From: a bacterium OL-1
Lineage (GTDB): Bacteria > Actinomycetota > Coriobacteriia > Coriobacteriales > Atopobiaceae
Length of the DNA stretch: 64,000 bases
Direction: 5' to 3'
NCBI GenBank assembly: GCA_000752675.2
Contig: LM994627.1
Coordinates: forward strand, 127,767 to 191,766
The translations under genes were made by a program, and so were the position numbers. How positions within the stretch are numbered: position 1 is the first letter of the stretch; each line of letters starts with the position of its first letter. Below, piece by piece: positions 1 through 64,000 of the stretch. The notes under the pieces were generated by a model. That model had not been told where the DNA came from, did no database searches, and worked only from the letters and a program-made list of their open reading frames with translations.

Positions 1-2
1 TG

Positions 3-368
3 GTCACAAGCCACCTCGATTACCGGGCTGTCGGCATCCCTGACGAGGCAACGGTGTACGCAGACCCACCATATCGTGGCAAGCGAGGCACCGCGTATGG
101 CCTGGGGAGAAAGGCAGAAGGCTTCGACTTCGATGCGTTCGACACGTGGTTGTCTGTCGTGCCGTTCCCGGTAATCGTCTCCGAGTACAGCTGCCCTCGC
201 GGATGCGTCGAGGTTGCCGCGAAAGAAAAACAAGTCAAGTCAGACACATTAAACAAGCAAACGAGCATCGAGCGCCTGTTCGTCCAAAAGCGGTTTCTTG
301 GCTGGTATCAGGAGCGCATGGGCGAGCGGGCGCTCTTCGGTGAAGGAGATAGGCAATGCAGCACATAG
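3..368 (+). CDS. DNA adenine methylase, D12 class, C-terminal part (cut by window edge)
   Basis: The frame is open from the left window edge, so the true start lies outside; a GTG at 54 is only an internal codon. About 25 codons in, the protein shows ADPPYRG, the DPPY catalytic motif (motif IV) of N6-adenine methyltransferases, which binds the target adenine and AdoMet. After it come FDFDAFDTWL and an IVSEYSCP segment typical of the phage-type D12 (Dam-like) family. It would methylate adenine in a short DNA site, probably for protection of phage DNA. The stop overlaps the next gene by 13 bases, so it sits in the same operon as the small prophage genes that follow. The specificity cannot be read from this part. 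Confidence 0.8.
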   Translation, partial: VTSHLDYRAVGIPDEATVYADPPYRGKRGTAYGLGRKAEGFDFDAFDTWLSVVPFPVIVSEYSCPRGCVEVAAKEKQVKSDTLNKQTSIERLFVQKRFLGWYQERMGERALFGEGDRQCST

Positions 369-703
369 TTAACGTCGCGTTCGACTTCGATGACAGGAAA
401 ATCGGCGAGTACATCGAGACGCAGTGCCAGCGTGACGTGCTTGAGGAGTGCGTCAAACAGGCAATGAAGCAGCTCAACGACCTCGCGGGCGGCGAATACC
501 GCTGGGAAAGGAACTCCGTCGCGAGGTACGTCGCAGACAAGGTGGTTGACCGCGTAATCGATGAGCACGGAAACGAGATTATCGACCTCGCAGCGACCGC
601 ACTTGCGATGCGCCTGAGCAGCCGCAACAAGTGGCGCGATGTCATCGCGGAGGCTCGTGTCGAGCTTGGGATGGGCGGTTCGGAGGGCGCAGATGAGGCT
701 TGA
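356..703 (+). CDS. hypothetical phage protein, 115 aa
   Basis: The ATG at 356 follows a good ribosome site (AAGGAG, 343-348) and overlaps the methylase gene end, which supports this start. The protein is acidic and looks largely helical, with no transmembrane segment and no cysteine cluster. Its C-terminus overlaps the start of the next gene by 11 bases, so translation is probably coupled. I do not recognise a family. Its place between a DNA methylase and a run of zinc-ribbon genes suggests an early or middle prophage accessory protein. Confidence 0.65.
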   Translation: MQHIVNVAFDFDDRKIGEYIETQCQRDVLEECVKQAMKQLNDLAGGEYRWERNSVARYVADKVVDRVIDEHGNEIIDLAATALAMRLSSRNKWRDVIAEARVELGMGGSEGADEA

Positions 704-974
704 GAGGATAGGCAGGCGTGGGCAGCACGGCGAGCTTGTAGACTGCCCGACCTGCGGTGCGCTGCTCGTCGCAGACGGTTTCAACCCATACCGAACACGC
801 GAGGACGCGGGAACGTGTCCCGTGTGCGGTGCGTTGCTCAGGGTGTACGTGAGGCGATGGTTGCCAGAGACCGACGTGTGTGTCATCGACTCTTCCCAAT
901 ACGAGGAAATCAGGAATTTCTCAGCGAAACTGCAACGTGCTGCGTCTAGATGGATGGTGAGCGGCGATGACTAG
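693..974 (+). CDS. small zinc-ribbon protein, 93 aa
   Basis: The start ATG at 693 is chosen over the upstream GTG at 639 because GGAGGG lies just before it and it overlaps the previous stop. The N-terminal half holds two knuckles, CPTCGALL and CPVCGALL, about 27 residues apart, which form a classic four-cysteine zinc ribbon. The rest is a helical tail with no known motif. Such proteins are common in phage early regions and are often annotated only as zinc-ribbon domain protein. The next gene begins inside its last codons. The exact role is unknown; nucleic acid or protein binding is the usual inference. Confidence 0.7.
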   Translation: MRLERIGRRGQHGELVDCPTCGALLVADGFNPYRTREDAGTCPVCGALLRVYVRRWLPETDVCVIDSSQYEEIRNFSAKLQRAASRWMVSGDD

Positions 975-1161
975 CGACTGCGAGTGTCCGTACTGCTGCA
1001 GGCCGGTCCCGGTCGAGTGGAACTGGGTGAACGAGGAAGTCCCAGACGTGGACTACCAGAATCGCGTTACCTGCCCGACGTGCGGGAAGTCCTTTTCGGT
1101 CGAGGTGTTTTTCTTGCCCGTGTTCGAGAGCTACAGAGGGGAGCTTGGCGATGGTGACTAG
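967..1161 (+). CDS. small zinc-ribbon protein, 64 aa
   Basis: Starts ATG ACT AGC GAC and overlaps the previous gene by 8 bases. It carries CPYC near the N-terminus and CPTCGKSF about 28 residues later, a four-cysteine zinc-binding pair. Its start context (GGCGATG...ACTAGCGAC) is nearly the same as that of the following gene, hinting at duplication inside this array. No other domain is visible and the function is unknown. Confidence 0.65.
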   Translation: MTSDCECPYCCRPVPVEWNWVNEEVPDVDYQNRVTCPTCGKSFSVEVFFLPVFESYRGELGDGD

Positions 1162-1501
1162 CGACGAGCGCCGCGAGGTGGCGGCAAGGCTGCGCGACCA
1201 GCCGAGATTCGACCTCGACACGCCATTCGATGAGGCCATCGGACGCCTGTGCGACGCGGTGAGCGGCGATACAGACGGGGACCTCGACCCAGGCATGTTC
1301 GCGCTGCAAGAGGACCTCGCCGACCTGATTGAGCCTGAGCCGGAGCGCACATGCCACATCATGCCAGACAAAACGGCATCTGAGCAGTGCTTCGGGCCGA
1401 TGCTGTCGTGCGATGCCTGCGGCGCGTGGATTCCGCCCATCAATGGGCAATACCGTTTCTGTCCGGTCTGTGGCGCGAGGGTGGTGAGCAATGACAACTA
1501 G
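1151..1501 (+). CDS. phage protein with C-terminal zinc ribbon, 116 aa
   Basis: I take the ATG at 1151 rather than the TTG at 1145; the next codon is GTG, giving MVTSDERR. The N-terminal two thirds are acidic and helical. The C-terminus reads ERTCH, then CDACG and CPVCGARV, a zinc-ribbon module also present in the next gene (ERTCH, CSECG, CPHCGARV). This ERTCH plus two CxxCG knuckle module is typical of small prophage proteins of unknown role. The gene overlaps its neighbours on both sides and belongs to the same operon. Confidence 0.65.
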   Translation: MVTSDERREVAARLRDQPRFDLDTPFDEAIGRLCDAVSGDTDGDLDPGMFALQEDLADLIEPEPERTCHIMPDKTASEQCFGPMLSCDACGAWIPPINGQYRFCPVCGARVVSNDN

Positions 1502-1919
1502 CGAGTTCCGGCTTACCGGCTCAGACGTGTTCGGTCGGTATTGCCGAATCGAGATGAAGCGCTTCGGCGCACCGAACGAGTTCTACGTCCATAAGTGCAT
1601 CAGGTCGTATCGGAGCAACTACTACAGAGACGTTCCGCTGACCTTCGGGGAGGGCGAGTACGTCCACCCCGGTGGATGCGTCTACGTCGTGAGCGTCATA
1701 ACGTGCGGGCTGGATGAAAACGTGGTGTTTAACGTCCCGCTCGACTCCGTGGAGTTCGTAGAGCCGCAGGAGCGCACGTGTCATATGGAGAACATCGATA
1801 CAGAACCTGGTGGCTACCAGGGCATCGGAGATTGCTCCGAATGCGGTGAGATGCTTCTTCCTTCCTTCGCGTTTTGTCCGCATTGCGGCGCCCGCGTCAC
1901 GGACGGGGGCGAGGGCTGA
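1491..1919 (+). CDS. phage protein with C-terminal zinc ribbon, 142 aa
   Basis: Begins ATG ACA ACT AGC and overlaps the previous stop by 11 bases. The first 100 residues are beta-rich with many aromatic residues and no known motif. The C-terminal 45 residues repeat the module of the preceding gene: ERTCH, CSECGEM, CPHCGARV. The two genes are therefore related in their C-terminal part while their N-terminal parts differ, as if one zinc module were attached to different effector parts. Function unknown. Confidence 0.65.
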   Translation: MTTSEFRLTGSDVFGRYCRIEMKRFGAPNEFYVHKCIRSYRSNYYRDVPLTFGEGEYVHPGGCVYVVSVITCGLDENVVFNVPLDSVEFVEPQERTCHMENIDTEPGGYQGIGDCSECGEMLLPSFAFCPHCGARVTDGGEG

Positions 1920-2116
1920 TGGCCGAGTACATCGTTGACACGTCCAACGGCGTCCTCGACGCCAAGACAACCGGCAGGCTCATACGCTGCAAGGACTGCG
2001 ATTGGTTCGAGCACCTGCGGGACGGCGAGCCGTTCTGCTCCTGCTGGTACCACCAGACTTTCGATGATGACTACTGCTCGGACGGCATCGAGAGGGGGCG
2101 CGCCTCATGGGGCTAG
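1919..2116 (+). CDS. small cysteine-rich phage protein, 65 aa
   Basis: The ATG at 1919 overlaps the upstream TGA (TGATG), a coupled start. Cysteines are arranged CKDCDWF, then FCSCW, then DYCSDG, so five or more possible metal ligands lie in 45 residues. The next gene has the same layout (CADCSN, YCSWF, RCGYY), so the two are tandem paralogues. This W and C pattern resembles small zinc-finger-like phage proteins whose role is not known. Confidence 0.65.
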   Translation: MAEYIVDTSNGVLDAKTTGRLIRCKDCDWFEHLRDGEPFCSCWYHQTFDDDYCSDGIERGRASWG

Positions 2117-2283
2117 ACGATGAGGACACGTCGTGCTGCTGCGCGGACTGCTCGAACCTTGACGAGTGGACGCTCTACTGCAGCTGGTTCGGGCGTCGTG
2201 TGAGGCTCTCCCAGGACGCCTCGCGTTGCGGATACTACTTCAGGAGGGACTATGAGGACGATTCGACCGCCCAAGGAGATTGA
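2107..2283 (+). CDS. small cysteine-rich phage protein, 58 aa (paralogue of the preceding gene)
   Basis: ATG at 2107 to TGA at 2281-2283. The gene overlaps the end of the gene before it and the start of the gene after it. The protein begins MGLDDEDTSCCCADCSNLDE, then has YCSWFGRR and SRCGYYFRRD, the same C-C, C-W, C spacing as its neighbour. Coding overlap on both sides and the shared pattern support it as real. Function unknown, probably zinc-binding. Confidence 0.6.
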   Translation: MGLDDEDTSCCCADCSNLDEWTLYCSWFGRRVRLSQDASRCGYYFRRDYEDDSTAQGD

Positions 2284-2434
2284 CAGCAGAACTGACGGCA
2301 GGGCGCTCGTTGTCTACGCCACGCGCATCGCCGAGATAGTCGCTAGGTACACATCCCACACGGAGCAGCACGTGCTCGAATCCGTCATGCGCGTCGTGGG
2401 CCACCTGTGCGCGACGGGCGTGCATTACGAATAG
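2252..2434 (+). CDS. small hypothetical phage protein, 60 aa
   Basis: ATG at 2252 preceded by AGGAGGG (2242-2248). The protein has no cysteine cluster, unlike its upstream neighbours, and is predicted mostly helical. It overlaps the previous gene by 32 bases. No family recognised. It is the last gene before the replication-type protein and shares the operon. Confidence 0.55.
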   Translation: MRTIRPPKEIDSRTDGRALVVYATRIAEIVARYTSHTEQHVLESVMRVVGHLCATGVHYE

Positions 2435-2475
2435 GAACGTCGGTTTTATCCAATCAACATAAGGAGGTGACACAG

Positions 2476-2886
2476 TTGGACTCGCTGGACTCCCCGGAGG
2501 TGCAGGACGCCTCCAACGAGCCGATGCTCTACTTCTCGCACGACGCTGACGCCGCCCTCGACATCAAGTGTCGCAGGCTCATCCGCCGTCTCGGCTTCGA
2601 GGGTTACGGCAGGTGGTGGCGTCTCTGCGAGCTGATGGCGTCGACGGAGGGCCACGCGGTGCCGTGCGCAACCGACGAGGACCGGGAGCTTCTCTGCGAC
2701 GAGCTGCACTGCACCGACGAGGAGCTTTCCAGGTTCGTGGACGTGCTCACGGACGTTGGCCTCGTTCCGCGCGACGTGGCATGCGAGGGGCGCTTGGCCT
2801 CGGAGCGCATGGCCGAGAACGCCCTCCGGTTCGGGCGTCGCAGGGTGAACGGGAGGCGTGGCGGGAGGCCCAGGAAGAATGGCTAG
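2476..2886 (+). CDS. Lin1244/Lin1753-like (DUF4373) replisome-organiser-type protein, 136 aa
   Basis: The start is the TTG at 2476, six bases after a perfect AAGGAGGTGA (2461-2470); the upstream in-frame ATG has no ribosome site. The N-terminal half, with LYFSHDADAALDIKCRRL followed by GFEGYGRWWRLCELMA, matches the Lin1244/Lin1753 N-terminal domain found at the front of phage replisome-organiser proteins. The usual longer C-terminal DNA-binding part is replaced by a short basic tail ending GRRGGRPRKNG. It sits directly beside an iteron and AT-rich block, so a role in starting prophage replication is likely but inferred. A terminator follows at once. Confidence 0.65.
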   Translation: MDSLDSPEVQDASNEPMLYFSHDADAALDIKCRRLIRRLGFEGYGRWWRLCELMASTEGHAVPCATDEDRELLCDELHCTDEELSRFVDVLTDVGLVPRDVACEGRLASERMAENALRFGRRRVNGRRGGRPRKNG

Positions 2887-2889
2887 GAG

Positions 2890-2921
2890 AAAGCGCAGGT
2901 CACACGGCCTGCGCTTTTCGT
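2890..2921 (+). terminator. intrinsic terminator of the small-gene operon
   Basis: Perfect 10-bp arms AAAGCGCAGG (2890-2899) and CCTGCGCTTT (2908-2917), 8-base loop, followed by T and CGTTT. It lies 4 bases after the stop of the replication-type gene and closes the plus-strand operon that begins outside the window. Confidence 0.8.
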
Positions 2922-3486
2922 TTGCCCAGTTAAAACCAACCATTTTTTTCTAGGTTATCCAACCATTGCGCACCAGGTTTTCCGGCCCCTCTCGCGCCGT
3001 CGAAAAACCGCAGGTCAGACGGGTGTGGCAAAACCGCAGGTGAAATGGGGTGCCCTGGTGCATCCGCCCAGTTAAAACCAACCATTTCCGACTCGGTTAA
3101 GCAAGTATATTCAAAGTAAAAGTAAAAATAAAAGGAAAGGACTTGAACCCTATGTTGACTTGGTAGTGAGGTTGACTGGAAGGAGGGGTGTGGGGGGGAA
3201 ACCGTTGAAGGATTGTTGAAAACTTTTCGGCGATTGTTGAAAACTCCGAACCCGCCTCGCGCTCCCAGACGAGCAGGTGCCAAGGAGCGGAGAAGCACCC
3301 TCGCGTTTGCAATACTCACGTACTCAACAGCGCGTTTCGTTTCTGTGGCCATCGCTGACCACTCTAAGGCGAGAGAATCGCAATGTGGAACAAGTCTCCA
3401 CAAAGAACGTTCGAGCGCCGGAGACAAGGCTTCTGGCGTCTCTCGCGGGCATTCGCGTGGGGTTCGGTGGGTGGGAAACGCAGGCA
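2922..3486. other. gene-free stretch: probable prophage replication origin
   Basis: No supported gene. Visible structure: a 22-bp perfect direct repeat beginning GCCCAGTTAAAACC at 2924-2945 and 3066-3087; a 12-mer AAAACCGCAGGT at 3004-3015 and 3030-3041 (a third copy lies at 6668-6679); an AT-rich purine-skewed tract around 3105-3140; and a 14-bp iteron GATTGTTGAAAACT at 3211-3224 and 3232-3245, period 21, with a partial third unit just before. Iterons beside an AT-rich tract and a replication-type gene are the usual layout of a theta origin. The part from about 3250 to 3486 shows nothing further. Confidence 0.5.
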
Positions 3487-3488
3487 CA

Positions 3489-3525
3489 AAAAAAGCGCCC
3501 CGATGGCCTCTCGGTCACCGGGGCG
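3489..3525 (-). terminator. intrinsic terminator of the reverse-strand block
   Basis: On the reverse strand the arms CGCCCCG (3519-3525) and CGGGGCG (3496-3502) are followed by GC and a run of seven T (complement of A at 3488-3494). It lies just after the stop of the 178-aa gene and ends the leftward transcript. Confidence 0.8.
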
Positions 3526-3536
3526 TGTGTCGCTTG

Positions 3537-4073
3537 CTACCTGTTCCCGCCGAACGTGAGGAACAGCCCGCCGACGAGGCTGCGCTTGGGGACGCTGCGC
3601 TCGTGCACGGGGAAATGGGGCTTCTTGGGCTTCGAGGCCCTGGTCTCCGCAATCACGCGCTCGGCCTCGGCGCGGTTCTTCTCCCAGCGCCTTTCGTGCT
3701 CGGCCTTGGCCTCTGGGGACTCGAACATCACGTAGTCGTTCATGGCGCGGATGACGCTGCGGAGGTCCTGCTCGCTGTCGCTGTGGACCTCATCCATCTC
3801 GCGGACCCTTGCGAGCTGGCGCTCAAGCTCGGTCTGGTCCTCCCAGGGGTCGAGCGGGTAGTCGTGCTCCTCGACCCACAGGACGTGCAGCCTGCCGTCC
3901 TCGCCCCTGCCCATGTGGTAGAACACTGGGAACTCGTAGGGGTCCGTGACGCCTAGAAGCTCCTCGCCGTCGCGGAACGCGCCCCACGTGGTCTCCTTGC
4001 TTGAGAGAAGGGTCATCGGCCCCTTGCGCGGCTTCGGTGCCTCGTAGCTCGCCCTCATGCTCCTGCTTGCCAT
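3537..4073 (-). CDS. hypothetical phage protein, 178 aa
   Basis: The start at 4073 follows GGAGGT; the longer frame to 4238 has no ribosome site and its extra part reads like non-coding sequence. The protein is charged, with a basic N-terminus, a beta-rich middle (PVFYHMGRGEDGRLHVLWVEE) and a long charged helix (EAKAEHERRWEKNRAEAERV) that may be a coiled coil, then a basic tail. No catalytic motif is seen. It is the last gene of a leftward block and is followed by a strong terminator. Function unknown. Confidence 0.6.
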   Translation of the reverse strand: MASRSMRASYEAPKPRKGPMTLLSSKETTWGAFRDGEELLGVTDPYEFPVFYHMGRGEDGRLHVLWVEEHDYPLDPWEDQTELERQLARVREMDEVHSDSEQDLRSVIRAMNDYVMFESPEAKAEHERRWEKNRAEAERVIAETRASKPKKPHFPVHERSVPKRSLVGGLFLTFGGNR

Positions 4074-4147
4074 GGTGACCTCCGTTCCGTGTGGCCCGGG
4101 GCGGCAGAAGCCGTTGCCCAGGCCGTCGTTTGCCCAGATTGTACCCG

Positions 4148-4501
4148 CTACTCGCACCCGTGAGCGTACGCCTTGAGGATGGCCTGCATGACCGACTGCG
4201 GGTTGGCCTTGCAGGCCCATGCCTCCGCCTTGCACCACGGCCAGTCGGCGCCGCGCGTCATCTCGCAGAGAAGGCGGTAGAGGCGCCTGCGGAAGGCCGG
4301 GTTGAGGTCCCCGCCCACCTGGTACATGGGCACCATGTGGCCCTCCTGCACGTCCGAGTCACCCTCGATGAGGATGCACACGCCCTCGGCCATGCTGCCC
4401 TCGTAGTCTTCCAGCCAGTCGAGCATGGCGTCGAAGTCATCGCCTGTCGTGCGCTCCATCGCGTCGCAAATCTCGATTGCAAGCCCCTTGAAACTGCTCA
4501 T
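4148..4501 (-). CDS. hypothetical phage protein, 117 aa
   Basis: The start at 4501 follows GGAGGT (GGAGGTTTCACC), which decides against the longer frame to 4546. The protein is acidic in its first 60 residues and more basic near the end, mainly helical, with single cysteines and tryptophans but no motif that I recognise. It stands between the 178-aa gene and a tiny membrane peptide gene on the same strand. Confidence 0.6.
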   Translation of the reverse strand: MSSFKGLAIEICDAMERTTGDDFDAMLDWLEDYEGSMAEGVCILIEGDSDVQEGHMVPMYQVGGDLNPAFRRRLYRLLCEMTRGADWPWCKAEAWACKANPQSVMQAILKAYAHGCE

Positions 4502-4538
4502 GGTGAAACCTCCAAAGTATCCGATAAAACTTCTCAAC

Positions 4539-4619
4539 CTATGCAAGGTGCCTTAGCGCCCAGGCGATGCCGAGCGCGCCCGCAACCCACAGCGGGAGAA
4601 TCTGCGTCACGAAGTACAT
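4539..4619 (-). CDS. tiny single-pass membrane peptide, 26 aa
   Basis: ATG at 4619 overlaps the TGA of the preceding 156-aa gene (TGATG), a typical coupled start. The product, starting MYFVTQILPLWVAGALG, is almost wholly one hydrophobic helix with a short basic C-terminus. It could be a small membrane modulator such as a superinfection-exclusion or holin-like peptide. The coupled start and clean amphipathic layout are the support; a chance frame remains possible. Confidence 0.4.
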   Translation of the reverse strand: MYFVTQILPLWVAGALGIAWALRHLA

Positions 4620-5089
4620 CACGCGGCCCTCCTCGCCCTCGGCTGGCGGTCGAGCCTGAGCCACCCGGACATCGCAACCTCGAAGGTGGACCCGCAGCCA
4701 TCGAACCACGTGACATCCCCGGAGACGGCAACCGGCCTCCCGCCCTCGCAGGAGACGCGAACGACTGGCACGCCCTCCGCCGCGCTCTGCAGCGGGTAGG
4801 CGTCCCACACGGGGCCGTCTATGGGCAGCAGGCGGTTCTTCCAGCCGCTCTCGGTTGGCACGTTCGCCATGCGCCAGAAGCGCCCTCCCGCCCAGTAGGC
4901 CGTGCGGTAGAACGTCTGGTAGGCCCTGCCGCCCCTCGGACCCTCGCATGGCCTTCTCGCGCTCGCCCAGGTGTAGCGGGTCTCAAGCGCGCGGCCCTGG
5001 GTGCCGTCCTGGAAAACCACCTTGCGGTAGCGGAAGTACTTCTTGCCGCCCGTCGCGGCAGGCTCGGTGAATGGCTTGATGGTGCACAT
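4619..5089 (-). CDS. hypothetical phage protein, 156 aa
   Basis: ATG at 5089 with a GAGAGAGG upstream. The protein is basic and rich in aromatic residues and arginine (KKYFRYRKVVFQDG, YRTAYWAGGRFWRM), with an acidic-aromatic C-terminal part. No known domain. It ends in an overlap with the 26-aa peptide gene. Upstream, at 5129-5171, is one of two related hairpin elements. Confidence 0.55.
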   Translation of the reverse strand: MCTIKPFTEPAATGGKKYFRYRKVVFQDGTQGRALETRYTWASARRPCEGPRGGRAYQTFYRTAYWAGGRFWRMANVPTESGWKNRLLPIDGPVWDAYPLQSAAEGVPVVRVSCEGGRPVAVSGDVTWFDGCGSTFEVAMSGWLRLDRQPRARRAA

Positions 5090-5128
5090 GTCGTGCCTCT
5101 CTCTCGTACTTGCCTATACTTGGAACCA

Positions 5129-5171
5129 CAGGCGGGGCGGAACTGGCCTCTTACTCCGTCCGTCCCGCCTG
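5129..5171 (+). repeat. intergenic hairpin element, copy 1
   Basis: Arms 5129-5141 and 5159-5171 form 13 pairs with one G-U pair when read as plus-strand RNA; on the other strand that pair would be a C-A mismatch. A TATACT hexamer lies 9 bases before. Core GGCGGGGCGG...CCGTCCCGCC is shared with copy 2 at 5696-5737. Confidence 0.5.
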
Positions 5172-5198
5172 GGGGTCTTGCCTGGGTTGTCGCTAGAT

Positions 5199-5648
5199 TT
5201 AGGCGTTCGCCCAGAACGACTGGTACGTGCACCTGCTGAGTCCGTAGCGCTTCACGTACTTGTCGAGCCGCGCCTCGAACTTCCTCAGCTCAACCTCGCA
5301 CGCCTCGCGCAGCGCCTCCCTGCCTTCATCCGTAAGCGGGGCCGCTCCTGCGAAGCTGGGGCCGTCGTACTTGCGCTCGACGTCTATGAAGTCCCTGCCG
5401 TCCACGGTGTACAGCTCGTAGCGGGAATCCTGCAGCACGTCGAGCAGGCGCGCCGCCTTGCAGTTGCAGGGCTTCATGTTCTCTGCCTTGAAGTACTCCA
5501 CCGACTTGCTGCACTCGTCGACGTGGTTTTGCACCGCGTTCCACTCATCGGTGGTCCTCGCGTCCTCGGGGAAGTAGAAATCCTTCTTGATGACTGGGGC
5601 CATGAATGCGATCTGCTGGCCGTCGATGGTGTAGGTAGTCTCCTTCAT
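5199..5648 (-). CDS. hypothetical phage protein, 149 aa
   Basis: ATG at 5648 preceded by GAGAGGAGAG. The protein starts MKETTYTIDGQQIAFMAP, has a CNCKAARLLDVL stretch near the middle and a charged helical C-terminal third. No recognised family, no membrane segment. It lies between the two related hairpin elements and reads leftward with its neighbours. Confidence 0.6.
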   Translation of the reverse strand: MKETTYTIDGQQIAFMAPVIKKDFYFPEDARTTDEWNAVQNHVDECSKSVEYFKAENMKPCNCKAARLLDVLQDSRYELYTVDGRDFIDVERKYDGPSFAGAAPLTDEGREALREACEVELRKFEARLDKYVKRYGLSRCTYQSFWANA

Positions 5649-5689
5649 GGTGCTCTCCTCTCATGGCTTCCATCTGGTACAATGTGCGT

Positions 5690-5781
5690 GACACGCCGGG
5701 CGGGGCGGCACTGCTGGTTGCTCGCCGTCCCGTCCGGCATCGCCTAGCGCTTGGGCCGTTGCCTCGGCCTAGGCGCTTTTT
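5690..5781 (+). ncRNA. candidate structured small RNA
   Basis: An extended -10 (TGG TACAAT, 5675-5683) is followed by a 14-bp stem (5696-5709 with 5724-5737, two G-U pairs) and then a 13-bp terminator stem (5746-5758 with 5765-5777, two G-U pairs) running into TTTTT (5777-5781). All wobble pairs are G-U only in plus-strand RNA, so the plus strand is the likely transcribed one. No -35 is obvious. It would be about 90 nt long. Inferred from sequence only. Confidence 0.4.
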
Positions 5782-5893
5782 CAGGCGATTGCCCCGTGCT
5801 TGGCTTTGGCGGGCGTAGCGTGATTGACACGCTTATTCGCGTTCCGTCCCTCGCCTTGCCTTGCAGTCGGTATGTCACGCTTGAGACGTGCAA
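5744..5893 (-). CDS. possible small basic protein, 49 aa
   Basis: A TTG at 5893 stands 5 bases after GGGAGG on the reverse strand. The product starts with HVSSVTYRLQGKARDG after the initiator and ends in a very basic tail (PRPRQRPKR). The tail is encoded by the terminator hairpin of the candidate plus-strand RNA, so the two readings compete and only one may be real. An upstream GTG at 5992 gives an 82-aa version with no ribosome site. Confidence 0.3.
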   Translation of the reverse strand: MHVSSVTYRLQGKARDGTRISVSITLRPPKPSTGQSPEKAPRPRQRPKR

Positions 5894-6087
5894 TGGAACC
5901 TCCCTTCTCTCGCTGGTAGGCGTGTGCCTACCGAGAAACCCGCGCTGCTGCGTGGCCTTATCGGTAGGTACTTGCTGCTCTAGCCTCTCCACGTCCGGGG
6001 TTCGTACCGGCTAGCCGTCATCTGGATTACTTATTCGGGCCTTCGTGGTGTCCTATGTCGTGCGCCCTGGACCTGGGTTGGTGCTTA

Positions 6088-6212
6088 GTGACACTTGTTT
6101 GTGTGTCGCTTGTTGGCATGTACTATGACACACGTTTGTGTGTATAGCTAGCGACTAAATCATCTTCACAATCTGTACACAATTGAGTGTCACACCTGAA
6201 CGTGTGTTACAC
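6088..6212. promoter_or_regulatory. three dyad operators in a repressor-type control region
   Basis: Three related inverted repeats built on ACAC...GTGT: 6088-6109 (GACAC...GTGTC), 6126-6146 (ACACAC GTTT GTGTGT) and 6187-6212 (GTGTCACAC ... GTGTGTTACAC). They precede a small HTH gene and lie between leftward and rightward prophage genes, as in a phage immunity switch. Hexamers TTGAGT (6183-6188) and TACACT (6208-6213) could be the rightward promoter; the 19-base spacing is long, so this is uncertain. Confidence 0.6.
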
Positions 6213-6247
6213 TAAATACGCAGGTAGACGGCATAAAAGGAGGAATG

Positions 6248-6496
6248 ATGGATAGCAGGGAGGCACTGCGGCACATCGTGGACAAGAGCGGCAAGAGCCA
6301 GCGCCTTATATCTAAGGAGCTGGGACACAATGACCGATACATAGCCACGACCCTATCAGGTGGTAGGGCACCTGGCACGGATGTACTAGCGACGATAGCC
6401 AAGGCATGCGGCTATGCCTTGCAGCTAGTGGGCCATGGCGAGACGATTACGCTTGACGGCACGCAGCGAGAGATTGAGGACAAGCCCGAGGATTAG
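6248..6496 (+). CDS. small helix-turn-helix (Xre/Cro-type) DNA-binding protein, 82 aa
   Basis: AAGGAGG at 6237-6243 favours the second ATG (6248) over the one at 6245. The region SREALRHIVDKSGKSQRLIS followed by KELGHNDRYIATTLSGGRAP and DVLATIAKACGYALQLV is a compact Xre/Cro-like helix-turn-helix: a recognition helix after KELGH and the usual LATIAKACGY fourth helix. The gene follows three dyad operators, so it probably binds them and controls itself and the leftward block. At 82 residues it has no cleavage or multimer domain, so it resembles Cro more than a CI repressor. Confidence 0.7.
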   Translation: MDSREALRHIVDKSGKSQRLISKELGHNDRYIATTLSGGRAPGTDVLATIAKACGYALQLVGHGETITLDGTQREIEDKPED

Positions 6497-6849
6497 GCAC
6501 ACGCAGCATTACTAGCGACAAAGGTCGCGCCCCACGCCAGGAGCGCGGCCATATTTGTGCCTATCGACATAACGTAGTGACTTAGTGCGGCCACACCCCG
6601 CCACACCTGCGAAAACAGCGAAAACAACAGCGATACGCAACAGAGAGAACGGAACAGCGTTAGCAACAAAACCGCAGGTAGAGAGGGCAGTGGGGAGGGG
6701 GTTAAATCACGAAACACAAAACGGCGCTACCCAGCGGCCCCGCTCATTTTTACACGCGACCGAAATTGGCCGATTTGCCGTAACTGGCTTTTCGCGTAAC
6801 GGGGGACAGCGGTCCGAAAATCCCCCGAAAAGAGGGGAGAATCGCGGAA
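6497..6849. other. gene-free stretch before the packaging genes
   Basis: I see no supported gene. The stretch holds repeated GCGAAAACA units near 6611-6630, the third copy of AAAACCGCAGGT (6668-6679) and a G/C-run palindrome TCCCCCGAAAAGAGGGGAG near 6821-6839. Phage packaging sites (cos or pac) commonly lie just upstream of terS, so this is the likely place for one, but no site can be named from sequence alone. Confidence 0.4.
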
Positions 6850-7188
6850 ATGCGCCAGTTCACCTGCAAATACTGCGGGAAGACGTTCTTCGCCAAGAAC
6901 CAGACCGCCAAATACTGCTCAACCAAGTGCCGTGTGTACGCCAAGCGTGCCAGGGACAAGGCCAAGGCCCCGACAGACGGCCTCAAGGTCGACTACCCGG
7001 TGCCGCACGAGGCCACTTGCAAGAATCGTGCGGTCACGGAGGCCGCTGTCGCAAGCGAGGTGGCGAGCGCACGCGGCATGGTGGCCTTCTTCGACGTTGC
7101 GTCGCAGCGAGGCCCCGTGGAGACGCGCGAGGCGTGCGGGCACATCGCCCGTGGCTTCAAGGAGACGCTTGAGGGGGTCGGCCTATGA
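6850..7188 (+). CDS. zinc-finger protein upstream of the terminase, 112 aa
   Basis: ATG at 6850 after GGGGAG at 6834-6839. The N-terminus has CKYCGKTFFAKNQTAKYC and then STKCRVYAKRARDK, a C2-C2 zinc knuckle in the MYM/HNH-like style with a basic linker, followed by a helical part. No HNH histidines are seen, so nuclease activity is not supported. Its stop overlaps the terS start (ATGAG), so the two are co-translated; a helper role in packaging is possible. Confidence 0.6.
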   Translation: MRQFTCKYCGKTFFAKNQTAKYCSTKCRVYAKRARDKAKAPTDGLKVDYPVPHEATCKNRAVTEAAVASEVASARGMVAFFDVASQRGPVETREACGHIARGFKETLEGVGL

Positions 7189-7679
7189 GGGGGAGGAAGC
7201 CGAAGGCGCTCGCGCAGCGCAGGGAGAGGGACCACGTAGACGTGACCGCGACCGTGATGGAGGGCGCGGGGCAGCTATCCAAGCCAGCGTCCGTTGCGTC
7301 CGTGCCGAGGCTCAGCGAGATATGGGACTCGACAGTGGGCAGCGGCATGGCGTTCAGGCCGGAGGACGGACCTCTCCTTGAGCAGTTCGTCTTCGACCTC
7401 GCGCTCGCCGAGGAGTGCCGAGCGAACATGGTCGACAAGGACGGCAGGCCGACGCCGCTGCTCAGGGCGGAGGACGAGTACGGCAACGTGCAGATGGTCG
7501 ACAACCCATACTTCAAGAAGATGCGCGAGGTGTCCAGCGACGCCCTCAAGCTCGCAAACGACCTCGGCATGACGCCGGTGGCGAGGGCGAGGCTCGGCCT
7601 CACGCAGGCGAACACGAACGCGGTGCAGCTCTCCATCCAGGAGACCGTCATCCGGGCGATGGAGCGCAGCGGTGTATAG
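7185..7679 (+). CDS. terS: phage terminase small subunit, P27 family
   Basis: 164 aa, the usual size for P27-type small subunits. The basic start MRGRKPKALAQRRERD is typical, as is the later pattern of an LLEQFVFDLALAEECR helix, a Y..NPYFKKMRE segment, and LGMTPVARARLGL. The small subunit binds the packaging site and hands DNA to the large subunit. The gene overlaps its neighbours by 4 and 8 bases, in the standard order of HK97-like packaging modules. Confidence 0.85.
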   Translation: MRGRKPKALAQRRERDHVDVTATVMEGAGQLSKPASVASVPRLSEIWDSTVGSGMAFRPEDGPLLEQFVFDLALAEECRANMVDKDGRPTPLLRAEDEYGNVQMVDNPYFKKMREVSSDALKLANDLGMTPVARARLGLTQANTNAVQLSIQETVIRAMERSGV

Positions 7680-9150
7680 GACCCCGATACGCCGGTACTC
7701 CAAGGCTGGGCTGCGGGAGGCCAAGGCACGCCAGATATTCTGCGAGGCGTTCCTCACACACGCCGGAAACGACGAGTGGGCTGGAACCCCCATACGCATC
7801 GACAAGTGGAAGAACACGAACATCTGGAAGCCGCTCTTCGGAACGGGCACCGTCGACAAGAGGACCGGGAAGTTCAGGCGCAAGTACCGCCGCGCCCTCA
7901 TAGGCGTCCACCGAACCTACGGCAAGTCCGAGCTTGCGGCGTCCATCGTCCTCACCGAGGCCACCATGAACCCGGTGCCCAACGGCGAGTACGGCATCGT
8001 CGCGGACTCCAAGGCGAACACCAAGAAGGTCCGCGACTACATAGCCATCATGATTCGCAACAGCCCGCAGCTCTCCCGAGAGTGGCGCGTCAACCGCGAC
8101 AGCATCGTGAACAAGGAGACCGGGCAGCAGATATGGGTCTACCCCTACAAGGAGGCCGCGCTGCAGGGCAAGCACTTCAACGTCCTCGTCTGTGACGAGC
8201 TGCACGTCTGGAAGGACGATGCCATCTGGCAGGCCGGAGTCTCCGGCCAGGGCAAGATTTGGAACGCGCTCACCATCGGCATCACTACCGCAGGCGCGTC
8301 CAGGGACGGGTTCCTCTTCAAGCTCTACAAGAAATTGAAGAAGGACCCAGGCGCGTTCGTGTGCTGGCTCGGCATAGACGATTCCCAGGATGTCGAGGAC
8401 CGCAAGGCGTGGAGGCAGATAGTCGCGGCTGGCCGAGTGACCATGGACGAGCTTGAGGAGCAGCACGAGGCGCTCACGGGCAAGTCGTTCGAGCGGTACT
8501 GGCTCAACAGGACGCCGATGGACGAGCAGGCGGAGCCTTTCATGCACCGCGAGGACGTTGAGGCGTGCCAGGGGAGGGCGCTCACGATAGACCGCTCCCG
8601 GTGGTTCACGTTCGCAATCGACGGCGCGGTGCGAGGTGACACGCTCGCCCTCGTCGCGGCGCAGCGGCAGGGAGAGGACTGGGCGCTTGAGGAGTGGTGC
8701 TGGGACAAGCCCGGTCCGATGGGCACCTACGACCTCATGGAGGTGGCCGACGTGATACGCCAGCTCTCCATGTGCCCAGGAAACCCGTTCGGAGGCTGCG
8801 ACCCCGCGCGGATGCAGTTCCTCGTGAACTGGCTCGACCGCGAGTGCGGCATAGACGTGTCCGACATCGCGCAGACGCCCGCAATCATGTGCCCCGCCTC
8901 CGAGCTGCTCGCCAGGAGCGTTGAGACCCACAAGGCCGCGATGGCCGGGACGCCCGTGCTGGCGCAGCACTGCATAAACGCGGTGGCTGCGGAGTCGAAG
9001 GCATACGGCAGGCGTCTCGCATCCGAGAAGGGCAGGCACGGCCAGGGCACCAAGCGCATAGACGCGGCGGTCGCGGCGGCAATGGCGATGTGGGCCTACG
9101 ACAACAACGAGGCGGACACGCCGAGCGTGTGGACAATCGACCTCGGGTAG
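7672..9150 (+). CDS. terL: phage terminase large subunit
   Basis: GTG start at 7672 inside the end of terS. 492 aa, a normal size. The N-terminal ATPase has a Walker-A-like HRTYGKSELAASIVL and a Walker B LVCDELHVW with the catalytic Glu. The C-terminal nuclease half has acidic residues in FAIDGAVRGDTLALVA, CDPARMQFLV and RIDAAVAAAMA, the last being the typical end motif of this family. It drives DNA into the capsid and cuts concatemers. The start overlap and the following portal gene confirm its place. Confidence 0.9.
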   Translation: MYRTPIRRYSKAGLREAKARQIFCEAFLTHAGNDEWAGTPIRIDKWKNTNIWKPLFGTGTVDKRTGKFRRKYRRALIGVHRTYGKSELAASIVLTEATMNPVPNGEYGIVADSKANTKKVRDYIAIMIRNSPQLSREWRVNRDSIVNKETGQQIWVYPYKEAALQGKHFNVLVCDELHVWKDDAIWQAGVSGQGKIWNALTIGITTAGASRDGFLFKLYKKLKKDPGAFVCWLGIDDSQDVEDRKAWRQIVAAGRVTMDELEEQHEALTGKSFERYWLNRTPMDEQAEPFMHREDVEACQGRALTIDRSRWFTFAIDGAVRGDTLALVAAQRQGEDWALEEWCWDKPGPMGTYDLMEVADVIRQLSMCPGNPFGGCDPARMQFLVNWLDRECGIDVSDIAQTPAIMCPASELLARSVETHKAAMAGTPVLAQHCINAVAAESKAYGRRLASEKGRHGQGTKRIDAAVAAAMAMWAYDNNEADTPSVWTIDLG

Positions 9151-9292
9151 GGGACGCCGAGCGGACTATTCGGGCGTGGCTTGGTCCCCCTCCGCCAAGC
9201 CCTGGGCCTGCTCCCCCGTCGCTCGCCATGGGGCGGCGGGGGACACCGGCATGACCATTCATGTGGTGGTTTCCCAAGCGAGGAGTGTGCCG

Positions 9293-10804
9293 ATGGGGCG
9301 GTTCTCCAAAACATTAGGGCGCGTGTTCGCCCGAGCCGCGAATCTGTTCGTGCCAGGTACGTGGGACTTCTACACATACACCCACGATGACGGGACAACG
9401 GACACGATTGAGCGTGCCAAGGCGTCCAACGCCTACTACTCGAACGCATTCAGGGCGTGCCTGCTCGCCAAGGCGAGGCCGCTGGCGTCGCTGCCGGTGC
9501 ACGTCTACGAGCGCGACAATGGCGTGAGGAAGGAATCCGGCCACAGGTTCTCCGTGAGGCTGTCCTCGCTGCTCAGGACGCGCTGGAACCCGTTCATGAC
9601 CTCATCCGAGGGCATCCGGTGGATGATGATGACCAAGGACGTGCGCGGCGAGGCGTTCTGCCGCGTCGAGTTCGACGGCTCCGGCATGCCGGTGGCGATA
9701 TGGCCGATGGCTGGAACCCCAGACATCGAGGTGTCCAACGGCAAGGCCGTCTTCCGCTACTCAGGTGACAAGTTCACCGGCCCCGGCGTCTACCTGCAGG
9801 ACGAGATTGTCTGGGTCAAGTCTCCCGTCCTCGACTCCGACTGCCTGCACGGCGTCTCGCTCGCCATGCTCGGCGCACGCGAGCTGAACCTCTCCATCGA
9901 CCTTGAGGAGTTCTACGCCAACGTGCTCGACGGGGACGCCACGTTCGCCGGATGGCTTGAGACCGACCAGAAGCTACAGCAGCAGGACATCGACCAGGTG
10001 TCCAAGCAGCTCAGGGACGGCGGGGGCGTGGTGAGCGCGGGCCGAGTGCGAATCTTCGACAAGGGTCTCTCCTACAAGACCAACGGGCAGTCCATGGTGG
10101 ACATGAGCCTCGTGGAGCAGGAGCGTTGGATTCTGCAGCAGACGTGTCGCACGCTCTCGGTGCCGCCGCAGGAAGTGTTCGACCTCTCCAACGCGACCTA
10201 CTCGAACATCGAGCAGGGCGCAATCAACTTCGCCAACAAGACGCTCGTGCCCGAGTGCAAGGCTCTTGAGGAGGCGTTCTCGGGAATCCTCTGGGCGGCT
10301 GGCTATACCAGCGACTACGTGCAGTTCGACATGAACGGCCTCCTGCGCGGCTCCTACAAGGAGCGCATGGACGGCTACCGCATCGCAATCTACGCGGGCA
10401 TCTACTGCCCGAACGACGTGCTCGCCAAGGAGGACATGCCGCCATACGAGGGAGGCCAGTACCACCTCCGCTCCACCGCCTACTACGCAATCGACCCGGA
10501 GACCGGCGAAGCCATGCCACAGCAGCCAGAGGCGGAGGCTGCGGCACCCGGCGGCTCGGGCGAGGGCGAGCGCGATGACGGCCACGGGGACGGCACCGAG
10601 GACCCCGACGCGAAGGGCACCGCCCTCGCCGTCATCCACGCCGACATGGCCGAGCGAATCCGCGATAGGTACCGGAGCGCCGGTGACACGGACCGGTTCA
10701 GGGAGTTCGCCAGGAAGGTCCTCACGCCGCTCTCCGCAGCGTACGAGGTGGACGGCATTGAGTACGACATGGACACCGACATCGAGGAGATTATCAATGG
10801 TTGA
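9293..10804 (+). CDS. phage portal protein, HK97 family
   Basis: The ATG at 9293 with GAGGAG 8 bases upstream gives MGRFSKTLGRVFARAAN, a normal portal start; the in-frame start at 9176 lacks a ribosome site. 503 aa. Signs of the family are the NAYYSNAFRACLLAKARPLA helix, DEIVWVKSPVLDSDCLHG, and PPQEVFDLSNATYSNIEQG leading to the stem region. The C-terminal 100 residues are acidic and low-complexity (GEGERDDGHGDG). It forms the dodecameric ring through which DNA enters. The stop overlaps the protease start by 8 bases. Confidence 0.88.
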   Translation: MGRFSKTLGRVFARAANLFVPGTWDFYTYTHDDGTTDTIERAKASNAYYSNAFRACLLAKARPLASLPVHVYERDNGVRKESGHRFSVRLSSLLRTRWNPFMTSSEGIRWMMMTKDVRGEAFCRVEFDGSGMPVAIWPMAGTPDIEVSNGKAVFRYSGDKFTGPGVYLQDEIVWVKSPVLDSDCLHGVSLAMLGARELNLSIDLEEFYANVLDGDATFAGWLETDQKLQQQDIDQVSKQLRDGGGVVSAGRVRIFDKGLSYKTNGQSMVDMSLVEQERWILQQTCRTLSVPPQEVFDLSNATYSNIEQGAINFANKTLVPECKALEEAFSGILWAAGYTSDYVQFDMNGLLRGSYKERMDGYRIAIYAGIYCPNDVLAKEDMPPYEGGQYHLRSTAYYAIDPETGEAMPQQPEAEAAAPGGSGEGERDDGHGDGTEDPDAKGTALAVIHADMAERIRDRYRSAGDTDRFREFARKVLTPLSAAYEVDGIEYDMDTDIEEIING

Positions 10805-11507
10805 CATCTACGTGTACGGAGAGATTGGCGAGGACTTCTGGGATGACGGCAGCAGCACCAGCGCATCCGACTTCGCCAAGCAGCTCAGGGACGCCGACGG
10901 CGATGACGTGACAATCCACGTCAACAGCGTGGGCGGCAACGTCTTCGACGCCAACACCATGAGCGAGCTTGTGCGCTCGTACAAGGGCAGGACAACCACC
11001 TCCATCGAGGGACTCGCCGCGAGCGCCGCGAGCTTCTTCGCCCTCACCGCAGACACCGTGGTGATGAACCCGTCCGCCCTCCTGATGATTCACAACCCGT
11101 ACACCGCATGCTACGGCAACGCCGATGAGATGCGCAGGACCGCCGACATGCTCGACAAGGTGCGCTCGACCATCACCGGCCAGTACGTGCGCAAGACCGG
11201 CATGGATGACTCGGAAATCGAGAAGATGATGGACGAGGAGACGTGGCTCGACGCATCGGAGGCGCTCGAACTCGGCTTCGTGGACTCGCTGTCAGACGCC
11301 GAGCCAATCGCCGCGTGCCTCACCAAGGACGCCCTCGACCGGTTCAAGTCCGCCCCAGACTCCCTCAAGGGGCAGCTCTTGGGCGCGGGGGACACCGGCG
11401 CGAGCATCAAGCCAAGCGAACCCAAGGCCGCAGAGCAGGGCGCTGCTGCCGGGGCGGAGGCCGCTCCCAGGGTCGTGTGCATCAACGGTACGTTCCTCAA
11501 ACTCTAA
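10797..11507 (+). CDS. ClpP-like head maturation (prohead) protease
   Basis: ATG at 10797 overlaps the portal stop. 236 aa. It has the ClpP fold marks: HVNSVGGNVFDANTMSELV, the nucleophile serine in GLAASAASFF (Ser76) and the catalytic histidine in LLMIHNPY (His99). It cuts capsid scaffold parts during head assembly. The C-terminal 40 residues are alanine-rich and disordered. Its place between portal and capsid is standard for HK97-type phages. Confidence 0.85.
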   Translation: MVDIYVYGEIGEDFWDDGSSTSASDFAKQLRDADGDDVTIHVNSVGGNVFDANTMSELVRSYKGRTTTSIEGLAASAASFFALTADTVVMNPSALLMIHNPYTACYGNADEMRRTADMLDKVRSTITGQYVRKTGMDDSEIEKMMDEETWLDASEALELGFVDSLSDAEPIAACLTKDALDRFKSAPDSLKGQLLGAGDTGASIKPSEPKAAEQGAAAGAEAAPRVVCINGTFLKL

Positions 11508-11518
11508 GGAGAACGGCA

Positions 11519-12721
11519 ATGAAGTCTTCCATCCAAATCAGGAACGAGGTCAAGGACCTTGACGAGCGCATCGCCAAGGCCAGCACAGAGTTCGCAGCCG
11601 CCGAGGGTGACGCCAAGGACGCCCTGCGCGACCAAATCAACGACTACAAGGGCCAGCAGCGTGCCCTGAACGACATGCTTGACGATGTGCTCGCAGAGGA
11701 GGACAAGGTCCGTCGCGGCGGCGGCGTGCCCCTGGCCGCTCCCGCAGCCGAGCCGAAGGACAAGGCCCCCAAGAGCGTCCTCGACTGCCTCATGGGCACC
11801 CGCGACGAGTTCAATGGCCTCAAGTTCCACGACACCATGACGTTCAACGTCAAGGACGCATACACCGACTTCAAGCTCCCCGGCACCCAGCAGCTCGACT
11901 ACACCCTGCCCCGCCAGACCTCGGACGCCCTGCCCAACTTCGGGTTCCTCGACTCCCTGCCCACCGGCACCACGCAGGCAGACGTTCTCACGTACTTCAT
12001 GAAGGACGATGACCTCTACAAGAACGCCGCCGCCGTGTGGACCCCCGGCAAGGTCAAGCCGTCCTCGGCCATGGGCTGGAAGCAGACCAGCGCCTACATC
12101 GAGACCATCGCCCACCTCATGCCCGTCCTTGAGCCGCAGCTCCGCGACTACGGCCAGCTGCAGTCCCTCATCGGCACCGAGCTGCTCTTTGGCCTGCGCA
12201 TGGTGCTCGCCGATAAGGTGCTTACCGGCAACGACGATAACGGCATCCAGGGCGTGCTCAAGAACTCCTCCATCCAGACGTACACCGCCAAGAGCGGCGA
12301 TACCATCGCCGACTCCATCTATCGCATGGGCACCGACGTGTTCATCGGCTCCGGATACCAGCCCACGCACGTCGCGATGCACCCGTACGTGGCCGAGAGC
12401 CTCGCCCTTGAGAAGGACAAGCAGGGCCGCTACATGAACGTCATGGTCAACGGCAAGCTCTGGGCGCTCAACGTTGTCGAGGACCTGCACCTCGCCACGA
12501 CCACCAGCGGAGACTCCCCGAAGACCACCTACGGCATCCTCACCTACTGGAACCAGGCCGCTACCGTCTTCACCAAGGAGACCGACTCCATCACGGTCGG
12601 CCTCGTCGGTGACCAGTTCGCATACAACGAGGCAACCATCCGCGCCGAGGGCCGTCACGGCCTCAAGGTCACCTACCCCAAGGCGTTCGCGTACCTCGCC
12701 GACTCCGGCATCACGAGGTAG
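11519..12721 (+). CDS. phage major capsid protein, HK97 fold
   Basis: ATG at 11519 after AAGGAG. 400 aa. The first 100 residues form a charged coiled coil (EVKDLDERIAKASTEFAAAE and RDQINDYKGQQRALNDML), the delta/scaffold domain removed by the protease. The rest is the HK97 shell fold, with TSAYIETIAHLMPVLEP as spine helix and the GLRMVLADKVLTGNDDN and GILTYWNQAATVFTKE segments typical of the A and P domains. It builds the capsid shell. Confidence 0.85.
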   Translation: MKSSIQIRNEVKDLDERIAKASTEFAAAEGDAKDALRDQINDYKGQQRALNDMLDDVLAEEDKVRRGGGVPLAAPAAEPKDKAPKSVLDCLMGTRDEFNGLKFHDTMTFNVKDAYTDFKLPGTQQLDYTLPRQTSDALPNFGFLDSLPTGTTQADVLTYFMKDDDLYKNAAAVWTPGKVKPSSAMGWKQTSAYIETIAHLMPVLEPQLRDYGQLQSLIGTELLFGLRMVLADKVLTGNDDNGIQGVLKNSSIQTYTAKSGDTIADSIYRMGTDVFIGSGYQPTHVAMHPYVAESLALEKDKQGRYMNVMVNGKLWALNVVEDLHLATTTSGDSPKTTYGILTYWNQAATVFTKETDSITVGLVGDQFAYNEATIRAEGRHGLKVTYPKAFAYLADSGITR

Positions 12722-12726
12722 CCGCC

Positions 12727-13524
12727 ATGCCGACGCTGGCACCGAACACGCGCACCAGGGCATCTCTGTCCGAGCTTGGCGCACTCTCGCTTGAGGGTGC
12801 GCCGGGTTCGGCCACCGTCACGCTGCTGTCTGACGGCACGTCAGAGGAGTGGGAGCAGGGGACTGCCCCCGCGCTCAAGGCGTGCCCAGAGCTGCTCACG
12901 GTCGAGTGGGAGCTGTCCGGCGTGACGGTCTCGGCGGAGGTCGACGTGGTTGCGACGCGCTACTGCACGCTTGACGAGGTTCGTGCCTACCGCGCCAGCG
13001 AGTACGGCCTCGCCGACAAGACTGACGAGGAGGTGTGGGTGGCACGCCAGCATGCCGAGGAGGTAATCGAGCGTGCCGCGCACCGCTTCTTCCAGCCGGT
13101 CATGCGCAAGGGCTTTGTCGACCGCCCGAACTGCACGACCGCCTCCATGCCGCTCATCCCGGACGTGTGCCCGAGGGACATATCCAGCGTCGCGCGCGCC
13201 TGGGACGCGAGTGGCAACCCCGTGAGCGTCGGCGTGTCCGGCCAGACGGCGCTCGACGTGTCGGCAATCCGCCCCCACGCCGCCGCCAACGTCGCGCTCG
13301 TGATGGGCATGGCTCAGACACCTGTCGAGATGCACGACGCCGTTGTCGCGCTCGCCGCGTGGTACCTGGTGCCCAAGGCTGGCCCAGACAACGCCACGTC
13401 CGAGTCTACTGACTCTGGCGTGCTCAGGTTCGTAATCGGAGGCGTGGACGGGGCACCAACGTCCCTCCCGGAGGTCAACGCGCTCGTGCAGCGGTACGGG
13501 TTCCGCGACCTGCTTGTCGGGTGA
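12727..13524 (+). CDS. head-tail connector-type protein, 265 aa
   Basis: ATG at 12727, 5 bases after the capsid stop. The second half has a long helical segment (EEVWVARQHAEEVIERAAHR) and MHDAVVALAAWYLVPKAG, which resembles gp6-like connector proteins (helical, with a late W-rich helix), and it sits where the connector gene is expected. The N-terminal 80 residues are beta-rich and not usual for gp6, so a fusion or a different neck protein is possible. Assignment rests mostly on position. Confidence 0.55.
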   Translation: MPTLAPNTRTRASLSELGALSLEGAPGSATVTLLSDGTSEEWEQGTAPALKACPELLTVEWELSGVTVSAEVDVVATRYCTLDEVRAYRASEYGLADKTDEEVWVARQHAEEVIERAAHRFFQPVMRKGFVDRPNCTTASMPLIPDVCPRDISSVARAWDASGNPVSVGVSGQTALDVSAIRPHAAANVALVMGMAQTPVEMHDAVVALAAWYLVPKAGPDNATSESTDSGVLRFVIGGVDGAPTSLPEVNALVQRYGFRDLLVG

Positions 13525-13529
13525 CGCCG

Positions 13530-13994
13530 ATGGACACCACAAACCTCTTCTCGTCCTGCATCGAGTACGTGAAGGGCCTGTCCGAGAAGGCCCTCGTGGG
13601 CGAGCGCGTCTACGTCTCAATCGGCGGCTCCACCGTCCAGAAGACGGCTGAGTTCCTCGTACGCGAGGTCGTGCAGAACGTGTCGTTCTCGGACACGGTG
13701 ACCTCGACGCTCGGGAGCCGCGCCTCCGGGCACTACCGCGTGGAGTTCTCCGTCGCGTGTCAGGCGTGGGCGCAGAGGTCCTCGCTCATCGAGGCGTCGA
13801 CGCTCGTCCAGTCGTGGGTGCTCGCCCTCTTCCGCCAGGTCGCTGCGGACAAGACGCTCGGAGGACTCTGCATCCACGCCGAGCCTTACGTCGAGAACGC
13901 CGGTACCGCCCTCGACAAGGGAACCAAGCTGTACACCGCCGCGTTCGACTTCGGCATACGCATCAAGGCCGAGATAGAACCGGCAACCGTCTAA
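13530..13994 (+). CDS. tail completion / minor neck protein, 154 aa
   Basis: ATG at 13530 just after the upstream stop; a GTG at 13521 overlapping that stop is an alternative. The beta-rich protein with a VEFSVACQAWAQRSSLIEAS segment and a YTAAFDFGIRIKAEIEP end fits small tail-completion proteins that join the tail tube to the neck. Its last six codons, including the stop, are duplicated directly downstream (see the 18-bp tandem repeat). Position between connector and tail tube supports the call. Confidence 0.55.
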   Translation: MDTTNLFSSCIEYVKGLSEKALVGERVYVSIGGSTVQKTAEFLVREVVQNVSFSDTVTSTLGSRASGHYRVEFSVACQAWAQRSSLIEASTLVQSWVLALFRQVAADKTLGGLCIHAEPYVENAGTALDKGTKLYTAAFDFGIRIKAEIEPATV

Positions 13995-14012
13995 GAACCG
14001 GCAACCGTCTAA
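13977..14012 (+). repeat. perfect 18-bp tandem duplication across a stop codon
   Basis: Unit GAACCGGCAACCGTCTAA occurs at 13977-13994 and 13995-14012. The first copy holds the last codons (EPATV, stop) of the neck gene; the second repeats them in frame, stop included, just before the tail tube ribosome site AAGGAG. Confidence 0.95.
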
Positions 14013-14023
14013 GGAGAATAACC

Positions 14024-15031
14024 ATGTCGCTCAACCCATCCATCGGCCTCGCGGCCATCGCCCTGCAGTCCGGCCGCGACACCCCGGCCACCAAGCCCAC
14101 CTACCTCCACGGCCTGACCGGCGGAACCCCGTTCGGCGCGTCGCGCTCCATCGCTAACACCGCCGTCGCGTGCGGCACCCGTGCGCCCTCCGATGCCCGC
14201 GTCGACTCTATCGAGGTCACACCCTCCATCCAGGCGCTCTGCTACCCCGACGTGTTCGGCCTCTACCTCGCCGCTGCCATGGGCAACTGCGCCTCCACCG
14301 CAGTAGACGGCAAGGATGGCTACTACAAGCACGTCTTCACCATGGGCCAGAAGATTCCCTACTGCACCATCTGGTCGCAGATTGGCACCAACAACTTCAC
14401 CCGCGCGGACGGCTGCAAGCTCGGCACGCTCACCATCAGCGCCACAGGCAACGAGCACCTGTCCATGCAGGCGGACTTCCAGGGCATCGACGCCGAGGTT
14501 GGCATCGCCGCAATCCCCGGCTCGCTTGAGGCGTCCTGCTTCGGCGGCAAGTACACCACCACGGACTGCGAGTTCAAGCTCGACGCAGCCGGTGACTCCC
14601 CGGCTGAGGCGCTCGTCTCCGAGGCCAGCTTCACCTTCGAGAACAACCTCAGCTCGCTCACGTCGCTTGGCCGCGTGACCCCGCGCGACATCGCCGAGGG
14701 CAACCTCTCCGCAGGATGCTCGGTGACCACCATCCCCGATGACATCACCGAGTACAAGAAGCTCATGACCGGCTCCGCGAGCGCCACCAAGCTCACCGGC
14801 AAGGTCGTTATGGGCAGCGTGTACGCGAAGTTCTACCACACCGAGGACTCGAACATGACGCTTGAGTTCCAGGTCAACCACTGCCCGTTCACCGCCGACT
14901 TCCCGGAGGTCGACCCCGAGGGTTCCGAGGCCACCATCCAGTTCTCCACCGACGCCGCAATCATCGCCTCGGCTGGCGAGTCCCCCGTCACCGTGACGCT
15001 CGTCAACAAGGTCGCGTCCTACACCGCGTAG
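14024..15031 (+). CDS. phage major tail (tube) protein
   Basis: ATG at 14024 with AAGGAG upstream. 335 aa. The protein is beta-rich with small and polar residues, ends in an Ig-like region (GESPVTVTLVNKV), and has ASFTFENNLSSLTSLGR, all in keeping with siphovirus tail tube proteins. It lies where the tube gene is expected after the neck genes. What follows is unusual: holin and amidase genes rather than the tail chaperone. Confidence 0.75.
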   Translation: MSLNPSIGLAAIALQSGRDTPATKPTYLHGLTGGTPFGASRSIANTAVACGTRAPSDARVDSIEVTPSIQALCYPDVFGLYLAAAMGNCASTAVDGKDGYYKHVFTMGQKIPYCTIWSQIGTNNFTRADGCKLGTLTISATGNEHLSMQADFQGIDAEVGIAAIPGSLEASCFGGKYTTTDCEFKLDAAGDSPAEALVSEASFTFENNLSSLTSLGRVTPRDIAEGNLSAGCSVTTIPDDITEYKKLMTGSASATKLTGKVVMGSVYAKFYHTEDSNMTLEFQVNHCPFTADFPEVDPEGSEATIQFSTDAAIIASAGESPVTVTLVNKVASYTA

Positions 15032-15108
15032 CGAGGCATCTGCAGGGTGATTTGACTAGGGGGCCAGGGCGCCGTGCCTCTGGCCCCCACGGACGCGCAG
15101 GGAGACGC

Positions 15109-15555
15109 ATGGAAACCTACAAGAAGCTGCTCTACTGGCTCCTTACCACCTGCATCGCGGCGGTGATTAGCGTGGTGCAGATGGGCGTGGACCCGCGCAC
15201 CGACAAGACCGTGATGGCGTGGATTTGCACGCTCGCAATCGCGGGCGTCATCTACGCCGTCGCGCAACTCTACGCCACAATGCGCGAGCGCGAGAGGCTC
15301 ACGGCGAAGCACGATGAACTCATCGACTCGGCCATGAAGGTGCTGCTGCGGCAGAAGCTCGTGAGCGAGCACGACAGGCTCATGGACCTTGGCGCGGCGA
15401 ACGACACGCAGCGTCGGAGCTGGCAGGCGTCATACGAGACGTACGAGGCACTCTGCGACGTTACCGGGGACAGCAATGGCGTGATTGACGTGTACAGGGC
15501 CAACGTGATGGCCCTTCCTAGCGACGTACCAAGCGACAAAGGAGGAGATAAGTGA
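15109..15555 (+). CDS. membrane protein of the lysis cassette, holin-like, 148 aa
   Basis: The ATG at 15109 follows GGGAG; the frame start at 15052 lacks support. Two membrane helices near the N-terminus (LLYWLLTTCIAAVISVVQMG, and VMAWICTLAIAGVIYAVAQL) are followed by a charged coiled-coil-like cytoplasmic part. The gene stands immediately before a second small holin-like gene and an amidase. A holin or antiholin role is inferred from that context; no family motif is certain. Confidence 0.55.
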   Translation: METYKKLLYWLLTTCIAAVISVVQMGVDPRTDKTVMAWICTLAIAGVIYAVAQLYATMRERERLTAKHDELIDSAMKVLLRQKLVSEHDRLMDLGAANDTQRRSWQASYETYEALCDVTGDSNGVIDVYRANVMALPSDVPSDKGGDK

Positions 15556-15776
15556 ACTACCTGATTCCAGACGGCGCATACAAGTGGCTCAAGTGGCTCG
15601 GCCTCATTGTGTGCCCCGCAATCGCCACGTTCGTCGGGGTCGTGGGCCAGGTGTGGGGCTGGCCGGATGTCGAGGCGTGGGTGACCACAATCAACGCCGC
15701 TGGCGTGCTCGTCGGCGCTCTGCTCGGCGTCTCCGCAGCCACGGCGAAGCCAGCAGACGATGGCACCGACGTTTAG
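15552..15776 (+). CDS. phage holin, 74 aa
   Basis: GTG start at 15552 after GGAGGAG, overlapping the previous stop. The product MNYLIPDGAYKWLKWLGLIV has two hydrophobic helices (LIVCPAIATFVGVVGQVW and INAAGVLVGALLGVSAA) and matches the pattern of small Gram-positive phage holins (Y-K-W-L entry, W-I-NAAGVLVGALLG). Holins form membrane holes that let the amidase reach the wall. Confidence 0.8.
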   Translation: MNYLIPDGAYKWLKWLGLIVCPAIATFVGVVGQVWGWPDVEAWVTTINAAGVLVGALLGVSAATAKPADDGTDV

Positions 15777-15945
15777 CGACGCCCCACGCTGCATGCTCTG
15801 CGGCGCGGAGATGCGCGAGGAGCGCGGCAAGGAGCGCAGGAACGAGGGGATGGTCATGCGCTGGTGGATGTGCCCCAGGTGCCTCCACAGGCAGTCGACC
15901 ATCACCGACGAAGGCGGCAGACGCCGCCGCGACGAGAGGAGGTAG
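15760..15945 (+). CDS. small zinc-ribbon protein, 61 aa
   Basis: ATG at 15760 inside the holin gene end. Contains CMLCGAE near the N-terminus and CPRCLHRQ about 30 residues later, with a basic tail ending RRRRDERR. It lies between holin and amidase, which is not a usual place for a zinc protein, yet it belongs to the same small zinc-ribbon style as the genes at 693-2283. Function unknown. Confidence 0.55.
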   Translation: MAPTFSDAPRCMLCGAEMREERGKERRNEGMVMRWWMCPRCLHRQSTITDEGGRRRRDERR

Positions 15946-15947
15946 GC

Positions 15948-16796
15948 GTGCATCTGTACGTAATCTGCGGACACGGAGCGGGTGACCCAGGCGCGTGCGG
16001 CAACGGCTACTCGGAGGCGGAGCGCGTCCGTGCGCTCGGTGCCAGGATTGCGGCGCTTGGCGGCTCTTCCGTCACGCTGCTCGACACGAGCCGAAACTGG
16101 TACGCCGACCGTGGCATCAACAGCCTGAGCATACCCAGCGGTGACGCGCTGGTGGAGCTGCACATGGACTCGGCCAACGCCTCCGCGCGGGGAGGGCACG
16201 TCATCATCGCAAGCGGCCTCGGAGGCCCTGACGCCTACGACAGGGCGCTCGCGGCATCGATTTCGGCAATCTTCCCAGGCCGTTCGCAGACCATAGTCGA
16301 GCGTTCCAACCTGGCGAACCCGAACCGCGCGAAGAGGCGCGGCATCAACTACCGCCTGGTCGAGAACGGCTTCATCACCAACGCGGGAGACGTTGAGACG
16401 TTCAACTCCCGCCTCGATGACATCGCTCGCGCCTACCTCGCGGCCTTCGGAATCTCCGGTGGCGGCGAGCCGCAGGCGGTCGAGGACGGCACAAAGGACG
16501 CAATCACACAGGAAGAGGTAGAAGAGATGGCAGCAACAGGCATGGGCGTCATCGTAAACCCCCAGGGCGCGAAGTACGAGGAGCACCCCGGTGGCTTGTA
16601 CCGCATCACCGCCGACCACGTGTACCACTACACCAACGCGGACCAGCCGCGAGCCGATGACATCCTCTCGCGTGCCATGTGCGGCGAGGACGTGCCGCGA
16701 ATCGACATGGCGAGCTACGGCACTGACCCCTGGTTCGAGCGCATGGTGCAGGCGCGTGGCGGCTGGGACGCCGTCATCCATTGCCCATCCGAGTGA
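15948..16796 (+). CDS. endolysin: N-acetylmuramoyl-L-alanine amidase (Amidase_3 type)
   Basis: GTG at 15948 after AGGAGG. 282 aa. The catalytic domain starts at once, with zinc ligands in ICGHGAGDPGACGNGYSEAE (His and Glu), a third in LVELHMDSANAS (His), and the catalytic Glu in LVENGFITN. This is the Amidase_3 layout that cuts the amide bond between MurNAc and L-alanine in peptidoglycan. A short linker (about 175-200) is followed by a C-terminal part of about 80 residues, probably wall-binding. No signal peptide, in keeping with holin-dependent release. Confidence 0.88.
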   Translation: MHLYVICGHGAGDPGACGNGYSEAERVRALGARIAALGGSSVTLLDTSRNWYADRGINSLSIPSGDALVELHMDSANASARGGHVIIASGLGGPDAYDRALAASISAIFPGRSQTIVERSNLANPNRAKRRGINYRLVENGFITNAGDVETFNSRLDDIARAYLAAFGISGGGEPQAVEDGTKDAITQEEVEEMAATGMGVIVNPQGAKYEEHPGGLYRITADHVYHYTNADQPRADDILSRAMCGEDVPRIDMASYGTDPWFERMVQARGGWDAVIHCPSE

Positions 16797-16820
16797 CGGG
16801 CGCACTAGCATTCCCATAGG

Positions 16821-16839
16821 CCGTGCCGAGAGCACGGCA
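16821..16839 (+). repeat. hairpin after the endolysin gene
   Basis: Arms GCCGTGC and GCACGGC with a 5-base loop. First of three hairpins in about 110 bases; not followed by T. Confidence 0.5.
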
Positions 16840-16847
16840 CACGGACA

Positions 16848-16871
16848 GCCCCGGAGCCAGAAATCCGGGGC
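16848..16871 (+). repeat. second hairpin after the endolysin gene
   Basis: Arms GCCCCGG (16848-16854) and CCGGGGC (16865-16871), followed by GCTCTT; a weak terminator at best. Confidence 0.5.
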
Positions 16872-16886
16872 GCTCTTACAGCGCAT

Positions 16887-16927
16887 ACCCCTCGGCCTCC
16901 CAACGGTGCTCAACTGAGGGGTCTTTT
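16887..16927 (+). terminator. terminator closing the lysis cassette
   Basis: Arms ACCCCTC (16887-16893) and GAGGGGT (16916-16922) followed by CTTTTCG. The rest of the gap to the chaperone gene at 17092 shows no gene. Confidence 0.6.
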
Positions 16928-17091
16928 CGTTTGCGCAGGTAGATGGCTCGCTGAGAGCCGTTCTAAGGCCCTGTTCTCAGGCCGGTGGACCAACAACACG
17001 TGGGACTCATACCAATCTTGGACGTACCCGGCGCGGGGGACACCCACCGGAACATGTTGCCGTGGCAAGTCAAGAGACCAGGAGGGTTCCC

Positions 17092-17481
17092 ATGGCAACT
17101 AAGCAGTGGTTCGAGTACGTCAACCCGGAGACGGGACGCAAGGAGTTCGAGTGCCCCGCGCTCCAAGGCCAGTCAATCCTGGCAAAGCAGATTTCGAGCG
17201 CGTCCGGCATGGCCGACGAGGACATGAGGAGCACCGCGAACGTGACGGTGTGGGCCGCGCTCTGCGCCGACGTGAAGGGACACAAGGTGCTCCCCAGGGG
17301 CGTGAGGCGCACGACCGACGTGAGCGCGTTCGTGCAGAAGATGGCCGACGCCGTGGACGCCGGTTACGTCATCGACTTCAACGACAAGTACACCATCCTC
17401 TTCCGCTCCGAGGACGTGGATGACAAGGGCGCGGGGGGCGTTGACGAAAACCCTACGGGTTCGAGTCTCGAATTCTCGTAA
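17092..17481 (+). CDS. tail assembly chaperone (gpG-like), 129 aa
   Basis: ATG at 17092 after AGGAGGG; the frame start at 17062 has no ribosome site. The protein is small and acidic, with a helical core (VSAFVQKMADAVDAGYVIDF) and sits directly before the tape measure module. In lambda-like phages a -1 frameshift near the end of G makes a G-T fusion. Here a second frame, -1 relative to G, is open from 17445 to 17705 and overlaps the G end, in keeping with that arrangement. Confidence 0.65.
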   Translation: MATKQWFEYVNPETGRKEFECPALQGQSILAKQISSASGMADEDMRSTANVTVWAALCADVKGHKVLPRGVRRTTDVSAFVQKMADAVDAGYVIDFNDKYTILFRSEDVDDKGAGGVDENPTGSSLEFS

Positions 17482-17705
17482 AGCTGGCCCGCTACACGGG
17501 TTCCGGCGTCATGGAGCTGCTGGGACTCGCGTGCGGGATGCCGATGCTCTTCGAGCAGGCGTACTACGACCTGTCCGAGCTTGAGGAGCGCGAGGCTCAG
17601 ACGCAGGCCCCCACGTGGAGGAAGAAGGGCGAGAAGGCCACCGACGCGCGTGACAGGCTGCGTGCCGAGCGAGAGGCGGCCAAGGCGCGTTTGGAGGCTG
17701 CGTAG
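17445..17705 (+). CDS. T-like extension of the tail chaperone, probable -1 frameshift product
   Basis: The frame is open from 17445 (after a stop at 17442-17444) to the TAG at 17703-17705, -1 relative to the upstream gene. An ATG at 17511 has no ribosome site, so translation by frameshift from the chaperone is more likely. The product reads LGLACGMPMLFEQAYYDLSE and then a charged helix (DRLRAEREAAKARLEAA), similar in kind to lambda gpT parts. The slip site must lie between 17445 and 17481; GAAAACCC at 17446-17453 is the only run there. No perfect heptamer is seen. Confidence 0.5.
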   Translation, partial: RKPYGFESRILVKLARYTGSGVMELLGLACGMPMLFEQAYYDLSELEEREAQTQAPTWRKKGEKATDARDRLRAEREAAKARLEAA

Positions 17706-17706
17706 C

Positions 17707-18144
17707 GTGTACACGATTGAGGTACAGGGGCTTGACGAGACAATCGCCCAGCTCAGGGAGCTTGACGGCAAGCTCGCGTCAGACCTCAAGAGGGAGATAA
17801 AGGGCATAGCGCAGCCGACGCTCTCCAAGGCGAAGGGGTTCGCCGGGGGCGTCGGCTCCTTCCCAACGGGAAGGTATGCCGCGTCGCTGTCGCTTAGGAC
17901 GTACGCGAACGGGGTCAAGTTCGTATCGAACGACCCAGGCGGAGGCGTCATCGAGTTCGCAAACCCAGGGGCGCTCATCCTCACCGGCGAGAGGGCAGGC
18001 AGGCGTGCGGGCGTGCCAGTTGGCAGCAACCCGCCCCGTGCGCTGCTCAAGGCAATCCTCGAGGACGAGGAGCACATAGTCGAGAAGGTCAACGAGAAGG
18101 TAGTCGAATACTGCGACTGGGACGTTGGGAGCATCCATGGGTAA
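17707..18144 (+). CDS. tail component, HK97 gp10-like, 145 aa
   Basis: GTG at 17707 one base after the T-like stop. MYTIEVQGLDETIAQLRELD and then KREIKGIAQPTLSKAKGFAG, followed by a TGRYAASLSLRTYANGVKFV beta hairpin and IEFANPGALILTGERAG, fit the gp10-like (minor tail, tail terminator region) fold. It overlaps the tape measure start by 8 bases. In HK97-like phages this gene normally lies before the tube gene, so its place here after the chaperone is a small rearrangement. Confidence 0.55.
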   Translation: MYTIEVQGLDETIAQLRELDGKLASDLKREIKGIAQPTLSKAKGFAGGVGSFPTGRYAASLSLRTYANGVKFVSNDPGGGVIEFANPGALILTGERAGRRAGVPVGSNPPRALLKAILEDEEHIVEKVNEKVVEYCDWDVGSIHG

Positions 18145-21100
18145 GGCATCTATCACAATTGCCATCGGCGCTCTCTGGAACGGCCAGGACCAGCTCAACA
18201 AGGTCAGCAACGATGTGTCACGCATCGCGCTCCTCACCGCAAAGTCAAGCGTGTCGACCACGCGCGACCTTGCGATGCAGGGTGAGAGCTGGGTCGACCT
18301 AGGAAACAAGATTTACGATGCGGGCACGAAGATTGAGAACGTCGGGAACACGCTCACCAACGCGATAACCGTGCCGATGACCAAGGTGGGCGGATACTGC
18401 GTCGACCAGGCAGTTAACTTCGACACGGCAATCGCCAACCTGCGCAAGACATCGGACCTCACGGCGGACCAGCTTGAGGCCATGGGGCAGGCGGCAATCG
18501 ACGCCTCGACCAAGCAGCCCGTCGACGCCGCCACAATCGTGAACATCGAGGCGCTCGGCTCACAGCTCGGCGTCGCGGATGACAACCTGCAGTCGTTCGC
18601 GCAGACCGTCTCCGGCCTAGACATAGCGACGAACATGGACGCCGACACCGCCGCCACCGAGATGGCACGCTTCGCCAACATCACTGGCATGTCCGAGGAC
18701 GTGTTCTCTAACTACGGCTCCACAATCGTCGCCATCGGCAACAACATGGCAACCACCGAGTCGGATGTATCGTCGCTGGCGCTGCGCTTTGCGTCGGCTG
18801 GCACCGCAGCGGGCATGTCGCAGGCGGACATCCTTGGCATGTCCGGCGCACTGTCATCGCTCGGCGTCAAGGCCGAGATGGGCGGCTCGGCGCTCTCGCA
18901 GACCGTGAACGCAATCAGCGTGGCCGTGTCCACCGGCGGTGACAGCCTCGACGCATTCGCCGAGAAGGCCGGTATGAGCGCGGACGAGTTCAAGGCCGCG
19001 TGGGAGCAGGACGCCGCAGGCACGTTCAACACGCTCGTGGAGAACATGGGCAAGTCCGTTGCCGCTGGCGAGGACGTGAACGTGATGCTCTCCGACCTCG
19101 GAATCACGGGAATCCGCCAGTCGGACGTGATGCGAAGGCTCGTGGACTCCACCGAGGCCGTCACAGGCAAGCAGTCCGTCCTGGCTGGCGCACTCGACCT
19201 CTCGCGCAGCGCGTGGGAGGAGAACACGGCGCTGCAGACCGAGGTCGACCAGCGAAACGAGTCCATGCAGTCGCGCCTTGACGTGCTCAAGAACAAGGTC
19301 GACGCCGTTGCGATAACCGTTGGCACCCCGCTCACGGACGCCCTCATTGACGCCCTAGACGCGCTGCAGCCCCTCTTCCAGGGCGTGGCGGACGCGGCGC
19401 AGGCGTTCGCCGACATGGACGAGGAGGACCAGCGCACGATTCTCTCGCTTGCGGGCGTGGTGACGGCGGCTGGCCCGGTGCTCTCAGTGGCAGGCAAGCT
19501 CGTCCAGGGAATCGGCAACGTCAACACGGAGTTCGGCAAGACGCAGGAGAAGATAGCCATCTACGGTGACGCCCTCGACACGGTGGACGGCTCGCAGATG
19601 CGCCACTACGCCAGCTCAAAGGAGCTTGCGGCGCAGCTCGGCTCGGTGCAGAACTCCGCCGCGAAGGCCGCTGGCGGTGCGGAGAAGTACGTGCACGCCT
19701 GGGAGGGCATGACCGACTCGGCGAAGGTCGTGCGCGACAACACCGAGAAGATTGCCGACCTCACATACAAGATGGACAACCTCGGCGAAGGCTCGGACAA
19801 GACGAAGGAGAGCATCCGCAAGCAGATAGCCGCGCTTGAGGACCAGACCGCAGCGGCCCAGGACTCCTACGAGAAGAACGCCGCGCTGGTCACCACCTGG
19901 TCCAAGTCATCGTCCGAGGCCGAGAAGGCCGCGAGCGGCATCGGCGGACTCACCGAGAGCCTCGGGAAGGTGAAGGCCGGGGCTGTCGACGTGTCGAAGG
20001 AGCTTAGCGCGGCCACTAGCACGGCAAGCAGCGCCACGTCCACGTTCGGCACCAACCTGGCGAACGGCTTCAAGCTGGCGGCAAGCTCTGCGGTGGACAT
20101 GGCTAAGAACTTTGCCATCGGTGCCCTGCAGGCGGGTGCGATAAGCCTCGCAATCGCGGGCGTCACGGCTGTCGTTGGCCTCCTCGTGTCATCCTACGAG
20201 GAGCAGAAAGAGAAGGCAGAGAACCTTGAGAAGGCCACTGACGGCCTCACTGACGCCACGAACAAGAGCATCAAGGCCGCTCAGGACCAGGGCATCGCCT
20301 ACCAGGGCAACAAGGTGTCCCTCAGCGACGCACGCGATGCCGTCGACAAGGCAATCGAGTCACAGGCCAAGCTCGCGGACACGATTAATGACGGAAACTC
20401 GCAGGCGTCGGCGCAGATGGGCCAGCTGCAGGCCGCGTACTCGGTCATCAAGGAGTACGCGAACCAAACGGGCCTCGGCGCGGACGAGCAGGGCAGGCTC
20501 AAGGCTGCGGTAGAGACGTTCAACGACATCGCAGGCACCCAAATCGAGGTCACCGACGCCGTGAACGGCAAGCTCTCCGAGAACGGCGAGGCAATCGACA
20601 ACGTGTCAACCAAGCTCGGTGACTACGTCCAGCAGAAGCTTGAGCAGATTAAGGTCGACGCCTACCAGGAGAGGCTAACGCAGCTCTACCAGCAGCAAGC
20701 CGAGGACATCGAGGCGCTCGCCAAGGCTCAGAAGGCGTACAACGACGAGATGGACCAGTACGGCTCCAAGTCCGAGTACGTCCAGGACTACGTTGACAAG
20801 AACAAGAACCTGCAGGAGCAGCTTGGGTACACGGACGAGCAGATGCGAAACATGGCCTCGTCAATGTACGACGCCAACGCAGCCAGCGCCGCAGCGAAAT
20901 CTGGGCTAAACGACGCGAAGGACGCCCTGGACACGATTAACGGCTCAATCTCGAACACCGAGGCCGCGCTGGGTTCCGCCACCGCAATCGCGGACGGCTT
21001 CTCAGGCAGCGTTGTCAACTTCGCCCAGGCGAGCACGGCCATCAGCAGCGCGTGCGAGGGCTGCAACGTCGACCTGCAGGAGTTCGCCAAGAGCCTCTCC

Positions 21101-22630
21101 GACACGGGACTCTCCGTGGAGCAGCTCGGTGACATAAACGACAGCGAGTGGACGCAGATTGTCGCTTCATACGACGGCAACTCGCAGTCAATCATCGACT
21201 CCCTTAACCAGCTCGGCATCGACATGGGAGACTCCGGTGACCGAGCGGTGCAGGCGCTCTCGGACGGCCTCCTCAGCGGGAGAGACGGAGTGGGAGACGC
21301 CGCGTCTCAGCTCGTGCAGGAGGCGAAGAACGGTGACTGGTCCGGCCTCGTCGCGGACATGCGCGACCATGGATTCGACATCCCGGAGGAGCTTGCCTCC
21401 GCGCTTGAGTCCAACAGCGGCGCTCCCAGCGATGCCGCGTACCACATGCTCTCTCTCGTGGCGCTCAAGCTCTCCGGCGGTGACCTCACCGAGGCCGCGA
21501 ACATCCTCGGCGGTGACATCGACGCGGGACTTGCCGACGGCATCGCAAACGGCACGCTCTCCGAGGAGGAGGCCGCGCTGCTCGGAGAGGACGTGCTTGA
21601 GAAGGCGAAGGAATCGCTCGACTCGCACTCTCCATCCGTGAAGTTCTACGAACTCGGCTCTGACGTTGACGCGGGCCTCGCCAACGGTATTGACGAGAAC
21701 AGCGATGGCCCCAAGACAAGCTCCGCGAACCTCGGGCAGGCGGTGCTCGACGGCATCAGCGACCTCGTCAAGAACATGACGGACGTAGGCTCGAACTCCG
21801 GCTCCGGCCTCAACTCCGGCCTGCTGTCCTGGCTAAACCCCGTCAAGAGTTCTGGCTCGTCGCTCAAGCAGGGCGCGGAGAGCGGCGTGAACGGCACCGC
21901 GAAGGACCTCTCGACAGAGGGCAGCAGTGCGGGCAAGCTGTTCTCCGGTGGAATTGCGGCCTACGTAGGCAGCGCGTCCTCAGCTGGCTACGGCCTCTAC
22001 TCCGCAGTGACCGGGGAGACATCCGGTACGGCCAGGACGCTCGGCGGATACGGCAGCGACGCCTCGGGCAAGTTCGCCTCCGGCATCGGGGCCAACTCCG
22101 GGAGGGTGCTCGCGCAGGCGAACGCCATCGCCAACAACGCGATGATGGCCGGGAACTACGGCAACTCGTACGTGTGGGGCACGCACCTGTCCGGGAACTT
22201 CGCCTCGGGCATCAGCGCGGGGCTCGGCTGGGTGAGGGACGCCGCGAACAGGATAGCCAGCGCGGCTGCGAACATCCTGCACTTCTCGGTGCCAGACGAG
22301 GGTCCCTGGTCCGGCTCCGAGCGCGGCGGCGTGACCTCCGGCATGCACCTCGCGCAGAACATCGCAAGCGGCATGGAGCGCGGCATCCCCGAGGTGAGGC
22401 GTGCTGCGCTTGCCGTGGCTGACGCGACGAGCGTGCCGGTGCCGTCGCTCGGGGCACGCGCCGTGGGCGGCTACGGCTCCAAGTACGGGGACCGTGGCGG
22501 GAACATGACCACGAACAACTGGAACCTGACAATCAACGGGGCGCAGCTGCGCGATGCGTCACCGAGGGCGCAGGAGCTTATCGGCGAGCTGTTCGGCGAG
22601 TTCGGCATGGTTGCCGACATGGGGGTATAG
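18137..22630 (+). CDS. phage tail tape measure protein, TP901 type
   Basis: ATG at 18137 (MGKASITIAIGALWNGQD) after GGGAG, overlapping the previous stop. About 1,497 aa. The TP901 core is visible around residues 75-330 (VDQAVNFDTAIANLRKTSDL, ALGSQLGVADDNLQSFAQTV, GMSEDVFSNYGSTIVAIGNN, GGSALSQTVNAISVAVSTGG). Coiled coils follow, a hydrophobic membrane-type segment near residue 660-690 (IGALQAGAISLAIAGVTAVV), and a C-terminal repeat-like part. It sets tail length and may be injected with the DNA. Length suggests a tail of roughly 200 nm by the usual rule of 1.5 angstrom per residue. Confidence 0.9.
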   Translation: MGKASITIAIGALWNGQDQLNKVSNDVSRIALLTAKSSVSTTRDLAMQGESWVDLGNKIYDAGTKIENVGNTLTNAITVPMTKVGGYCVDQAVNFDTAIANLRKTSDLTADQLEAMGQAAIDASTKQPVDAATIVNIEALGSQLGVADDNLQSFAQTVSGLDIATNMDADTAATEMARFANITGMSEDVFSNYGSTIVAIGNNMATTESDVSSLALRFASAGTAAGMSQADILGMSGALSSLGVKAEMGGSALSQTVNAISVAVSTGGDSLDAFAEKAGMSADEFKAAWEQDAAGTFNTLVENMGKSVAAGEDVNVMLSDLGITGIRQSDVMRRLVDSTEAVTGKQSVLAGALDLSRSAWEENTALQTEVDQRNESMQSRLDVLKNKVDAVAITVGTPLTDALIDALDALQPLFQGVADAAQAFADMDEEDQRTILSLAGVVTAAGPVLSVAGKLVQGIGNVNTEFGKTQEKIAIYGDALDTVDGSQMRHYASSKELAAQLGSVQNSAAKAAGGAEKYVHAWEGMTDSAKVVRDNTEKIADLTYKMDNLGEGSDKTKESIRKQIAALEDQTAAAQDSYEKNAALVTTWSKSSSEAEKAASGIGGLTESLGKVKAGAVDVSKELSAATSTASSATSTFGTNLANGFKLAASSAVDMAKNFAIGALQAGAISLAIAGVTAVVGLLVSSYEEQKEKAENLEKATDGLTDATNKSIKAAQDQGIAYQGNKVSLSDARDAVDKAIESQAKLADTINDGNSQASAQMGQLQAAYSVIKEYANQTGLGADEQGRLKAAVETFNDIAGTQIEVTDAVNGKLSENGEAIDNVSTKLGDYVQQKLEQIKVDAYQERLTQLYQQQAEDIEALAKAQKAYNDEMDQYGSKSEYVQDYVDKNKNLQEQLGYTDEQMRNMASSMYDANAASAAAKSGLNDAKDALDTINGSISNTEAALGSATAIADGFSGSVVNFAQASTAISSACEGCNVDLQEFAKSLSDTGLSVEQLGDINDSEWTQIVASYDGNSQSIIDSLNQLGIDMGDSGDRAVQALSDGLLSGRDGVGDAASQLVQEAKNGDWSGLVADMRDHGFDIPEELASALESNSGAPSDAAYHMLSLVALKLSGGDLTEAANILGGDIDAGLADGIANGTLSEEEAALLGEDVLEKAKESLDSHSPSVKFYELGSDVDAGLANGIDENSDGPKTSSANLGQAVLDGISDLVKNMTDVGSNSGSGLNSGLLSWLNPVKSSGSSLKQGAESGVNGTAKDLSTEGSSAGKLFSGGIAAYVGSASSAGYGLYSAVTGETSGTARTLGGYGSDASGKFASGIGANSGRVLAQANAIANNAMMAGNYGNSYVWGTHLSGNFASGISAGLGWVRDAANRIASAAANILHFSVPDEGPWSGSERGGVTSGMHLAQNIASGMERGIPEVRRAALAVADATSVPVPSLGARAVGGYGSKYGDRGGNMTTNNWNLTINGAQLRDASPRAQELIGELFGEFGMVADMGV

Positions 22631-25393
22631 ATGGCAGAGTCATGGGGCAACAGCATAAGCACGTCCTCCGGTAACTACTGGCAGGTGGGCGTCAACGCCT
22701 ATGTCACGAGCACCACCGACGAGTACGTGTACATCCACGTGGACGCGAAGGTGTACACGCGCTGGCCGTTCAACGTGTACGCCAACGGCTCGGCTGGCAG
22801 CACCAACGACGAGACGCGCTACTGGTCCGGCTCGCTCAACCAGGGCAACGGCGCCACCACCACATACATCTCGTACGACACCTATTTCATGAGGTACTAC
22901 GGCCAGGACAGGACCGTGCAGGTGTGGGCGCAGTACAACGTCACCGGCGGATACGGCAACGGCACCTCGAACGCGAGCGTGAGCCTCTCGATACCGGCTC
23001 GACCGTACAGCACGCCGAGGCCACCGAAGAACGCCACGGTCACGAGCAACAGCGACGCGAGCCAGACCGTCTCGTGGGGCACCGACTACACCGGCTCCGA
23101 TGACGCCTACCCGTGGTCGAGCGTGAGCATCGCAAGGCTCACGGACGGCACCGGTGACTGGGCGCAGCTAGGCACCGTGAGCTGGGACGTTACCTCGTTC
23201 ACCGACACAACAACGTCCGCCAACCACAAGTACCTATACAACGTCTGGTCTAACAACCCGGCTGGAAGCTCGACGCACGTCTCTGCGGGTGACGTGCGCA
23301 CCACGCCCGCCGCGCCATCGTCGGTCTCGGTGGCGAGGAACAGCGACACGTCCTGCACCGTCAAGGTGTGGGCTGGCAGAAACGCCTCCAACTCCGCGAC
23401 CAGCACGCTCGTAAGGGTGTCGGTGGACAACGGCCCGTACGTCGACGTGTCCAGCCAGAGCAGCCTCTCGCCAAGCGTCAACTACACGACCGCCGTCGGC
23501 CACAAGTACGTCTTCGCGGCACGCCACAGCAACTCGAAGTATTCGAGCGGCTGGGTGTACACGAGCGCCTACTACACGACGCCGCAGGCACCGACCAACG
23601 CAGCGGCCACCTACAAGAGCGACACGTCGGTGCTCGTCAAGTGGGCCAACCCATCCACGGCGTCGGTGTCGTGGGGCGGCGCTCGCATACTGCGCTCCGT
23701 GGACGGCGGCTCGTTCGCGCAGATTGCCACAGTCGGCAACTCAGTCACGAACTACACTGACACCTCCACGAGCGCGGGCCACTCCTACGCATACCAGGTT
23801 GTCGCGTACACGCCCACGGGACTCACCGCCTACGCGCAGACCGGCACCGTGTACACCACGCCCACCGCGCCAACTAGCGTGAGCGCCATCTCGACCGGAG
23901 CGACATCCGTGAGCGTGGCGGCAACCGGCTCGTCCGCGTACGTCGACGGCTACCAGTTCGAGCACCGCGTGGGCGCGGACGGCGAGTGGGGCGAGACCGT
24001 CACGCAGTCCTCGGAGACCGCGCACATGGCCTCCGCAGCCGGTGACAACTGGTACCGCGCACGCGCCTACAAGGGGACGCTCTACTCTGCGTGGACGGCC
24101 ACCACCGGAAGCATCGTTACCATGGCGCAGCCGCTCGCCCCGTCCGTCTCCGTGCCGTCGCTCGCGCCGTCCGGCACGTCGGTCACCGTGTCGTGGACGC
24201 CGAACCACCCGGATGGCTCGGCAATCAGCGCGTCCCAGGTCGAGGTCACGGACCCCAGCGGCACCGTGAGCACGACAGGCGTGACCGGCACGGCAATCTC
24301 GACCACCGTCACGGTCTCCTCCAAGGGCACCTACTCGTTCCGCGTGAGGACAAAGGGCCTGTGGGCGGAGTCCAACGACGGCTGGGGACTCTGGTCCGAC
24401 TCGTCCGTAACCAACGTGTACGACCTCCCCAGCGTCGAGGTAACGTCGGGTGACTCGGTCGACCGCATGCCGTTCACGGTGACGTGGTCCGCGACCGACG
24501 AGACCGGCATCACCGCGCAGTCCGTGACCATCACGGACGCCAACGGGACCGCCCTGTTCTCGGCGAACCCGGCCACCGGCGTCTCCTCGGTCACCGTAAC
24601 AACGGATGACATGCTCCCAGAGAACGGCGCGACGTACACCGTCTCGGTCACCGTGCGCGGCGGCTCGTCCTTCACCAACTCGGCGAGCAAGGCGTTCACG
24701 GTGGCGTGGACATCGCCGAACGCACCCATCGCGGAGGTGCTCACCAACACGGACGCGCTGTACGAGGTGGTGACCGTCAAGAGCGGGGACGCCACCGGGA
24801 GCGTCACCACATCCTACTTCACCGTTGAGCGTATTAACCCGGACGGCACCACCGTCATGCTCGACGCGAGCGTGTCAAGCGGCCAGACCCTCAACGACTA
24901 CCTGGTGCCGCTCAACGTCGACTTCGCGTACCGCGTCACGGCGGTCAGCGATTCCGGGGCCTCGTTCAGCCGCGACTACAAGGCGTTCGTCGCGTCGGAC
25001 GGCAGCGAGGCGTTCAACTTCGGCAGCGACGGCGGCACGTGCGTGAGGCTCGCGTACGACGCAAAGGCGAGCGCGAGCGTGACGCACAGCGGCGAGTCCT
25101 ACCACTTCGCGCTCGGCCCCAACACGCCGAGCCTCCCGACGTTCTACCCGGACGGAAACACGGACATCAGCGGCTCGCGCTCGTACGTGCTGTACGGCTC
25201 GTCTGACTACACGCGCCTGCGCTCCATCGTGCGCGACCACCGTTCGGCGATGTGCTGGCTCAGGGACTTCTACGGTGGCGTTCACCGCGTCTACGCCAAG
25301 TTCACCCTCGGCTACGAGGCGGGCACGTACGACCAGTTCTCGGTCTCCGCCGACGTGACCGAGACCGTGTGGGAGGAGCCTGTCCGTGGCTAG
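22631..25393 (+). CDS. long tail protein with repeated fibronectin type III domains, 920 aa
   Basis: ATG follows the tape measure stop directly. The first 130 residues are a beta-rich head with many Tyr and Ser. From about residue 135 come four or five FN3-like repeats with recurring openings (PPKNATVTSNSD, APSSVSVARNSD, APTNAAATYKSD, APTSVSAISTGA) and closings (VRTTP, AYYTTP, VYTTP), then two more Ig/FN3-like units and a C-terminal part (SDYTRLRSIVRDHRSAMCWL) with a distal-tail feel. FN3 repeats in tail proteins often bind surface sugars. It probably combines distal tail and adhesion roles. Confidence 0.75.
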   Translation: MAESWGNSISTSSGNYWQVGVNAYVTSTTDEYVYIHVDAKVYTRWPFNVYANGSAGSTNDETRYWSGSLNQGNGATTTYISYDTYFMRYYGQDRTVQVWAQYNVTGGYGNGTSNASVSLSIPARPYSTPRPPKNATVTSNSDASQTVSWGTDYTGSDDAYPWSSVSIARLTDGTGDWAQLGTVSWDVTSFTDTTTSANHKYLYNVWSNNPAGSSTHVSAGDVRTTPAAPSSVSVARNSDTSCTVKVWAGRNASNSATSTLVRVSVDNGPYVDVSSQSSLSPSVNYTTAVGHKYVFAARHSNSKYSSGWVYTSAYYTTPQAPTNAAATYKSDTSVLVKWANPSTASVSWGGARILRSVDGGSFAQIATVGNSVTNYTDTSTSAGHSYAYQVVAYTPTGLTAYAQTGTVYTTPTAPTSVSAISTGATSVSVAATGSSAYVDGYQFEHRVGADGEWGETVTQSSETAHMASAAGDNWYRARAYKGTLYSAWTATTGSIVTMAQPLAPSVSVPSLAPSGTSVTVSWTPNHPDGSAISASQVEVTDPSGTVSTTGVTGTAISTTVTVSSKGTYSFRVRTKGLWAESNDGWGLWSDSSVTNVYDLPSVEVTSGDSVDRMPFTVTWSATDETGITAQSVTITDANGTALFSANPATGVSSVTVTTDDMLPENGATYTVSVTVRGGSSFTNSASKAFTVAWTSPNAPIAEVLTNTDALYEVVTVKSGDATGSVTTSYFTVERINPDGTTVMLDASVSSGQTLNDYLVPLNVDFAYRVTAVSDSGASFSRDYKAFVASDGSEAFNFGSDGGTCVRLAYDAKASASVTHSGESYHFALGPNTPSLPTFYPDGNTDISGSRSYVLYGSSDYTRLRSIVRDHRSAMCWLRDFYGGVHRVYAKFTLGYEAGTYDQFSVSADVTETVWEEPVRG

Positions 25394-26528
25394 CTTCGAC
25401 AGCACGTACTGGAACAGGAGAATCGCCTTCACGCGGTACCGCTTCGCCATGGTCTCCCGCGCGACCGGGCTTGAGCTTGACTCGGACGTGCCGGTGCTCG
25501 GCGGCGGCACCATCACCAGGAACGACGATACACGCATCAAGGAGAGCGCGGATGTGTCGCTTGCCAGCGACTATGACTTCGGCCCGAACTTCCTGCGCGT
25601 CTTCCTCGACGCCGAGTGGGACGATGGCGCGAGCGTCGAGGTGCCGCTCGGCACCTTCCTCCCCGTGGTGCCGTCACGCAGCGTGAGGAACACCGCCTCC
25701 ACATACTCGGTCAAGCTCTACGGACGCCTGCAGGAGCTTCTCGATGACAGCTTTGCAGCGCCGACAACCGTGCCAGCTGGCACCAACGCCGTGGACTACG
25801 CGGCCTCCGTGTGCCGTGGCGTCGGCCTCGAAGTTATCGCGGACTCGTCTGACTACAAGACCACCAACGTCCGCATGTACGGCATCGGGGCGGAGCAGAA
25901 CAACTCAGAGACCGGGTCCACGAAGCTCGACTGCGTGAACGACCTGCTCTCGCTGGCGAACTTCCGCGCGGCGATTACCGACGAGATGGGCCGCGTGGTG
26001 CTCAAGAAGTACCGCGACCCGGCGGAGATGCCGATATCGTGGTCGTTCGTGGAGGGGCCGACCGCCAAGTTCGTGGGGGAGTTCAGCGAGGAGCGCGACT
26101 ACACCAGCGCCGCGAATCACGTCATCGTGCGCTACGGCTCCCTGAGCGACGGCACCGGCAAGGTTATCGTCGGCGAGGCGTGGGACACTGACCCGGCGAG
26201 CGACCTCTCCACGGTGTCGCGCGGACGCACGATTACCACCGCGTACACCTACCAGGACCTGCCGGAGGGCAAGACCGACGCCGAGATGACCACCTACGCC
26301 AACGCCCGCGCCAAGTCGCTCCTGAGCACGGCGCAGTCGATAATCAAGCGCGAGACGTTCACCCACACCTACGCGCCCGTGGGAATCAACCAGGCAATCA
26401 ACATCGACTTCCCCAGCGGGGACGTGACCGGTAGGTTCCAGATAAGGACGCAGACCATCAGGCTCGTGGGCGGTTGCCCCATCGAGTGCGAGGCGCGAAT
26501 CTTCAGGAGGAGGGCGAGCAATGGCTGA
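25386..26528 (+). CDS. minor tail / tail hub-like protein, 380 aa
   Basis: GTG at 25386 overlaps the previous gene by 8 bases. The layout, with LYGRLQELLDDSFAAPTTVP, then FVGEFSEERDYTSAANHVIV and a beta-rich end (IDFPSGDVTGRFQIRTQTIR), fits baseplate hub proteins of siphoviruses (gp27/Tal-like fold) that close the tube tip. No peptidase motif is seen. The position between the distal tail type protein and the fibre supports this; family assignment is by context. Confidence 0.6.
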   Translation: MASFDSTYWNRRIAFTRYRFAMVSRATGLELDSDVPVLGGGTITRNDDTRIKESADVSLASDYDFGPNFLRVFLDAEWDDGASVEVPLGTFLPVVPSRSVRNTASTYSVKLYGRLQELLDDSFAAPTTVPAGTNAVDYAASVCRGVGLEVIADSSDYKTTNVRMYGIGAEQNNSETGSTKLDCVNDLLSLANFRAAITDEMGRVVLKKYRDPAEMPISWSFVEGPTAKFVGEFSEERDYTSAANHVIVRYGSLSDGTGKVIVGEAWDTDPASDLSTVSRGRTITTAYTYQDLPEGKTDAEMTTYANARAKSLLSTAQSIIKRETFTHTYAPVGINQAINIDFPSGDVTGRFQIRTQTIRLVGGCPIECEARIFRRRASNG

Positions 26529-27483
26529 GCTGTCGCGCGAGGAGTCTAGCGCCATGCGCTCGATAGGGCGCGAGACTGCGGCACGCATCGCAAGGATTGC
26601 CGAGGACGCGGCGAGGAGCGCGGGAATGTCGCGCACGTTCGCAACTGTGACCAAGGTCAACTCTGACGGCACCGTAGAGGTCGACTTCGGTGACTCGTCG
26701 CACCCCATGAGCGTCGGCGCGATTCGCGTGACCACGGACTGCGCCGGGGCCAGCGTGGGTGACGTGGTGGTGGTAGACACTTTCGCCTACGTGCCGCTCG
26801 TGACCGGCATAGTGAGCACCGGTAAGAACGGTGTGCTACCGATATCGCACGGTGGCACCGGGGCCACGACGGCTGCTGAGGCGTTCAAGGCCATCACAGG
26901 GGGATACACGCTCGACCTCGGCACCGAGGACAACAACGACACGTGGCTCCCGGTGCTCAACGGTTCGAAGATTCAGCACAGATGGATACCGACGTTCCCG
27001 CTACCGGTCGCGCAGGGCGGCACTGGGGCCACGAACGCGGCTGCGGCCATAAGCAACCTGGGACTTAGCGATGAGTATCTGTCACAGCATGGACTTGGCG
27101 GGAACAATGGCTATGTCAGTGACGTTGACTCCGCCACAACTCCGGGAAAATACTTTTTAACTACCAATACGAAGAACATGCCAAGCGGCATTACGTGGGC
27201 ATTGCTTTTCGTATCGAAGACAGGTGACTGGATTAACCAGACAATCATCAATAACTACCTCAACAGCGGGAAACTCGTGTACACGAGGACTAAGGCAGGC
27301 AATCAAGAATGGGCTTCGTGGCAGTCGCTTGGGGCGGTAGGCAACAAGTCACTTACCCCCGTGTACCGCCTGCACAACCCATACGACAAGTGCTACATGT
27401 TTACGGATAGCGCATCCGAGTACAACAGACTCGTCTCGGAAGGGTGGTCTGGCGAAGGCACGGCATTCTATGCGTTCTCCTAG
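26521..27483 (+). CDS. tail fibre / receptor-binding protein with GGTGAT repeats and DUF5648-like end, 320 aa
   Basis: ATG at 26521 overlaps the hub gene. An N-terminal helix and an OB-like part (ATVTKVNSDGTVEVDFGDSS) attach to the baseplate. Two HGGTGATTAAEA / QGGTGATNAAAA motifs, typical of phage fibre shafts, lie near residues 112 and 170. The C-terminal 45 residues (PVYRLHNPYDKCYMFTDSAS, then WSGEGTAFYAFS) match the DUF5648 type beta-trefoil-like module of wall-bound and fibre proteins. Base composition of 27,100-27,340 is clearly more AT-rich than its neighbours, suggesting exchange of the receptor-binding end. Confidence 0.75.
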   Translation: MAELSREESSAMRSIGRETAARIARIAEDAARSAGMSRTFATVTKVNSDGTVEVDFGDSSHPMSVGAIRVTTDCAGASVGDVVVVDTFAYVPLVTGIVSTGKNGVLPISHGGTGATTAAEAFKAITGGYTLDLGTEDNNDTWLPVLNGSKIQHRWIPTFPLPVAQGGTGATNAAAAISNLGLSDEYLSQHGLGGNNGYVSDVDSATTPGKYFLTTNTKNMPSGITWALLFVSKTGDWINQTIINNYLNSGKLVYTRTKAGNQEWASWQSLGAVGNKSLTPVYRLHNPYDKCYMFTDSASEYNRLVSEGWSGEGTAFYAFS

Positions 27484-27491
27484 GAGGCCCC

Positions 27492-27749
27492 ATGGACTAC
27501 TACGACGATGACCTAAACGTTCTCGAAAATCCCGACCTAAGCGACAAGCTCATCGAGGAGCGCGTCGTGGACGGACATACGTACCTGGTGCTGCACGAGC
27601 TGGACGAGTGGCAGGCGGCGCAGCGTGCAAAGGCGATTGCCGCGATGGCGGAGCAGCCGACCGTCTCCGGCAACGAGGACGCCATCGCAGACCTCGGGGC
27701 CTACGTGGCGGAGCTTGAGGCACGAGTGGCCGAGCTTGAGGGGAGGTGA
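27492..27749 (+). CDS. small phage protein with C-terminal coiled coil, 85 aa
   Basis: ATG at 27492 follows GGAGG (27482-27486). Acidic start MDYYDDDLNVLENPDLSDKL, a short beta part (VVDGHTYLVLHELDEW), and a C-terminal heptad run (VAELEARVAELEGR). In Firmicutes and Coriobacteriia prophages a gene of this type comes just before an XkdX/CD1375-like peptide. Function unknown. Confidence 0.6.
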   Translation: MDYYDDDLNVLENPDLSDKLIEERVVDGHTYLVLHELDEWQAAQRAKAIAAMAEQPTVSGNEDAIADLGAYVAELEARVAELEGR

Positions 27750-27754
27750 CGCCC

Positions 27755-27865
27755 GTGGCGAGGATGTACGCGAGGCGCGTCCTGCGCGGCGAGATGTCCA
27801 TCGAGGACGTGCCCGAGCCGTGGCGCGAGGCCGCGAGGGCCATCGTGGAGAAGACTGAAGGTTAG
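27755..27865 (+). CDS. CD1375/XkdX-like small phage protein, 36 aa
   Basis: GTG at 27755, 8 bases after GGGAGG (27741-27746). The product MARMYARRVLRGEMSIEDVP and then EPWREAAR fits the CD1375/XkdX pattern: K/R-x-Y start, an I-x-x-VP turn and a helix. A GTG at 27746 overlapping the previous stop would add three residues. It is the last prophage gene. Confidence 0.65.
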   Translation: MARMYARRVLRGEMSIEDVPEPWREAARAIVEKTEG

Positions 27866-28060
27866 ACGTTTTATGTCCCAACCATGTCCCAAGTGGTGAC
27901 GCTTCTCACCGTTGTCGCACCTACCCAACCGTATACATGCACGTTGTGTGCCCACTCGTATCCACCAAAGCTACAATGGTAAAATAGGTGAGTTAGCTCT
28001 AGTGATGTAGTCGGTCTACGCCCACGGCGCTTGCCTGGGACTGGCGGGTCGGAGGTGCTT
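27866..28060. other. prophage right boundary region
   Basis: No gene. A short direct repeat ATGTCCCAA at 27873-27881 and 27884-27892 lies right after the last phage gene. The switch from phage to chromosomal genes happens here, so the right attachment site should be in this stretch; it cannot be fixed without the left end. TAAAAT (27980-27985) is a possible -10 for the next gene. Confidence 0.4.
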
Positions 28061-29416
28061 GTGGCTGAGGACGCCGAGAAGAACGCTCCTGTGGCGCAAA
28101 AGCGCCCCAAGGCTCCAAAGCCGCAGGTCGTTGGCGCCAAGGTGAGTGTCGGCAAGCCAAAGCCCAAGGCTGCCCCCAAGGCCGCCGCCGGCGCCGCCAA
28201 GACTGCCGGCGCCGCCCAAAAAGCTGCGACGGGCGCGGGCGCAAAGGTCAAGTACCGCGTCAACGCCGCGAAGGCGGTCTCCGCACAGGACCGCGAGGCC
28301 GACAAGCAGAGCATGGGCCAGGTGCACAAGAGCCTGGCGTTTCTCGGCATCGTCACGCTTGCCTACCTGGCGTATCTCATCTTCTCCGGCCAGATGGACG
28401 TGTTTCTCAGCAGCCTCTCGCAGGTCGACAGCTCGTGGATCCTGCGTGGCGCCCTCTGCTACCTGGTCTATTACGTGATTGGCGTCTCGGCCTACGTGCT
28501 CTCGGTGATCACGGACCCCAACTCTCCCGTTGGCGTACGCGACCTCATGAGCGTTGAGGCGGCAGGCATCTTCTTCATGAACCTCACGCCCAACGGCATG
28601 GGCGCCGCGCCCGCGCAGATCTACCGCCTTACCCGCTCGGGCCTTTCCGTTGGCGGCGCCGGCGCGCTCCACTCCACGCGCTTCATCATGTACGAGGCGG
28701 GCGAGGGCATCTTTGCGGCCATCATGCTCATCTTCCGGCTTGACTACTTCCTCAACTCCTTTGGCGACTTCATCATCATTGGCATCCTGCTCTTTGCCTT
28801 CAAGATTCTGGAGTGCGTGGTGCTGTTTGCCATCTGCGCGTACCCCAAGTTCTTCTCGAGCATTGGCAACTGGGTTCTGCGCTTTGCCAACAAGCACGGT
28901 TGGGTGAAGGACTACGACCACTGGTACCAGGTCGTGAACAACCAGATCATGGAGTTCTCCGACGGCTTCAAGTCTGCCGCCAAGAACAAGGGTGACCTCA
29001 TTGGCGTGCTGGTGCTCACCCTGCTGCAGCTGGGCTGCCTCTACGCGCTGCCGTGGTTTGTGCTCAATGCCTTTGGCAAGGAGGCCGACCTCATCACCTG
29101 CCTGGCGTCCGGCTCTATGCTCGAGCTGCTCACCTCCGCCATCCCGCTGCCTGGCGGCACCGGCGGCGCCGAGGGCGGCTTTGCGCTGCTCTTTGGTGGG
29201 ATGTTTGGCGCGCAGGCATCGGCGGGCTTCGTGCTGTGGCGCGCCATCGAGTACTTCCTGCCCACGCTGTGCGCGGCGCCGCTCCTGGGCCTGCGCTCTA
29301 CCAGTGGCGAGAGCATCAACCACCGCTTCAAGCGCTACGGTGTGCGACTCCGCAGGCTCTTCTCACGTAGAGGCGGCGGCAAGGGCTCTGACGGCATCAA
29401 GATCACGTTCAAGTAG
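28061..29416 (+). CDS. lysylphosphatidylglycerol synthase TM-region-like / flippase-like membrane protein
   Basis: GTG at 28061 after GGAGGT is preferred to the TTG at 28031. 451 aa. The first 80 residues are rich in Ala, Lys and Pro and cytoplasmic. Then 8 or so membrane helices follow (SLAFLGIVTLAYLAYLIFSG, LRGALCYLVYYVIGVSAYVL), with the family's conserved FFMNLTPNGMGAAPAQIYRL and the end PLPGGTGGAEGGFALLFGGM, which mark the LPG_synthase_TM (UPF0104) family. Members flip or synthesise modified phospholipids, or act in glycolipid export. Without a C-terminal LysX or MprF domain its substrate cannot be named. Confidence 0.8.
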   Translation: MAEDAEKNAPVAQKRPKAPKPQVVGAKVSVGKPKPKAAPKAAAGAAKTAGAAQKAATGAGAKVKYRVNAAKAVSAQDREADKQSMGQVHKSLAFLGIVTLAYLAYLIFSGQMDVFLSSLSQVDSSWILRGALCYLVYYVIGVSAYVLSVITDPNSPVGVRDLMSVEAAGIFFMNLTPNGMGAAPAQIYRLTRSGLSVGGAGALHSTRFIMYEAGEGIFAAIMLIFRLDYFLNSFGDFIIIGILLFAFKILECVVLFAICAYPKFFSSIGNWVLRFANKHGWVKDYDHWYQVVNNQIMEFSDGFKSAAKNKGDLIGVLVLTLLQLGCLYALPWFVLNAFGKEADLITCLASGSMLELLTSAIPLPGGTGGAEGGFALLFGGMFGAQASAGFVLWRAIEYFLPTLCAAPLLGLRSTSGESINHRFKRYGVRLRRLFSRRGGGKGSDGIKITFK

Positions 29417-29420
29417 AGAG

Positions 29421-29455
29421 GCGGCGGGAAGCGCATGTGGCTTTCCGCCGCTTTC
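29421..29455 (+). terminator. terminator after the membrane protein gene
   Basis: Arms GCGGCGGGAAGC (29421-29432) and GCTTTCCGCCGC (29440-29451) with one G-U pair, followed by TTTCG. Lies 4 bases after the stop and faces the reverse-strand dehydrogenase gene. Confidence 0.7.
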
Positions 29456-29479
29456 GTAACGTGTGCCGGTCGTGTGACG

Positions 29480-30424
29480 CTACCAGGAGACCTTGGCGAT
29501 GTTCTCCTCGATGTGTCTGCAGCTTGCCTGCCAGCGCTCCTGCTCGTGCGGTGTCATGGTGGGGACAATGACCTTCTCGACGCCGCCCGCGCCAATCACG
29601 CAGGGCAGCGACGCGTAGTGGCCCGAGACGCCGTAGACGCCCTCGACGAGGGTCGAGACGGGCGTCACGAGCTTGGTGTCGTCCAGGATGGCCTCGATGA
29701 TTGCAACGGTTCCGTTGGCGATGGAGTACTCGGTGCAGGCCTTGCCCGCCATCGTGGTGTAGCCGCCGCGCACGGCCTGCATCTCGAGCGCGTCCCGGTC
29801 GAGCGTGAAGCCAGTCTGGGCCTCCAGCTCCTCGGGCGTGAGGCAGCCAAAGGTGACGTGCGACCACAGGGCAAACTCGGAGAAGCCGTGCTCGCCGAGC
29901 ATCCAGGCGTTGATCGATGCCTGGTTGAGGCCGGTCGTGCTGGCAAGCGCATGCTTGAAGCGCGCGGAATCGAGCGTGGTGCCCGAGCCCAGGACGCGGC
30001 GGGGGTCGCAGTCTGCTAGGTCGCGAATCTCGGTGGCGATCACGTCGTTGGGGTTGGCGACGCTCACCCAGATGCCCGTGAAGCCCGCGTCCTCGATGCG
30101 GCGGACGAACTTCTTGGGCTCCTCTGTTGTGGGGGCCAGCTCGCCGTCGCGGTCGGTGCGGGCGGCGTCAACGTGGCCCGCGGCGTTGACAATGACGTCG
30201 CAGCAGGCAAGCTCCTCGTAGCGGTCATCGCACTCGATGACGCGTGCGGGACGGGGGTAGAAGCTCATGGCGTCAAGGAGGTCATTCTCCTGCGCACGGC
30301 AGAGCTTCTCGTTTGTATCAGAGAGGCGTATCTCATCCGCGAGACCTTGCGCGAGCAGCGCGTTTGCGACGTGTGCCCCCACGTGGCTGCAGCCGATGAT
30401 GCCGATGGTCGTGTGTGTTGCCAT
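29480..30424 (-). CDS. lactate / L-2-hydroxyacid dehydrogenase family protein
   Basis: 314 aa, normal LDH/MDH size. N-terminal NAD-binding part IGIIGCSHVGAHVANALLAQ, in which the usual GAGxVG is GCSHVG. Catalytic residues are visible: Asp and Arg in TTLDSARFKHAL and His in LGEHGFSEF. The substrate loop (AAGHVDAARTDRDGELAPT) lacks the common lactate dehydrogenase QxxGETR pattern and looks more like L-2-hydroxyisocaproate dehydrogenases, so the keto acid may be larger than pyruvate. It would recycle NADH in fermentation. It stands alone, convergent with the gene before. Confidence 0.8.
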   Translation of the reverse strand: MATHTTIGIIGCSHVGAHVANALLAQGLADEIRLSDTNEKLCRAQENDLLDAMSFYPRPARVIECDDRYEELACCDVIVNAAGHVDAARTDRDGELAPTTEEPKKFVRRIEDAGFTGIWVSVANPNDVIATEIRDLADCDPRRVLGSGTTLDSARFKHALASTTGLNQASINAWMLGEHGFSEFALWSHVTFGCLTPEELEAQTGFTLDRDALEMQAVRGGYTTMAGKACTEYSIANGTVAIIEAILDDTKLVTPVSTLVEGVYGVSGHYASLPCVIGAGGVEKVIVPTMTPHEQERWQASCRHIEENIAKVSW

Positions 30425-30475
30425 ATCCTGTTCTCCTGCTCCTTGCGTGATGGTTGTGTTCCGCCGCCCATTGTC

Positions 30476-31627
30476 TCACTCGGCACCGGGGCTTGCGGTG
30501 TCTGTGGTGAAGCGGACCTCGTCCACGCTGGGGACGTGCACGCGTACGAGTGCCGTCGCACGGTCCTGCTCGTCTGCGGAAAGCATGCGGCTGCTAGTCA
30601 CCGTTGCCACGATGCGTTCGGTTGGCTGCGGGGAGTCCGCGGCGTAGCTGTACTCGGTTCCCACGGAGTAGCGCTCGACCTCGGGCTGCACCGCCTTGAG
30701 CTCCTGCGTTGTGAGAGCGGTCTCGTACTGGTCCGAGGCCTGGGAGGGGGTTGCCGTTGCGTCCTTGGCGTGCTGCTGGATTGTCTCTTGGACCACGCCG
30801 GTCGTCACCATGAGGCAGGGAATCGCAAAGATGAGCGTCCCAATGATGACGTTCCTTCGCAGGTGATGTGATATGGCTATCGCCTCCTCGCTTTCCTGTG
30901 GGGTCACCACGCCGTCGTCGTTGATGTCTCGGTGGAGCGGCACGCGCAGGAGGAGCAGCACGATTTCTGCAGCAAGCGCAATGAAGACCACGTTGACGCC
31001 AAACTCGTAGATGGCGCCGGCAAAGCGTGGGAGGCTCTGCTGTGCGATGCCGTAGCCGGCCGAGCACAGGGGCGGCATGAGGGCGGTTGCCACGGCAACG
31101 CCTGCAATGAGGGTCGAGGGCTCCTGCTTGCGGGAGTTGCCCAGCCCTCCTGCAAAGCCGCCGGCAAGCGCGATGAGCAGGTCCCAGATCGTGGGCGTCG
31201 AGTTGTCGAGGAGGGCGCTGGTCTCGTAGGGTATGGGCGTGAGGAGGAAGTAGAGGGTGGAGGTTGCAAGGCAGATGAGCATCTGGAGCGCCAGGCCGGC
31301 GACCGCGTTGCGCAGAAGGCGCCTGTCGGCCGTTGCGACGGAGTAGGAGATGGCGAGCACCGAGCCCATGAGCGGGCAGATGAGCATGGCGCCCACGATG
31401 GCCTCGATGGAGTCCGTGTTGAGGCCAATCGAGGCAATGAGCATGGCAACGATGAGGATGCACATGTGCGTGCCGTCAAGCTTCGATCCGCCCACGAAGC
31501 GTTTGCGGATCTGCGGCCAGGAAGCGCGACCTTCTCGCACGTCGAAGGCACGCCTGAGGGCTGCGATGCCCCGACGTGCCCAGCTTGCGCCAGTGCTCGT
31601 GCCTGCTGCTTTGCCCTTCTCGGCCAT
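30476..31627 (-). CDS. DUF389 domain membrane protein
   Basis: The start at 31627 follows GAGGTG; the longer frame to 31726 is not supported. 383 aa. The DUF389 core spans about residues 50-260, with GLNTDSIEAIVGAMLICPLM, GSVLAISYSVATADRRLLRN, ALAGGFAGGLGNSRKQEPST and GVAVATALMPPLCSAGYGIA, all typical, and 6-7 membrane helices. The C-terminal 120 residues are a soluble part. The biochemical role of the family is unknown. No operon partner. Confidence 0.85.
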   Translation of the reverse strand: MAEKGKAAGTSTGASWARRGIAALRRAFDVREGRASWPQIRKRFVGGSKLDGTHMCILIVAMLIASIGLNTDSIEAIVGAMLICPLMGSVLAISYSVATADRRLLRNAVAGLALQMLICLATSTLYFLLTPIPYETSALLDNSTPTIWDLLIALAGGFAGGLGNSRKQEPSTLIAGVAVATALMPPLCSAGYGIAQQSLPRFAGAIYEFGVNVVFIALAAEIVLLLLRVPLHRDINDDGVVTPQESEEAIAISHHLRRNVIIGTLIFAIPCLMVTTGVVQETIQQHAKDATATPSQASDQYETALTTQELKAVQPEVERYSVGTEYSYAADSPQPTERIVATVTSSRMLSADEQDRATALVRVHVPSVDEVRFTTDTASPGAE

Positions 31628-31949
31628 CGTTGCACCTCGATAATCCCGGTTTTGACCCATCTGAATGCCCGCCTCGTTCATTCTTGTGCCCCAAAGGTGG
31701 GGTGTCCCCGGAAAACCGTATTCCAACCGTTAGATTGTGCCAATGCATCGTCTGGGGCAGCACTCCCGGCGGTCCGGTAGGCGCTCTATTTTCGCACGGC
31801 TAAGGATGAGACGAACAAAAGCCCAGGTCGACACAAACCTTAATCCCGACCGTGCGTAGTTCGGGAAAGGGAAGAGCTCTGGACAGCAAGTTTCGGTGGT
31901 GCTCGACCTTCCCAGCAATGCATGCGAAGCACAAATCAGCGTACACGTG

Positions 31950-31978
31950 TTCTCATTCTGCTTGCGAGGGAGTAGAAT
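31950..31978 (+). promoter_or_regulatory. promoter of the TerB-ATPase-helicase cassette
   Basis: TTCTCA (31950-31955), 17-base spacer, TAGAAT (31973-31978). Transcription would start near 31985, leaving a short leader before the TTG at 32018. The rest of the gap from 31628 shows no gene. Confidence 0.55.
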
Positions 31979-32017
31979 GGTTAGCCACGAATGCTGCGTC
32001 GCGCGGGGAGGTGCGAG

Positions 32018-33886
32018 TTGGACGGGGACGGTACGAGCCACTCAACAAATCGCACGCGCTCGCGTGCCGAGGAGGTTCTTGAGCAGATTCTTGCCTCGAA
32101 GGATGGGCGCTCCTTCATCAAGATGAGCCAGAATACCTACTCTGAACAGCCAATCCTTCGTACGGGCGCAGACTTTGCTCGCGAGCGCGCAATGCGGCGC
32201 CAAGAGGGGCGTGAAGCCGCGCGCAATGCCCGCGAGCAGCGCGTCGAGAGGCGGCACCAGCAAGCGAGCGTCTCTTCATCTACTTGGGGATCGTCCGCTG
32301 TTCCCGAGTCTGCGCAGTCGGCATGGCCGTCGTTCTCGTTTGTAATGCCGTCCTTCTTCGCGGAAGACAGCGCGGAGCTTGCAGATTCCGAGCTTCCTCC
32401 CACGCTGCAGGAGCTACGGCACCTGGAGAAGGAGAATCTGCGTCCGGGCGAGCTCTTCTGTCGTCAAGCCCGCCTTGCTGCAAAGTTCGAGGACAGCCTG
32501 CCTTTTGAGGGCTTTCATCCCTATCGCTACCTGCCAACATACAAGGATCTTGGTAACCGAGAACTACGCGGGTACTTCACCTGGCGCGCGTCCTGGCGTC
32601 GCGGCACAGCCGGCGATGCGCCGGCAACCTACGTCACCATCCTTGCATTTGAGCTCATAAACGGCGTGGGGGCCACCCCGGGGTCCGAGGTTCTCGTCTG
32701 CTTGAGGAAGCTCGAGCAGCGCTGCGCCGAGCAGGACGCGCGCGGCATTGGTCCCAGTGTGACGATGGACCTCCGACGCTGGGAGCGCGACTACGTCATC
32801 TGTATGGGTCTTGACGTCCAGCAGACGGTCACGGAGGCAGACCGCGCATTTGGCGCCGGCGTTGAGACGCTGCGGGCCATGGAGCGCGCCGAGCTCTCCT
32901 CCCGCGGACTTCTCAAAGACCAGCAGGCAGAGAAGGTGCCCGCCCCAACAGACGATGAAGTCGTGGTGGCGATGGGCAACGTCTCTACCATGGACATCTC
33001 TCGCTCGCCCTTCGTCCGCGCGCACCGTGAGTCCTTCGCTGCCGTTGCCGCCGCCGTGGCGCGACGCATGGCGGTGCACTGCAACCGGCGCCGGAAGACG
33101 GGATGGGTCGACGGCCTGGTAGGCCACCGCACGTCGTGGCCGTTCACGCCCCTGGCGGGCGTTCCGCTTGAGCACGGCTGGGAAGGCCCCGAGCGTACCG
33201 TTCGCGTTTGCCCCGGCCAGACGGTAAGCTTCCGCTTTGGTCGCTGGACGGAGCGGCAGGCGTACTCCACCACCGAGCGAAGCCGCGAACTGGCGCGTCT
33301 CCTGCGGGCCATCGATCGCCAGATGGGCATCGACTGGGACTTTGGCCATCCCCTCAAGGAGCAGGTGCTTCCTCGCTACCTCCAGAAGATGGTTGCGGAG
33401 GAAAGCCAGGCGCAGCACGAGCGCGAGGAGGAGGCCGAGAGGCGTCGGTTCAAGGTCGACCTCTCCAAGCTGGGCAGCATTCGCAGCGCTGCAGCTGTCA
33501 CGCGCGAGGCGCTCCTTGTGGACGAGGAGCGCGAGGGATACGTTCCTGGTGACGCTGCGGCGGAGCCCGCTGCCATGGCGCCAACGCCGGAGCCCGCGGT
33601 TGCGCCTCCGGCGCCGGCAACTGTATCCGTGTCGGCAGCCGCTCCCGCGCCGCAGCCGGCAGGGACGGATCTCGGCCTTACCGCGCAGGAGCGCGCCCTT
33701 CTCGACGCGCTTCTCACGCACAAGGAGGCCCCTGCCACCGCGGGAACGTCCCTCGACATGCTTGTCGACTCAATCAATGAGAAGCTCTTTGACCTCGTGG
33801 GAGATACGGTGCTGGAGTTTGGCGGCGCCGGCCCCACCCTTGTCGAGGACTACGAGCAAGACCTGAGAGGATATCTACAGCCATGA
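32018..33886 (+). CDS. TerB_N / TerB_C domain protein
   Basis: TTG at 32018 is 6 bases after GGAGG (32007-32011) and fits the promoter at 31950-31978; an ATG at 31991 lies almost at the transcript start and has no ribosome site. 622 aa. After a charged disordered N-terminus, the TerB_N domain runs from about residue 130 (RPGELFCRQARLAAKFEDSL, YLPTYKDLGNRELRGYFTWR, YVTILAFELINGVG). A Pro/Ala-rich linker (about 495-545) leads to the TerB_C end (LDMLVDSINEKLFDLVGDTV and LVEDYEQDLRGYL). TerB domains are linked to tellurite and stress systems and to DNA-processing cassettes. Overlaps the ATPase gene by 4 bases. Confidence 0.8.
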   Translation: MDGDGTSHSTNRTRSRAEEVLEQILASKDGRSFIKMSQNTYSEQPILRTGADFARERAMRRQEGREAARNAREQRVERRHQQASVSSSTWGSSAVPESAQSAWPSFSFVMPSFFAEDSAELADSELPPTLQELRHLEKENLRPGELFCRQARLAAKFEDSLPFEGFHPYRYLPTYKDLGNRELRGYFTWRASWRRGTAGDAPATYVTILAFELINGVGATPGSEVLVCLRKLEQRCAEQDARGIGPSVTMDLRRWERDYVICMGLDVQQTVTEADRAFGAGVETLRAMERAELSSRGLLKDQQAEKVPAPTDDEVVVAMGNVSTMDISRSPFVRAHRESFAAVAAAVARRMAVHCNRRRKTGWVDGLVGHRTSWPFTPLAGVPLEHGWEGPERTVRVCPGQTVSFRFGRWTERQAYSTTERSRELARLLRAIDRQMGIDWDFGHPLKEQVLPRYLQKMVAEESQAQHEREEEAERRRFKVDLSKLGSIRSAAAVTREALLVDEEREGYVPGDAAAEPAAMAPTPEPAVAPPAPATVSVSAAAPAPQPAGTDLGLTAQERALLDALLTHKEAPATAGTSLDMLVDSINEKLFDLVGDTVLEFGGAGPTLVEDYEQDLRGYLQP

Positions 33887-35268
33887 CGCAAGCAACCAAA
33901 GAGCAGGCGCCGCGCGTTCCTCGGCGCATCGCTCAGGTGATCATCAATTCCCTGAAGGGCGGCGTCGTCCCGCGCGTGGGGCTGCCCTACATCACCGTTG
34001 GCCGTGATCGCGAGGTTGCCGCCCTCTTGCATGACCTCGACCTCGTTGCCGATGGCGGTGCCAGCTTCCGCTTCCTGGTGGGCCGTTACGGCAGCGGTAA
34101 GAGCTTCCTGCTCCAGACCATCCGCAACCACGCCATGGGCAGAGGCTTTGTTGTGGCAGACGCAGACCTCTCGCCCGAGAGGCGCCTGCAGGGCACGGGC
34201 GGCCAAGGTCTCGCCACCTACCGGGAGCTCATTCGCAACCTCAGCACCAAGACCAGGCCCGAGGGCGGCGCCCTCAACCTGGTGCTCGACCGCTGGGTCT
34301 CCAACGTGCAGTCACAGGTGACGCTCGAGGACGGCCTCACCCCGGAGGACCCGGCGTTTGCCGATGCCATGGAGCGGCGTATCATGGGCACCATGGCCTC
34401 GGTGCAGGAGCTGGTTCACGGCTACGACTTTGCGCGCCTTCTCACCATGTACTGGCGCGCCCACCTCGAGGGTGACGACGAGACCAAAGCCAACGTCACC
34501 AAGTGGTTCCGTGGCGAGTACCGCAACAAGACCGAGGCCCGTCGCGAGCTGGGCGTCGGCATCGTGATTGGTGATGAGGACTGGTATGACTACCTCAAGA
34601 TTCTTGCGACCTTCCTTGTGGGGGCCGGCTACAAGGGCCTTGTCATCCTCCTTGACGAGATGGTGAACCTATACAAGATTCCCAACGCGGTGAGCAGGCA
34701 GTATAACTACGAGAAGGTGCTCACCATGTACAACGACACGCTCCAGGGCAAGGCTCACCACCTGGGCATCATCATGAGCGGCACGCCCCAGGCGGTGGAG
34801 GATAGGCGGCGTGGGCTCTACTCGTACGAGGCGCTGCGGAGCCGTCTCACGCAGGGGCGCTTCTCGCAGGACGGCCTGGTGGACATGCTGGCGCCAGTCA
34901 TCCGCTTGGAGCCGCTTACCCATGAGGAGCTGCTGGTGCTGGTCGAGAAGCTTGCGGACATCCACGCGGGGCTCTTTGGGTACCAGCGCACCATCACCCA
35001 GGACGAGCTCGTGCGCTTCCTCGAGACCGAGTATGGTCGTGTGGGCGCGGACTCCCACCTCACCCCACGCGAGGTCATCCGTGACTTTGTCGAGATGCTC
35101 GACATCCTCTCACAGAACCCCGGCGTTACGGTTGAGCAGCTGCTTGGCAGCGAGCAGTTCACGTCGCCGGTGAAGGCGCCGGTGGAGCAGGACACGGCGT
35201 CTTTTGCTGCGCCAGGAGGCGGGCAGGCTCCAGCCGCGCAGGACGAGTTTGCCGAGTTCGACATCTAG
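33883..35268 (+). CDS. P-loop ATPase of the BrxC/BrxD (DUF2791) family
   Basis: ATG at 33883 overlaps the previous stop (ATGA). 461 aa. It starts PRRIAQVIINSLKGGVVPRV, then the Walker A loop GRYGSGKSF (residues 68-76) and Walker B VILLDEMVNLYKI with a later sensor segment HHLGIIMSGTPQAVEDRRRG. The front motif and length are those of BrxD-type ATPases, the small ATP-binding partners in BREX-related defence loci. It probably forms a complex with the helicase and TerB protein on DNA. No full BREX set (PglZ, PglX, BrxL) is nearby. Confidence 0.8.
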   Translation: MTQATKEQAPRVPRRIAQVIINSLKGGVVPRVGLPYITVGRDREVAALLHDLDLVADGGASFRFLVGRYGSGKSFLLQTIRNHAMGRGFVVADADLSPERRLQGTGGQGLATYRELIRNLSTKTRPEGGALNLVLDRWVSNVQSQVTLEDGLTPEDPAFADAMERRIMGTMASVQELVHGYDFARLLTMYWRAHLEGDDETKANVTKWFRGEYRNKTEARRELGVGIVIGDEDWYDYLKILATFLVGAGYKGLVILLDEMVNLYKIPNAVSRQYNYEKVLTMYNDTLQGKAHHLGIIMSGTPQAVEDRRRGLYSYEALRSRLTQGRFSQDGLVDMLAPVIRLEPLTHEELLVLVEKLADIHAGLFGYQRTITQDELVRFLETEYGRVGADSHLTPREVIRDFVEMLDILSQNPGVTVEQLLGSEQFTSPVKAPVEQDTASFAAPGGGQAPAAQDEFAEFDI

Positions 35269-35274
35269 GCCGCC

Positions 35275-37686
<2,412 letters not shown>

Positions 37687-37689
37687 CGG

Positions 37690-37717
37690 GAACAAATGTT
37701 CTCATACGTGGTACGAT
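37690..37717 (+). promoter_or_regulatory. LexA-like SOS box and extended -10 promoter
   Basis: GAACAAATGTTC (37690-37701) fits the GAAC-N4-GTTC LexA operator of Gram-positive bacteria. Eight bases on is an extended -10, TGG TACGAT (37709-37717). LexA bound here would cover the -35 region, so the next gene should be induced by DNA damage. Confidence 0.65.
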
Positions 37718-37854
37718 ATCCTCGCAAGGAATGAAGCCACCCCGGAGGCCCCCACTGGCACGTGATGGCGCACCTCTCCCTTGTTAAGCAACGCTCGAGC
37801 GTGGTCGGCGACGGCCGGCCTCCTGTCGGTTGTTCGAGGTTTGGGGGCACTCAT

Positions 37855-38460
37855 ATGTCTGGTTATCAGGAGAGTTTGGTCAAGATTAGCTGCTTGGCAG
37901 AGGCGGCTGGCATTCGCAAGGCATTTGAAGAGCAGAAGGTTCCATTCTTCCGCATGCATGGGGTTGAGCGGGCTATCCGGGATGTGAGTCCAGACCTCCC
38001 GTCCAGAGATGGCGACATGCTCTGTCTGCCTCGCATTCCCATACGGGTGGGAGACCTGTTTGTGGTGCTGTGCGGAGACCGGCATCCCTATCAGTTCTGT
38101 AGCGGAAGATGGTTCTACATCGATGGGCTTGCCGATGCCGTGCACGAGAATTACCGCTCCTACCTTGTCCCCGTTGATGAGGGTAGCGTTCGCTCCTCCT
38201 GGGGTGACAATGCCCGTCTTGCCCAGCGTTCGTACGTGAACTGGAAGGACTACCTCGCCAACATCGAGACTACCTGGGACAGAGACGAGGTTGACCCAAG
38301 GGCGCGGTTCGCGGAGGTCGTCTATGGTATTGGCGCAACTCCGCCTGCAAATATGGGGATAGACCCAGATCCCATCTACGCCATCGCGCGGATGCTTCGA
38401 GAACGTGGAATCACGGGAGCAATTGTCAACGGCAAGGTTCCGATGGAGGACATTATGTAA
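37855..38460 (+). CDS. uncharacterised protein under a LexA-like box, 201 aa
   Basis: The ATG at 37855 gives MSGYQESLVKISCLAEAAGI; an upstream GTG at 37762 adds 31 residues that do not look like protein. No known domain is evident. Visible features: a predicted helical start, a beta-rich middle (GDLFVVLCGDRHPYQFCSGR and WFYIDGLADAVHENYRSYLV) and a C-terminal helix (DPIYAIARMLRERGITGAIV). No membrane segment or catalytic motif. It has its own SOS-type promoter just after the helicase stop and may be a damage-induced partner of that cassette or an independent SOS gene. Confidence 0.7.
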   Translation: MSGYQESLVKISCLAEAAGIRKAFEEQKVPFFRMHGVERAIRDVSPDLPSRDGDMLCLPRIPIRVGDLFVVLCGDRHPYQFCSGRWFYIDGLADAVHENYRSYLVPVDEGSVRSSWGDNARLAQRSYVNWKDYLANIETTWDRDEVDPRARFAEVVYGIGATPPANMGIDPDPIYAIARMLRERGITGAIVNGKVPMEDIM

Positions 38461-38515
38461 GTGTTTGGGTGGTGTTGTGTGGAGGGCCGCTACGGTGGGC
38501 GGTTCCTAGGGCCGC

Positions 38516-39394
38516 CTATTCGCGTTGGCGCTTCTTGTCCTCTCGCTTTGCCTCCATCTCGTCAAGACGGAGTTCGTTCTCTTGGTACTGCTCTGCGGGT
38601 ACCGGTCTTACATGCAGGCCTTCCGCCCAGTTGCCGCTCTCGTTCCTCTTGAGGTGGCGATAGCCGATAACAGAGAAGACCAGCGCACCGGCAAAGTTCA
38701 CGAGCAGGTCCTTCATGGTGTCGATAAGCCCAATGTCGAGGTAGCCGTTGATAGTCGTAGTGTCGCCGGCAGCGGTGGTAATGACAGTCGTCACAATGTC
38801 GTGTATCTGGATGCGATTGCCTGCGTTTGCGGGGTCAAGCGCCACGGAGGAGATGCTCGTGACAAAGGTGTCCTTCTGCATGTCCATTCCTAGGAAGGTG
38901 TCGAAGCCAAACTCGACAAACTCCCATAGCACACCGATGGTCATCGAGAAGCAGAAGGCAACGATCGTCACGTAGAGAGGGGAAAGGTTGATGTCCTTGC
39001 TCGAGCGGTTAAGGAGGTCCACGAGGGAGAAGCCTATGGCAGCGCACAGGAAGCCGTTGAGCGTGTGCAGGACGGTGTCCCAGCCGGGAATCAGTACGTA
39101 GTAGTGGTCAATCTCGCCAAGGATCTCGGCAGCAAAGATAAACGTGTAGATGATTGCCTGGAATAGGCCGGGAATCTCGATGCGTGCCTTATCCTCCAGA
39201 ATCGACGGAACCAAGAAGAGGACGAGCACCAAGACCGAGATGGCCACGCCCTCCCAGCGCTGAGTCATGATGCAGCGAATGAGCGTGAGGAGGACGAGTG
39301 CCCTTAGAACTGAATAGAGGATGAAGGTGCGGCGATTGAACGCTATGCGATCCTTGAGGCGTTGCACAAACGCCCGGAGCTTGCCCCTAGCCAT
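38516..39394 (-). CDS. integral membrane protein, 292 aa
   Basis: ATG at 39394 with AAAGGAC upstream. About seven membrane helices: LYSVLRALVLLTLIRCIM, AISVLVLVLFLVPSIL, FQAIIYTFIFAAEILGEI, VLHTLNGFLCAAIGFSLVDL, YVTIVAFCFSMTIGVLWEFV and LLVNFAGALVFSVIGY. The signature IPGWDTVLHTLNGFL and GVLWEFVEFGFD resembles the DUF2238/YjdF-like family of unknown function. The C-terminal 40 residues are highly charged. Convergent with the SOS-box gene. Confidence 0.7.
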   Translation of the reverse strand: MARGKLRAFVQRLKDRIAFNRRTFILYSVLRALVLLTLIRCIMTQRWEGVAISVLVLVLFLVPSILEDKARIEIPGLFQAIIYTFIFAAEILGEIDHYYVLIPGWDTVLHTLNGFLCAAIGFSLVDLLNRSSKDINLSPLYVTIVAFCFSMTIGVLWEFVEFGFDTFLGMDMQKDTFVTSISSVALDPANAGNRIQIHDIVTTVITTAAGDTTTINGYLDIGLIDTMKDLLVNFAGALVFSVIGYRHLKRNESGNWAEGLHVRPVPAEQYQENELRLDEMEAKREDKKRQRE

Positions 39395-39619
39395 GCGTGC
39401 GTCCTTTCACGGTTCAATATGTTATGTAGACAATCCTAACCTACCCATGGTTTGCGCAGAGACGAGAAGGTCATACTCTGCGCGGCTGCTCCGTAACGAC
39501 CTTCATGGACGTGCCGAGAAATACAATGAGCTGTGAACGGCAGGCGCGTCCTATGGGTAACATCCGGATGCACGATGTTGCGTATGGTGCCAGCGCATGT
39601 CTCACGAGGGGGTACATCC

Positions 39620-40408
39620 ATGGAAGACAACGTCTCAGAGCCCATCGTGGTCCCAACGACCGCGAAGAAGGAAGCCCCGATCATCCAGGCCCGGCTGCGT
39701 CATAAGATTCTCAAAATGCCGGAGGAAGCTTGGAAGGCAAGCGGCATCAGAATCTTCGGTCGCAAGATTCGTGCGCTTATCTACACCACTGACCTCGCGG
39801 TCATCAAGAACTGCGACGCCGATGCCGTCTTTGCCGTCTACCCCTTCACTCCGCAGCAGTCCATCTCCGAGGCCATCATCGATGCTTCGAGCATCCCGGT
39901 GTTCTGTGGCATCGGCGGTGGTACCACGCGTGGTGTGCGCACGGTTACGCTCGCTCATGATGTGGAGTGCCAGGGTGCTATGGGCGTGGTGCTCAACTCG
40001 CCCATCTCGAACGTCAACCTCCGCGCTGTCTCCCTTGCCATCGACATCCCCACGGTCATCACCGTGGTGAGCGCCGACACCGATATCGCCGCGCGCATAG
40101 ACGCGGGAGCAGCCATCATCAACGTCGCCGGCGGCAAGGACACGCCGGCAATCGTGAGCAAAATCCGCGAGAAGTTCCCCGACGTGCCCATCATCGCGTC
40201 GAGCGGCGGCACGGAGGAGTCCACGCGCGCAACGGTTGAGGCCGGTGCCAATGCCGTCACATACACCCCTCCCGCGCCATCTATCCTCTTCAAGCAGATG
40301 ATGGCCCAGTACCGCAGCCCCGCGTCCACCGCAGAGCAGCCTCAGCACACCGCACTCGAGGTGCTTCAGGCTGCGGGTCTCTGGCACGACCAGAATGATT
40401 GGCAGTAG
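39620..40408 (+). CDS. TIM-barrel-like protein of unknown function, 262 aa
   Basis: ATG at 39620 is 7 bases after GAGGGGG (39606-39612). The order of strands and helices, with VFCGIGGGTTRGVRTVTLAH, GAMGVVLNSPISNVNLRAVS, TVITVVSADTDIAARIDAGA, AIINVAGGKDTPAIVSKIRE and PIIASSGGTEESTRATVEAG, reads as the back half of a beta/alpha barrel with phosphate-binding glycine turns, similar to indole-glycerol or nitronate-type barrels. Related proteins in Coriobacteriia are often just called hydrolase. The substrate is unknown. A terminator follows. Confidence 0.6.
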   Translation: MEDNVSEPIVVPTTAKKEAPIIQARLRHKILKMPEEAWKASGIRIFGRKIRALIYTTDLAVIKNCDADAVFAVYPFTPQQSISEAIIDASSIPVFCGIGGGTTRGVRTVTLAHDVECQGAMGVVLNSPISNVNLRAVSLAIDIPTVITVVSADTDIAARIDAGAAIINVAGGKDTPAIVSKIREKFPDVPIIASSGGTEESTRATVEAGANAVTYTPPAPSILFKQMMAQYRSPASTAEQPQHTALEVLQAAGLWHDQNDWQ

Positions 40409-40461
40409 GACAAATACCATGGACTGGTTGGCCCCTAGGTCAGCAACCAGAGAAGAGTGAG

Positions 40462-40493
40462 AAGGTCGGGAGACATCGCGTCCCCGACCTTTT
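40462..40493 (+). terminator. terminator after the TIM-barrel gene
   Basis: Arms AAGGTCGGG (40462-40470) and CCCGACCTT (40483-40491) followed by TT C. A 9-bp stem with a 12-base loop. Confidence 0.7.
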
Positions 40494-40841
40494 CAGCTTT
40501 CGGCCAACCTCGTGCCCATGGGATGGCGTGAGGCAGCGCAGGGTCTTTAGAATCCGAGGCGGGGAAGACTCTCCCGCAATTATGCGGGGACTATCCAGGA
40601 GGAGCCACAGACAGGTCCGCCGTACGAGGCACCATCGTGATTGCGGTTGGGGCAGACATCGACATCCAGACCGACGCAACCTCGCGCATCGACGGTCGCA
40701 TCGTGTACCTCTCTGCCACGGACGTCGCGTAGTTCTCCGGCGCTATACTTGCAACCCGAGCATGGTCGCGGAAGGCGGCGCGTGGACGCGCCGCTCGTGG
40801 CCGCGACCAGATGCGCCCGAACGGCGCGGAAGGAGCATCAC
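40494..40841 (+). promoter_or_regulatory. hisS leader region with promoter hexamer and strong hairpin
   Basis: No supported gene. TATACT (40744-40749) is the likely -10 (no clear -35). The leader holds a long two-part stem: GGTCGCGG (40764-40771) with CCGCGACC (40801-40808), enclosing GCGGCGCG (40775-40782) with CGCGCCGC (40787-40794). It lies 33 bases before the hisS start. The T-box sequence AGGGTGG...ACCGCG is absent. A 33-codon frame ending at 40731 is open before the promoter but has no ribosome site. Confidence 0.5.
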
Positions 40842-42158
40842 ATGGCACAGCGGGTTCAGGGAACCGAGGACCTCTTTGGCGGCTACATGCGCGCCTGGCA
40901 GCACATGCAGGATGTGGCGCGTGACCTCTTTGGTGCATACGGCTTTGACATGGTCGAGACTCCCGCAATCGAGCAGGTAGACACCTTTGTCCACGGCATT
41001 GGTGAGTCCACGGATGTCGTGCGCAAGGAGATGTTCCGTGTGGTCTCCGGTGCGCTCTTCGAGAACCTGCTCGAGCAGGGTTCTGAGGCGGGGCTCAAGC
41101 CCAAGCAGCGCCTGGCCATGCGTCCCGAGGGGACGGCCGGCGTGGTGCGCGCTGCCGTGGAGAACAACATGGTGCCCCAGGGTGCCGCGCCCGCAAAGCT
41201 TTGGTACGCCGAGGCCATGTTCCGTGGCGAGCGACCCCAGAAGGGCCGTCTGCGCCAGTTCCACCAGGTGGGCGTCGAGTGGCTGGGCGCCGCGGATCCG
41301 GCAGCGGACGCCGAGTGCATCATCATGCTCATGGAGTACTACAAGCGACTTGGCTTCGACCTCTCTCGCCTGAAGCTCTCCATCAACTCGATGGGTGATG
41401 CGGCGTGCCGTCCCGCCTATCGCGAGAAGGTCCGTCAGTTCATTCTTGACCACGCTGATGAGATGTGCGAGGACTGCCTCGAGCGCGCGGAGATCAACCC
41501 GCTGCGCAGCTTCGACTGCAAGAACGACCACTGCCGCGAGGTCATGCGTGACGCACCGCTTGCCAAGGACAACCTCTGCGACGATTGCGCCGAGCACTAC
41601 GCACAGGTAAAGCGCTACCTTGATGCCGCAGGCGTTGCCTACGACGAAGATCCCACGCTCGTGCGCGGCCTTGACTACTACACGCGTACGGTCTTCGAGG
41701 TAGAGGCCGTGGACGGTGGCGTTGGCGCCATCGGAGGCGGTGGCCGCTACGACGGTCTCATGGAGCTCGAGGGCGGCAAGCCCACGCCGGGCATCGGGTT
41801 CGCTGTGGGCTTCGAGCGCATTGCGCTTGCGCTTGCAGCGCAGGGCGGCTCGCTCGAGACGCCCCAGCCTGGATGCGTCTACGTGGCAGGGACCTCGGCA
41901 GACGAGCGCGAGGCGGTCTTCTCGGCTACGCTTGCGCTGCGTCAGGCGGGCGTGCGTACCGAGGCCGACTACCAGGGCCGTTCGCTCAAGAGCCAGTTCA
42001 AGCAGGCCGACAAGCTCGGGGCGCGTGTCTGTGTGGTCATTGGGCCAGACGAGGTGGCGGCCAACGCCGTGACCCTTCGCGATATGGAGACGCACGAGCA
42101 GACCCAGGTTCCCGCTGCAGAGCTTGTCTCTGCGGTGACTGCGCGTCTGGCGAAGTAG
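40842..42158 (+). CDS. hisS: histidyl-tRNA synthetase
   Basis: ATG at 40842 after AAGGAG; longer frame starts are not supported. 438 aa, normal HisRS size. Class II motifs are clear: motif 2 MFRGERPQKGRLRQFHQVGV, the HisA loop LVRGLDYYTRTVFE, AIGGGGRYDGL, and motif 3 PGIGFAVGFERIALAL. The C-terminal anticodon-binding domain follows (VYVAGTSADEREAVFSATLA; YQGRSLKSQFKQADKLGARV). It charges tRNA-His. A four-cysteine stretch (CEDCLERAE; CDDCAEHY) lies in the insertion domain. Single gene with its own structured leader and a terminator after it. Confidence 0.95.
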   Translation: MAQRVQGTEDLFGGYMRAWQHMQDVARDLFGAYGFDMVETPAIEQVDTFVHGIGESTDVVRKEMFRVVSGALFENLLEQGSEAGLKPKQRLAMRPEGTAGVVRAAVENNMVPQGAAPAKLWYAEAMFRGERPQKGRLRQFHQVGVEWLGAADPAADAECIIMLMEYYKRLGFDLSRLKLSINSMGDAACRPAYREKVRQFILDHADEMCEDCLERAEINPLRSFDCKNDHCREVMRDAPLAKDNLCDDCAEHYAQVKRYLDAAGVAYDEDPTLVRGLDYYTRTVFEVEAVDGGVGAIGGGGRYDGLMELEGGKPTPGIGFAVGFERIALALAAQGGSLETPQPGCVYVAGTSADEREAVFSATLALRQAGVRTEADYQGRSLKSQFKQADKLGARVCVVIGPDEVAANAVTLRDMETHEQTQVPAAELVSAVTARLAK

Positions 42159-42188
42159 CGCGACTGCGACGCATTTCTTGGCTCGTTA

Positions 42189-42234
42189 GACTGTGCCCTC
42201 CGGCGTCTACTGGCGCGGGGGGCACAGTCCTTCT
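42189..42234 (+). terminator. terminator after hisS
   Basis: Arms GACTGTGCCC (42189-42198) and GGGCACAGTC (42220-42229), 21-base loop, followed by CTTCTCG. The rest of the gap to 42412 shows no gene. Confidence 0.65.
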
Positions 42235-42412
42235 CGTGCGCCAGCGTCTTTCGGCTCTCTCCCGCGCACTCCCGCAGAGAATAGCTCCTTTTCTAAACGA
42301 CAGTCACGTTTCCCTAGGTTGCGAGAATCAGTTATAAGAAATAGAGCTAAACTCCGCTCGTGAGGACCTGTTCCGCCAGCGGGTTCCCGTGACACGAGGG
42401 GGTGCGTCACCT

Positions 42413-43144
42413 CTACGCGAAGCGCTTGTCGTGCTTAGCCGCCGAGCGCACCACGAGGAACACAATCACGTAAATCAGGGCAACCACCAGGAGAAACGTT
42501 CCGTCTCCGTAGTCTGCCAGCGTTGCCGTGGCATCGTAGAGCCCGTGCAGCAGGGCGGAGAGCGCAAAGCCAACAACTACGCACAGCACAGAGCCAATGC
42601 GGTGCCCCCTAACGGCAAGGTACTTGGCCTCCCCGTAGAGCATGCCAAACAGCACGGCAAAGCCCATGTGAGCAGGAATGGCCATGACGGCGCGGCTCAT
42701 GAGCACGCCTGTGCCATAGTTGAGCCCGTACATGACGTTCTCCATGCCGGCAAACCCCAACGAGGTGAAGACCGCATACACCACGCCGTCGTAGCGACAG
42801 TTGAACGCGGGATTGTTCCATGTGGCACGGCCCATGAGGATGTACTTGCACGCCTCCTCGATGACGCCCACCACCACAAAGTCCGAGAGCAGCTCAAATC
42901 CCAGGGTGTTCTCGTCGAGGCCGGACAAGAGGCCAAAGACCGACATCCCAACCTCTTCGAACACGCCGGCGAGAAAGGCCGCCAGCACTCCTCGCAGAAT
43001 CAGCTGCGAGAGAAGCCCCGATGGCTCCTTCTCCAAAGGGTCTAAATTGTAGACGTAGCGCATGAGGGCCACGGCAGGCCCAATGGCCAGGATGAGAAAG
43101 AACAGCAGGTAGAGCGTGAAGCCGTTTGCCAGGAGAAAGAACAT
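42413..43144 (-). CDS. PrsW-family intramembrane metalloprotease
   Basis: The start at 43144 (MFFLLANGFTLYLLFFLILA) begins with a membrane helix; the longer frame to 43579 covers the intergenic region and is rejected. 243 aa with about 8 membrane helices. The PrsW marks are present: FEEVGMSVFG and VIEEACKYI (paired Glu), MENVMYGLNYG, MAIPAHMGFAVLFGMLYGEA and a final ALLHGLYDATATL with the His and Asp of the active centre. PrsW cuts anti-sigma factors in Bacillus; the target here is not known. Confidence 0.85.
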   Translation of the reverse strand: MFFLLANGFTLYLLFFLILAIGPAVALMRYVYNLDPLEKEPSGLLSQLILRGVLAAFLAGVFEEVGMSVFGLLSGLDENTLGFELLSDFVVVGVIEEACKYILMGRATWNNPAFNCRYDGVVYAVFTSLGFAGMENVMYGLNYGTGVLMSRAVMAIPAHMGFAVLFGMLYGEAKYLAVRGHRIGSVLCVVVGFALSALLHGLYDATATLADYGDGTFLLVVALIYVIVFLVVRSAAKHDKRFA

Positions 43145-43505
43145 GGTGAACCTTTCCGCGAAAACTATGCTGGTTGGAAGGTTACCCCATTGATGAAGGA
43201 GTGCGCCTTCGGGCGAGAAGCCGGTGCCAGAGGGGGCTTCTCGTACGTGATGGCTGCAAGCAGCAGGGCTTCGGGCGTCAAAACGGAGCCGGAGGGGCAA
43301 TCTCGAATGAAACTCTGTCGGAAACCCCTGCTCAGGTGTCATTTTGCCACCGGAAGGGCCGTTTTGGCTGCGAGGCGTACGAAGTCGTCGCACCGGCATC
43401 GTTTCGCGAGATGGACGGCCGTTTGGCATACCATGGCATCTATGCCCTCTGGTTCGTGCTTGCAGCCGATTAGGGCGTTGCAGCGTAATGGAGATGGGAG
43501 GAAGC
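43145..43505. other. gene-free divergent region between prsW-like and GH2 genes
   Basis: No gene seen. A hairpin GAGAAGCC (43215-43222) with GGCTTCTC (43235-43242), and two near-identical GGCCGTTT(T)GGC segments near 43360 and 43420, are the only structure. Promoters for both genes should lie here but no convincing hexamer pair is visible. Confidence 0.4.
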
Positions 43506-45458
43506 GTGCGCAGATACGAGAGCCTCAATGAGGGCTGGAGCTTCCGCGGACCAAAGGGAGACGTAACCCAGGTCGACATTCCTCACACCTGGAACGCGCA
43601 GGACGGCCAGGACGGAGGCAACGACTACTGGCGCGGAACCTGTAGCTACAGCCGGACCTTCCGTACGCCCGAGGGCTTTGATTCCGTTCACCAGGTGGCA
43701 TACATCGAGTTCGATGCCGTGAACGCATCCGCTGACGTGACGGTCAACGGGAGCGCCCTCTGCCATCACGACGGAGGCTACTCCCGCTTCCGCGTCGACG
43801 TGAGCTCGGTGCTCGCGCCGGCGGGGGAGGAGAACGGTCTCGACGTCACGGTCGACAACTCCGTGAACGACCGTGTCTACCCCCAGAAGGCGGACTTCAC
43901 CTTCTACGGCGGAATCTACCGCAGCGTGCGCCTTGTTATCGCAGATGCCACGCACTTCTCGCTTGACCGCAACGGAGGTCCTGGGATCGCCGTTACCCCT
44001 AAGATCAAAGATGGCGAGAAGGACGCTACCGTGCGGGTCCAGACCTGGGCAGACGGCCCCCATGCGGCGGACGCCACGGTCAGGGTGCGCGTGCTCGATG
44101 CCACGGGCGCCGAGGTCGTTGCTGGCGAGGGTGCGGACGCCGTTCTCGCGCTCCCCAACGCTCACCGCTGGGACGGCACGGCGGATCCCTACCTTTATCA
44201 GGCAGAGGTAACGCTCCTCTCGCCTGTGGGAGAGGCCCTCGATCGCGTTGTCTGCCGCTTTGGCGTGCGCAGCTTCTCCTACGACCCCCGCAAGGGCTTC
44301 TTCCTCAACGGCCGCAGCTATCCCCTGCGTGGCGTCTCTCGCCACCAGGACCGCAAGGGAATCGGCAACGCCCTTACCACGGCTATGCACGAGGAGGACA
44401 TCGACCTCATCTGCGAGGTGGGCGCAAACACCGTGCGCCTGGCGCACTACCAGCATGACCAGCACTTCTATGACCTTTGCGACGAGCGCGGGCTTGTGGT
44501 GTGGGCAGAGATCCCCTACATCTCGGAGCACCTCGCAAACGGCGACGAGAACACCCGCAGCCAGATGACCGAGCTCATCACCCAGAACTACAACCACCCC
44601 TCGATCGTGTGCTGGGGACTCTCGAACGAGATAACCCTCTCTACGCACGACAAGAGGGCAATGCTCGCCAACCACCATGCGCTCAACGACCTCGCCCACA
44701 AGATGGACGAGACGCGCTTCACTACCCTTGCGTGCTATGCCATGTGCGGCCCGTTCAACCGCAGCGCGTTCGTGAGCGACGTGGTGAGCTGGAACCTCTA
44801 CCTTGGCTGGTACGTGCCCGGCCTCTGGCTGAACGACCTCTGGTTTGGCTTCTTCCACCTGGTGCATCCCAACCGCACCGTGGGGATGAGCGAGTACGGC
44901 TGCGAGGCCATGCCCAACCTTCACTCCGAGCACCCGCGCCGCGGGGACCACTCGGAGGAGTACCAGGGCGTGTACCACGAGTACATGCTCAGGTTCTTTG
45001 ACAGGCATCCCTACCTGTGGGCAACCCACGTGTGGAACATGTTCGACTTCGCGGCGGACGCGCGCAACCAGGGTGGAGAGCCCGGCATGAACCACAAGGG
45101 CCTCGTGACCTTCGACCGCAAGACCAAGAAGGACGCCTTCTACCTCTACAAGTGCTGGTGGAGCCCCGAGCCCATGGTCCACATCTGCTCCAAGCGCTTC
45201 CGGGACCGTGCTCGCGACCGGATTTGCGTGAAGGTCTACTCAAACCAGCCACAGGTCACGCTTGTTGTGAACGGTAACGAGGTGGCCACGAAGGCGTGCG
45301 ACAAGGTCTTCGAGTTCGACGTCTCACTGGAGCAGGGCGAGAACCACGTGGTGGCACGAGCCGGAGACCTCTCCGACGAGGCGACCTTTGTCCGGGTCGA
45401 GAAGCCCAACCCCGCCTACAGCCTTAATGGCAAGGGTGGCGGAGGCAACTGGACGTAG
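43506..45458 (+). CDS. glycoside hydrolase family 2 (beta-galactosidase/beta-glucuronidase type)
   Basis: GTG at 43506, 4 bases after GGAGG, gives MRRYESLNEGWSFRG, the usual GH2 opening. 650 aa. Domains: jelly-roll sugar-binding (VDIPHTWNAQDGQDGGNDYW, FDAVNASADVTVNG), Ig-like GH2 domain (about 165-260), then the TIM barrel (RGVSRHQDRKGIGNALTTAM; ANTVRLAHYQHDQHFYDLCD). Acid/base Glu375 in GLSNEI and nucleophile Glu463 in GMSEYGCEA are in place. A C-terminal beta domain follows. No signal peptide, so it acts on imported sugars. Substrate not fixed by sequence; beta-galactosides are the most common. Confidence 0.85.
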   Translation: MRRYESLNEGWSFRGPKGDVTQVDIPHTWNAQDGQDGGNDYWRGTCSYSRTFRTPEGFDSVHQVAYIEFDAVNASADVTVNGSALCHHDGGYSRFRVDVSSVLAPAGEENGLDVTVDNSVNDRVYPQKADFTFYGGIYRSVRLVIADATHFSLDRNGGPGIAVTPKIKDGEKDATVRVQTWADGPHAADATVRVRVLDATGAEVVAGEGADAVLALPNAHRWDGTADPYLYQAEVTLLSPVGEALDRVVCRFGVRSFSYDPRKGFFLNGRSYPLRGVSRHQDRKGIGNALTTAMHEEDIDLICEVGANTVRLAHYQHDQHFYDLCDERGLVVWAEIPYISEHLANGDENTRSQMTELITQNYNHPSIVCWGLSNEITLSTHDKRAMLANHHALNDLAHKMDETRFTTLACYAMCGPFNRSAFVSDVVSWNLYLGWYVPGLWLNDLWFGFFHLVHPNRTVGMSEYGCEAMPNLHSEHPRRGDHSEEYQGVYHEYMLRFFDRHPYLWATHVWNMFDFAADARNQGGEPGMNHKGLVTFDRKTKKDAFYLYKCWWSPEPMVHICSKRFRDRARDRICVKVYSNQPQVTLVVNGNEVATKACDKVFEFDVSLEQGENHVVARAGDLSDEATFVRVEKPNPAYSLNGKGGGGNWT

Positions 45459-45648
45459 CCCCTTACCCAGGGCGAATGAAAACCGATGACGGAATCTGCG
45501 CCTGACCTTGGAGGGCCAGGCTTGGAGATGCGTGTCTGCACGGCGCGGACACATGGTTAAACGAGATGGGGGAGTGAAGTACATGGACAAGATGTCACCA
45601 GAAGGCAGGTTCATTGTTCGCTGTGGCATCAATCCAGCGCCTCCGTCC

Positions 45649-47028
45649 CTACGCCGCGGCGGGAATCCTCCGCACGTCGTCGGCGGGCGTAAGGCCCAGG
45701 AGCTGAGCTGGCCTGCTGTCGGGGAACTCCGGGCGCCTGCGTTGCCAGACGCTTATCGCCAGGGTCCACAGCGGCAGAAGGTAGCAGAACGTTGCTGCCA
45801 CAATGCTCAGCGCCGGTGCGCCAACGCTCGAGAGCACGGCCACGTTGGAGATGGACCACGGCACAAGTGGGCTCACGATGACCACGCTGTTCTCGAGGTC
45901 AAGCGCCAGGGCGCTTCCGTTGCTCTCGGTGCGGCGGCACAGCTGGTCGGTGAGCATGATGGCAAGCGTCTGGTTGCACGCGACCATGCACGAGGCCACG
46001 CTTGTGGCAAGTACGCCAATGAACGGGGTGGACTTGCGCGAGAAGCCCGTGACCAGCCCAACGGCACCGTCGAGCAGGCCAGTCTTCTTGAAGATGCCCG
46101 CATAGGTGGAGGAGATGCCCACCACAAGCGTCACGTTGGTCATCGAGACAACCCCGCCTCCGTCGATGAGCGGTGCCACCGCAGGGTCTGCGACGTGGTA
46201 GCCAAAGACGAGGAGCTGCGGCAGCTCGGCAGGCGGGACGCCCTGCACTCCAACGCATACCGCGCATGCCATACCCAGGCTCGCCGCCATGGCCACCAGC
46301 ACGTTCACGTGGGCAAGCGAGAGCGCAACAACCAGCACTGCAGGAAGGATCGCCAGCCAGGAGAGCGAGAACTTATCGGCAAGCGCTGCCGCTACGCCCG
46401 CGGCATTGGCGCCTCCCTTTGCCTGCAGGCCCATCGCGAGATACGCCACGCAGGCAACGAGAAACGGCACGAGTCCGGTCCGCAGCATTCGACGAACGTT
46501 GTCGTAGATGCTCGTGCCCGTGAGCTTGGACACCAGGACGGCGCTTCCCGAGAGGGGAGAGCAACGGTCGCCAAAGTAGCAGCCGGCAAGCACCGCACCG
46601 CCCGTGGCCAGCTCGTTTGCACCCATTGCGTGCGAGACGGCCATGCAGATCACGCCCATCGTCGCTGCCGTGCCAAAGGCCGTGCCCATGAGTAGCGACA
46701 TTAGGCAGCAGAGGAGAAACGCCGCAAGCACGGCAGCGGACGGCTGGATGAGCGACGAGGACCAGCTCACGATTGCCGCAATCGTGCCGGAGGCGCGCCA
46801 TGCCGCGGCAAGTGCGCCGGCAACCACAAAGAGGGCGAGCATGGAAGCTACCGAGCGCATGGACAACGCACCTGCGCGAAGCAGTTCGGGAAGGCGGACC
46901 CCGCGGCGCATGCCGTAGGTGAGGAAGAGGGCAAGGCCAGCCGCGAGTATTGCTGCCAGGGGAATCCCCATGGCGGTGCCCGCCACGAGCATCCCCGCAA
47001 ACACTCCAAGCGTTGCCGTCTCTGCCAT
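45649..47028 (-). CDS. NhaC-family Na+/H+ antiporter
   Basis: The start at 47028 (MAETATLGVFAGMLVAGTAM) has AAGGA and GAGG upstream; the frame start at 47082 lacks a ribosome site. About 459 aa and 11-12 membrane helices. NhaC marks include MGTAFGTAATMGVICMAVSH, LAGCYFGDRCSPLSGSAVLV and MTNVTLVVGISSTYAGIFKK. Relatives exchange sodium for protons, or malate and lactate (MleN). The divergent LysR gene and shared intergenic operator suggest it is controlled by that regulator. Confidence 0.85.
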   Translation of the reverse strand: MAETATLGVFAGMLVAGTAMGIPLAAILAAGLALFLTYGMRRGVRLPELLRAGALSMRSVASMLALFVVAGALAAAWRASGTIAAIVSWSSSLIQPSAAVLAAFLLCCLMSLLMGTAFGTAATMGVICMAVSHAMGANELATGGAVLAGCYFGDRCSPLSGSAVLVSKLTGTSIYDNVRRMLRTGLVPFLVACVAYLAMGLQAKGGANAAGVAAALADKFSLSWLAILPAVLVVALSLAHVNVLVAMAASLGMACAVCVGVQGVPPAELPQLLVFGYHVADPAVAPLIDGGGVVSMTNVTLVVGISSTYAGIFKKTGLLDGAVGLVTGFSRKSTPFIGVLATSVASCMVACNQTLAIMLTDQLCRRTESNGSALALDLENSVVIVSPLVPWSISNVAVLSSVGAPALSIVAATFCYLLPLWTLAISVWQRRRPEFPDSRPAQLLGLTPADDVRRIPAAA

Positions 47029-47101
47029 GTCCCTCGTCCTTCTCAGCGCGTCCTTCCAAGGCATGAGAAACACTATGGACACATGAGAACCAAGTCAAAC
47101 T

Positions 47102-47135
47102 GATTTATATGGTATGAATCACCAAATGAATTTGT
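47102..47135. promoter_or_regulatory. LysR-type binding site in the divergent region
   Basis: GATT-N11-AATC (47102-47120) fits the LysR T-N11-A motif. A second palindrome, CAAAT GA ATTTG, follows at 47124-47135. Both lie in an AT-rich stretch between the antiporter and regulator genes. Confidence 0.55.
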
Positions 47136-47210
47136 AATATGGACTCAGCTGGAAAAACGCACAGCGGCAGGGCTGCCGCGTGCATGAATTGCGATGAGGG
47201 ATGTTGAGCC

Positions 47211-48152
47211 GTGAACTTTCAGACCATGGACTACTTTGTTGCCGTTGCCGAGGAACGCAGCTTCACGCGTGCCGCTGCCCTCATGCACGTGAGCCAGCAG
47301 ACCCTCTCGGCAAGCGTTGCCGCCGCCGAGCGCGAGCTTGGGGTGAAGCTCGTCGAACGCACCGTCCCGCTTGCGCTCACCTACGCGGGCGAGGAGTTTC
47401 TCGCCTACGCGCGGCGGTTTCAGGCACAGCAGCGCGCCATGGGCCAGGAGTTCCGCGACATCGCGCACAACGACCGGGGCAGGATTCGCGTGGGTGTAAC
47501 GGCCACGCGCGGCCACATCATCATGCCGCGCGCCATTGCCATGTACCAGCGCGCACACCCTCACATATCCATTGCGCTCTTTGAGGGCGAGAACGACGAG
47601 CTTGTGGACGAGCTGGGGGAGGGTCGTCTCGACATGGTCGTGGCGACCGTCGCGGAGCGCGTGCCAGGCCTCGAGGTGCACCAGCTCTTTCGCGAGGAGG
47701 TCGTGCTCATCGTGGCGCGGTCTCTCCTCGAGGACCTCTACGGCAAGGAGGCGGATCGCGTTGCCGAGGAGTGCGAGGCCACCGGCTCGATTGAGGGGCT
47801 TGCTGCATGCCCGTTCCTTCTCATGGGCGAGAAGGACGTGCCAGGCGAGTACTCGCGCCGCAAGCTCGCCGAGGCAGGCATCTCGCCCGAGGTACGCGTG
47901 GTGTCGAAGAACTCCGAGACGCTCATGGCCCTGGCGCTGCGCGGCGTGGGTGCGTGCTTCGTGCCCTCGGAGCTTGTTGCCACCACCTTTGCAGACCCCG
48001 TCGCTGCGGGCATGCGCGTCATCCATCTGGGGGAGGAGATGAGCTATCCGCTCTCGGTGGCGTGGCGCTCGTCAGCCCACGTGTGGTCGGCCATTCTCGG
48101 CTTTGACCAGGTGCTTCGCCAGCAGTTTGCCGATGGCTCGAGGATGACGTAA
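47211..48152 (+). CDS. LysR-family transcriptional regulator
   Basis: GTG at 47211 after GAGGGATG. 313 aa. Winged helix at residues 1-65: FVAVAEERSFTRAAALMHVS then QQTLSASVAAAERELGVKLV. The periplasmic-binding-type effector domain follows (RIRVGVTATRGHIIMPRAIA; LVDELGEGRLDMVVATVAE). It probably controls the divergent NhaC gene and itself; the ligand is unknown. Confidence 0.9.
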   Translation: MNFQTMDYFVAVAEERSFTRAAALMHVSQQTLSASVAAAERELGVKLVERTVPLALTYAGEEFLAYARRFQAQQRAMGQEFRDIAHNDRGRIRVGVTATRGHIIMPRAIAMYQRAHPHISIALFEGENDELVDELGEGRLDMVVATVAERVPGLEVHQLFREEVVLIVARSLLEDLYGKEADRVAEECEATGSIEGLAACPFLLMGEKDVPGEYSRRKLAEAGISPEVRVVSKNSETLMALALRGVGACFVPSELVATTFADPVAAGMRVIHLGEEMSYPLSVAWRSSAHVWSAILGFDQVLRQQFADGSRMT

Positions 48153-48233
48153 ACGCAGGTCGATACAGATTCGCCATACGAATGTGTTGCGGTAACCAAG
48201 GCGGCGTGTCGCCAGTTGGGGAGTGGGCCAGCA

Positions 48234-49451
48234 CTACTGGTATCGCAGCGACTCCACGGGGTCGAGACGCGCAGCGCGCCAGGCGGGATAGAACCCAAAG
48301 AGCACGCCGATGCCAACGCAGATGCCGCTGGCGAGACCAACTGCCGTCGGAGAGATGACGGGCGTTACCGACATCCCGCCTATCTCGCTCGACAGGCTGG
48401 CAAACTGCGCGAGAACGTTGGCGCCGGCATATCCCAGGATTATCCCAAACGCGCCGCCCACCAGGCACAGTGTGATGGACTCCAGCAGGAACTGCCACGT
48501 GATGTCGGAGCGCCGCGCCCCCAGAGCCTTTCTCAGCCCAATCTCGCGAATCCTTTCGGTGACGTTGGTGAGCATCATGTTCATGATGCCAATGCCGCCA
48601 ACCACAAGCGACACGCCTGCAACGCAGGTCATGAGCGCCTGGAACGCGCCCATCGTCGAGTCGAGCTGCTCGATGACCGAGGCCATGGTCGTGACGCCGA
48701 TGTAGTAGCTGGATCCATCGGGGCTCGAGGGATCCTCCTCCGGCAGGTTGAAGTAGCTCCTGAGGTAGGACTCCGTTCGCGCGGCAATGCCGTCCATGTC
48801 GGTGCCCTCGCGAGCAAAGCCGATGATTTGGCTTACGCCCGAGTTACCGCTCATGCGCTTCTGCATGGTAGAGAGCGGCACGAAGGATTGCCCGCTCATC
48901 ATGCCCGAGTTGCCAATTACGCCCACCACGGTGTAGTCATCGTTGCCCACGTGCACGCTCTGTCCCACAGCCTCGTCCGCGGACCCCCACATGCGCTCGG
49001 CAACCGACTGGTCGAGCATGATGACCCGCGAGCCAGCGTCCTCCTCGCTTTGCATGATGGTGCGTCCGGCGATGGCCTTTGTGCCCATGGCCTCGAAGTA
49101 CTCCGGCTCCACGCCCAGGAAGGTGCCGTCCTCTTGGGTGACGCCGTTGGACACCGTCCCCGAGTTGTAGGATGCCGCGGTTATGAACTCGTAGTCGTCG
49201 GACATCCCGGCCTCAAGTGCGTCGATGTCATCCATAGTGACCTCGCGGCCGGGCCAGCAGTCGATCATGACCGTGCGCGACTGCGAGAGCCCCAGCTCGC
49301 CCACGAGCGACGCCTTGACGCCGTCGATGAGCGCCGTCATGGAGATGACGGCGGCGATGCCAATGACAATGCCAAGGATCGTGAGGAGGCTGCGCCCTCG
49401 GTTTGCCTGGATGGCCGAGAAGGTCTCGTAGAAGAGGTCCCGTATCCTCAT
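48234..49451 (-). CDS. MacB-type ABC transporter permease
   Basis: 405 aa. MRIRDLFYETFSAIQANRGR leads into the first membrane helix (LLTILGIVIGIAAVISMTAL), then an extracellular MacB periplasmic-core domain, and three C-terminal helices (FQALMTCVAGVSLVVGGIGI; FLLESITLCLVGGAFGIILG). This is the FtsX/MacB layout. It overlaps the ATP-binding gene by 4 bases. In a Gram-positive such tripartite sets export peptides or drugs, or sense cell-envelope stress. Confidence 0.88.
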   Translation of the reverse strand: MRIRDLFYETFSAIQANRGRSLLTILGIVIGIAAVISMTALIDGVKASLVGELGLSQSRTVMIDCWPGREVTMDDIDALEAGMSDDYEFITAASYNSGTVSNGVTQEDGTFLGVEPEYFEAMGTKAIAGRTIMQSEEDAGSRVIMLDQSVAERMWGSADEAVGQSVHVGNDDYTVVGVIGNSGMMSGQSFVPLSTMQKRMSGNSGVSQIIGFAREGTDMDGIAARTESYLRSYFNLPEEDPSSPDGSSYYIGVTTMASVIEQLDSTMGAFQALMTCVAGVSLVVGGIGIMNMMLTNVTERIREIGLRKALGARRSDITWQFLLESITLCLVGGAFGIILGYAGANVLAQFASLSSEIGGMSVTPVISPTAVGLASGICVGIGVLFGFYPAWRAARLDPVESLRYQ

Positions 49452-50209
49452 GCGCCTGCCGCCTCCTTCGAATCTCCGAGGGCACGCTGCTCTCGCTGGG
49501 CAAGCGATGCCACGTAGGCCTGTTCCTGCTCGTCCGAGAGGAGCCGGCCGTCTCGAATGTGCACCACGCGGTCCGCCCAGCCAGCAACGCTAGGGTCGTG
49601 CGTGATGAGAACCACGGTCTTTCCGCGCCCCTGCATGCGCCTGAACGTGCGCATGACCAGCTCTCCTGTGGCGGAGTCGAGGTTTCCCGTGGGCTCGTCG
49701 GCAAGGATGAGCGCGGGGTCGTTGACCAGCGCGCGGGCAATGGCCACGCGCTGCATCTGGCCGCCAGAGAGCTCGTTCGAGCGGTGGGTGTAGAGGCTCT
49801 CGGGAAGGCCGACCTCCATGAGCGCCTGCCATGCCCTCAGCTCGCGGTCGGCGGTGGAGCTCCTGCTGTAGACCAGGGGAAGCATCACGTTTCGAAGTAC
49901 CGTGGCTCGTGGCAGCAGGTTGAACGACTGGAATACAAAGCCAAGCCGGGTCGAGCGCACGTGCGCCAGCTCGTCATCGGTGAGCTTTGAGACATCGATG
50001 CCCTCGAGGAGGTAACGCCCGGACGTTGGCCGGTCAAGGCATCCAAGGATGCTCATGAGCGTGGACTTGCCCGAGCCAGAAGGTCCCATGATGGCGAGAA
50101 ACTCGCCACGCTCGACGTCCAGGCTCACCCCGCGCAGCGCGGGCGTGAGGCCAGCCGCCGACGAGTAGATGCGGCAGACCTTCTCGGCGTGGATGACGGG
50201 GGATGCCAT
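49448..50209 (-). CDS. ABC transporter ATP-binding protein (MacB/LolD type)
   Basis: 253 aa. Walker A GPSGSGKST (42-50), Q-loop FVFQSFNLLPR, signature ELSGGQMQRVAIARAL, Walker B LILADEPTGNLDS, and switch His in VVLITHDPSVAGWAD. The NLDSATGE stretch is typical of the MacB/LolD subfamily. It sits one base after the adaptor gene stop and overlaps the permease start, so the three genes form one operon. Confidence 0.92.
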   Translation of the reverse strand: MASPVIHAEKVCRIYSSAAGLTPALRGVSLDVERGEFLAIMGPSGSGKSTLMSILGCLDRPTSGRYLLEGIDVSKLTDDELAHVRSTRLGFVFQSFNLLPRATVLRNVMLPLVYSRSSTADRELRAWQALMEVGLPESLYTHRSNELSGGQMQRVAIARALVNDPALILADEPTGNLDSATGELVMRTFRRMQGRGKTVVLITHDPSVAGWADRVVHIRDGRLLSDEQEQAYVASLAQREQRALGDSKEAAGA

Positions 50210-50210
50210 C

Positions 50211-51608
50211 TTAGGCCGCCGAGCTTGCGGACGTGTCCGCGGAAGCGGAGCCGTCGTATGCGCCAGAGTCGCCTTGCATCATGCCGATAACGACCTCGTC
50301 GCCCTCGGCGATGTCGCCCTCGACGGCTGCCATGGTGCCGTTATTGGCAAGCACCGTGACGTGCCTTTCCTCTGTCGTGGGAAAGCTCGTCTCGTCCTGG
50401 CCGGTGACCACGCTCACCGTGGCCTGGTCACCCTCGCCGTTCACAGCGCTCAGCGGGAGCATGAGCGCGTCCGGGATGTCCGTCGAGGAGATGGTGACGC
50501 TTGCCGTCATGCCCGGCTTGAGCGCCGGGTCCGGGTTGGGTATGAGAAGGTCGACGGCATAGGTGACCACGCTTCCACCGTAGCCGGGGATGGCACCTTG
50601 GGCATCCGAGGAAGAGACCGTCGCAATGCGGGTGACCGTGGCGTCAAGCTCCACGTTTGGAAGTGCCGAGAAGGTCGCCCGCGCCGCCTGCCCAACGGAG
50701 ACCTTCGAGATGTCCATCTCGTTCACCTGCACCGAGACCGTCATCTGCGAGAGGTCTCCAATGGTGATGAGCGCGCCCGAGGACCCGGCGGCAGACGTTG
50801 CCGTGGCGGCGGCACCGGCACCCGCGCCGGAACCCACGGCCGCACCCTCAACGGCGTTCATGACCACAATCGTGCCCGAGGCTGGTGCCGTGACCGTGCG
50901 CTTGCCTGCGGTGGCAACGGCGTCATCGTAGGCGGACTGTGCGGTCTCGAGCGAGAGCTGCGCGGCGTCGACGGCATCAGCGGCGGAGTTCACCGTGGCA
51001 AGGTCCGTCTGGTCTGCGTAGTAGGCCTTGTAGGCGGTGTTGTAATTCTCCTTGGCTGAGGAGAGTTGGGTCTTTGCGGATTGCAACTGGATGTCAGCTT
51101 CGCGAACGGCCTTGTCCAGGGAGTCGTTGCGAATGGTGAGCAAGGCGGTGCCTTCCTCGACGTAGTCGCCCTCGCTGACGAACACCTTCGAGATGATGCC
51201 ATCTACCTCGGGCGTCACCACGACGGAGTTCATGGGTTGCACGTTGCCGGACGCCTTGACCTCGTCTTTGAACTCACCGCGCATGACCGGCGTAGTCTGG
51301 AGCGATGGCTGCTCGGGGGCGTTCGTGCCTTGCTGAGAAGTCACGGTCCAAACGAGAACGGCAACAACCGCGCAGGCGGCAACGACACCAACGATGATGT
51401 TCCTGCGGCGGCGCTTCTTGCGGTGGGCGAGAAGGCTTGCCATCGCGTCGCGGGTGTCCTCGTCCTCCTCGACGCTCTCGCCAGGTAGGGGAGGCAGTGC
51501 GGTGGGAGAGTCCCCAGAGATGACGGGGAGGCTGTCGAGCGGATGGGCTTTCGGCGTTGTCTTGTCGGGTTCGCCGAGGTCGTTGGTGCGGTCGGTCTCC
51601 TGGGACAT
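50211..51608 (-). CDS. HlyD/MacA-type membrane fusion (adaptor) protein
   Basis: 465 aa. An N-terminal cytoplasmic stretch of about 65 residues, one membrane anchor (NIIVGVVAACAVVAVLVWTV), then the lipoyl/barrel half (VVVTPEVDGIISKVFVSEGD), a helical hairpin (VREADIQLQSAKTQLSSAKE) and the second half with an alanine/glycine-rich insert in the middle (VEGAAVGSGAGAGAAATATS). The long cytoplasmic N-terminus is notable. First gene of the leftward adaptor-ATPase-permease operon, with a palindrome 130 bases upstream. Confidence 0.88.
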   Translation of the reverse strand: MSQETDRTNDLGEPDKTTPKAHPLDSLPVISGDSPTALPPLPGESVEEDEDTRDAMASLLAHRKKRRRRNIIVGVVAACAVVAVLVWTVTSQQGTNAPEQPSLQTTPVMRGEFKDEVKASGNVQPMNSVVVTPEVDGIISKVFVSEGDYVEEGTALLTIRNDSLDKAVREADIQLQSAKTQLSSAKENYNTAYKAYYADQTDLATVNSAADAVDAAQLSLETAQSAYDDAVATAGKRTVTAPASGTIVVMNAVEGAAVGSGAGAGAAATATSAAGSSGALITIGDLSQMTVSVQVNEMDISKVSVGQAARATFSALPNVELDATVTRIATVSSSDAQGAIPGYGGSVVTYAVDLLIPNPDPALKPGMTASVTISSTDIPDALMLPLSAVNGEGDQATVSVVTGQDETSFPTTEERHVTVLANNGTMAAVEGDIAEGDEVVIGMMQGDSGAYDGSASADTSASSAA

Positions 51609-51737
51609 GCGTCCTCCTCGCCCTTGGGTGCAAAACGGGTGGTGCCGGGGTGTTACCGAGTCCGTGATGCTGTCATACCTGCTCAGTGTGCTTGTGGAAA
51701 TGATACCGGGGCATTGTCGTCAGGAGCCTATCGGCAA

Positions 51738-51755
51738 GCTTACAAATCTGTAAGC
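51738..51755. promoter_or_regulatory. perfect palindrome upstream of the MacAB-type operon
   Basis: GCTTACA-AATC-TGTAAGC: 7-bp arms and a 4-base centre, 130 bases before the adaptor start. It has the TTACA...TGTAA form seen for several repressor families. No other gene is present from 51,609 to 52,078; short repeats of GGGCCTCTCGA near 51,860 and 51,903 are also there. Confidence 0.5.
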
Positions 51756-52078
51756 GGTGCTTGCGAGCGTGGGCGGAAGGGGTGGCGGACACGGAGCCTG
51801 CTTCCGGTAGGCTGGGGCTTGCGCGCTGCAGGAAGGGGCTTGCGGCTAGTAGGCCTAGGGCCTCTCGACCCGCAGTTAGGGACTTCCTTTCCGTAGGCTT
51901 TGGGCCTCTCGATTATTGAACGAAATTTCTCGCAGAGAAGACATTTTGCCAGTTGTGATTGAGAATACCGAGAAATATCGCGCAATAATCTTGCTCTGAT
52001 CGTGCCAGCCCAGGAGCTCAGGACTTATCTGCTTGGCGAAAATACGCCGCCAACAAGGCTGGTAATCAGCGCGGACAC

Positions 52079-52114
52079 AAAAAGCTCCCCGGTGCCCAGT
52101 CGGCATCGGGGAGC
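52079..52114 (-). terminator. terminator of the DAACS transporter gene
   Basis: Reverse strand: GCTCCCCG (52107-52114) pairs with CGGGGAGC (52084-52091), followed by TTTTT (52079-52083). Confidence 0.85.
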
Positions 52115-52139
52115 CCGTAGAGAAGCTATCGCGTAAACG

Positions 52140-53495
52140 CTACGCCGCGCTTGTCTGGCCCTCGCGCTTGAGCTCAAACGAGTCGTCGCCGTCGTAGACG
52201 CTGCGGTCTACCAGGCCCTCGCCGGCGGCCACGAGAAGCGAAGCCTCTGCCGCGCCAATTACGTTGGTTGCCGTGCGGCCCATGTCCACGATGGAGGAGA
52301 TGGGCGCCACAAGGGCGATGGTCTCCACGGGAAGCCCCAGCGCTGCCAGAAGCGCCGTGGCGGTGATGGTCGCCGTGCCGGGCACGCCCACGGTGCCAAT
52401 GGAGACGACAAGCGTGAGCAGGACGAGGAAGCCGTACTGGACCGGCGTGAAGGGGATGCCCAGCGCGTTGATCGCGAAGACCGCCACGAGCGTAGGCCAC
52501 ATACCGGCGCAACCGGGCATGCCAAGGTTTGCGCCAAGGCCGGCGGTGAAGCTGGCCACGTCCTCATCAACGCCCAGGTTTTGCGTGAGCGAGCGAATGG
52601 TCACGGGCAGCGTGCCAATGCTGCTCTGCGTGGTGAAGGCGGTCACGGCAGCGGGAGCCATGCCCTTGAGGAAGCGCACCGGGCTAAGATGCCCCACCCA
52701 GGCCACGAATGCAGACTCGACGCCAAAGAACTGGATTGCCAGGACCACGTAGGCAACGGCCAGCACGCCAAGCAGCGGCACGAGCTGGGTGACGTCGGCG
52801 CGGCCAACGGCGCGGCCAATGAGCGCCACCACGGCGTACGGCGTGAACCCAACAACCCAGCTTACGGTCTCGCCCAGGACCTTGTTGCCGGCGTCGATGA
52901 ACGCCTTGAACGGCCGCACGTCGACCTTCTCGCCATCCTGGCGCTCTGAGGCAAGCCGGTTGTACGCCAGCGCGACGATGATCGCAAAGACGATGATGGG
53001 CACAACTGCGTTGCTGGTCCACGCTGCGGCAAGGTTCTGCGGGAAGAGGCCCACGATGGTGTCGGTGACGGTGGGAACCTCCTTGGCCTCGTAGGTTACG
53101 CCGTCAAGCGAGAAGCCCGTTCCCACGCCCAGGGGTAGCGCGATGGCAAGCGTGAGGAGTGTCGCCGTGAGCGTGTTGAGCACGAGGAAGACCACCGACT
53201 TCACGCCGATGCCCTTGAGGTGCACGAGGTCCGCCAGGTTGGTGACGCTCGAGATGATGCTAAAGAGGAGGAGCGGCACCACCAGCGCGGAGATCACGTT
53301 TGCATAGATGGTGCCAAAGATTGCGTAGTACGAGAAGCCCTGGTCAAACGCGACGCCAATGACTATGCCGAGTCCGGTCGCGATGAGGGTGCGCACGCCA
53401 AAGCCCACCTTGAACCTGCGCTTGAGCGTGGCGAGAAGGGCGAAAGCCACAACGGTTGCGACGAGCGCCCAGAGAGCCGTGATGTCTACCTGCAT
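52140..53495 (-). CDS. dicarboxylate/amino acid:cation symporter (DAACS; TcyP/GltP-like)
   Basis: 451 aa. Eight membrane helices and the two hairpins of the family: the serine-rich loop in TAFTTQSSIGTLPVTIRSL and the tip NLGMPGCAGMWPTLVAVFA in place of the usual NMDGT. The replacement and the overall pattern (IGTVGVPGTATITATALLAA) resemble the cystine carrier TcyP more than the glutamate carriers. It takes up an amino acid or C4 acid with sodium or protons. Alone, with its own terminator. Confidence 0.85.
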   Translation of the reverse strand: MQVDITALWALVATVVAFALLATLKRRFKVGFGVRTLIATGLGIVIGVAFDQGFSYYAIFGTIYANVISALVVPLLLFSIISSVTNLADLVHLKGIGVKSVVFLVLNTLTATLLTLAIALPLGVGTGFSLDGVTYEAKEVPTVTDTIVGLFPQNLAAAWTSNAVVPIIVFAIIVALAYNRLASERQDGEKVDVRPFKAFIDAGNKVLGETVSWVVGFTPYAVVALIGRAVGRADVTQLVPLLGVLAVAYVVLAIQFFGVESAFVAWVGHLSPVRFLKGMAPAAVTAFTTQSSIGTLPVTIRSLTQNLGVDEDVASFTAGLGANLGMPGCAGMWPTLVAVFAINALGIPFTPVQYGFLVLLTLVVSIGTVGVPGTATITATALLAALGLPVETIALVAPISSIVDMGRTATNVIGAAEASLLVAAGEGLVDRSVYDGDDSFELKREGQTSAA

Positions 53496-53739
53496 GGGAT
53501 GTTACCTTCCGACGTGTCGTATGCGTTCCAAGTGGGGGATGCGGGCGAGCTGCTCCGCCGTGCCGGTTTTGCTACACATTTGCTGACAGGTGATGGCCAT
53601 GATGCGCTCCTCAATCTCTAGTGCGTTGGTAGGATATTGGTATGGTCGTGCATCGGCGCTTCCGATACAAGGTCGGGGGTTGCAGCGTTTTCCGACAACT
53701 GGCGTTCGGATATTTGGGGGAGCGAGGGCTTGGCATACG

Positions 53740-53764
53740 AAAAACGGGACCCAGAGGGTCCCGT
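53740..53764 (-). terminator. terminator of the LacI regulator gene
   Basis: Reverse strand: ACGGGACCC (53756-53764) pairs with GGGTCCCGT (53744-53752), loop TCT, followed by T-run (53740-53744). It separates the glycosaminoglycan locus from the transporter gene. Confidence 0.85.
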
Positions 53765-53791
53765 GGAAGGACTGACTACTGCCCCAACTTT

Positions 53792-54820
53792 CTAGCGGGT
53801 GCTTGAACCCCAATGCATATCGCAGGAGAGAACCTGGTGAGGATCGACCTCGCCAGCTTCTTTGATGAGGTCAATGAGGATGCGTGCCGCCTGCTGGCCT
53901 TCACGGTATGCGGGCTGTACAACGGTCGACACGCTTGGGGACGCAACGCTTACCCAGTCTGTGTTGTCAAACCCGAGAAGGCCTACTTGATCTGGCATGT
54001 TGGAATAGAAGTCACGCATGGCAACGTATACATCGGGCAATGCCCAGCAATTTGGTGCAAACACAAGCGTAGGCGTGGCGTTTCCATCCAGCCGATCGTG
54101 CAGCCACGATGTCAGGTCTTCTACGGCAACACCGCTGTCGGGTATGACGTATTCCTCGTGGGGCACCTCGTGCGCCTCAAGGGCATCGACGCACCCGCTA
54201 AAACGCTCCACGCGCGAGCTCAGAAGCTGCGGTTGCGCAGCAACTACCAGCACTCGCTCGTATCCCTTCGCCAGGCATGCCTCTATTGCCTCATAGGTAG
54301 CCTCATAGTTGTCGGTCTTCACCCAGCTGGAGGTGTAGTCGTAGTACTTGCTGTCAAAGAACACCAGGTGCTTGCCCGCCTCAGAGATTACCTTCGCTAC
54401 CTCTCGAAAGCGTGCGGTTGGCTGAACAATAAAACCATCTACGCCAACGGCAAGAAGGCGCTCGATATAGGCCCTCTCATCATCGCGGTCAAAGTTGGAA
54501 CTGCTGATGAGGAGCCTGTATCCTTCCTCGCTGGCAACAGAGTCGATGCCCTTAACTATCTGGTTAGAGAATGCGTTAGTGTTGTCTCCCACGACAATAC
54601 CCAATAGATAGGTCTGCTTTGCATTCATGCCGCGGGCAAGGGGGCTCGGCTCATAACCCGTGTCTTCAATCGCTTGCCGAATTCGATCGCGGGTCTCTGC
54701 TGACATGCGGTCTGTGTGTCCATTTAGGTAGAACGAGACCGTCGTCTTGGAAGTTCCTGCTAGTTGGGCTATCTCGTTGATGGTGACGCGCTTCTTTGTC
54801 TTTGTTGTGCTGCCGTGCAT
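53792..54820 (-). CDS. LacI-family regulator of the glycosaminoglycan locus (RegR-like)
   Basis: 342 aa. HTH at residues 11-34 (VTINEIAQLAGTSKTTVSFY) and hinge TGYEPSPLARGMNAKQT, then the sugar-binding fold (YLLGIVVGDNTNAFSNQIVK; KHLVFFDSKYYDYTSSWVKT; LVFAPNCWALPDVYVAMRDF). In streptococci the LacI-type RegR controls the hyaluronate locus with the same gene set. Its own upstream region holds a near match to the AAACCGGTTT palindrome (54858-54867), so it likely controls itself too. The inducer is probably a downstream uronate intermediate. Confidence 0.85.
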   Translation of the reverse strand: MHGSTTKTKKRVTINEIAQLAGTSKTTVSFYLNGHTDRMSAETRDRIRQAIEDTGYEPSPLARGMNAKQTYLLGIVVGDNTNAFSNQIVKGIDSVASEEGYRLLISSSNFDRDDERAYIERLLAVGVDGFIVQPTARFREVAKVISEAGKHLVFFDSKYYDYTSSWVKTDNYEATYEAIEACLAKGYERVLVVAAQPQLLSSRVERFSGCVDALEAHEVPHEEYVIPDSGVAVEDLTSWLHDRLDGNATPTLVFAPNCWALPDVYVAMRDFYSNMPDQVGLLGFDNTDWVSVASPSVSTVVQPAYREGQQAARILIDLIKEAGEVDPHQVLSCDMHWGSSTR

Positions 54821-54857
54821 GCCTGAGCCTCTCCGAACATCCTGACAGTCGGTTAGA

Positions 54858-54867
54858 AAAACGGTTT
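54858..54867. promoter_or_regulatory. LacI operator, regulator gene (9 of 10 match)
   Basis: AAAACGGTTT differs at one base from AAACCGGTTT and lies 38-47 bases before the regulator start. Confidence 0.5.
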
Positions 54868-55011
54868 AGTAATAGTTTACCAAGCAGATGAGACTCGGTG
54901 TCTGTTGACGCAGCGAAAAACCAATTTGTTCTGACTGCCTTTGCTTGGTGGAGTGGCGTGCGAGAAGCAAACGGTACCCCCGAAATCCCCCGAATTCGCG
55001 ACACAGAATAA

Positions 55012-55043
55012 CCCGCCGAGAAGCACCTGCGTTTCTCGGCGGG
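55012..55043 (-). terminator. terminator of the DhuI-like gene
   Basis: Reverse strand: CCCGCCGAGAA (55033-55043) pairs with TTCTCGGCGGG (55012-55022), loop of 10, followed by TTATTCTG. Confidence 0.65.
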
Positions 55044-55075
55044 GAGGGAAAGGAGGGCAAGATTCGTGTCTGAGG

Positions 55076-55714
55076 CTAGGCGAGAACCTCGCGAACCACC
55101 TTGGCGACAGCCTCGTTTGTCGCGTTTGCAAAGAAGTACTCCTGGAAGTGCTCGCCTGCGAAGGCGCCGCGCACGAGGTCACGGTCGAGCTTGGGGAGAA
55201 GCTCGGTGAACGGACGGAAGCTCACCTCTCGCACGCTGTCGAGGATCTTCTTGTTGCGCTGCTCGGGAACCACGCGCTCGGCAGGATAACCGTTGCCAGA
55301 GCCAAAGCCAAAGAGCTTCTCGAAGGTGTACTCAAGGTTGAGCTCCTGGCCCCACCCGTTCTTGAGGGCGAAGGGCATGGCAACCGCGTTGCCGTCATTG
55401 ATCTGCGCAAAGGTGTAGGCGTCGAGGGGGTCCTCAACGTGACCGCAGATGACTCCGGGGAAGGAGTTGAGTGCGAGCATGGCCCCCTCGCCGGTGCCGC
55501 AGCCGGTCACAACGTAGTCCGTCGCGCCGCCGTTGAGAAGCGTGGCCGCGAGGATGCCGTTCTGCACGTAGGTGAGCTGGGCATCGTCATCCGCTGTGTA
55601 CATGCCGTAGTTGAACACCTCGTGACCCATGGGCTCCACGACCTTGCGCAGGGCCTTCTCGATCATGGCGTTCTTTGCCGCCTGGCTGTTCTCGTTGATG
55701 AGTGCGATTTTCAT
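55076..55714 (-). CDS. RpiB/LacA/LacB-family isomerase, DhuI-like (4-deoxy-L-threo-5-hexosulose-uronate isomerase)
   Basis: The start at 55714 (MKIALINENSQAAKNAMIEK) follows AAGGAAA. 212 aa, longer than RpiB itself (about 150) and equal to the streptococcal isomerase DhuI of the hyaluronate pathway. The active-site loop VVTGCGTGEGAMLALNSFPG, with its Cys, and the NDGNAVAMPFALKNGWGQEL segment are family marks. It should convert the uronate released by GH88 into 3-deoxy-D-glycero-2,5-hexodiulosonate. It lies divergently from the GH88-PTS operon, with operators on both sides of the intergenic region. Confidence 0.8.
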   Translation of the reverse strand: MKIALINENSQAAKNAMIEKALRKVVEPMGHEVFNYGMYTADDDAQLTYVQNGILAATLLNGGATDYVVTGCGTGEGAMLALNSFPGVICGHVEDPLDAYTFAQINDGNAVAMPFALKNGWGQELNLEYTFEKLFGFGSGNGYPAERVVPEQRNKKILDSVREVSFRPFTELLPKLDRDLVRGAFAGEHFQEYFFANATNEAVAKVVREVLA

Positions 55715-55792
55715 TGTGTTTCCTTTCTTGCTAGGACATGAGCTAATGGATGAGGTGTAGTGCGCAGAGATATGCTCAACGTGTGTCAAAGT

Positions 55793-55802
55793 AAACTAGT
55801 TT
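55793..55802. promoter_or_regulatory. LacI operator upstream of the DhuI-like gene
   Basis: AAACTAGTTT, a perfect palindrome differing from AAACCGGTTT in its two central bases, 79-88 bases before the isomerase start. It lies inside a possible reverse-strand promoter (TTGAAG, 17-base spacer, TACTTT). Confidence 0.55.
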
Positions 55803-55864
55803 GGTAACAACTTCAACTAAACAACCGCTCGCCCCCTCAATCTAGACCGTTCACCGGCTATTCT

Positions 55865-55893
55865 TTGTAATGCGAGGGAAATGACCCCATGAT
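55865..55893 (+). promoter_or_regulatory. promoter of the GH88-PTS operon
   Basis: TTGTAA (55865-55870), 17-base spacer, CATGAT (55888-55893). The LacI operator at 55912-55921 lies just after the expected start of transcription. Confidence 0.5.
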
Positions 55894-55911
55894 TTCGCAT
55901 CGAGGAAAGAT

Positions 55912-55921
55912 AAACCGGTTT
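55912..55921. promoter_or_regulatory. LacI operator upstream of the GH88-PTS operon
   Basis: AAACCGGTTT, perfect palindrome, 33-42 bases before the GH88 start codon and just downstream of the promoter: good geometry for repression. Confidence 0.75.
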
Positions 55922-55953
55922 GCAGTTATTCACTTCGACTGAGAGGAGGGGGA

Positions 55954-57141
55954 ATGGGTGTCCCATTCATTGAGCCACTTGCAGATACCAAACGCTGGAA
56001 CTCTGCAAAACCCCTTAGTGAGGATGAGCTCCAGCTTGGCCTCAATCGATCCCTGGCGCAGATCGATGCGAACATGTCGATTTATGGTGATGGACAGTTC
56101 CCAACCTCTGCAACGACAAACGGCCTGTATGGGGTGATGGGAAACGACGAGTGGACAAACGGCTTTTGGACCGGCCAGCTCTGGCTCGCCTATGAGATTA
56201 CCGGGGAGCCCCGATACAGAGCACTTGCGGAGAAAAATGTAGAGAGCTTCCTCGAGAGGGTCGAGCGTAGGCACGAGCTTGATCATCACGACCTTGGCTT
56301 TCTTTACATTCCCTCATGCGTTGCTGCATTCAAGGTGTGCGGCAGCGAGAAGGGACGCAGGGCAGCCATTCTCGCTGCCGATCAACTGATGACGCGTTGG
56401 CAGGGACGCGGAAGGTTCTTCCAGGCGTGGGGTCCCATGGACAGCCCCGACCACTATCGCTTTATCATTGATTGCCTTCTCAATGTACCTCTGCTTCATT
56501 GGGCAAGCGACACAACGGGTGACCCGACGTATGCTGCGTGCGCACGCGACCACTTCATGACAACCTGCGCGCACATCATCAGGGCCGATGGCAGCGCCTT
56601 CCATACCTTCTACATGGACCCGATGACTGGAGGCCCGGATCACGGAGCCACCCGGCAGGGGTACTCGGATGATTCAGCGTGGGCTCGAGGACAGGCTTGG
56701 GGCATCGATGGCATTCCCATCAACATCCGCCATACCGGGATGAGTGGCTACCAAGACTATGCGCGCTCCATGAGGAACTACTATCTCAACAGGCTGCCTG
56801 AGGATTCGGTTTGCTATTGGGATCTTGTTTTTGGTGACGGATCTGGCCAGCCTCGTGACAGCAGTGCCGCTGCTATCGCGGCATGCGGACTCTCCGAGAT
56901 GGCATCCCAGGAAGCAAACGATGAGGAACGTGCGATTGACGATGGAGCCCTTGCCATCTCTCTCCGTTCGCTCATCAACGACTATACGAGTGATACGACT
57001 GTACCTGGTGCGCCCATCTTGCAGCACGGCGTCTATAGCTGGCATTCCGGAAAGGGCGTTGATGAGGGCAACCTCTGGGGTGATTACTTCTTCCTCGAGG
57101 CTATTGCAAGGAAGCTCATCACGTGGAACCCATACTGGTAG
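55954..57141 (+). CDS. ugl: unsaturated glucuronyl hydrolase, GH88
   Basis: ATG at 55954 after GAGGAGG. 395 aa, no signal peptide, so cytoplasmic. It hydrolyses the 4,5-unsaturated uronate from disaccharides made by glycosaminoglycan lyases. The two catalytic aspartates of the family are Asp113 (HHDLGF) and Asp173 (FIIDCLLNVPL), close to Asp115 and Asp175 of the Streptococcus agalactiae enzyme. Arg234 (ATRQGYSDD) matches its Arg236, and Ser362, Ser365 and Lys367 (YSWHSGKG) match its S-x-x-S-x-K sulfate-binding motif. It leads the PTS operon, 12 bases before IIB. Confidence 0.92.
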   Translation: MGVPFIEPLADTKRWNSAKPLSEDELQLGLNRSLAQIDANMSIYGDGQFPTSATTNGLYGVMGNDEWTNGFWTGQLWLAYEITGEPRYRALAEKNVESFLERVERRHELDHHDLGFLYIPSCVAAFKVCGSEKGRRAAILAADQLMTRWQGRGRFFQAWGPMDSPDHYRFIIDCLLNVPLLHWASDTTGDPTYAACARDHFMTTCAHIIRADGSAFHTFYMDPMTGGPDHGATRQGYSDDSAWARGQAWGIDGIPINIRHTGMSGYQDYARSMRNYYLNRLPEDSVCYWDLVFGDGSGQPRDSSAAAIAACGLSEMASQEANDEERAIDDGALAISLRSLINDYTSDTTVPGAPILQHGVYSWHSGKGVDEGNLWGDYFFLEAIARKLITWNPYW

Positions 57142-57153
57142 GAGGACCAAGAA

Positions 57154-57642
57154 ATGGCAGTTCCCAATATTGTAATGACCCGTATCGACGAGAGGCTCAT
57201 TCACGGACAGGGTCAGCTTTGGATTAGGTCTCTTGGAGCAAACACGGTCATTGTTGTAAATGACGAGGTTGCAGGCGACCACATGCAACAAACCATCATG
57301 AAGACCGTTGTCCCGAAGTCGGTGGCGCTGAGGTTCTTCACAGTTCAGAAGACTATCGACATCATCGGGAAAGCTGCTCCGGCGCAGGTCATCTTCCTCA
57401 TCGTAAAGACTCCGCAGGATGCACTGCGCTTGGTTGAGGGTGGTGTCCCAATTCATGAGATCAATGTGGGCAACGTCCACAACGGTCCTGGGAAGGAGAA
57501 GGTCACGCGCTCGATATTCCTCGACGAAGAGGACAAAGAGGCGTTCCGCGAGATGGTCCTCCGCGGCGTTGCGTTCAACACAAGGACAACTCCAAGCGGG
57601 ACTGATGGTGCAGCCGAAGTAGACATTACCAAGTATCTGTAA
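57154..57642 (+). CDS. PTS system mannose/sorbose-family IIB component
   Basis: ATG at 57154 after AGGAGG. 162 aa. The phosphorylated histidine is His17 in RIDERLIHGQGQLWI, the family motif. It passes phosphate from IIA to the sugar held by IIC-IID. In streptococcal hyaluronate loci the same gene follows ugl. The expected IIA gene is not found in this window. Confidence 0.92.
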   Translation: MAVPNIVMTRIDERLIHGQGQLWIRSLGANTVIVVNDEVAGDHMQQTIMKTVVPKSVALRFFTVQKTIDIIGKAAPAQVIFLIVKTPQDALRLVEGGVPIHEINVGNVHNGPGKEKVTRSIFLDEEDKEAFREMVLRGVAFNTRTTPSGTDGAAEVDITKYL

Positions 57643-57672
57643 TCAACTGGTGCAGAGAAGGGAAGCTCGTCA

Positions 57673-58476
57673 ATGGAAATCTCACTTGTTCAGGCGCTGC
57701 TGATTGGCCTATGGACTGCCTTCTGTTACAGCGGCATGCTCTTTGGCATCTACACCAACCGCGCTCTGGTCCTGTCTTTTGGCGTTGGTCTCATTCTTGG
57801 CGATGTCCCGACTGCCCTGTCTTGCGGCGCCATTGCTGAGCTTGCATTCATGGGCTTTGGCGTAGGAGCTGGTGGCACGGTGCCTCCAAACCCCATTGGC
57901 CCCGGCATTATCGGTACGCTCATGGCCATTACCATGGCCGATGTGACCCCAGAGACGGCGCTCTCGCTCTCCATTCCTTTTGCCGTTGCCATCCAGTTCC
58001 TGCAGACCTTCGTCTATACGCTCACTTCTGGCAACCAGGAGATTGCAACTAATGCTCTAAGGGAGCACAAGTTCGGAAAGTGGCACCTTTTCTCCAACTT
58101 CACCGTTATCCTTTTCGCAATCGTTGGTTTCATCCTCGGTTTCCTCGGGGCAAGCAGCATGTCGCTTCTGAGCCAGCTCGTTGCCCTTGTTCCCCAGTGG
58201 CTCCTTAAGGGTCTGAGCGTTGCCGGTGGCATGCTTCCCGGAATTGGCTTTGCAATGATTATGAGCGTCATGCTCGAGAAGAAGTTCGTTCCCTTTGCCC
58301 TGCTCGGCTATATCGCCGCGGCTTATCTCAAGATGCCGGTTATCGGTGTAGCGCTTGTCGGCTGCGTCTTTGCGCTCAAGCACTACAACGACGTGAAGGA
58401 GAATGCCGTTACCCAGGGTGCCTCCGAGCTTGCTGCTAACGATGGTGAGCCGGCTGGCCGCGAGGACTGGATTTAG
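57673..58476 (+). CDS. PTS system mannose/sorbose-family IIC component
   Basis: ATG at 57673 after GAAGGGAAG. 267 aa with about 7 membrane helices. Marks: LIGLWTAFCYSGMLFGIYTN, the GVGAGGTVPPNPIGPGIIGT loop and PGIGFAMIMSVMLEKKFVPF. It forms the membrane channel for amino-sugar or unsaturated disaccharide import. Same operon as IIB and IID. Confidence 0.92.
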   Translation: MEISLVQALLIGLWTAFCYSGMLFGIYTNRALVLSFGVGLILGDVPTALSCGAIAELAFMGFGVGAGGTVPPNPIGPGIIGTLMAITMADVTPETALSLSIPFAVAIQFLQTFVYTLTSGNQEIATNALREHKFGKWHLFSNFTVILFAIVGFILGFLGASSMSLLSQLVALVPQWLLKGLSVAGGMLPGIGFAMIMSVMLEKKFVPFALLGYIAAAYLKMPVIGVALVGCVFALKHYNDVKENAVTQGASELAANDGEPAGREDWI

Positions 58477-58508
58477 GCACTGGGGATCAACTGACAAGGA
58501 GAACTACG

Positions 58509-59369
58509 ATGACCGAAGACATCACCACGGCCTCTTCAGAGAAGGATAAGAGCGCCTCCGAGCACAAGCTCACCACTCACGACTACAACGTCACCACCCT
58601 GCGCTCCTACTTCCTTCAGAATGGCTTTAACTACAGCAACTACCAGGGCCTTGGTTACGGCTTGGTGCTTTACCCTGCGTTTAAGAAGATTTATGGGGAG
58701 AACACCGACAGGCTCGCGAAGGAACTTGAGCAGAACTCCGAGTTCTATAACACCAACCCCAACTTCCTTCCTTTCATCACTTCGCTGCACCTCGCGATGG
58801 CAGACGAGGGGGCGGATTACGAGGACATCCGCGGCATTAAGATGGCGCTCATGGGGCCTCTTGCTGGCATTGGCGACTCGCTCTCTCAGTTCTGCATCGC
58901 GCCGCTCTTCTCGACGATCTTTGCGTCGCTTGCAATGAGTGGCGTCGCCGCTGCGCCTCTTCTCTTCCTCGTGGCAATGAACGGCGTGCTTATCTCAATC
59001 AAGTTTGCCGTTGCGGCTCAGGGAAGGAAGCTCGGTACTACCATCATTGACAAGCTCAGCTCCGAACTCAGTACTATCTCTGAGACCGCAAGCATGATTG
59101 GTGTAACGGTTATCTCGGGACTCGTGGCGACCTACGTGAAGATGAACGTGGGAATCAGCTTTGCGGCTGGAGCAGCTCAGGAGGGCGTCAAGCAGTCTAC
59201 CGTTAACATTCAGTCGATGCTCGATGGTATTGCGCCTGCACTCTTGCCGGTCCTGTATACCGCACTTATGTATTGGCTCATCAAGAAGAAGGGCTGGGAT
59301 ACCTACAAGCTCGTTATCCTCACAGTCGTGCTGGGAATTGTCCTTTCGGTGTGCGGGATCCTGGTCTAG
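58509..59369 (+). CDS. PTS system mannose-family IID component
   Basis: ATG at 58509 after AAGGAG. 286 aa. Typical start LRSYFLQNGFNYSNYQGLGY, then FITSLHLAMADEGADYEDIR, MGPLAGIGDSLSQFCIAPLF and the C-terminal helices (YTALMYWLIKKKGWDTYKLV). IID pairs with IIC in mannose-family transporters. A terminator follows. Confidence 0.92.
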   Translation: MTEDITTASSEKDKSASEHKLTTHDYNVTTLRSYFLQNGFNYSNYQGLGYGLVLYPAFKKIYGENTDRLAKELEQNSEFYNTNPNFLPFITSLHLAMADEGADYEDIRGIKMALMGPLAGIGDSLSQFCIAPLFSTIFASLAMSGVAAAPLLFLVAMNGVLISIKFAVAAQGRKLGTTIIDKLSSELSTISETASMIGVTVISGLVATYVKMNVGISFAAGAAQEGVKQSTVNIQSMLDGIAPALLPVLYTALMYWLIKKKGWDTYKLVILTVVLGIVLSVCGILV

Positions 59370-59388
59370 GGTTTGCATGAAAGCAGCT

Positions 59389-59417
59389 GGGAGGGTCCGT
59401 TCGGACCCTCCCATTTT
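59389..59417 (+). terminator. terminator between the PTS genes and the lyase
   Basis: Perfect arms GGGAGGGTCCG (59389-59399) and CGGACCCTCCC (59402-59412), loop TT, then ATTTT. Only some transcripts would pass into the lyase gene. Confidence 0.8.
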
Positions 59418-59433
59418 CTATATGGAGGCAATG

Positions 59434-61353
59434 ATGTGCATGTGCATTGACGCGGATTCCCCAGGTATGGCCGAGATCATCAGCCGTGCCGATGATGTGC
59501 TTGAAGGCCGCCTCTACTTCACCAAGATTTGGGACATGGAGCGCTGTGAGACTCCCTACAAGGTGGATTTCTCAAAGTGCACGCTTGAGGAATGGGAAGT
59601 GGTTCCAAACGGAGACCCAGAGTGGTGCTTCATGCTCAATCGCATGGATTACCTTGATGACCTTTGCCTAGCCTGGCTCGCAACACGCAAGGAGCGTTAT
59701 GCCGAGAGGGCGGTATCCCTCATGTTGTCTTGGGTATCTGCCCACGCTGAGCTCTGCCCAGGCTTGAGTACGCGTACGCTCGATACTGGCGTGCGCCTTT
59801 CGGCGATGGCTCGCGCCTTGCATACTCTCGAAAACACGCGCTCTATTAGTCCTCTGCAAGCGAAGGCTATTCGCGAGAGCATTTCAGAGCAAATCGGCTT
59901 TATGCACGACCATTATCTTCCGAAGTACGAGACGAGCAATTGGGGCAGCATCCAGACGCTCTCGATCCTTGCGGTGTATGGGCGCCTCTCGGTAAATCCC
60001 GAGAATGAGCGATGGTGGCAGTGGGCTTTCGATCGAGCAGAAGCTCAACTTGCCGCACAAGTGTATCCAGACGGCACCGATTGGGAGCTTTCGACCATGT
60101 ATCAGGTGGAGGTTCTCATTTACGCGCTTCAGGCGCAATTGGTGCTGAGTGAGAAGGGGCTACCAATTCCAAAGGGGCTCGTCCATGCCTGCCGGGGGCT
60201 AGCTCAAACGCTTGCGATGCAGGTAATGCCAGACGGAACAACCGAAGCGCTAGGGGATAGTGACAGGTCAAATGTGAGGCCGCTCCTTGCTCTGACTTCT
60301 GCCATTCTCGGGGACCCGGAGCTAAAGTGGGTGGCGAATGACTCTTCGCTCGATCCTCTTGATGTGTACTCCTACGGAATCGGAATTGAGGCATCCTACA
60401 AGGCACTCGCTCCCCGCCGGCCGCGTTCTCTGACACTTGATGCCTATGACTCGGGATTGTTCGTAACAAGGTCCTCGTGGAACAGCGACGCTAACGTTAC
60501 CGTATTTCTCGATGGACCTTTGGGGAGCGGTCATGGGCACTGCGACGAGCTGCACCTCTCCGTATGGTCAAACGGCAGACCGATTCTGGTCGACTCAGGT
60601 AGATATTCCTATCGGGAGGACTCTTCGGATAGGCCAAGATTAAAGGGGGTTTCCGCTCACAACGTCCCGACCATTGATGGCCATTCGAGCAGCGAACCGC
60701 TAGGCAGCTGGGAATATGAGGACTTCTCGTATCCGCTCAAGCCGTACGTGCGTCATACCGATGGACTTGACTATTGGGAAGGCGCTGTTGTTGGGCATGA
60801 TCCCACATCGGTTTTGCTTCGCCGTGTCGTATGCGCAAGCGGATGCGCTTGGGTCATTATCGACCAAGCTTGGTGCGATGGCGTGCATGACCTGCAGGGG
60901 AGTTTCCATCTGGACCCTTCGATTCGTGCTCAGGCAACAGAAGGTGGCTGGCTTCTAGGTGATACCTCGCTCGTGCTTCATGCAGGTGAGGGTTCTGAAA
61001 TCGTACAAGAGTGCTGTTCGATGTCGTATAACCAGATGTCCGACCAGGACGTTATTTTGACGCATACTGCCTTTAAGGGTCGTGGGGTACAGATTGCAAC
61101 CCTTGCTATGCAAGATGTGACGGTGGAAGAGGCGCCACTACTGAGAGCGGATGGCTCAGAACTTGATGCCTCGCTCGCGCGCTGCGTTCGACTCGTCTTT
61201 CCAAACGGAACTACCCGGACCGTTGCGGTGACTTTTGGCGAGGTTTTCCGTGGCGTCAAGGCCTTCCTCTGTGATGGGGTTTCATTTCATGCCGGGGTTG
61301 CTGTGGTCACACGCGGTGCGGAGGGCTCGAAGCTTGACGTGCTAAGGGGGTAA
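59434..61353 (+). CDS. heparinase II/III-family polysaccharide lyase, cytoplasmic
   Basis: The ATG at 59434 is 5 bases after GGAGG (59424-59428); ATGs at 59431 and 59440 are alternatives. 639 aa. An alpha/alpha toroid first (YLPKYETSNWGSIQTLSILA with the conserved Asn; YPDGTDWELSTMYQVEVLIY), then the beta-sandwich with GSGHGHCDELHLSVWSNGRP and LVDSGRYSYRED, the His/Asp-rich family motif, and VSAHNVPTIDG. No signal peptide, as in the streptococcal hyaluronate locus homologue. It would cut imported oligosaccharides by beta-elimination, feeding the GH88 enzyme. Confidence 0.85.
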   Translation: MCMCIDADSPGMAEIISRADDVLEGRLYFTKIWDMERCETPYKVDFSKCTLEEWEVVPNGDPEWCFMLNRMDYLDDLCLAWLATRKERYAERAVSLMLSWVSAHAELCPGLSTRTLDTGVRLSAMARALHTLENTRSISPLQAKAIRESISEQIGFMHDHYLPKYETSNWGSIQTLSILAVYGRLSVNPENERWWQWAFDRAEAQLAAQVYPDGTDWELSTMYQVEVLIYALQAQLVLSEKGLPIPKGLVHACRGLAQTLAMQVMPDGTTEALGDSDRSNVRPLLALTSAILGDPELKWVANDSSLDPLDVYSYGIGIEASYKALAPRRPRSLTLDAYDSGLFVTRSSWNSDANVTVFLDGPLGSGHGHCDELHLSVWSNGRPILVDSGRYSYREDSSDRPRLKGVSAHNVPTIDGHSSSEPLGSWEYEDFSYPLKPYVRHTDGLDYWEGAVVGHDPTSVLLRRVVCASGCAWVIIDQAWCDGVHDLQGSFHLDPSIRAQATEGGWLLGDTSLVLHAGEGSEIVQECCSMSYNQMSDQDVILTHTAFKGRGVQIATLAMQDVTVEEAPLLRADGSELDASLARCVRLVFPNGTTRTVAVTFGEVFRGVKAFLCDGVSFHAGVAVVTRGAEGSKLDVLRG

Positions 61354-61357
61354 TTGC

Positions 61358-61391
61358 AATTGCGCCGGCATCGAAAGATGCCGGCGCAATT
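61358..61391. terminator. bidirectional hairpin between convergent genes
   Basis: Perfect 15-bp arms, 61358-61372 and 61377-61391 (AATTGCGCCGGCATC and its complement), GAAA loop. No long T-run on either side, but its position between two converging genes suggests shared termination. Confidence 0.7.
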
Positions 61392-61403
61392 AGCCGAGAT
61401 GCC

Positions 61404-62204
61404 CTAGGAAAGCCTTCCCATAACCACGATTTGGGAGAGCGCTGGCCACTCAGCGGGGTCGTCTGCCTTCTCCAAATTCGAGAGGCATACCCACTCCACA
61501 AGACGTGGCCCAATCCTAAATTCCTGGGGCATGCCAGTCTTGTAGAGCTCAATGGTTTGCTCAAAACCATCTGAGCAGGTAATGCGTGCGCTTTTCCACC
61601 ACGTATCATGTGGAAAGTCGGCGCGAAGAAAGAGGACCACCGTTTCAGCGCGAACTGGCCTACCAAACTCCACGCGAAGCCATGCGTCATCTCTTCCGTT
61701 GATTCCCCACGATTCATAGGGGAATCGACCGTGATGGCAGGTTTGGAAGATGCCATCGATGGCATTTCTCGCAAGGAAACGAGGATTTGTGGCTCCGCTG
61801 TTGGTTAATGCATGCGGATAGCTCTGGTTGGTGCTTTCAAGATCGTGGGAGTTAAGCGCAAGGTTTCTCCAGTTCTTTTCTTCCCTCGGGTCTATGGTGC
61901 GTGCGTATGCCCAGTGGCAATCTCCAGAAAATGCTTCCTGACCATATGGTTCTCGCGCAACTTCAAATGGGATTGGAAACTCCATGTGGCCAGTTGGGAT
62001 GCGAACGATGCTTGGAGTGAGTGACTTATCGAGCATCAGCTCAATATCACGATCTGATGGGCACTCGACAACGAGTACGTCACCAGGCTGGTAGGCCCTG
62101 TAGCGAACATCGAGCATCGCAAGAGAAGGGGAGGACGCCCCGGAGACGGTGTTCCCTGAGGCGTCCTGAAGCCTTATAGTGATGCCATTTGACGGGTTGC
62201 TCAT
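61404..62204 (-). CDS. discoidin (F5/8 type C)-like protein of the glycosaminoglycan locus, 266 aa
   Basis: Starts MSNPSNGITIRLQDASGNTV with no signal peptide or anchor. The first 100 residues are beta-rich (YQPGDVLVVECPSDRDIELM). From about 130 the chain reads like a galactose-binding/F5/8 type C fold: ARNAIDGIF, SWGINGRDDAWLRVEFGRPV, AETVVLFLRADFPHDTWW and EWVCLSNLEKAD. Such folds usually bind glycans outside cells, so a cytoplasmic form beside the lyase is unusual. Its start is 3 bases after the DhuD-like stop, so they share one transcript. Role unknown; sugar or oligosaccharide binding is likely. Confidence 0.65.
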   Translation of the reverse strand: MSNPSNGITIRLQDASGNTVSGASSPSLAMLDVRYRAYQPGDVLVVECPSDRDIELMLDKSLTPSIVRIPTGHMEFPIPFEVAREPYGQEAFSGDCHWAYARTIDPREEKNWRNLALNSHDLESTNQSYPHALTNSGATNPRFLARNAIDGIFQTCHHGRFPYESWGINGRDDAWLRVEFGRPVRAETVVLFLRADFPHDTWWKSARITCSDGFEQTIELYKTGMPQEFRIGPRLVEWVCLSNLEKADDPAEWPALSQIVVMGRLS

Positions 62205-62207
62205 TGG

Positions 62208-63029
62208 TTACTCCGGCTGCTTGCCGATGTAGGCGAGAATGCCGCCGTCAACGTAGAGGATGTGTCCGTTCACGAAGTTCGAGGCGTCAGAGGCGAGGAA
62301 GACTGCCGGTCCCATGAGGTCCTCGGGCGTGCCCCAGCGGCCAGCGGGCGTCTTGGCACAGATGAACTGGTCGAACGGGTGGCGCGAGCCGTCCGGCTGG
62401 CGCTCACGCAGGGGAGCGGTCTGCGGGGTGGCAATGTAGCCCGGCCCAATGCCGTTGCACTGGATGTTGGCCTCACCAAACTCGGAGCAGATGTTCTTGG
62501 TGAGCATCTTGAGGCCGCCCTTGGCCGCGGCGTAGCCTGCGATGGTCTCGCGCCCAAGCTCGCTCATCATCGAGCAGATGTTGATGATCTTGCCGTGACC
62601 CTTCTCGATCATGCCGGGAATCACGGCCTTTGCGCAGATGAAGGGACCAACGAGGTCGATGTCAACAACCTGGCGGTAGTCCGCGGCGCTCATCTCGAGC
62701 ATGGGGATGCGCTTGATGATGCCGGCGTTGTTCACCAGGATGTCCGGCGTGGTGCCATAGACCTTGCGAATGTCCTCGATAAGTCCTGCGACCTGCTCTT
62801 CGACGGTCACGTCCGCCACAAAGCCATGGGCCACGATGCCACGCTTGGCATACTCTGCGGTGGCGCTGTCGATGCGCTCCTGACGGCGGTCGTTGAACGC
62901 GATCTTGGCGCCCGCCTCAGCGAGGGCAGTGGCAATCGCAAAGCCAATGCCGTAGCTGGCACCCGTTACCAGAGCCACCTTGCCCTCGAGGGAAAAGCTA
63001 GAGAGAACGCCTGCGGTCTTCTCATCCAT
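62208..63029 (-). CDS. short-chain dehydrogenase, DhuD/KduD-like
   Basis: ATG at 63029. 273 aa. NAD(P)-binding TGASYGIG (22-29), NNAG (DILVNNAGIIKRIPML), the catalytic Ser in INICSMMSELGRE and Tyr/Lys in AGYAAAKGGLKM. The gluconate 5-dehydrogenase-like sequence and locus point to DhuD, which reduces 3-deoxy-D-glycero-2,5-hexodiulosonate to 2-keto-3-deoxygluconate. This is the step after the DhuI-like isomerase at 55,076. Controlled by a LacI operator placed inside its promoter. Confidence 0.85.
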   Translation of the reverse strand: MDEKTAGVLSSFSLEGKVALVTGASYGIGFAIATALAEAGAKIAFNDRRQERIDSATAEYAKRGIVAHGFVADVTVEEQVAGLIEDIRKVYGTTPDILVNNAGIIKRIPMLEMSAADYRQVVDIDLVGPFICAKAVIPGMIEKGHGKIINICSMMSELGRETIAGYAAAKGGLKMLTKNICSEFGEANIQCNGIGPGYIATPQTAPLRERQPDGSRHPFDQFICAKTPAGRWGTPEDLMGPAVFLASDASNFVNGHILYVDGGILAYIGKQPE

Positions 63030-63080
63030 GCGTGCTCCTATCGTTGAAGGGGGTTGTTCCCGCTACTATTGAATGATAGT

Positions 63081-63096
63081 AAACCGGTTTTGTCAA
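63081..63096 (-). promoter_or_regulatory. promoter and LacI operator of the DhuD-like gene
   Basis: Reverse strand TTGACA (63091-63096) runs straight into the operator AAACCGGTTT (63081-63090), which therefore fills the promoter spacer. A -10 such as TCAATA follows about 18 bases on. Perfect palindrome, same as upstream of the GH88 operon. Confidence 0.75.
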
Positions 63097-63166
63097 CAGC
63101 ACGTATGAAGAAAATAATTGCAGATAAACTTTGCTTTTAATTAAGCATAGAAAAAGAAAACCAGGT

Positions 63167-63856
63167 TTATGAAGCAGGCTCTTGCACAAAGTATCCCGGG
63201 AAGGCAGCAACGACCTCGTTTCGCTCGTCGAGCATCACGTGGAGGTGGTGGACCGCAACGTAGGATGCCTCCTCGGGATCCTTCCTGGCGATGGCATCAA
63301 CCAGCTCTTGGTGCTCGACGAGAATTGAGCCCCATCCCATGCCGCGTGCTTGTACGTGCAGCCAGCGGTAGCGCTCGAGGTCGAGGTTAGTCTCCTCGAG
63401 CCACGCCCATGCCCTCTGCCTTCCCGCAATGCAATACAGTTCCTCGTGCATGCGGTTGTCTGCATTGAAGAATGACCGCTGGTCGTGCGCCTCCATGGCA
63501 CGCTCCTGCTCACCGAGGAGCTTTCGCAGCGAGGCAACGTCTTTTTCGCCTGCGCGCGAGCAGCACTCCACAACAACCGCGCGCTCGGTGTTCGAGCGCA
63601 GGAAGCGCGCGCACTCAGCTGCGTCGAGGTCAACGAGGGCGACGTAGGACCCACTCTTTGGGCGAGTGATAACGAGTCCCTCCTGGCGCAGGCGCACGAT
63701 TGCCTCGCGGACGGGGGTACGCCCAACGCCCAGGCGCTCGCGAAGCGCCGTGGGCGAGAGTCGCTCCCCGGGGGCAAAGCGAAACTCCATGATGCCGCGC
63801 TTCAGCGCGCTGTAGGCAAGCTCGGCCTGCTGGTCCTGGTCGGTGCTGTCGGGCAT
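63167..63856 (-). CDS. GntR-family regulator, FCD (FadR) subfamily
   Basis: The start at 63856 follows AAGGAGGG; the frame start at 63892 does not. 229 aa. Winged helix at residues 13-75 (LAYSALKRGIMEFRFAPGER; LRERLGVGRTPVREAIVRLR; KSGSYVALV). The FCD ligand domain has an all-helical pattern with metal-type His residues (DNRMHEELYCIAGR; VEHQELVDAIARKDPEEASY; HHLHVMLDERNE). FCD regulators of this kind often sense uronates or related acids, so it may be a second control of the locus or of genes beyond the window. It lies 137 bases upstream of the DhuD-like gene on the same strand. Confidence 0.85.
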   Translation of the reverse strand: MPDSTDQDQQAELAYSALKRGIMEFRFAPGERLSPTALRERLGVGRTPVREAIVRLRQEGLVITRPKSGSYVALVDLDAAECARFLRSNTERAVVVECCSRAGEKDVASLRKLLGEQERAMEAHDQRSFFNADNRMHEELYCIAGRQRAWAWLEETNLDLERYRWLHVQARGMGWGSILVEHQELVDAIARKDPEEASYVAVHHLHVMLDERNEVVAAFPGYFVQEPAS

Positions 63857-64000
63857 CCGTCCCTCCTTGGTCACGGTTGTGATGACTGGCATATTACTCA
63901 GAAACTGGAATGTAAGTTATCTCAGATTTCGGACATTCGCCTGGTGTGTGCGTTTGCCGATAATTGGCATCCACTTGCGAAAACACCACGTAAACCCTTG
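63857..64000. other. upstream region of the GntR gene to the window edge
   Basis: No gene. A palindrome TGCC-N7-GGCA (63955-63969) is the only clear structure and could be an operator. Confidence 0.35.

What the first reader, a model, noticed from the sequence alone, without database searches (positions are those of the whole stretch)
32018..37686. TerB protein, BrxD-type ATPase and Lhr-like helicase in one operon: candidate DNA-processing or anti-phage cassette
Seen: three genes overlapping or 6 bases apart behind one promoter; clear TerB_N/TerB_C ends, Walker A and B in the ATPase, and all helicase motifs. Known: BrxD (DUF2791) and Lhr-like BrxHI are partners in some BREX types, and TerB domains occur in stress and DNA-processing systems. 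No PglZ, PglX, BrxL or methylase is nearby, so this looks like a stand-alone set. Inference: a translocase complex acting on foreign or damaged DNA.
Basis: partly seen in the sequence, partly recalled or inferred. Interest (0 to 1): 0.8.

Follow-up and report, generated by a model that had tools for sequence, protein, structure and literature searches.

The report
Shango defence genes, vertically inherited, SOS-linked
The three genes are the known anti-phage system Shango; the unusual part is that in this group of bacteria it looks like a resident, conserved chromosomal function, with a DNA-damage (LexA-type) control site at its promoter, rather than like a travelling defence cassette.

Summary
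In detail: three + strand genes (32018-33886, 33883-35268, 35275-37686), 4-bp overlap, then a 6-bp gap. PADLOC names them SngA, SngB, SngC of Shango (1.8e-56, 3.1e-193, 3.5e-272), a published anti-phage system (PMC10250203, passages). So 'anti-phage cassette' is right in kind, but known. New is how it lives here. In the host family the trio occurs in 83 of 104 species, all or none (SngB unseen in one), each genus wholly positive or negative; a second family has 57 of 58 (family read from handle numbers); in a phylum sample 1 of 27 hits lies elsewhere. Gene order is often broken (compact in 35 of 83), yet the trio stays. SngB and SngC are constrained like HisRS. In 8 of 8 genus members a box like those at this genome's lexA promoter lies at the sngA promoter and at that of a fourth gene. 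Most likely: a vertically inherited, SOS-inducible Shango; SngB loads helicase SngC, SngA senses. Phage activity and LexA binding are untested; the box is missing from most other genera examined.

The parts
31941..31952 (+). LexA-type box GTACACGTGTTC at the sngA promoter, 20 bp before a -10-like TAGAAT (31973-31978)
   Evidence: 10 of 12 box positions invariant in 8 genus members, against 3 of 60 upstream and 17 of 48 downstream positions; same form as boxes at the own-genome lexA promoter. LexA binding not shown.
32018..33886 (+). sngA: TerB_N/TerB_C protein, TTG start; mechanical ORF starts at 31991
   Evidence: Pfam, PADLOC SngA 1.8e-56, conserved GGGGAGGT-TTG start
33883..35268 (+). sngB: ATPase, PF10923 (BrxC/BrxD family)
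   Evidence: Pfam 3.2e-170, PADLOC SngB 3.1e-193
35275..37686 (+). sngC: Lhr/BrxHI-like SF2 helicase
   Evidence: Pfam DEAD + Helicase_C, PADLOC SngC 3.5e-272
37690..37701 (+). LexA-type box GAACAAATGTTC upstream of orf4
   Evidence: Only GAACNNNNGTTC in the window with 0.85 expected by chance, so the case rests on conservation as GAACAARTGTTCT in 8 of 8; the longer form shared with sngA (TGTTCTCAT) is kept at orf4 in 4 of 8
37702..37854 (+). conserved, possibly structured 5' leader of orf4; GCCCCCA can pair with TGGGGGC next to the start codon
   Evidence: Alignment and consensus fold of 8 species; almost no covariation (1 of 33 pairs); no Rfam match
37855..38460 (+). orf4: 201-aa protein of unknown family, possible co-regulated partner
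   Evidence: Open in 8 of 8 genus members, dN/dS 0.08-0.15; no Pfam, PHROG or PADLOC match

Best explanation
The three genes are a canonical Shango system (SngA TerB-type protein, SngB ATPase, SngC Lhr/BrxHI-like SF2 helicase). Shown here by computation: family identity, intact motifs, strong purifying selection on SngB and SngC in the genus, near-fixation and largely vertical inheritance within genera of the host family, retention of all three genes even where the operon is broken, and in the host genus a conserved box at the sngA and orf4 promoters of the same form as those at this genome's lexA promoter. Inferred: LexA represses both transcripts; after DNA damage (phage replication, prophage induction, fork collapse) Shango rises; SngA, the fast-evolving member with a weak winged-helix-like match at its C terminus, recognises the target or an infection cue; SngB, by analogy with the loader role proposed for BrxD, loads SngC; SngC moves on and remodels or takes apart the aberrant or phage DNA. 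No nuclease family was matched in the trio (Pfam), so loss of phage DNA would come from unwinding or from host nucleases.
For: Identity: PADLOC SngA/B/C, Pfam; the SngA model rings in 0 of 14 control genomes. Function of the family: plaque and liquid assays by Johnson et al. (passages). Fixation: SngA 8 of 8 in the genus; SngA 83, SngB 82, SngC 83 (after dropping four Lhr-like hits) of 104 in the family, same genomes; 18 of 18 multi-species genera uniform, at most 14 in 20,000 shuffles; 57 of 58 in a second family (family limits read from handle numbers). Vertical: genera are clades in 11 of 11 (SngC), 10 of 11 (SngA) and 8 of 11 (SngB) cases. Constraint: dN/dS sngB 0.04-0.08, sngC 0.03-0.06, hisS 0.04-0.09, sngA 0.14-0.22. 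Control box. Loader analogy: proposed for BrxD-BrxHI (PMC12839542, section 24). SngA C terminus: Z 5.9 over 70 residues to 2fxa.
Against: No phage or damage phenotype could be tested. The box pattern was not found upstream of sngA in 19 of 19 second-family genomes and in 25 of 34 host-family genomes of the tree set, so SOS control, if real, is not general. GAACANNTGTTC is not enriched in the own genome (5 sites, 6 for the reversed control). Congruence with RpoB is partial: 10, 16 and 14 of 27 splits shared by SngB, SngC and SngA, so some exchange between genera is likely. One genus member (L004, a MAG) has sngC broken in frame. SngA fold matches are weak (no Foldseek hit at E 0.001 or less).
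Confidence: 0.66

Rival explanations
1. An ordinary mobile anti-phage cassette that happens to sit here, as Shango does in P. aeruginosa hotspots and on plasmids.
For: Relatives of SngB lie on 680 of 72,556 plasmid records, 539 predicted conjugative, all under 60% identity; Shango is common in a defence hotspot of P. aeruginosa; a prophage-like module ends about 4.5 kb upstream in the window.
Against: Near-fixation by genus, shared site in genus relatives, genera as clades, non-defence neighbours, no match to SngB in 50,697 phage records.
Confidence: 0.12
2. Domesticated genome-maintenance machine: in this lineage Shango mainly repairs or restarts host replication, and anti-phage action is secondary or lost.
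For: Retention of loosened or split genes as a set, HisRS-like constraint on SngB and SngC, lexA-type box at the promoter.
Against: SngA evolves fast (mean tree distance 4.6 times RpoB, 2.7 times SngB, 2.0 times SngC), as expected in an arms race; 11 of 28 genera of the family lack the system.
Confidence: 0.3
3. A degraded or stand-alone BREX type 2 module (BrxD + BrxHI).
For: BrxD 189 bits and BrxHI 398 bits in PADLOC; PF10923 shared with BrxC/BrxD.
Against: SngB 641 and SngC 903 bits; NCBIfam BrxD equivalog cut-off missed, 191 of 350; SngA is a TerB protein; no other BREX gene in the neighbours scanned.
Confidence: 0.02
4. The promoter boxes belong to another palindrome-binding repressor, not LexA.
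For: The extended form WACANNTGTTCTCAT occurs only at sngA and orf4 in the own genome, so a dedicated regulator is possible.
Against: The lexA promoter carries GAACATCTGTAC, GTACATTTGTTC and GAACATTTGTTT, the recA promoter GAACGGGTGTTC: same form; the extension is not kept at orf4 in 4 of 8 species.
Confidence: 0.2

Closest known systems
Shango (SngABC)
   Same: All three proteins and gene order A-B-C; PADLOC models match over nearly their whole length for SngB and SngC, positions 63-525 of 528 for SngA
   Different: Near-fixed and largely vertical in two families of the order, often loosened or split, lexA-type box and fourth gene in the host genus
BREX type 2 BrxD-BrxHI dyad
   Same: PF10923 ATPase next to an Lhr-like SF2 helicase (section read)
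   Different: Much lower scores; a TerB protein in place of the other BREX genes
Lhr-type helicases (solved relatives 5v9x, 7lhl; also YprA 6znp; the Lhr label of the first two is recalled)
   Same: SF2 helicase core
   Different: 803 aa; NCBIfam equivalog cut-offs missed by far. A Hachiman paper puts SngC with BrxHI, DruE and DpdJ (passage)
Hachiman (HamAB)
   Same: Helicase defence system that senses DNA damage (start of abstract; passages on Shango)
   Different: Two genes with nuclease HamA; the HamB model gives only 47 bits to SngC

Membership tests
Shango | SngA with TerB N- and C-terminal domains | tested here: met
   Pfam and PADLOC; both domains in 46 of 46 aligned proteins (chosen from 63 listed, plus the window)
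Shango | SngB ATPase of the PF10923 family | tested here: met
Shango | SngC Lhr/BrxHI-like helicase | tested here: met
Shango | Three genes side by side | tested here: met
   In the window; in the family compact in 35 of 83
Shango | Anti-phage activity | not testable with these tools
   Shown by others for the P. aeruginosa PA14 copy (passages), not for this one
BREX type 2 | BrxD equivalog score | tested here: not met
   191 bits, cut-off 350
BREX type 2 | Other BREX genes nearby | tested here: not met
   None in the thirteen neighbours scanned; not every ORF of the window was scanned
LexA/SOS regulon | LexA-type operator at the promoter | tested here: met
   By likeness only: form shared with own lexA and recA promoters, conserved in 8 of 8
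LexA/SOS regulon | LexA binding and damage induction | not testable with these tools
   Needs EMSA and RT-qPCR

The most novel reading that the evidence does not exclude
In the host family and a second family of its order Shango has been domesticated from a mobile defence cassette into a core chromosomal DNA-surveillance machine, SOS-controlled in part of the clade and extended there by a co-regulated fourth protein (orf4); the loosened but always complete gene sets are a natural experiment showing that SngA, SngB and SngC work only together.
Probability: 0.3. Interest if true: 0.75.

Novelty: new member of a known kind. Interest (0 to 1): 0.5.

Why it matters
One survey lists the mechanism of Shango as unknown (PMC10855318, passages), and no solved structure matches SngA or SngB by sequence. 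A lineage that keeps Shango as a nearly universal, constrained and possibly SOS-controlled function offers a host in which gene removal should have a phenotype, points to DNA damage as a likely inducing signal, and gives more than 150 species with co-evolving, sometimes unlinked SngA/B/C sets for complex prediction. It also questions the habit of reading every Shango hit as a mobile defence-island gene.

Tried and rejected
New defence system: rejected, PADLOC names all three proteins. BREX remnant: rejected. Defence cargo between split Sng genes: in the 14 loci listed the inserts look by eye like transporters, lipoproteins, an acyltransferase, surface and metabolic proteins, with a few toxin-antitoxin-like pairs; no family search was run on them, so 'not defence cargo' is an impression. 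Full host-tree congruence: not met at deep nodes. General SOS box: rejected; not found in 19 of 19 second-family upstream regions nor in the outsider G348, found in 9 of 34 host-family genomes, two of them (G009, G036) at odd places next to or inside the gene start. Over 62 loci plus window 23 have the box (shuffles mean 0.1, largest 2; 47 of 4,624 control tiles, which include some of the true sites). orf4: AlphaFold2 model useless (mean pLDDT 35); one weak viral relative, 35% over 63 aa; none on plasmids; no meaningful NCBIfam match. SngA fold: no confident PDB match. SngC hits in G017, G020, G026 and G027 were dropped from the count as Lhr-like proteins (open frames 1613-1749 aa, 208-254 bits). 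SngB on viral contigs: none. Mistakes put right: gene models at 28016-29323 and 37856 were in the wrong frame, so the orf4 identities are not used; RpoB of two genomes was first taken as a longer ORF and corrected; RpoB of G011 and G098 is partial. Papers: Shango with Coriobacteri or Collinsella gave 4 papers each, by title about gut microbiota and colorectal or colon cancer, not read; I take the Shango matches there to be other words. Shango with LexA: one paper, passages show unconnected uses. Searches list only part of what they found.

Full report
What is there. Three + strand genes lie at 31991(32018)-33886, 33883-35268 and 35275-37686. The start at TTG 32018 is preferred: -10-like GTAGAAT, GGGGAGGT and TTG are kept in 8 of 8 genus members. 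Proteins: TerB_N + TerB_C; PF10923; DEAD + Helicase_C. PADLOC names them SngA, SngB and SngC at 1.8e-56, 3.1e-193 and 3.5e-272, well above BrxD and BrxHI. The NCBIfam BrxD equivalog cut-off is missed (191 of 350 bits). This is Shango. Johnson et al. 2023 (PMC10250203, passages only) describe the same trio in P. aeruginosa PA14, cloned it in PAO1 and saw 10-100 fold plaque reduction for many, not all, phages, and protection in liquid; they cite a parallel report for E. coli (Millman et al. 2022 by recall, not seen).

Host and site. The nearest named relatives are Tractidigestivibacter and Olsenella (SngB 98-91% in L002-L008). I take family code f1 as Atopobiaceae, f3 as Coriobacteriaceae and f4 as Eggerthellaceae; that is inference from such matches and titles. 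The left neighbours (an LPG-synthase-TM-like gene, an LDH/MDH-type dehydrogenase, a DUF389 protein) and right neighbours (orf4, a membrane protein, a 262-aa protein, a HisRS-type gene) recur around Shango in L002-L008, with gaps in L004 (contig end) and L008 (no DUF389 match) (labels; 'membrane protein' by eye). A prophage-like module fills about 9-27.5 kb of the window.

Distribution. SngA: 8 of 8 in the genus and 83 of 104 in the family. SngB 82 of 104. SngC 87 of 104 at 1e-60, of which four are long Lhr-like proteins with 208-254 bits and were dropped, leaving 83, a few of them in pieces. The genomes coincide; the one without SngB (G068) is an assembly of about 260 contigs. In 18 of 18 genera with more than one species presence is uniform; 20,000 label shuffles reached at most 14; this shuffle ignores that genera themselves are related. 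In the order SngB is found in 155 of 272 at 1e-100: 81 f1, 57 f3, 11 f4 and 6 others; f3 spans handles G105-G162, so 57 of 58, counting the unlisted G135 as f3 from its number. In 396 genomes drawn over the phylum 27 have SngA at 1e-20: 9 f1, 17 f3, 1 other. So fixation belongs to two families, not to the phylum.

Gene order. Distances are between profile matches. Of 83 positive genomes 35 have both gaps at 400 bp or less on one strand; 69 have all three on one contig, so 34 of these 69 are loosened or split, several by only 0.4-1.2 kb; 14 cannot be judged because of contigs or a missing hit. In G073 sngA lies 1.17 Mb from sngBC; in L029 sngC is inverted. Three plasmid copies that I looked at (of 680 records) are compact A-B-C. 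Retention as a set without tight linkage argues for joint function and against transfer as a cassette in this clade. Against a perfect picture: in L004 (= G007, a MAG) sngC is not open in one frame.

Inheritance and selection. With 30 genomes, Sng trees recover genera as clades in 8 (SngB), 11 (SngC) and 10 (SngA) of 11 cases; RpoB 11 of 11. Distances correlate with RpoB (r 0.34, 0.51, 0.51 for B, C, A; 0 of 999 permutations as high), but only 10, 16 and 14 of 27 splits are shared: vertical within genera, unresolved or partly exchanged deeper. Pairwise dN/dS against seven genus relatives: sngB 0.04-0.08, sngC 0.03-0.06 (for L004 its larger piece only), hisS 0.04-0.09 (six relatives), sngA 0.14-0.22, orf4 0.08-0.15; several dS values are near or above 1, so the ratios are rough.

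Control region. All 8 genus members carry GTACANNTGTTCTCAT at the sngA promoter and GAACAARTGTTCT at the orf4 promoter. At sngA 10 of 12 box positions are invariant, against 3 of 60 upstream and 17 of 48 downstream positions. The extended form WACANNTGTTCTCAT occurs twice in the own genome, exactly at these two promoters, and 0 times reversed; at orf4 the extension is kept in 4 of 8 species. Own lexA has GAACATCTGTAC, GTACATTTGTTC and GAACATTTGTTT upstream; own recA has GAACGGGTGTTC 50 bp before its start. Over 62 upstream regions (window and 61 loci) 23 carry G[ACT]ACANNTGT[AGT]C against 0.1 in shuffles; relatedness makes these far fewer than 23 independent cases. In the genome set the pattern is found in G001, G006, G009, G011, G036, G039, G040, G098 and G103 (9 of 34; G009 and G036 at odd places), but not in f3 (0 of 19) or G348. 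Against: the plain GAACANNTGTTC pattern has 5 sites in the own genome versus 6 for the reversed control, and its other four sites are not at lexA or recA, so a box alone proves nothing; the claim rests on position, conservation and likeness to lexA.

Mechanism. SngB and SngC resemble the BrxD-BrxHI dyad, for which helicase loading has been proposed (PMC12839542, section 24). A Hachiman paper places SngC with BrxHI, DruE and DpdJ in a possible clade of defence helicases (PMC12278908, passages). The SngA model (46 sequences, mean pLDDT 81, pTM 0.60) ends in a winged-helix-like domain (residues about 556-631; Z 5.9, 70 residues, 3.5 A to 2fxa; Z 5.5, 63 residues, 2.7 A to the RuvB C terminus), a common arrangement at that Z, so only a hint of DNA contact. 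I therefore propose SngA as sensor or adaptor, SngB as loader, SngC as motor; each step beyond family identity is inference.

Verdict. A known system in a new evolutionary and regulatory setting. Identity about 0.97; near-fixation with vertical inheritance within genera about 0.9; SOS control in the genus about 0.75; the mechanism above about 0.4.

Noticed in passing
window 9176-27483: Prophage-like module: portal, major capsid, tail tube, tape measure and tail/fibre proteins, ending about 0.5 kb before chromosomal genes conserved around Shango in the genus.
   Followed up: partly
window 37702-37854: Highly conserved, possibly structured 5' leader of orf4 whose GCCCCCA can pair with the TGGGGGC next to the start codon; no Rfam match, possible new regulatory RNA.
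   Followed up: partly
L170 2905-3237: Short ORF on a viral contig shares CGDRHPY and about 35% over 63 aa with orf4, hinting at a phage-related domain.
   Followed up: partly
L173 1-9721: Sulfitobacter plasmid carries sngABC directly followed by a PD-(D/E)XK nuclease and a UvrD-type helicase gene, which could supply a nuclease to Shango.
   Followed up: no
L106, L107, L112: In three relatives a similar large membrane protein (start MSPLxKRLPR) sits between sngB and sngC.
   Followed up: no
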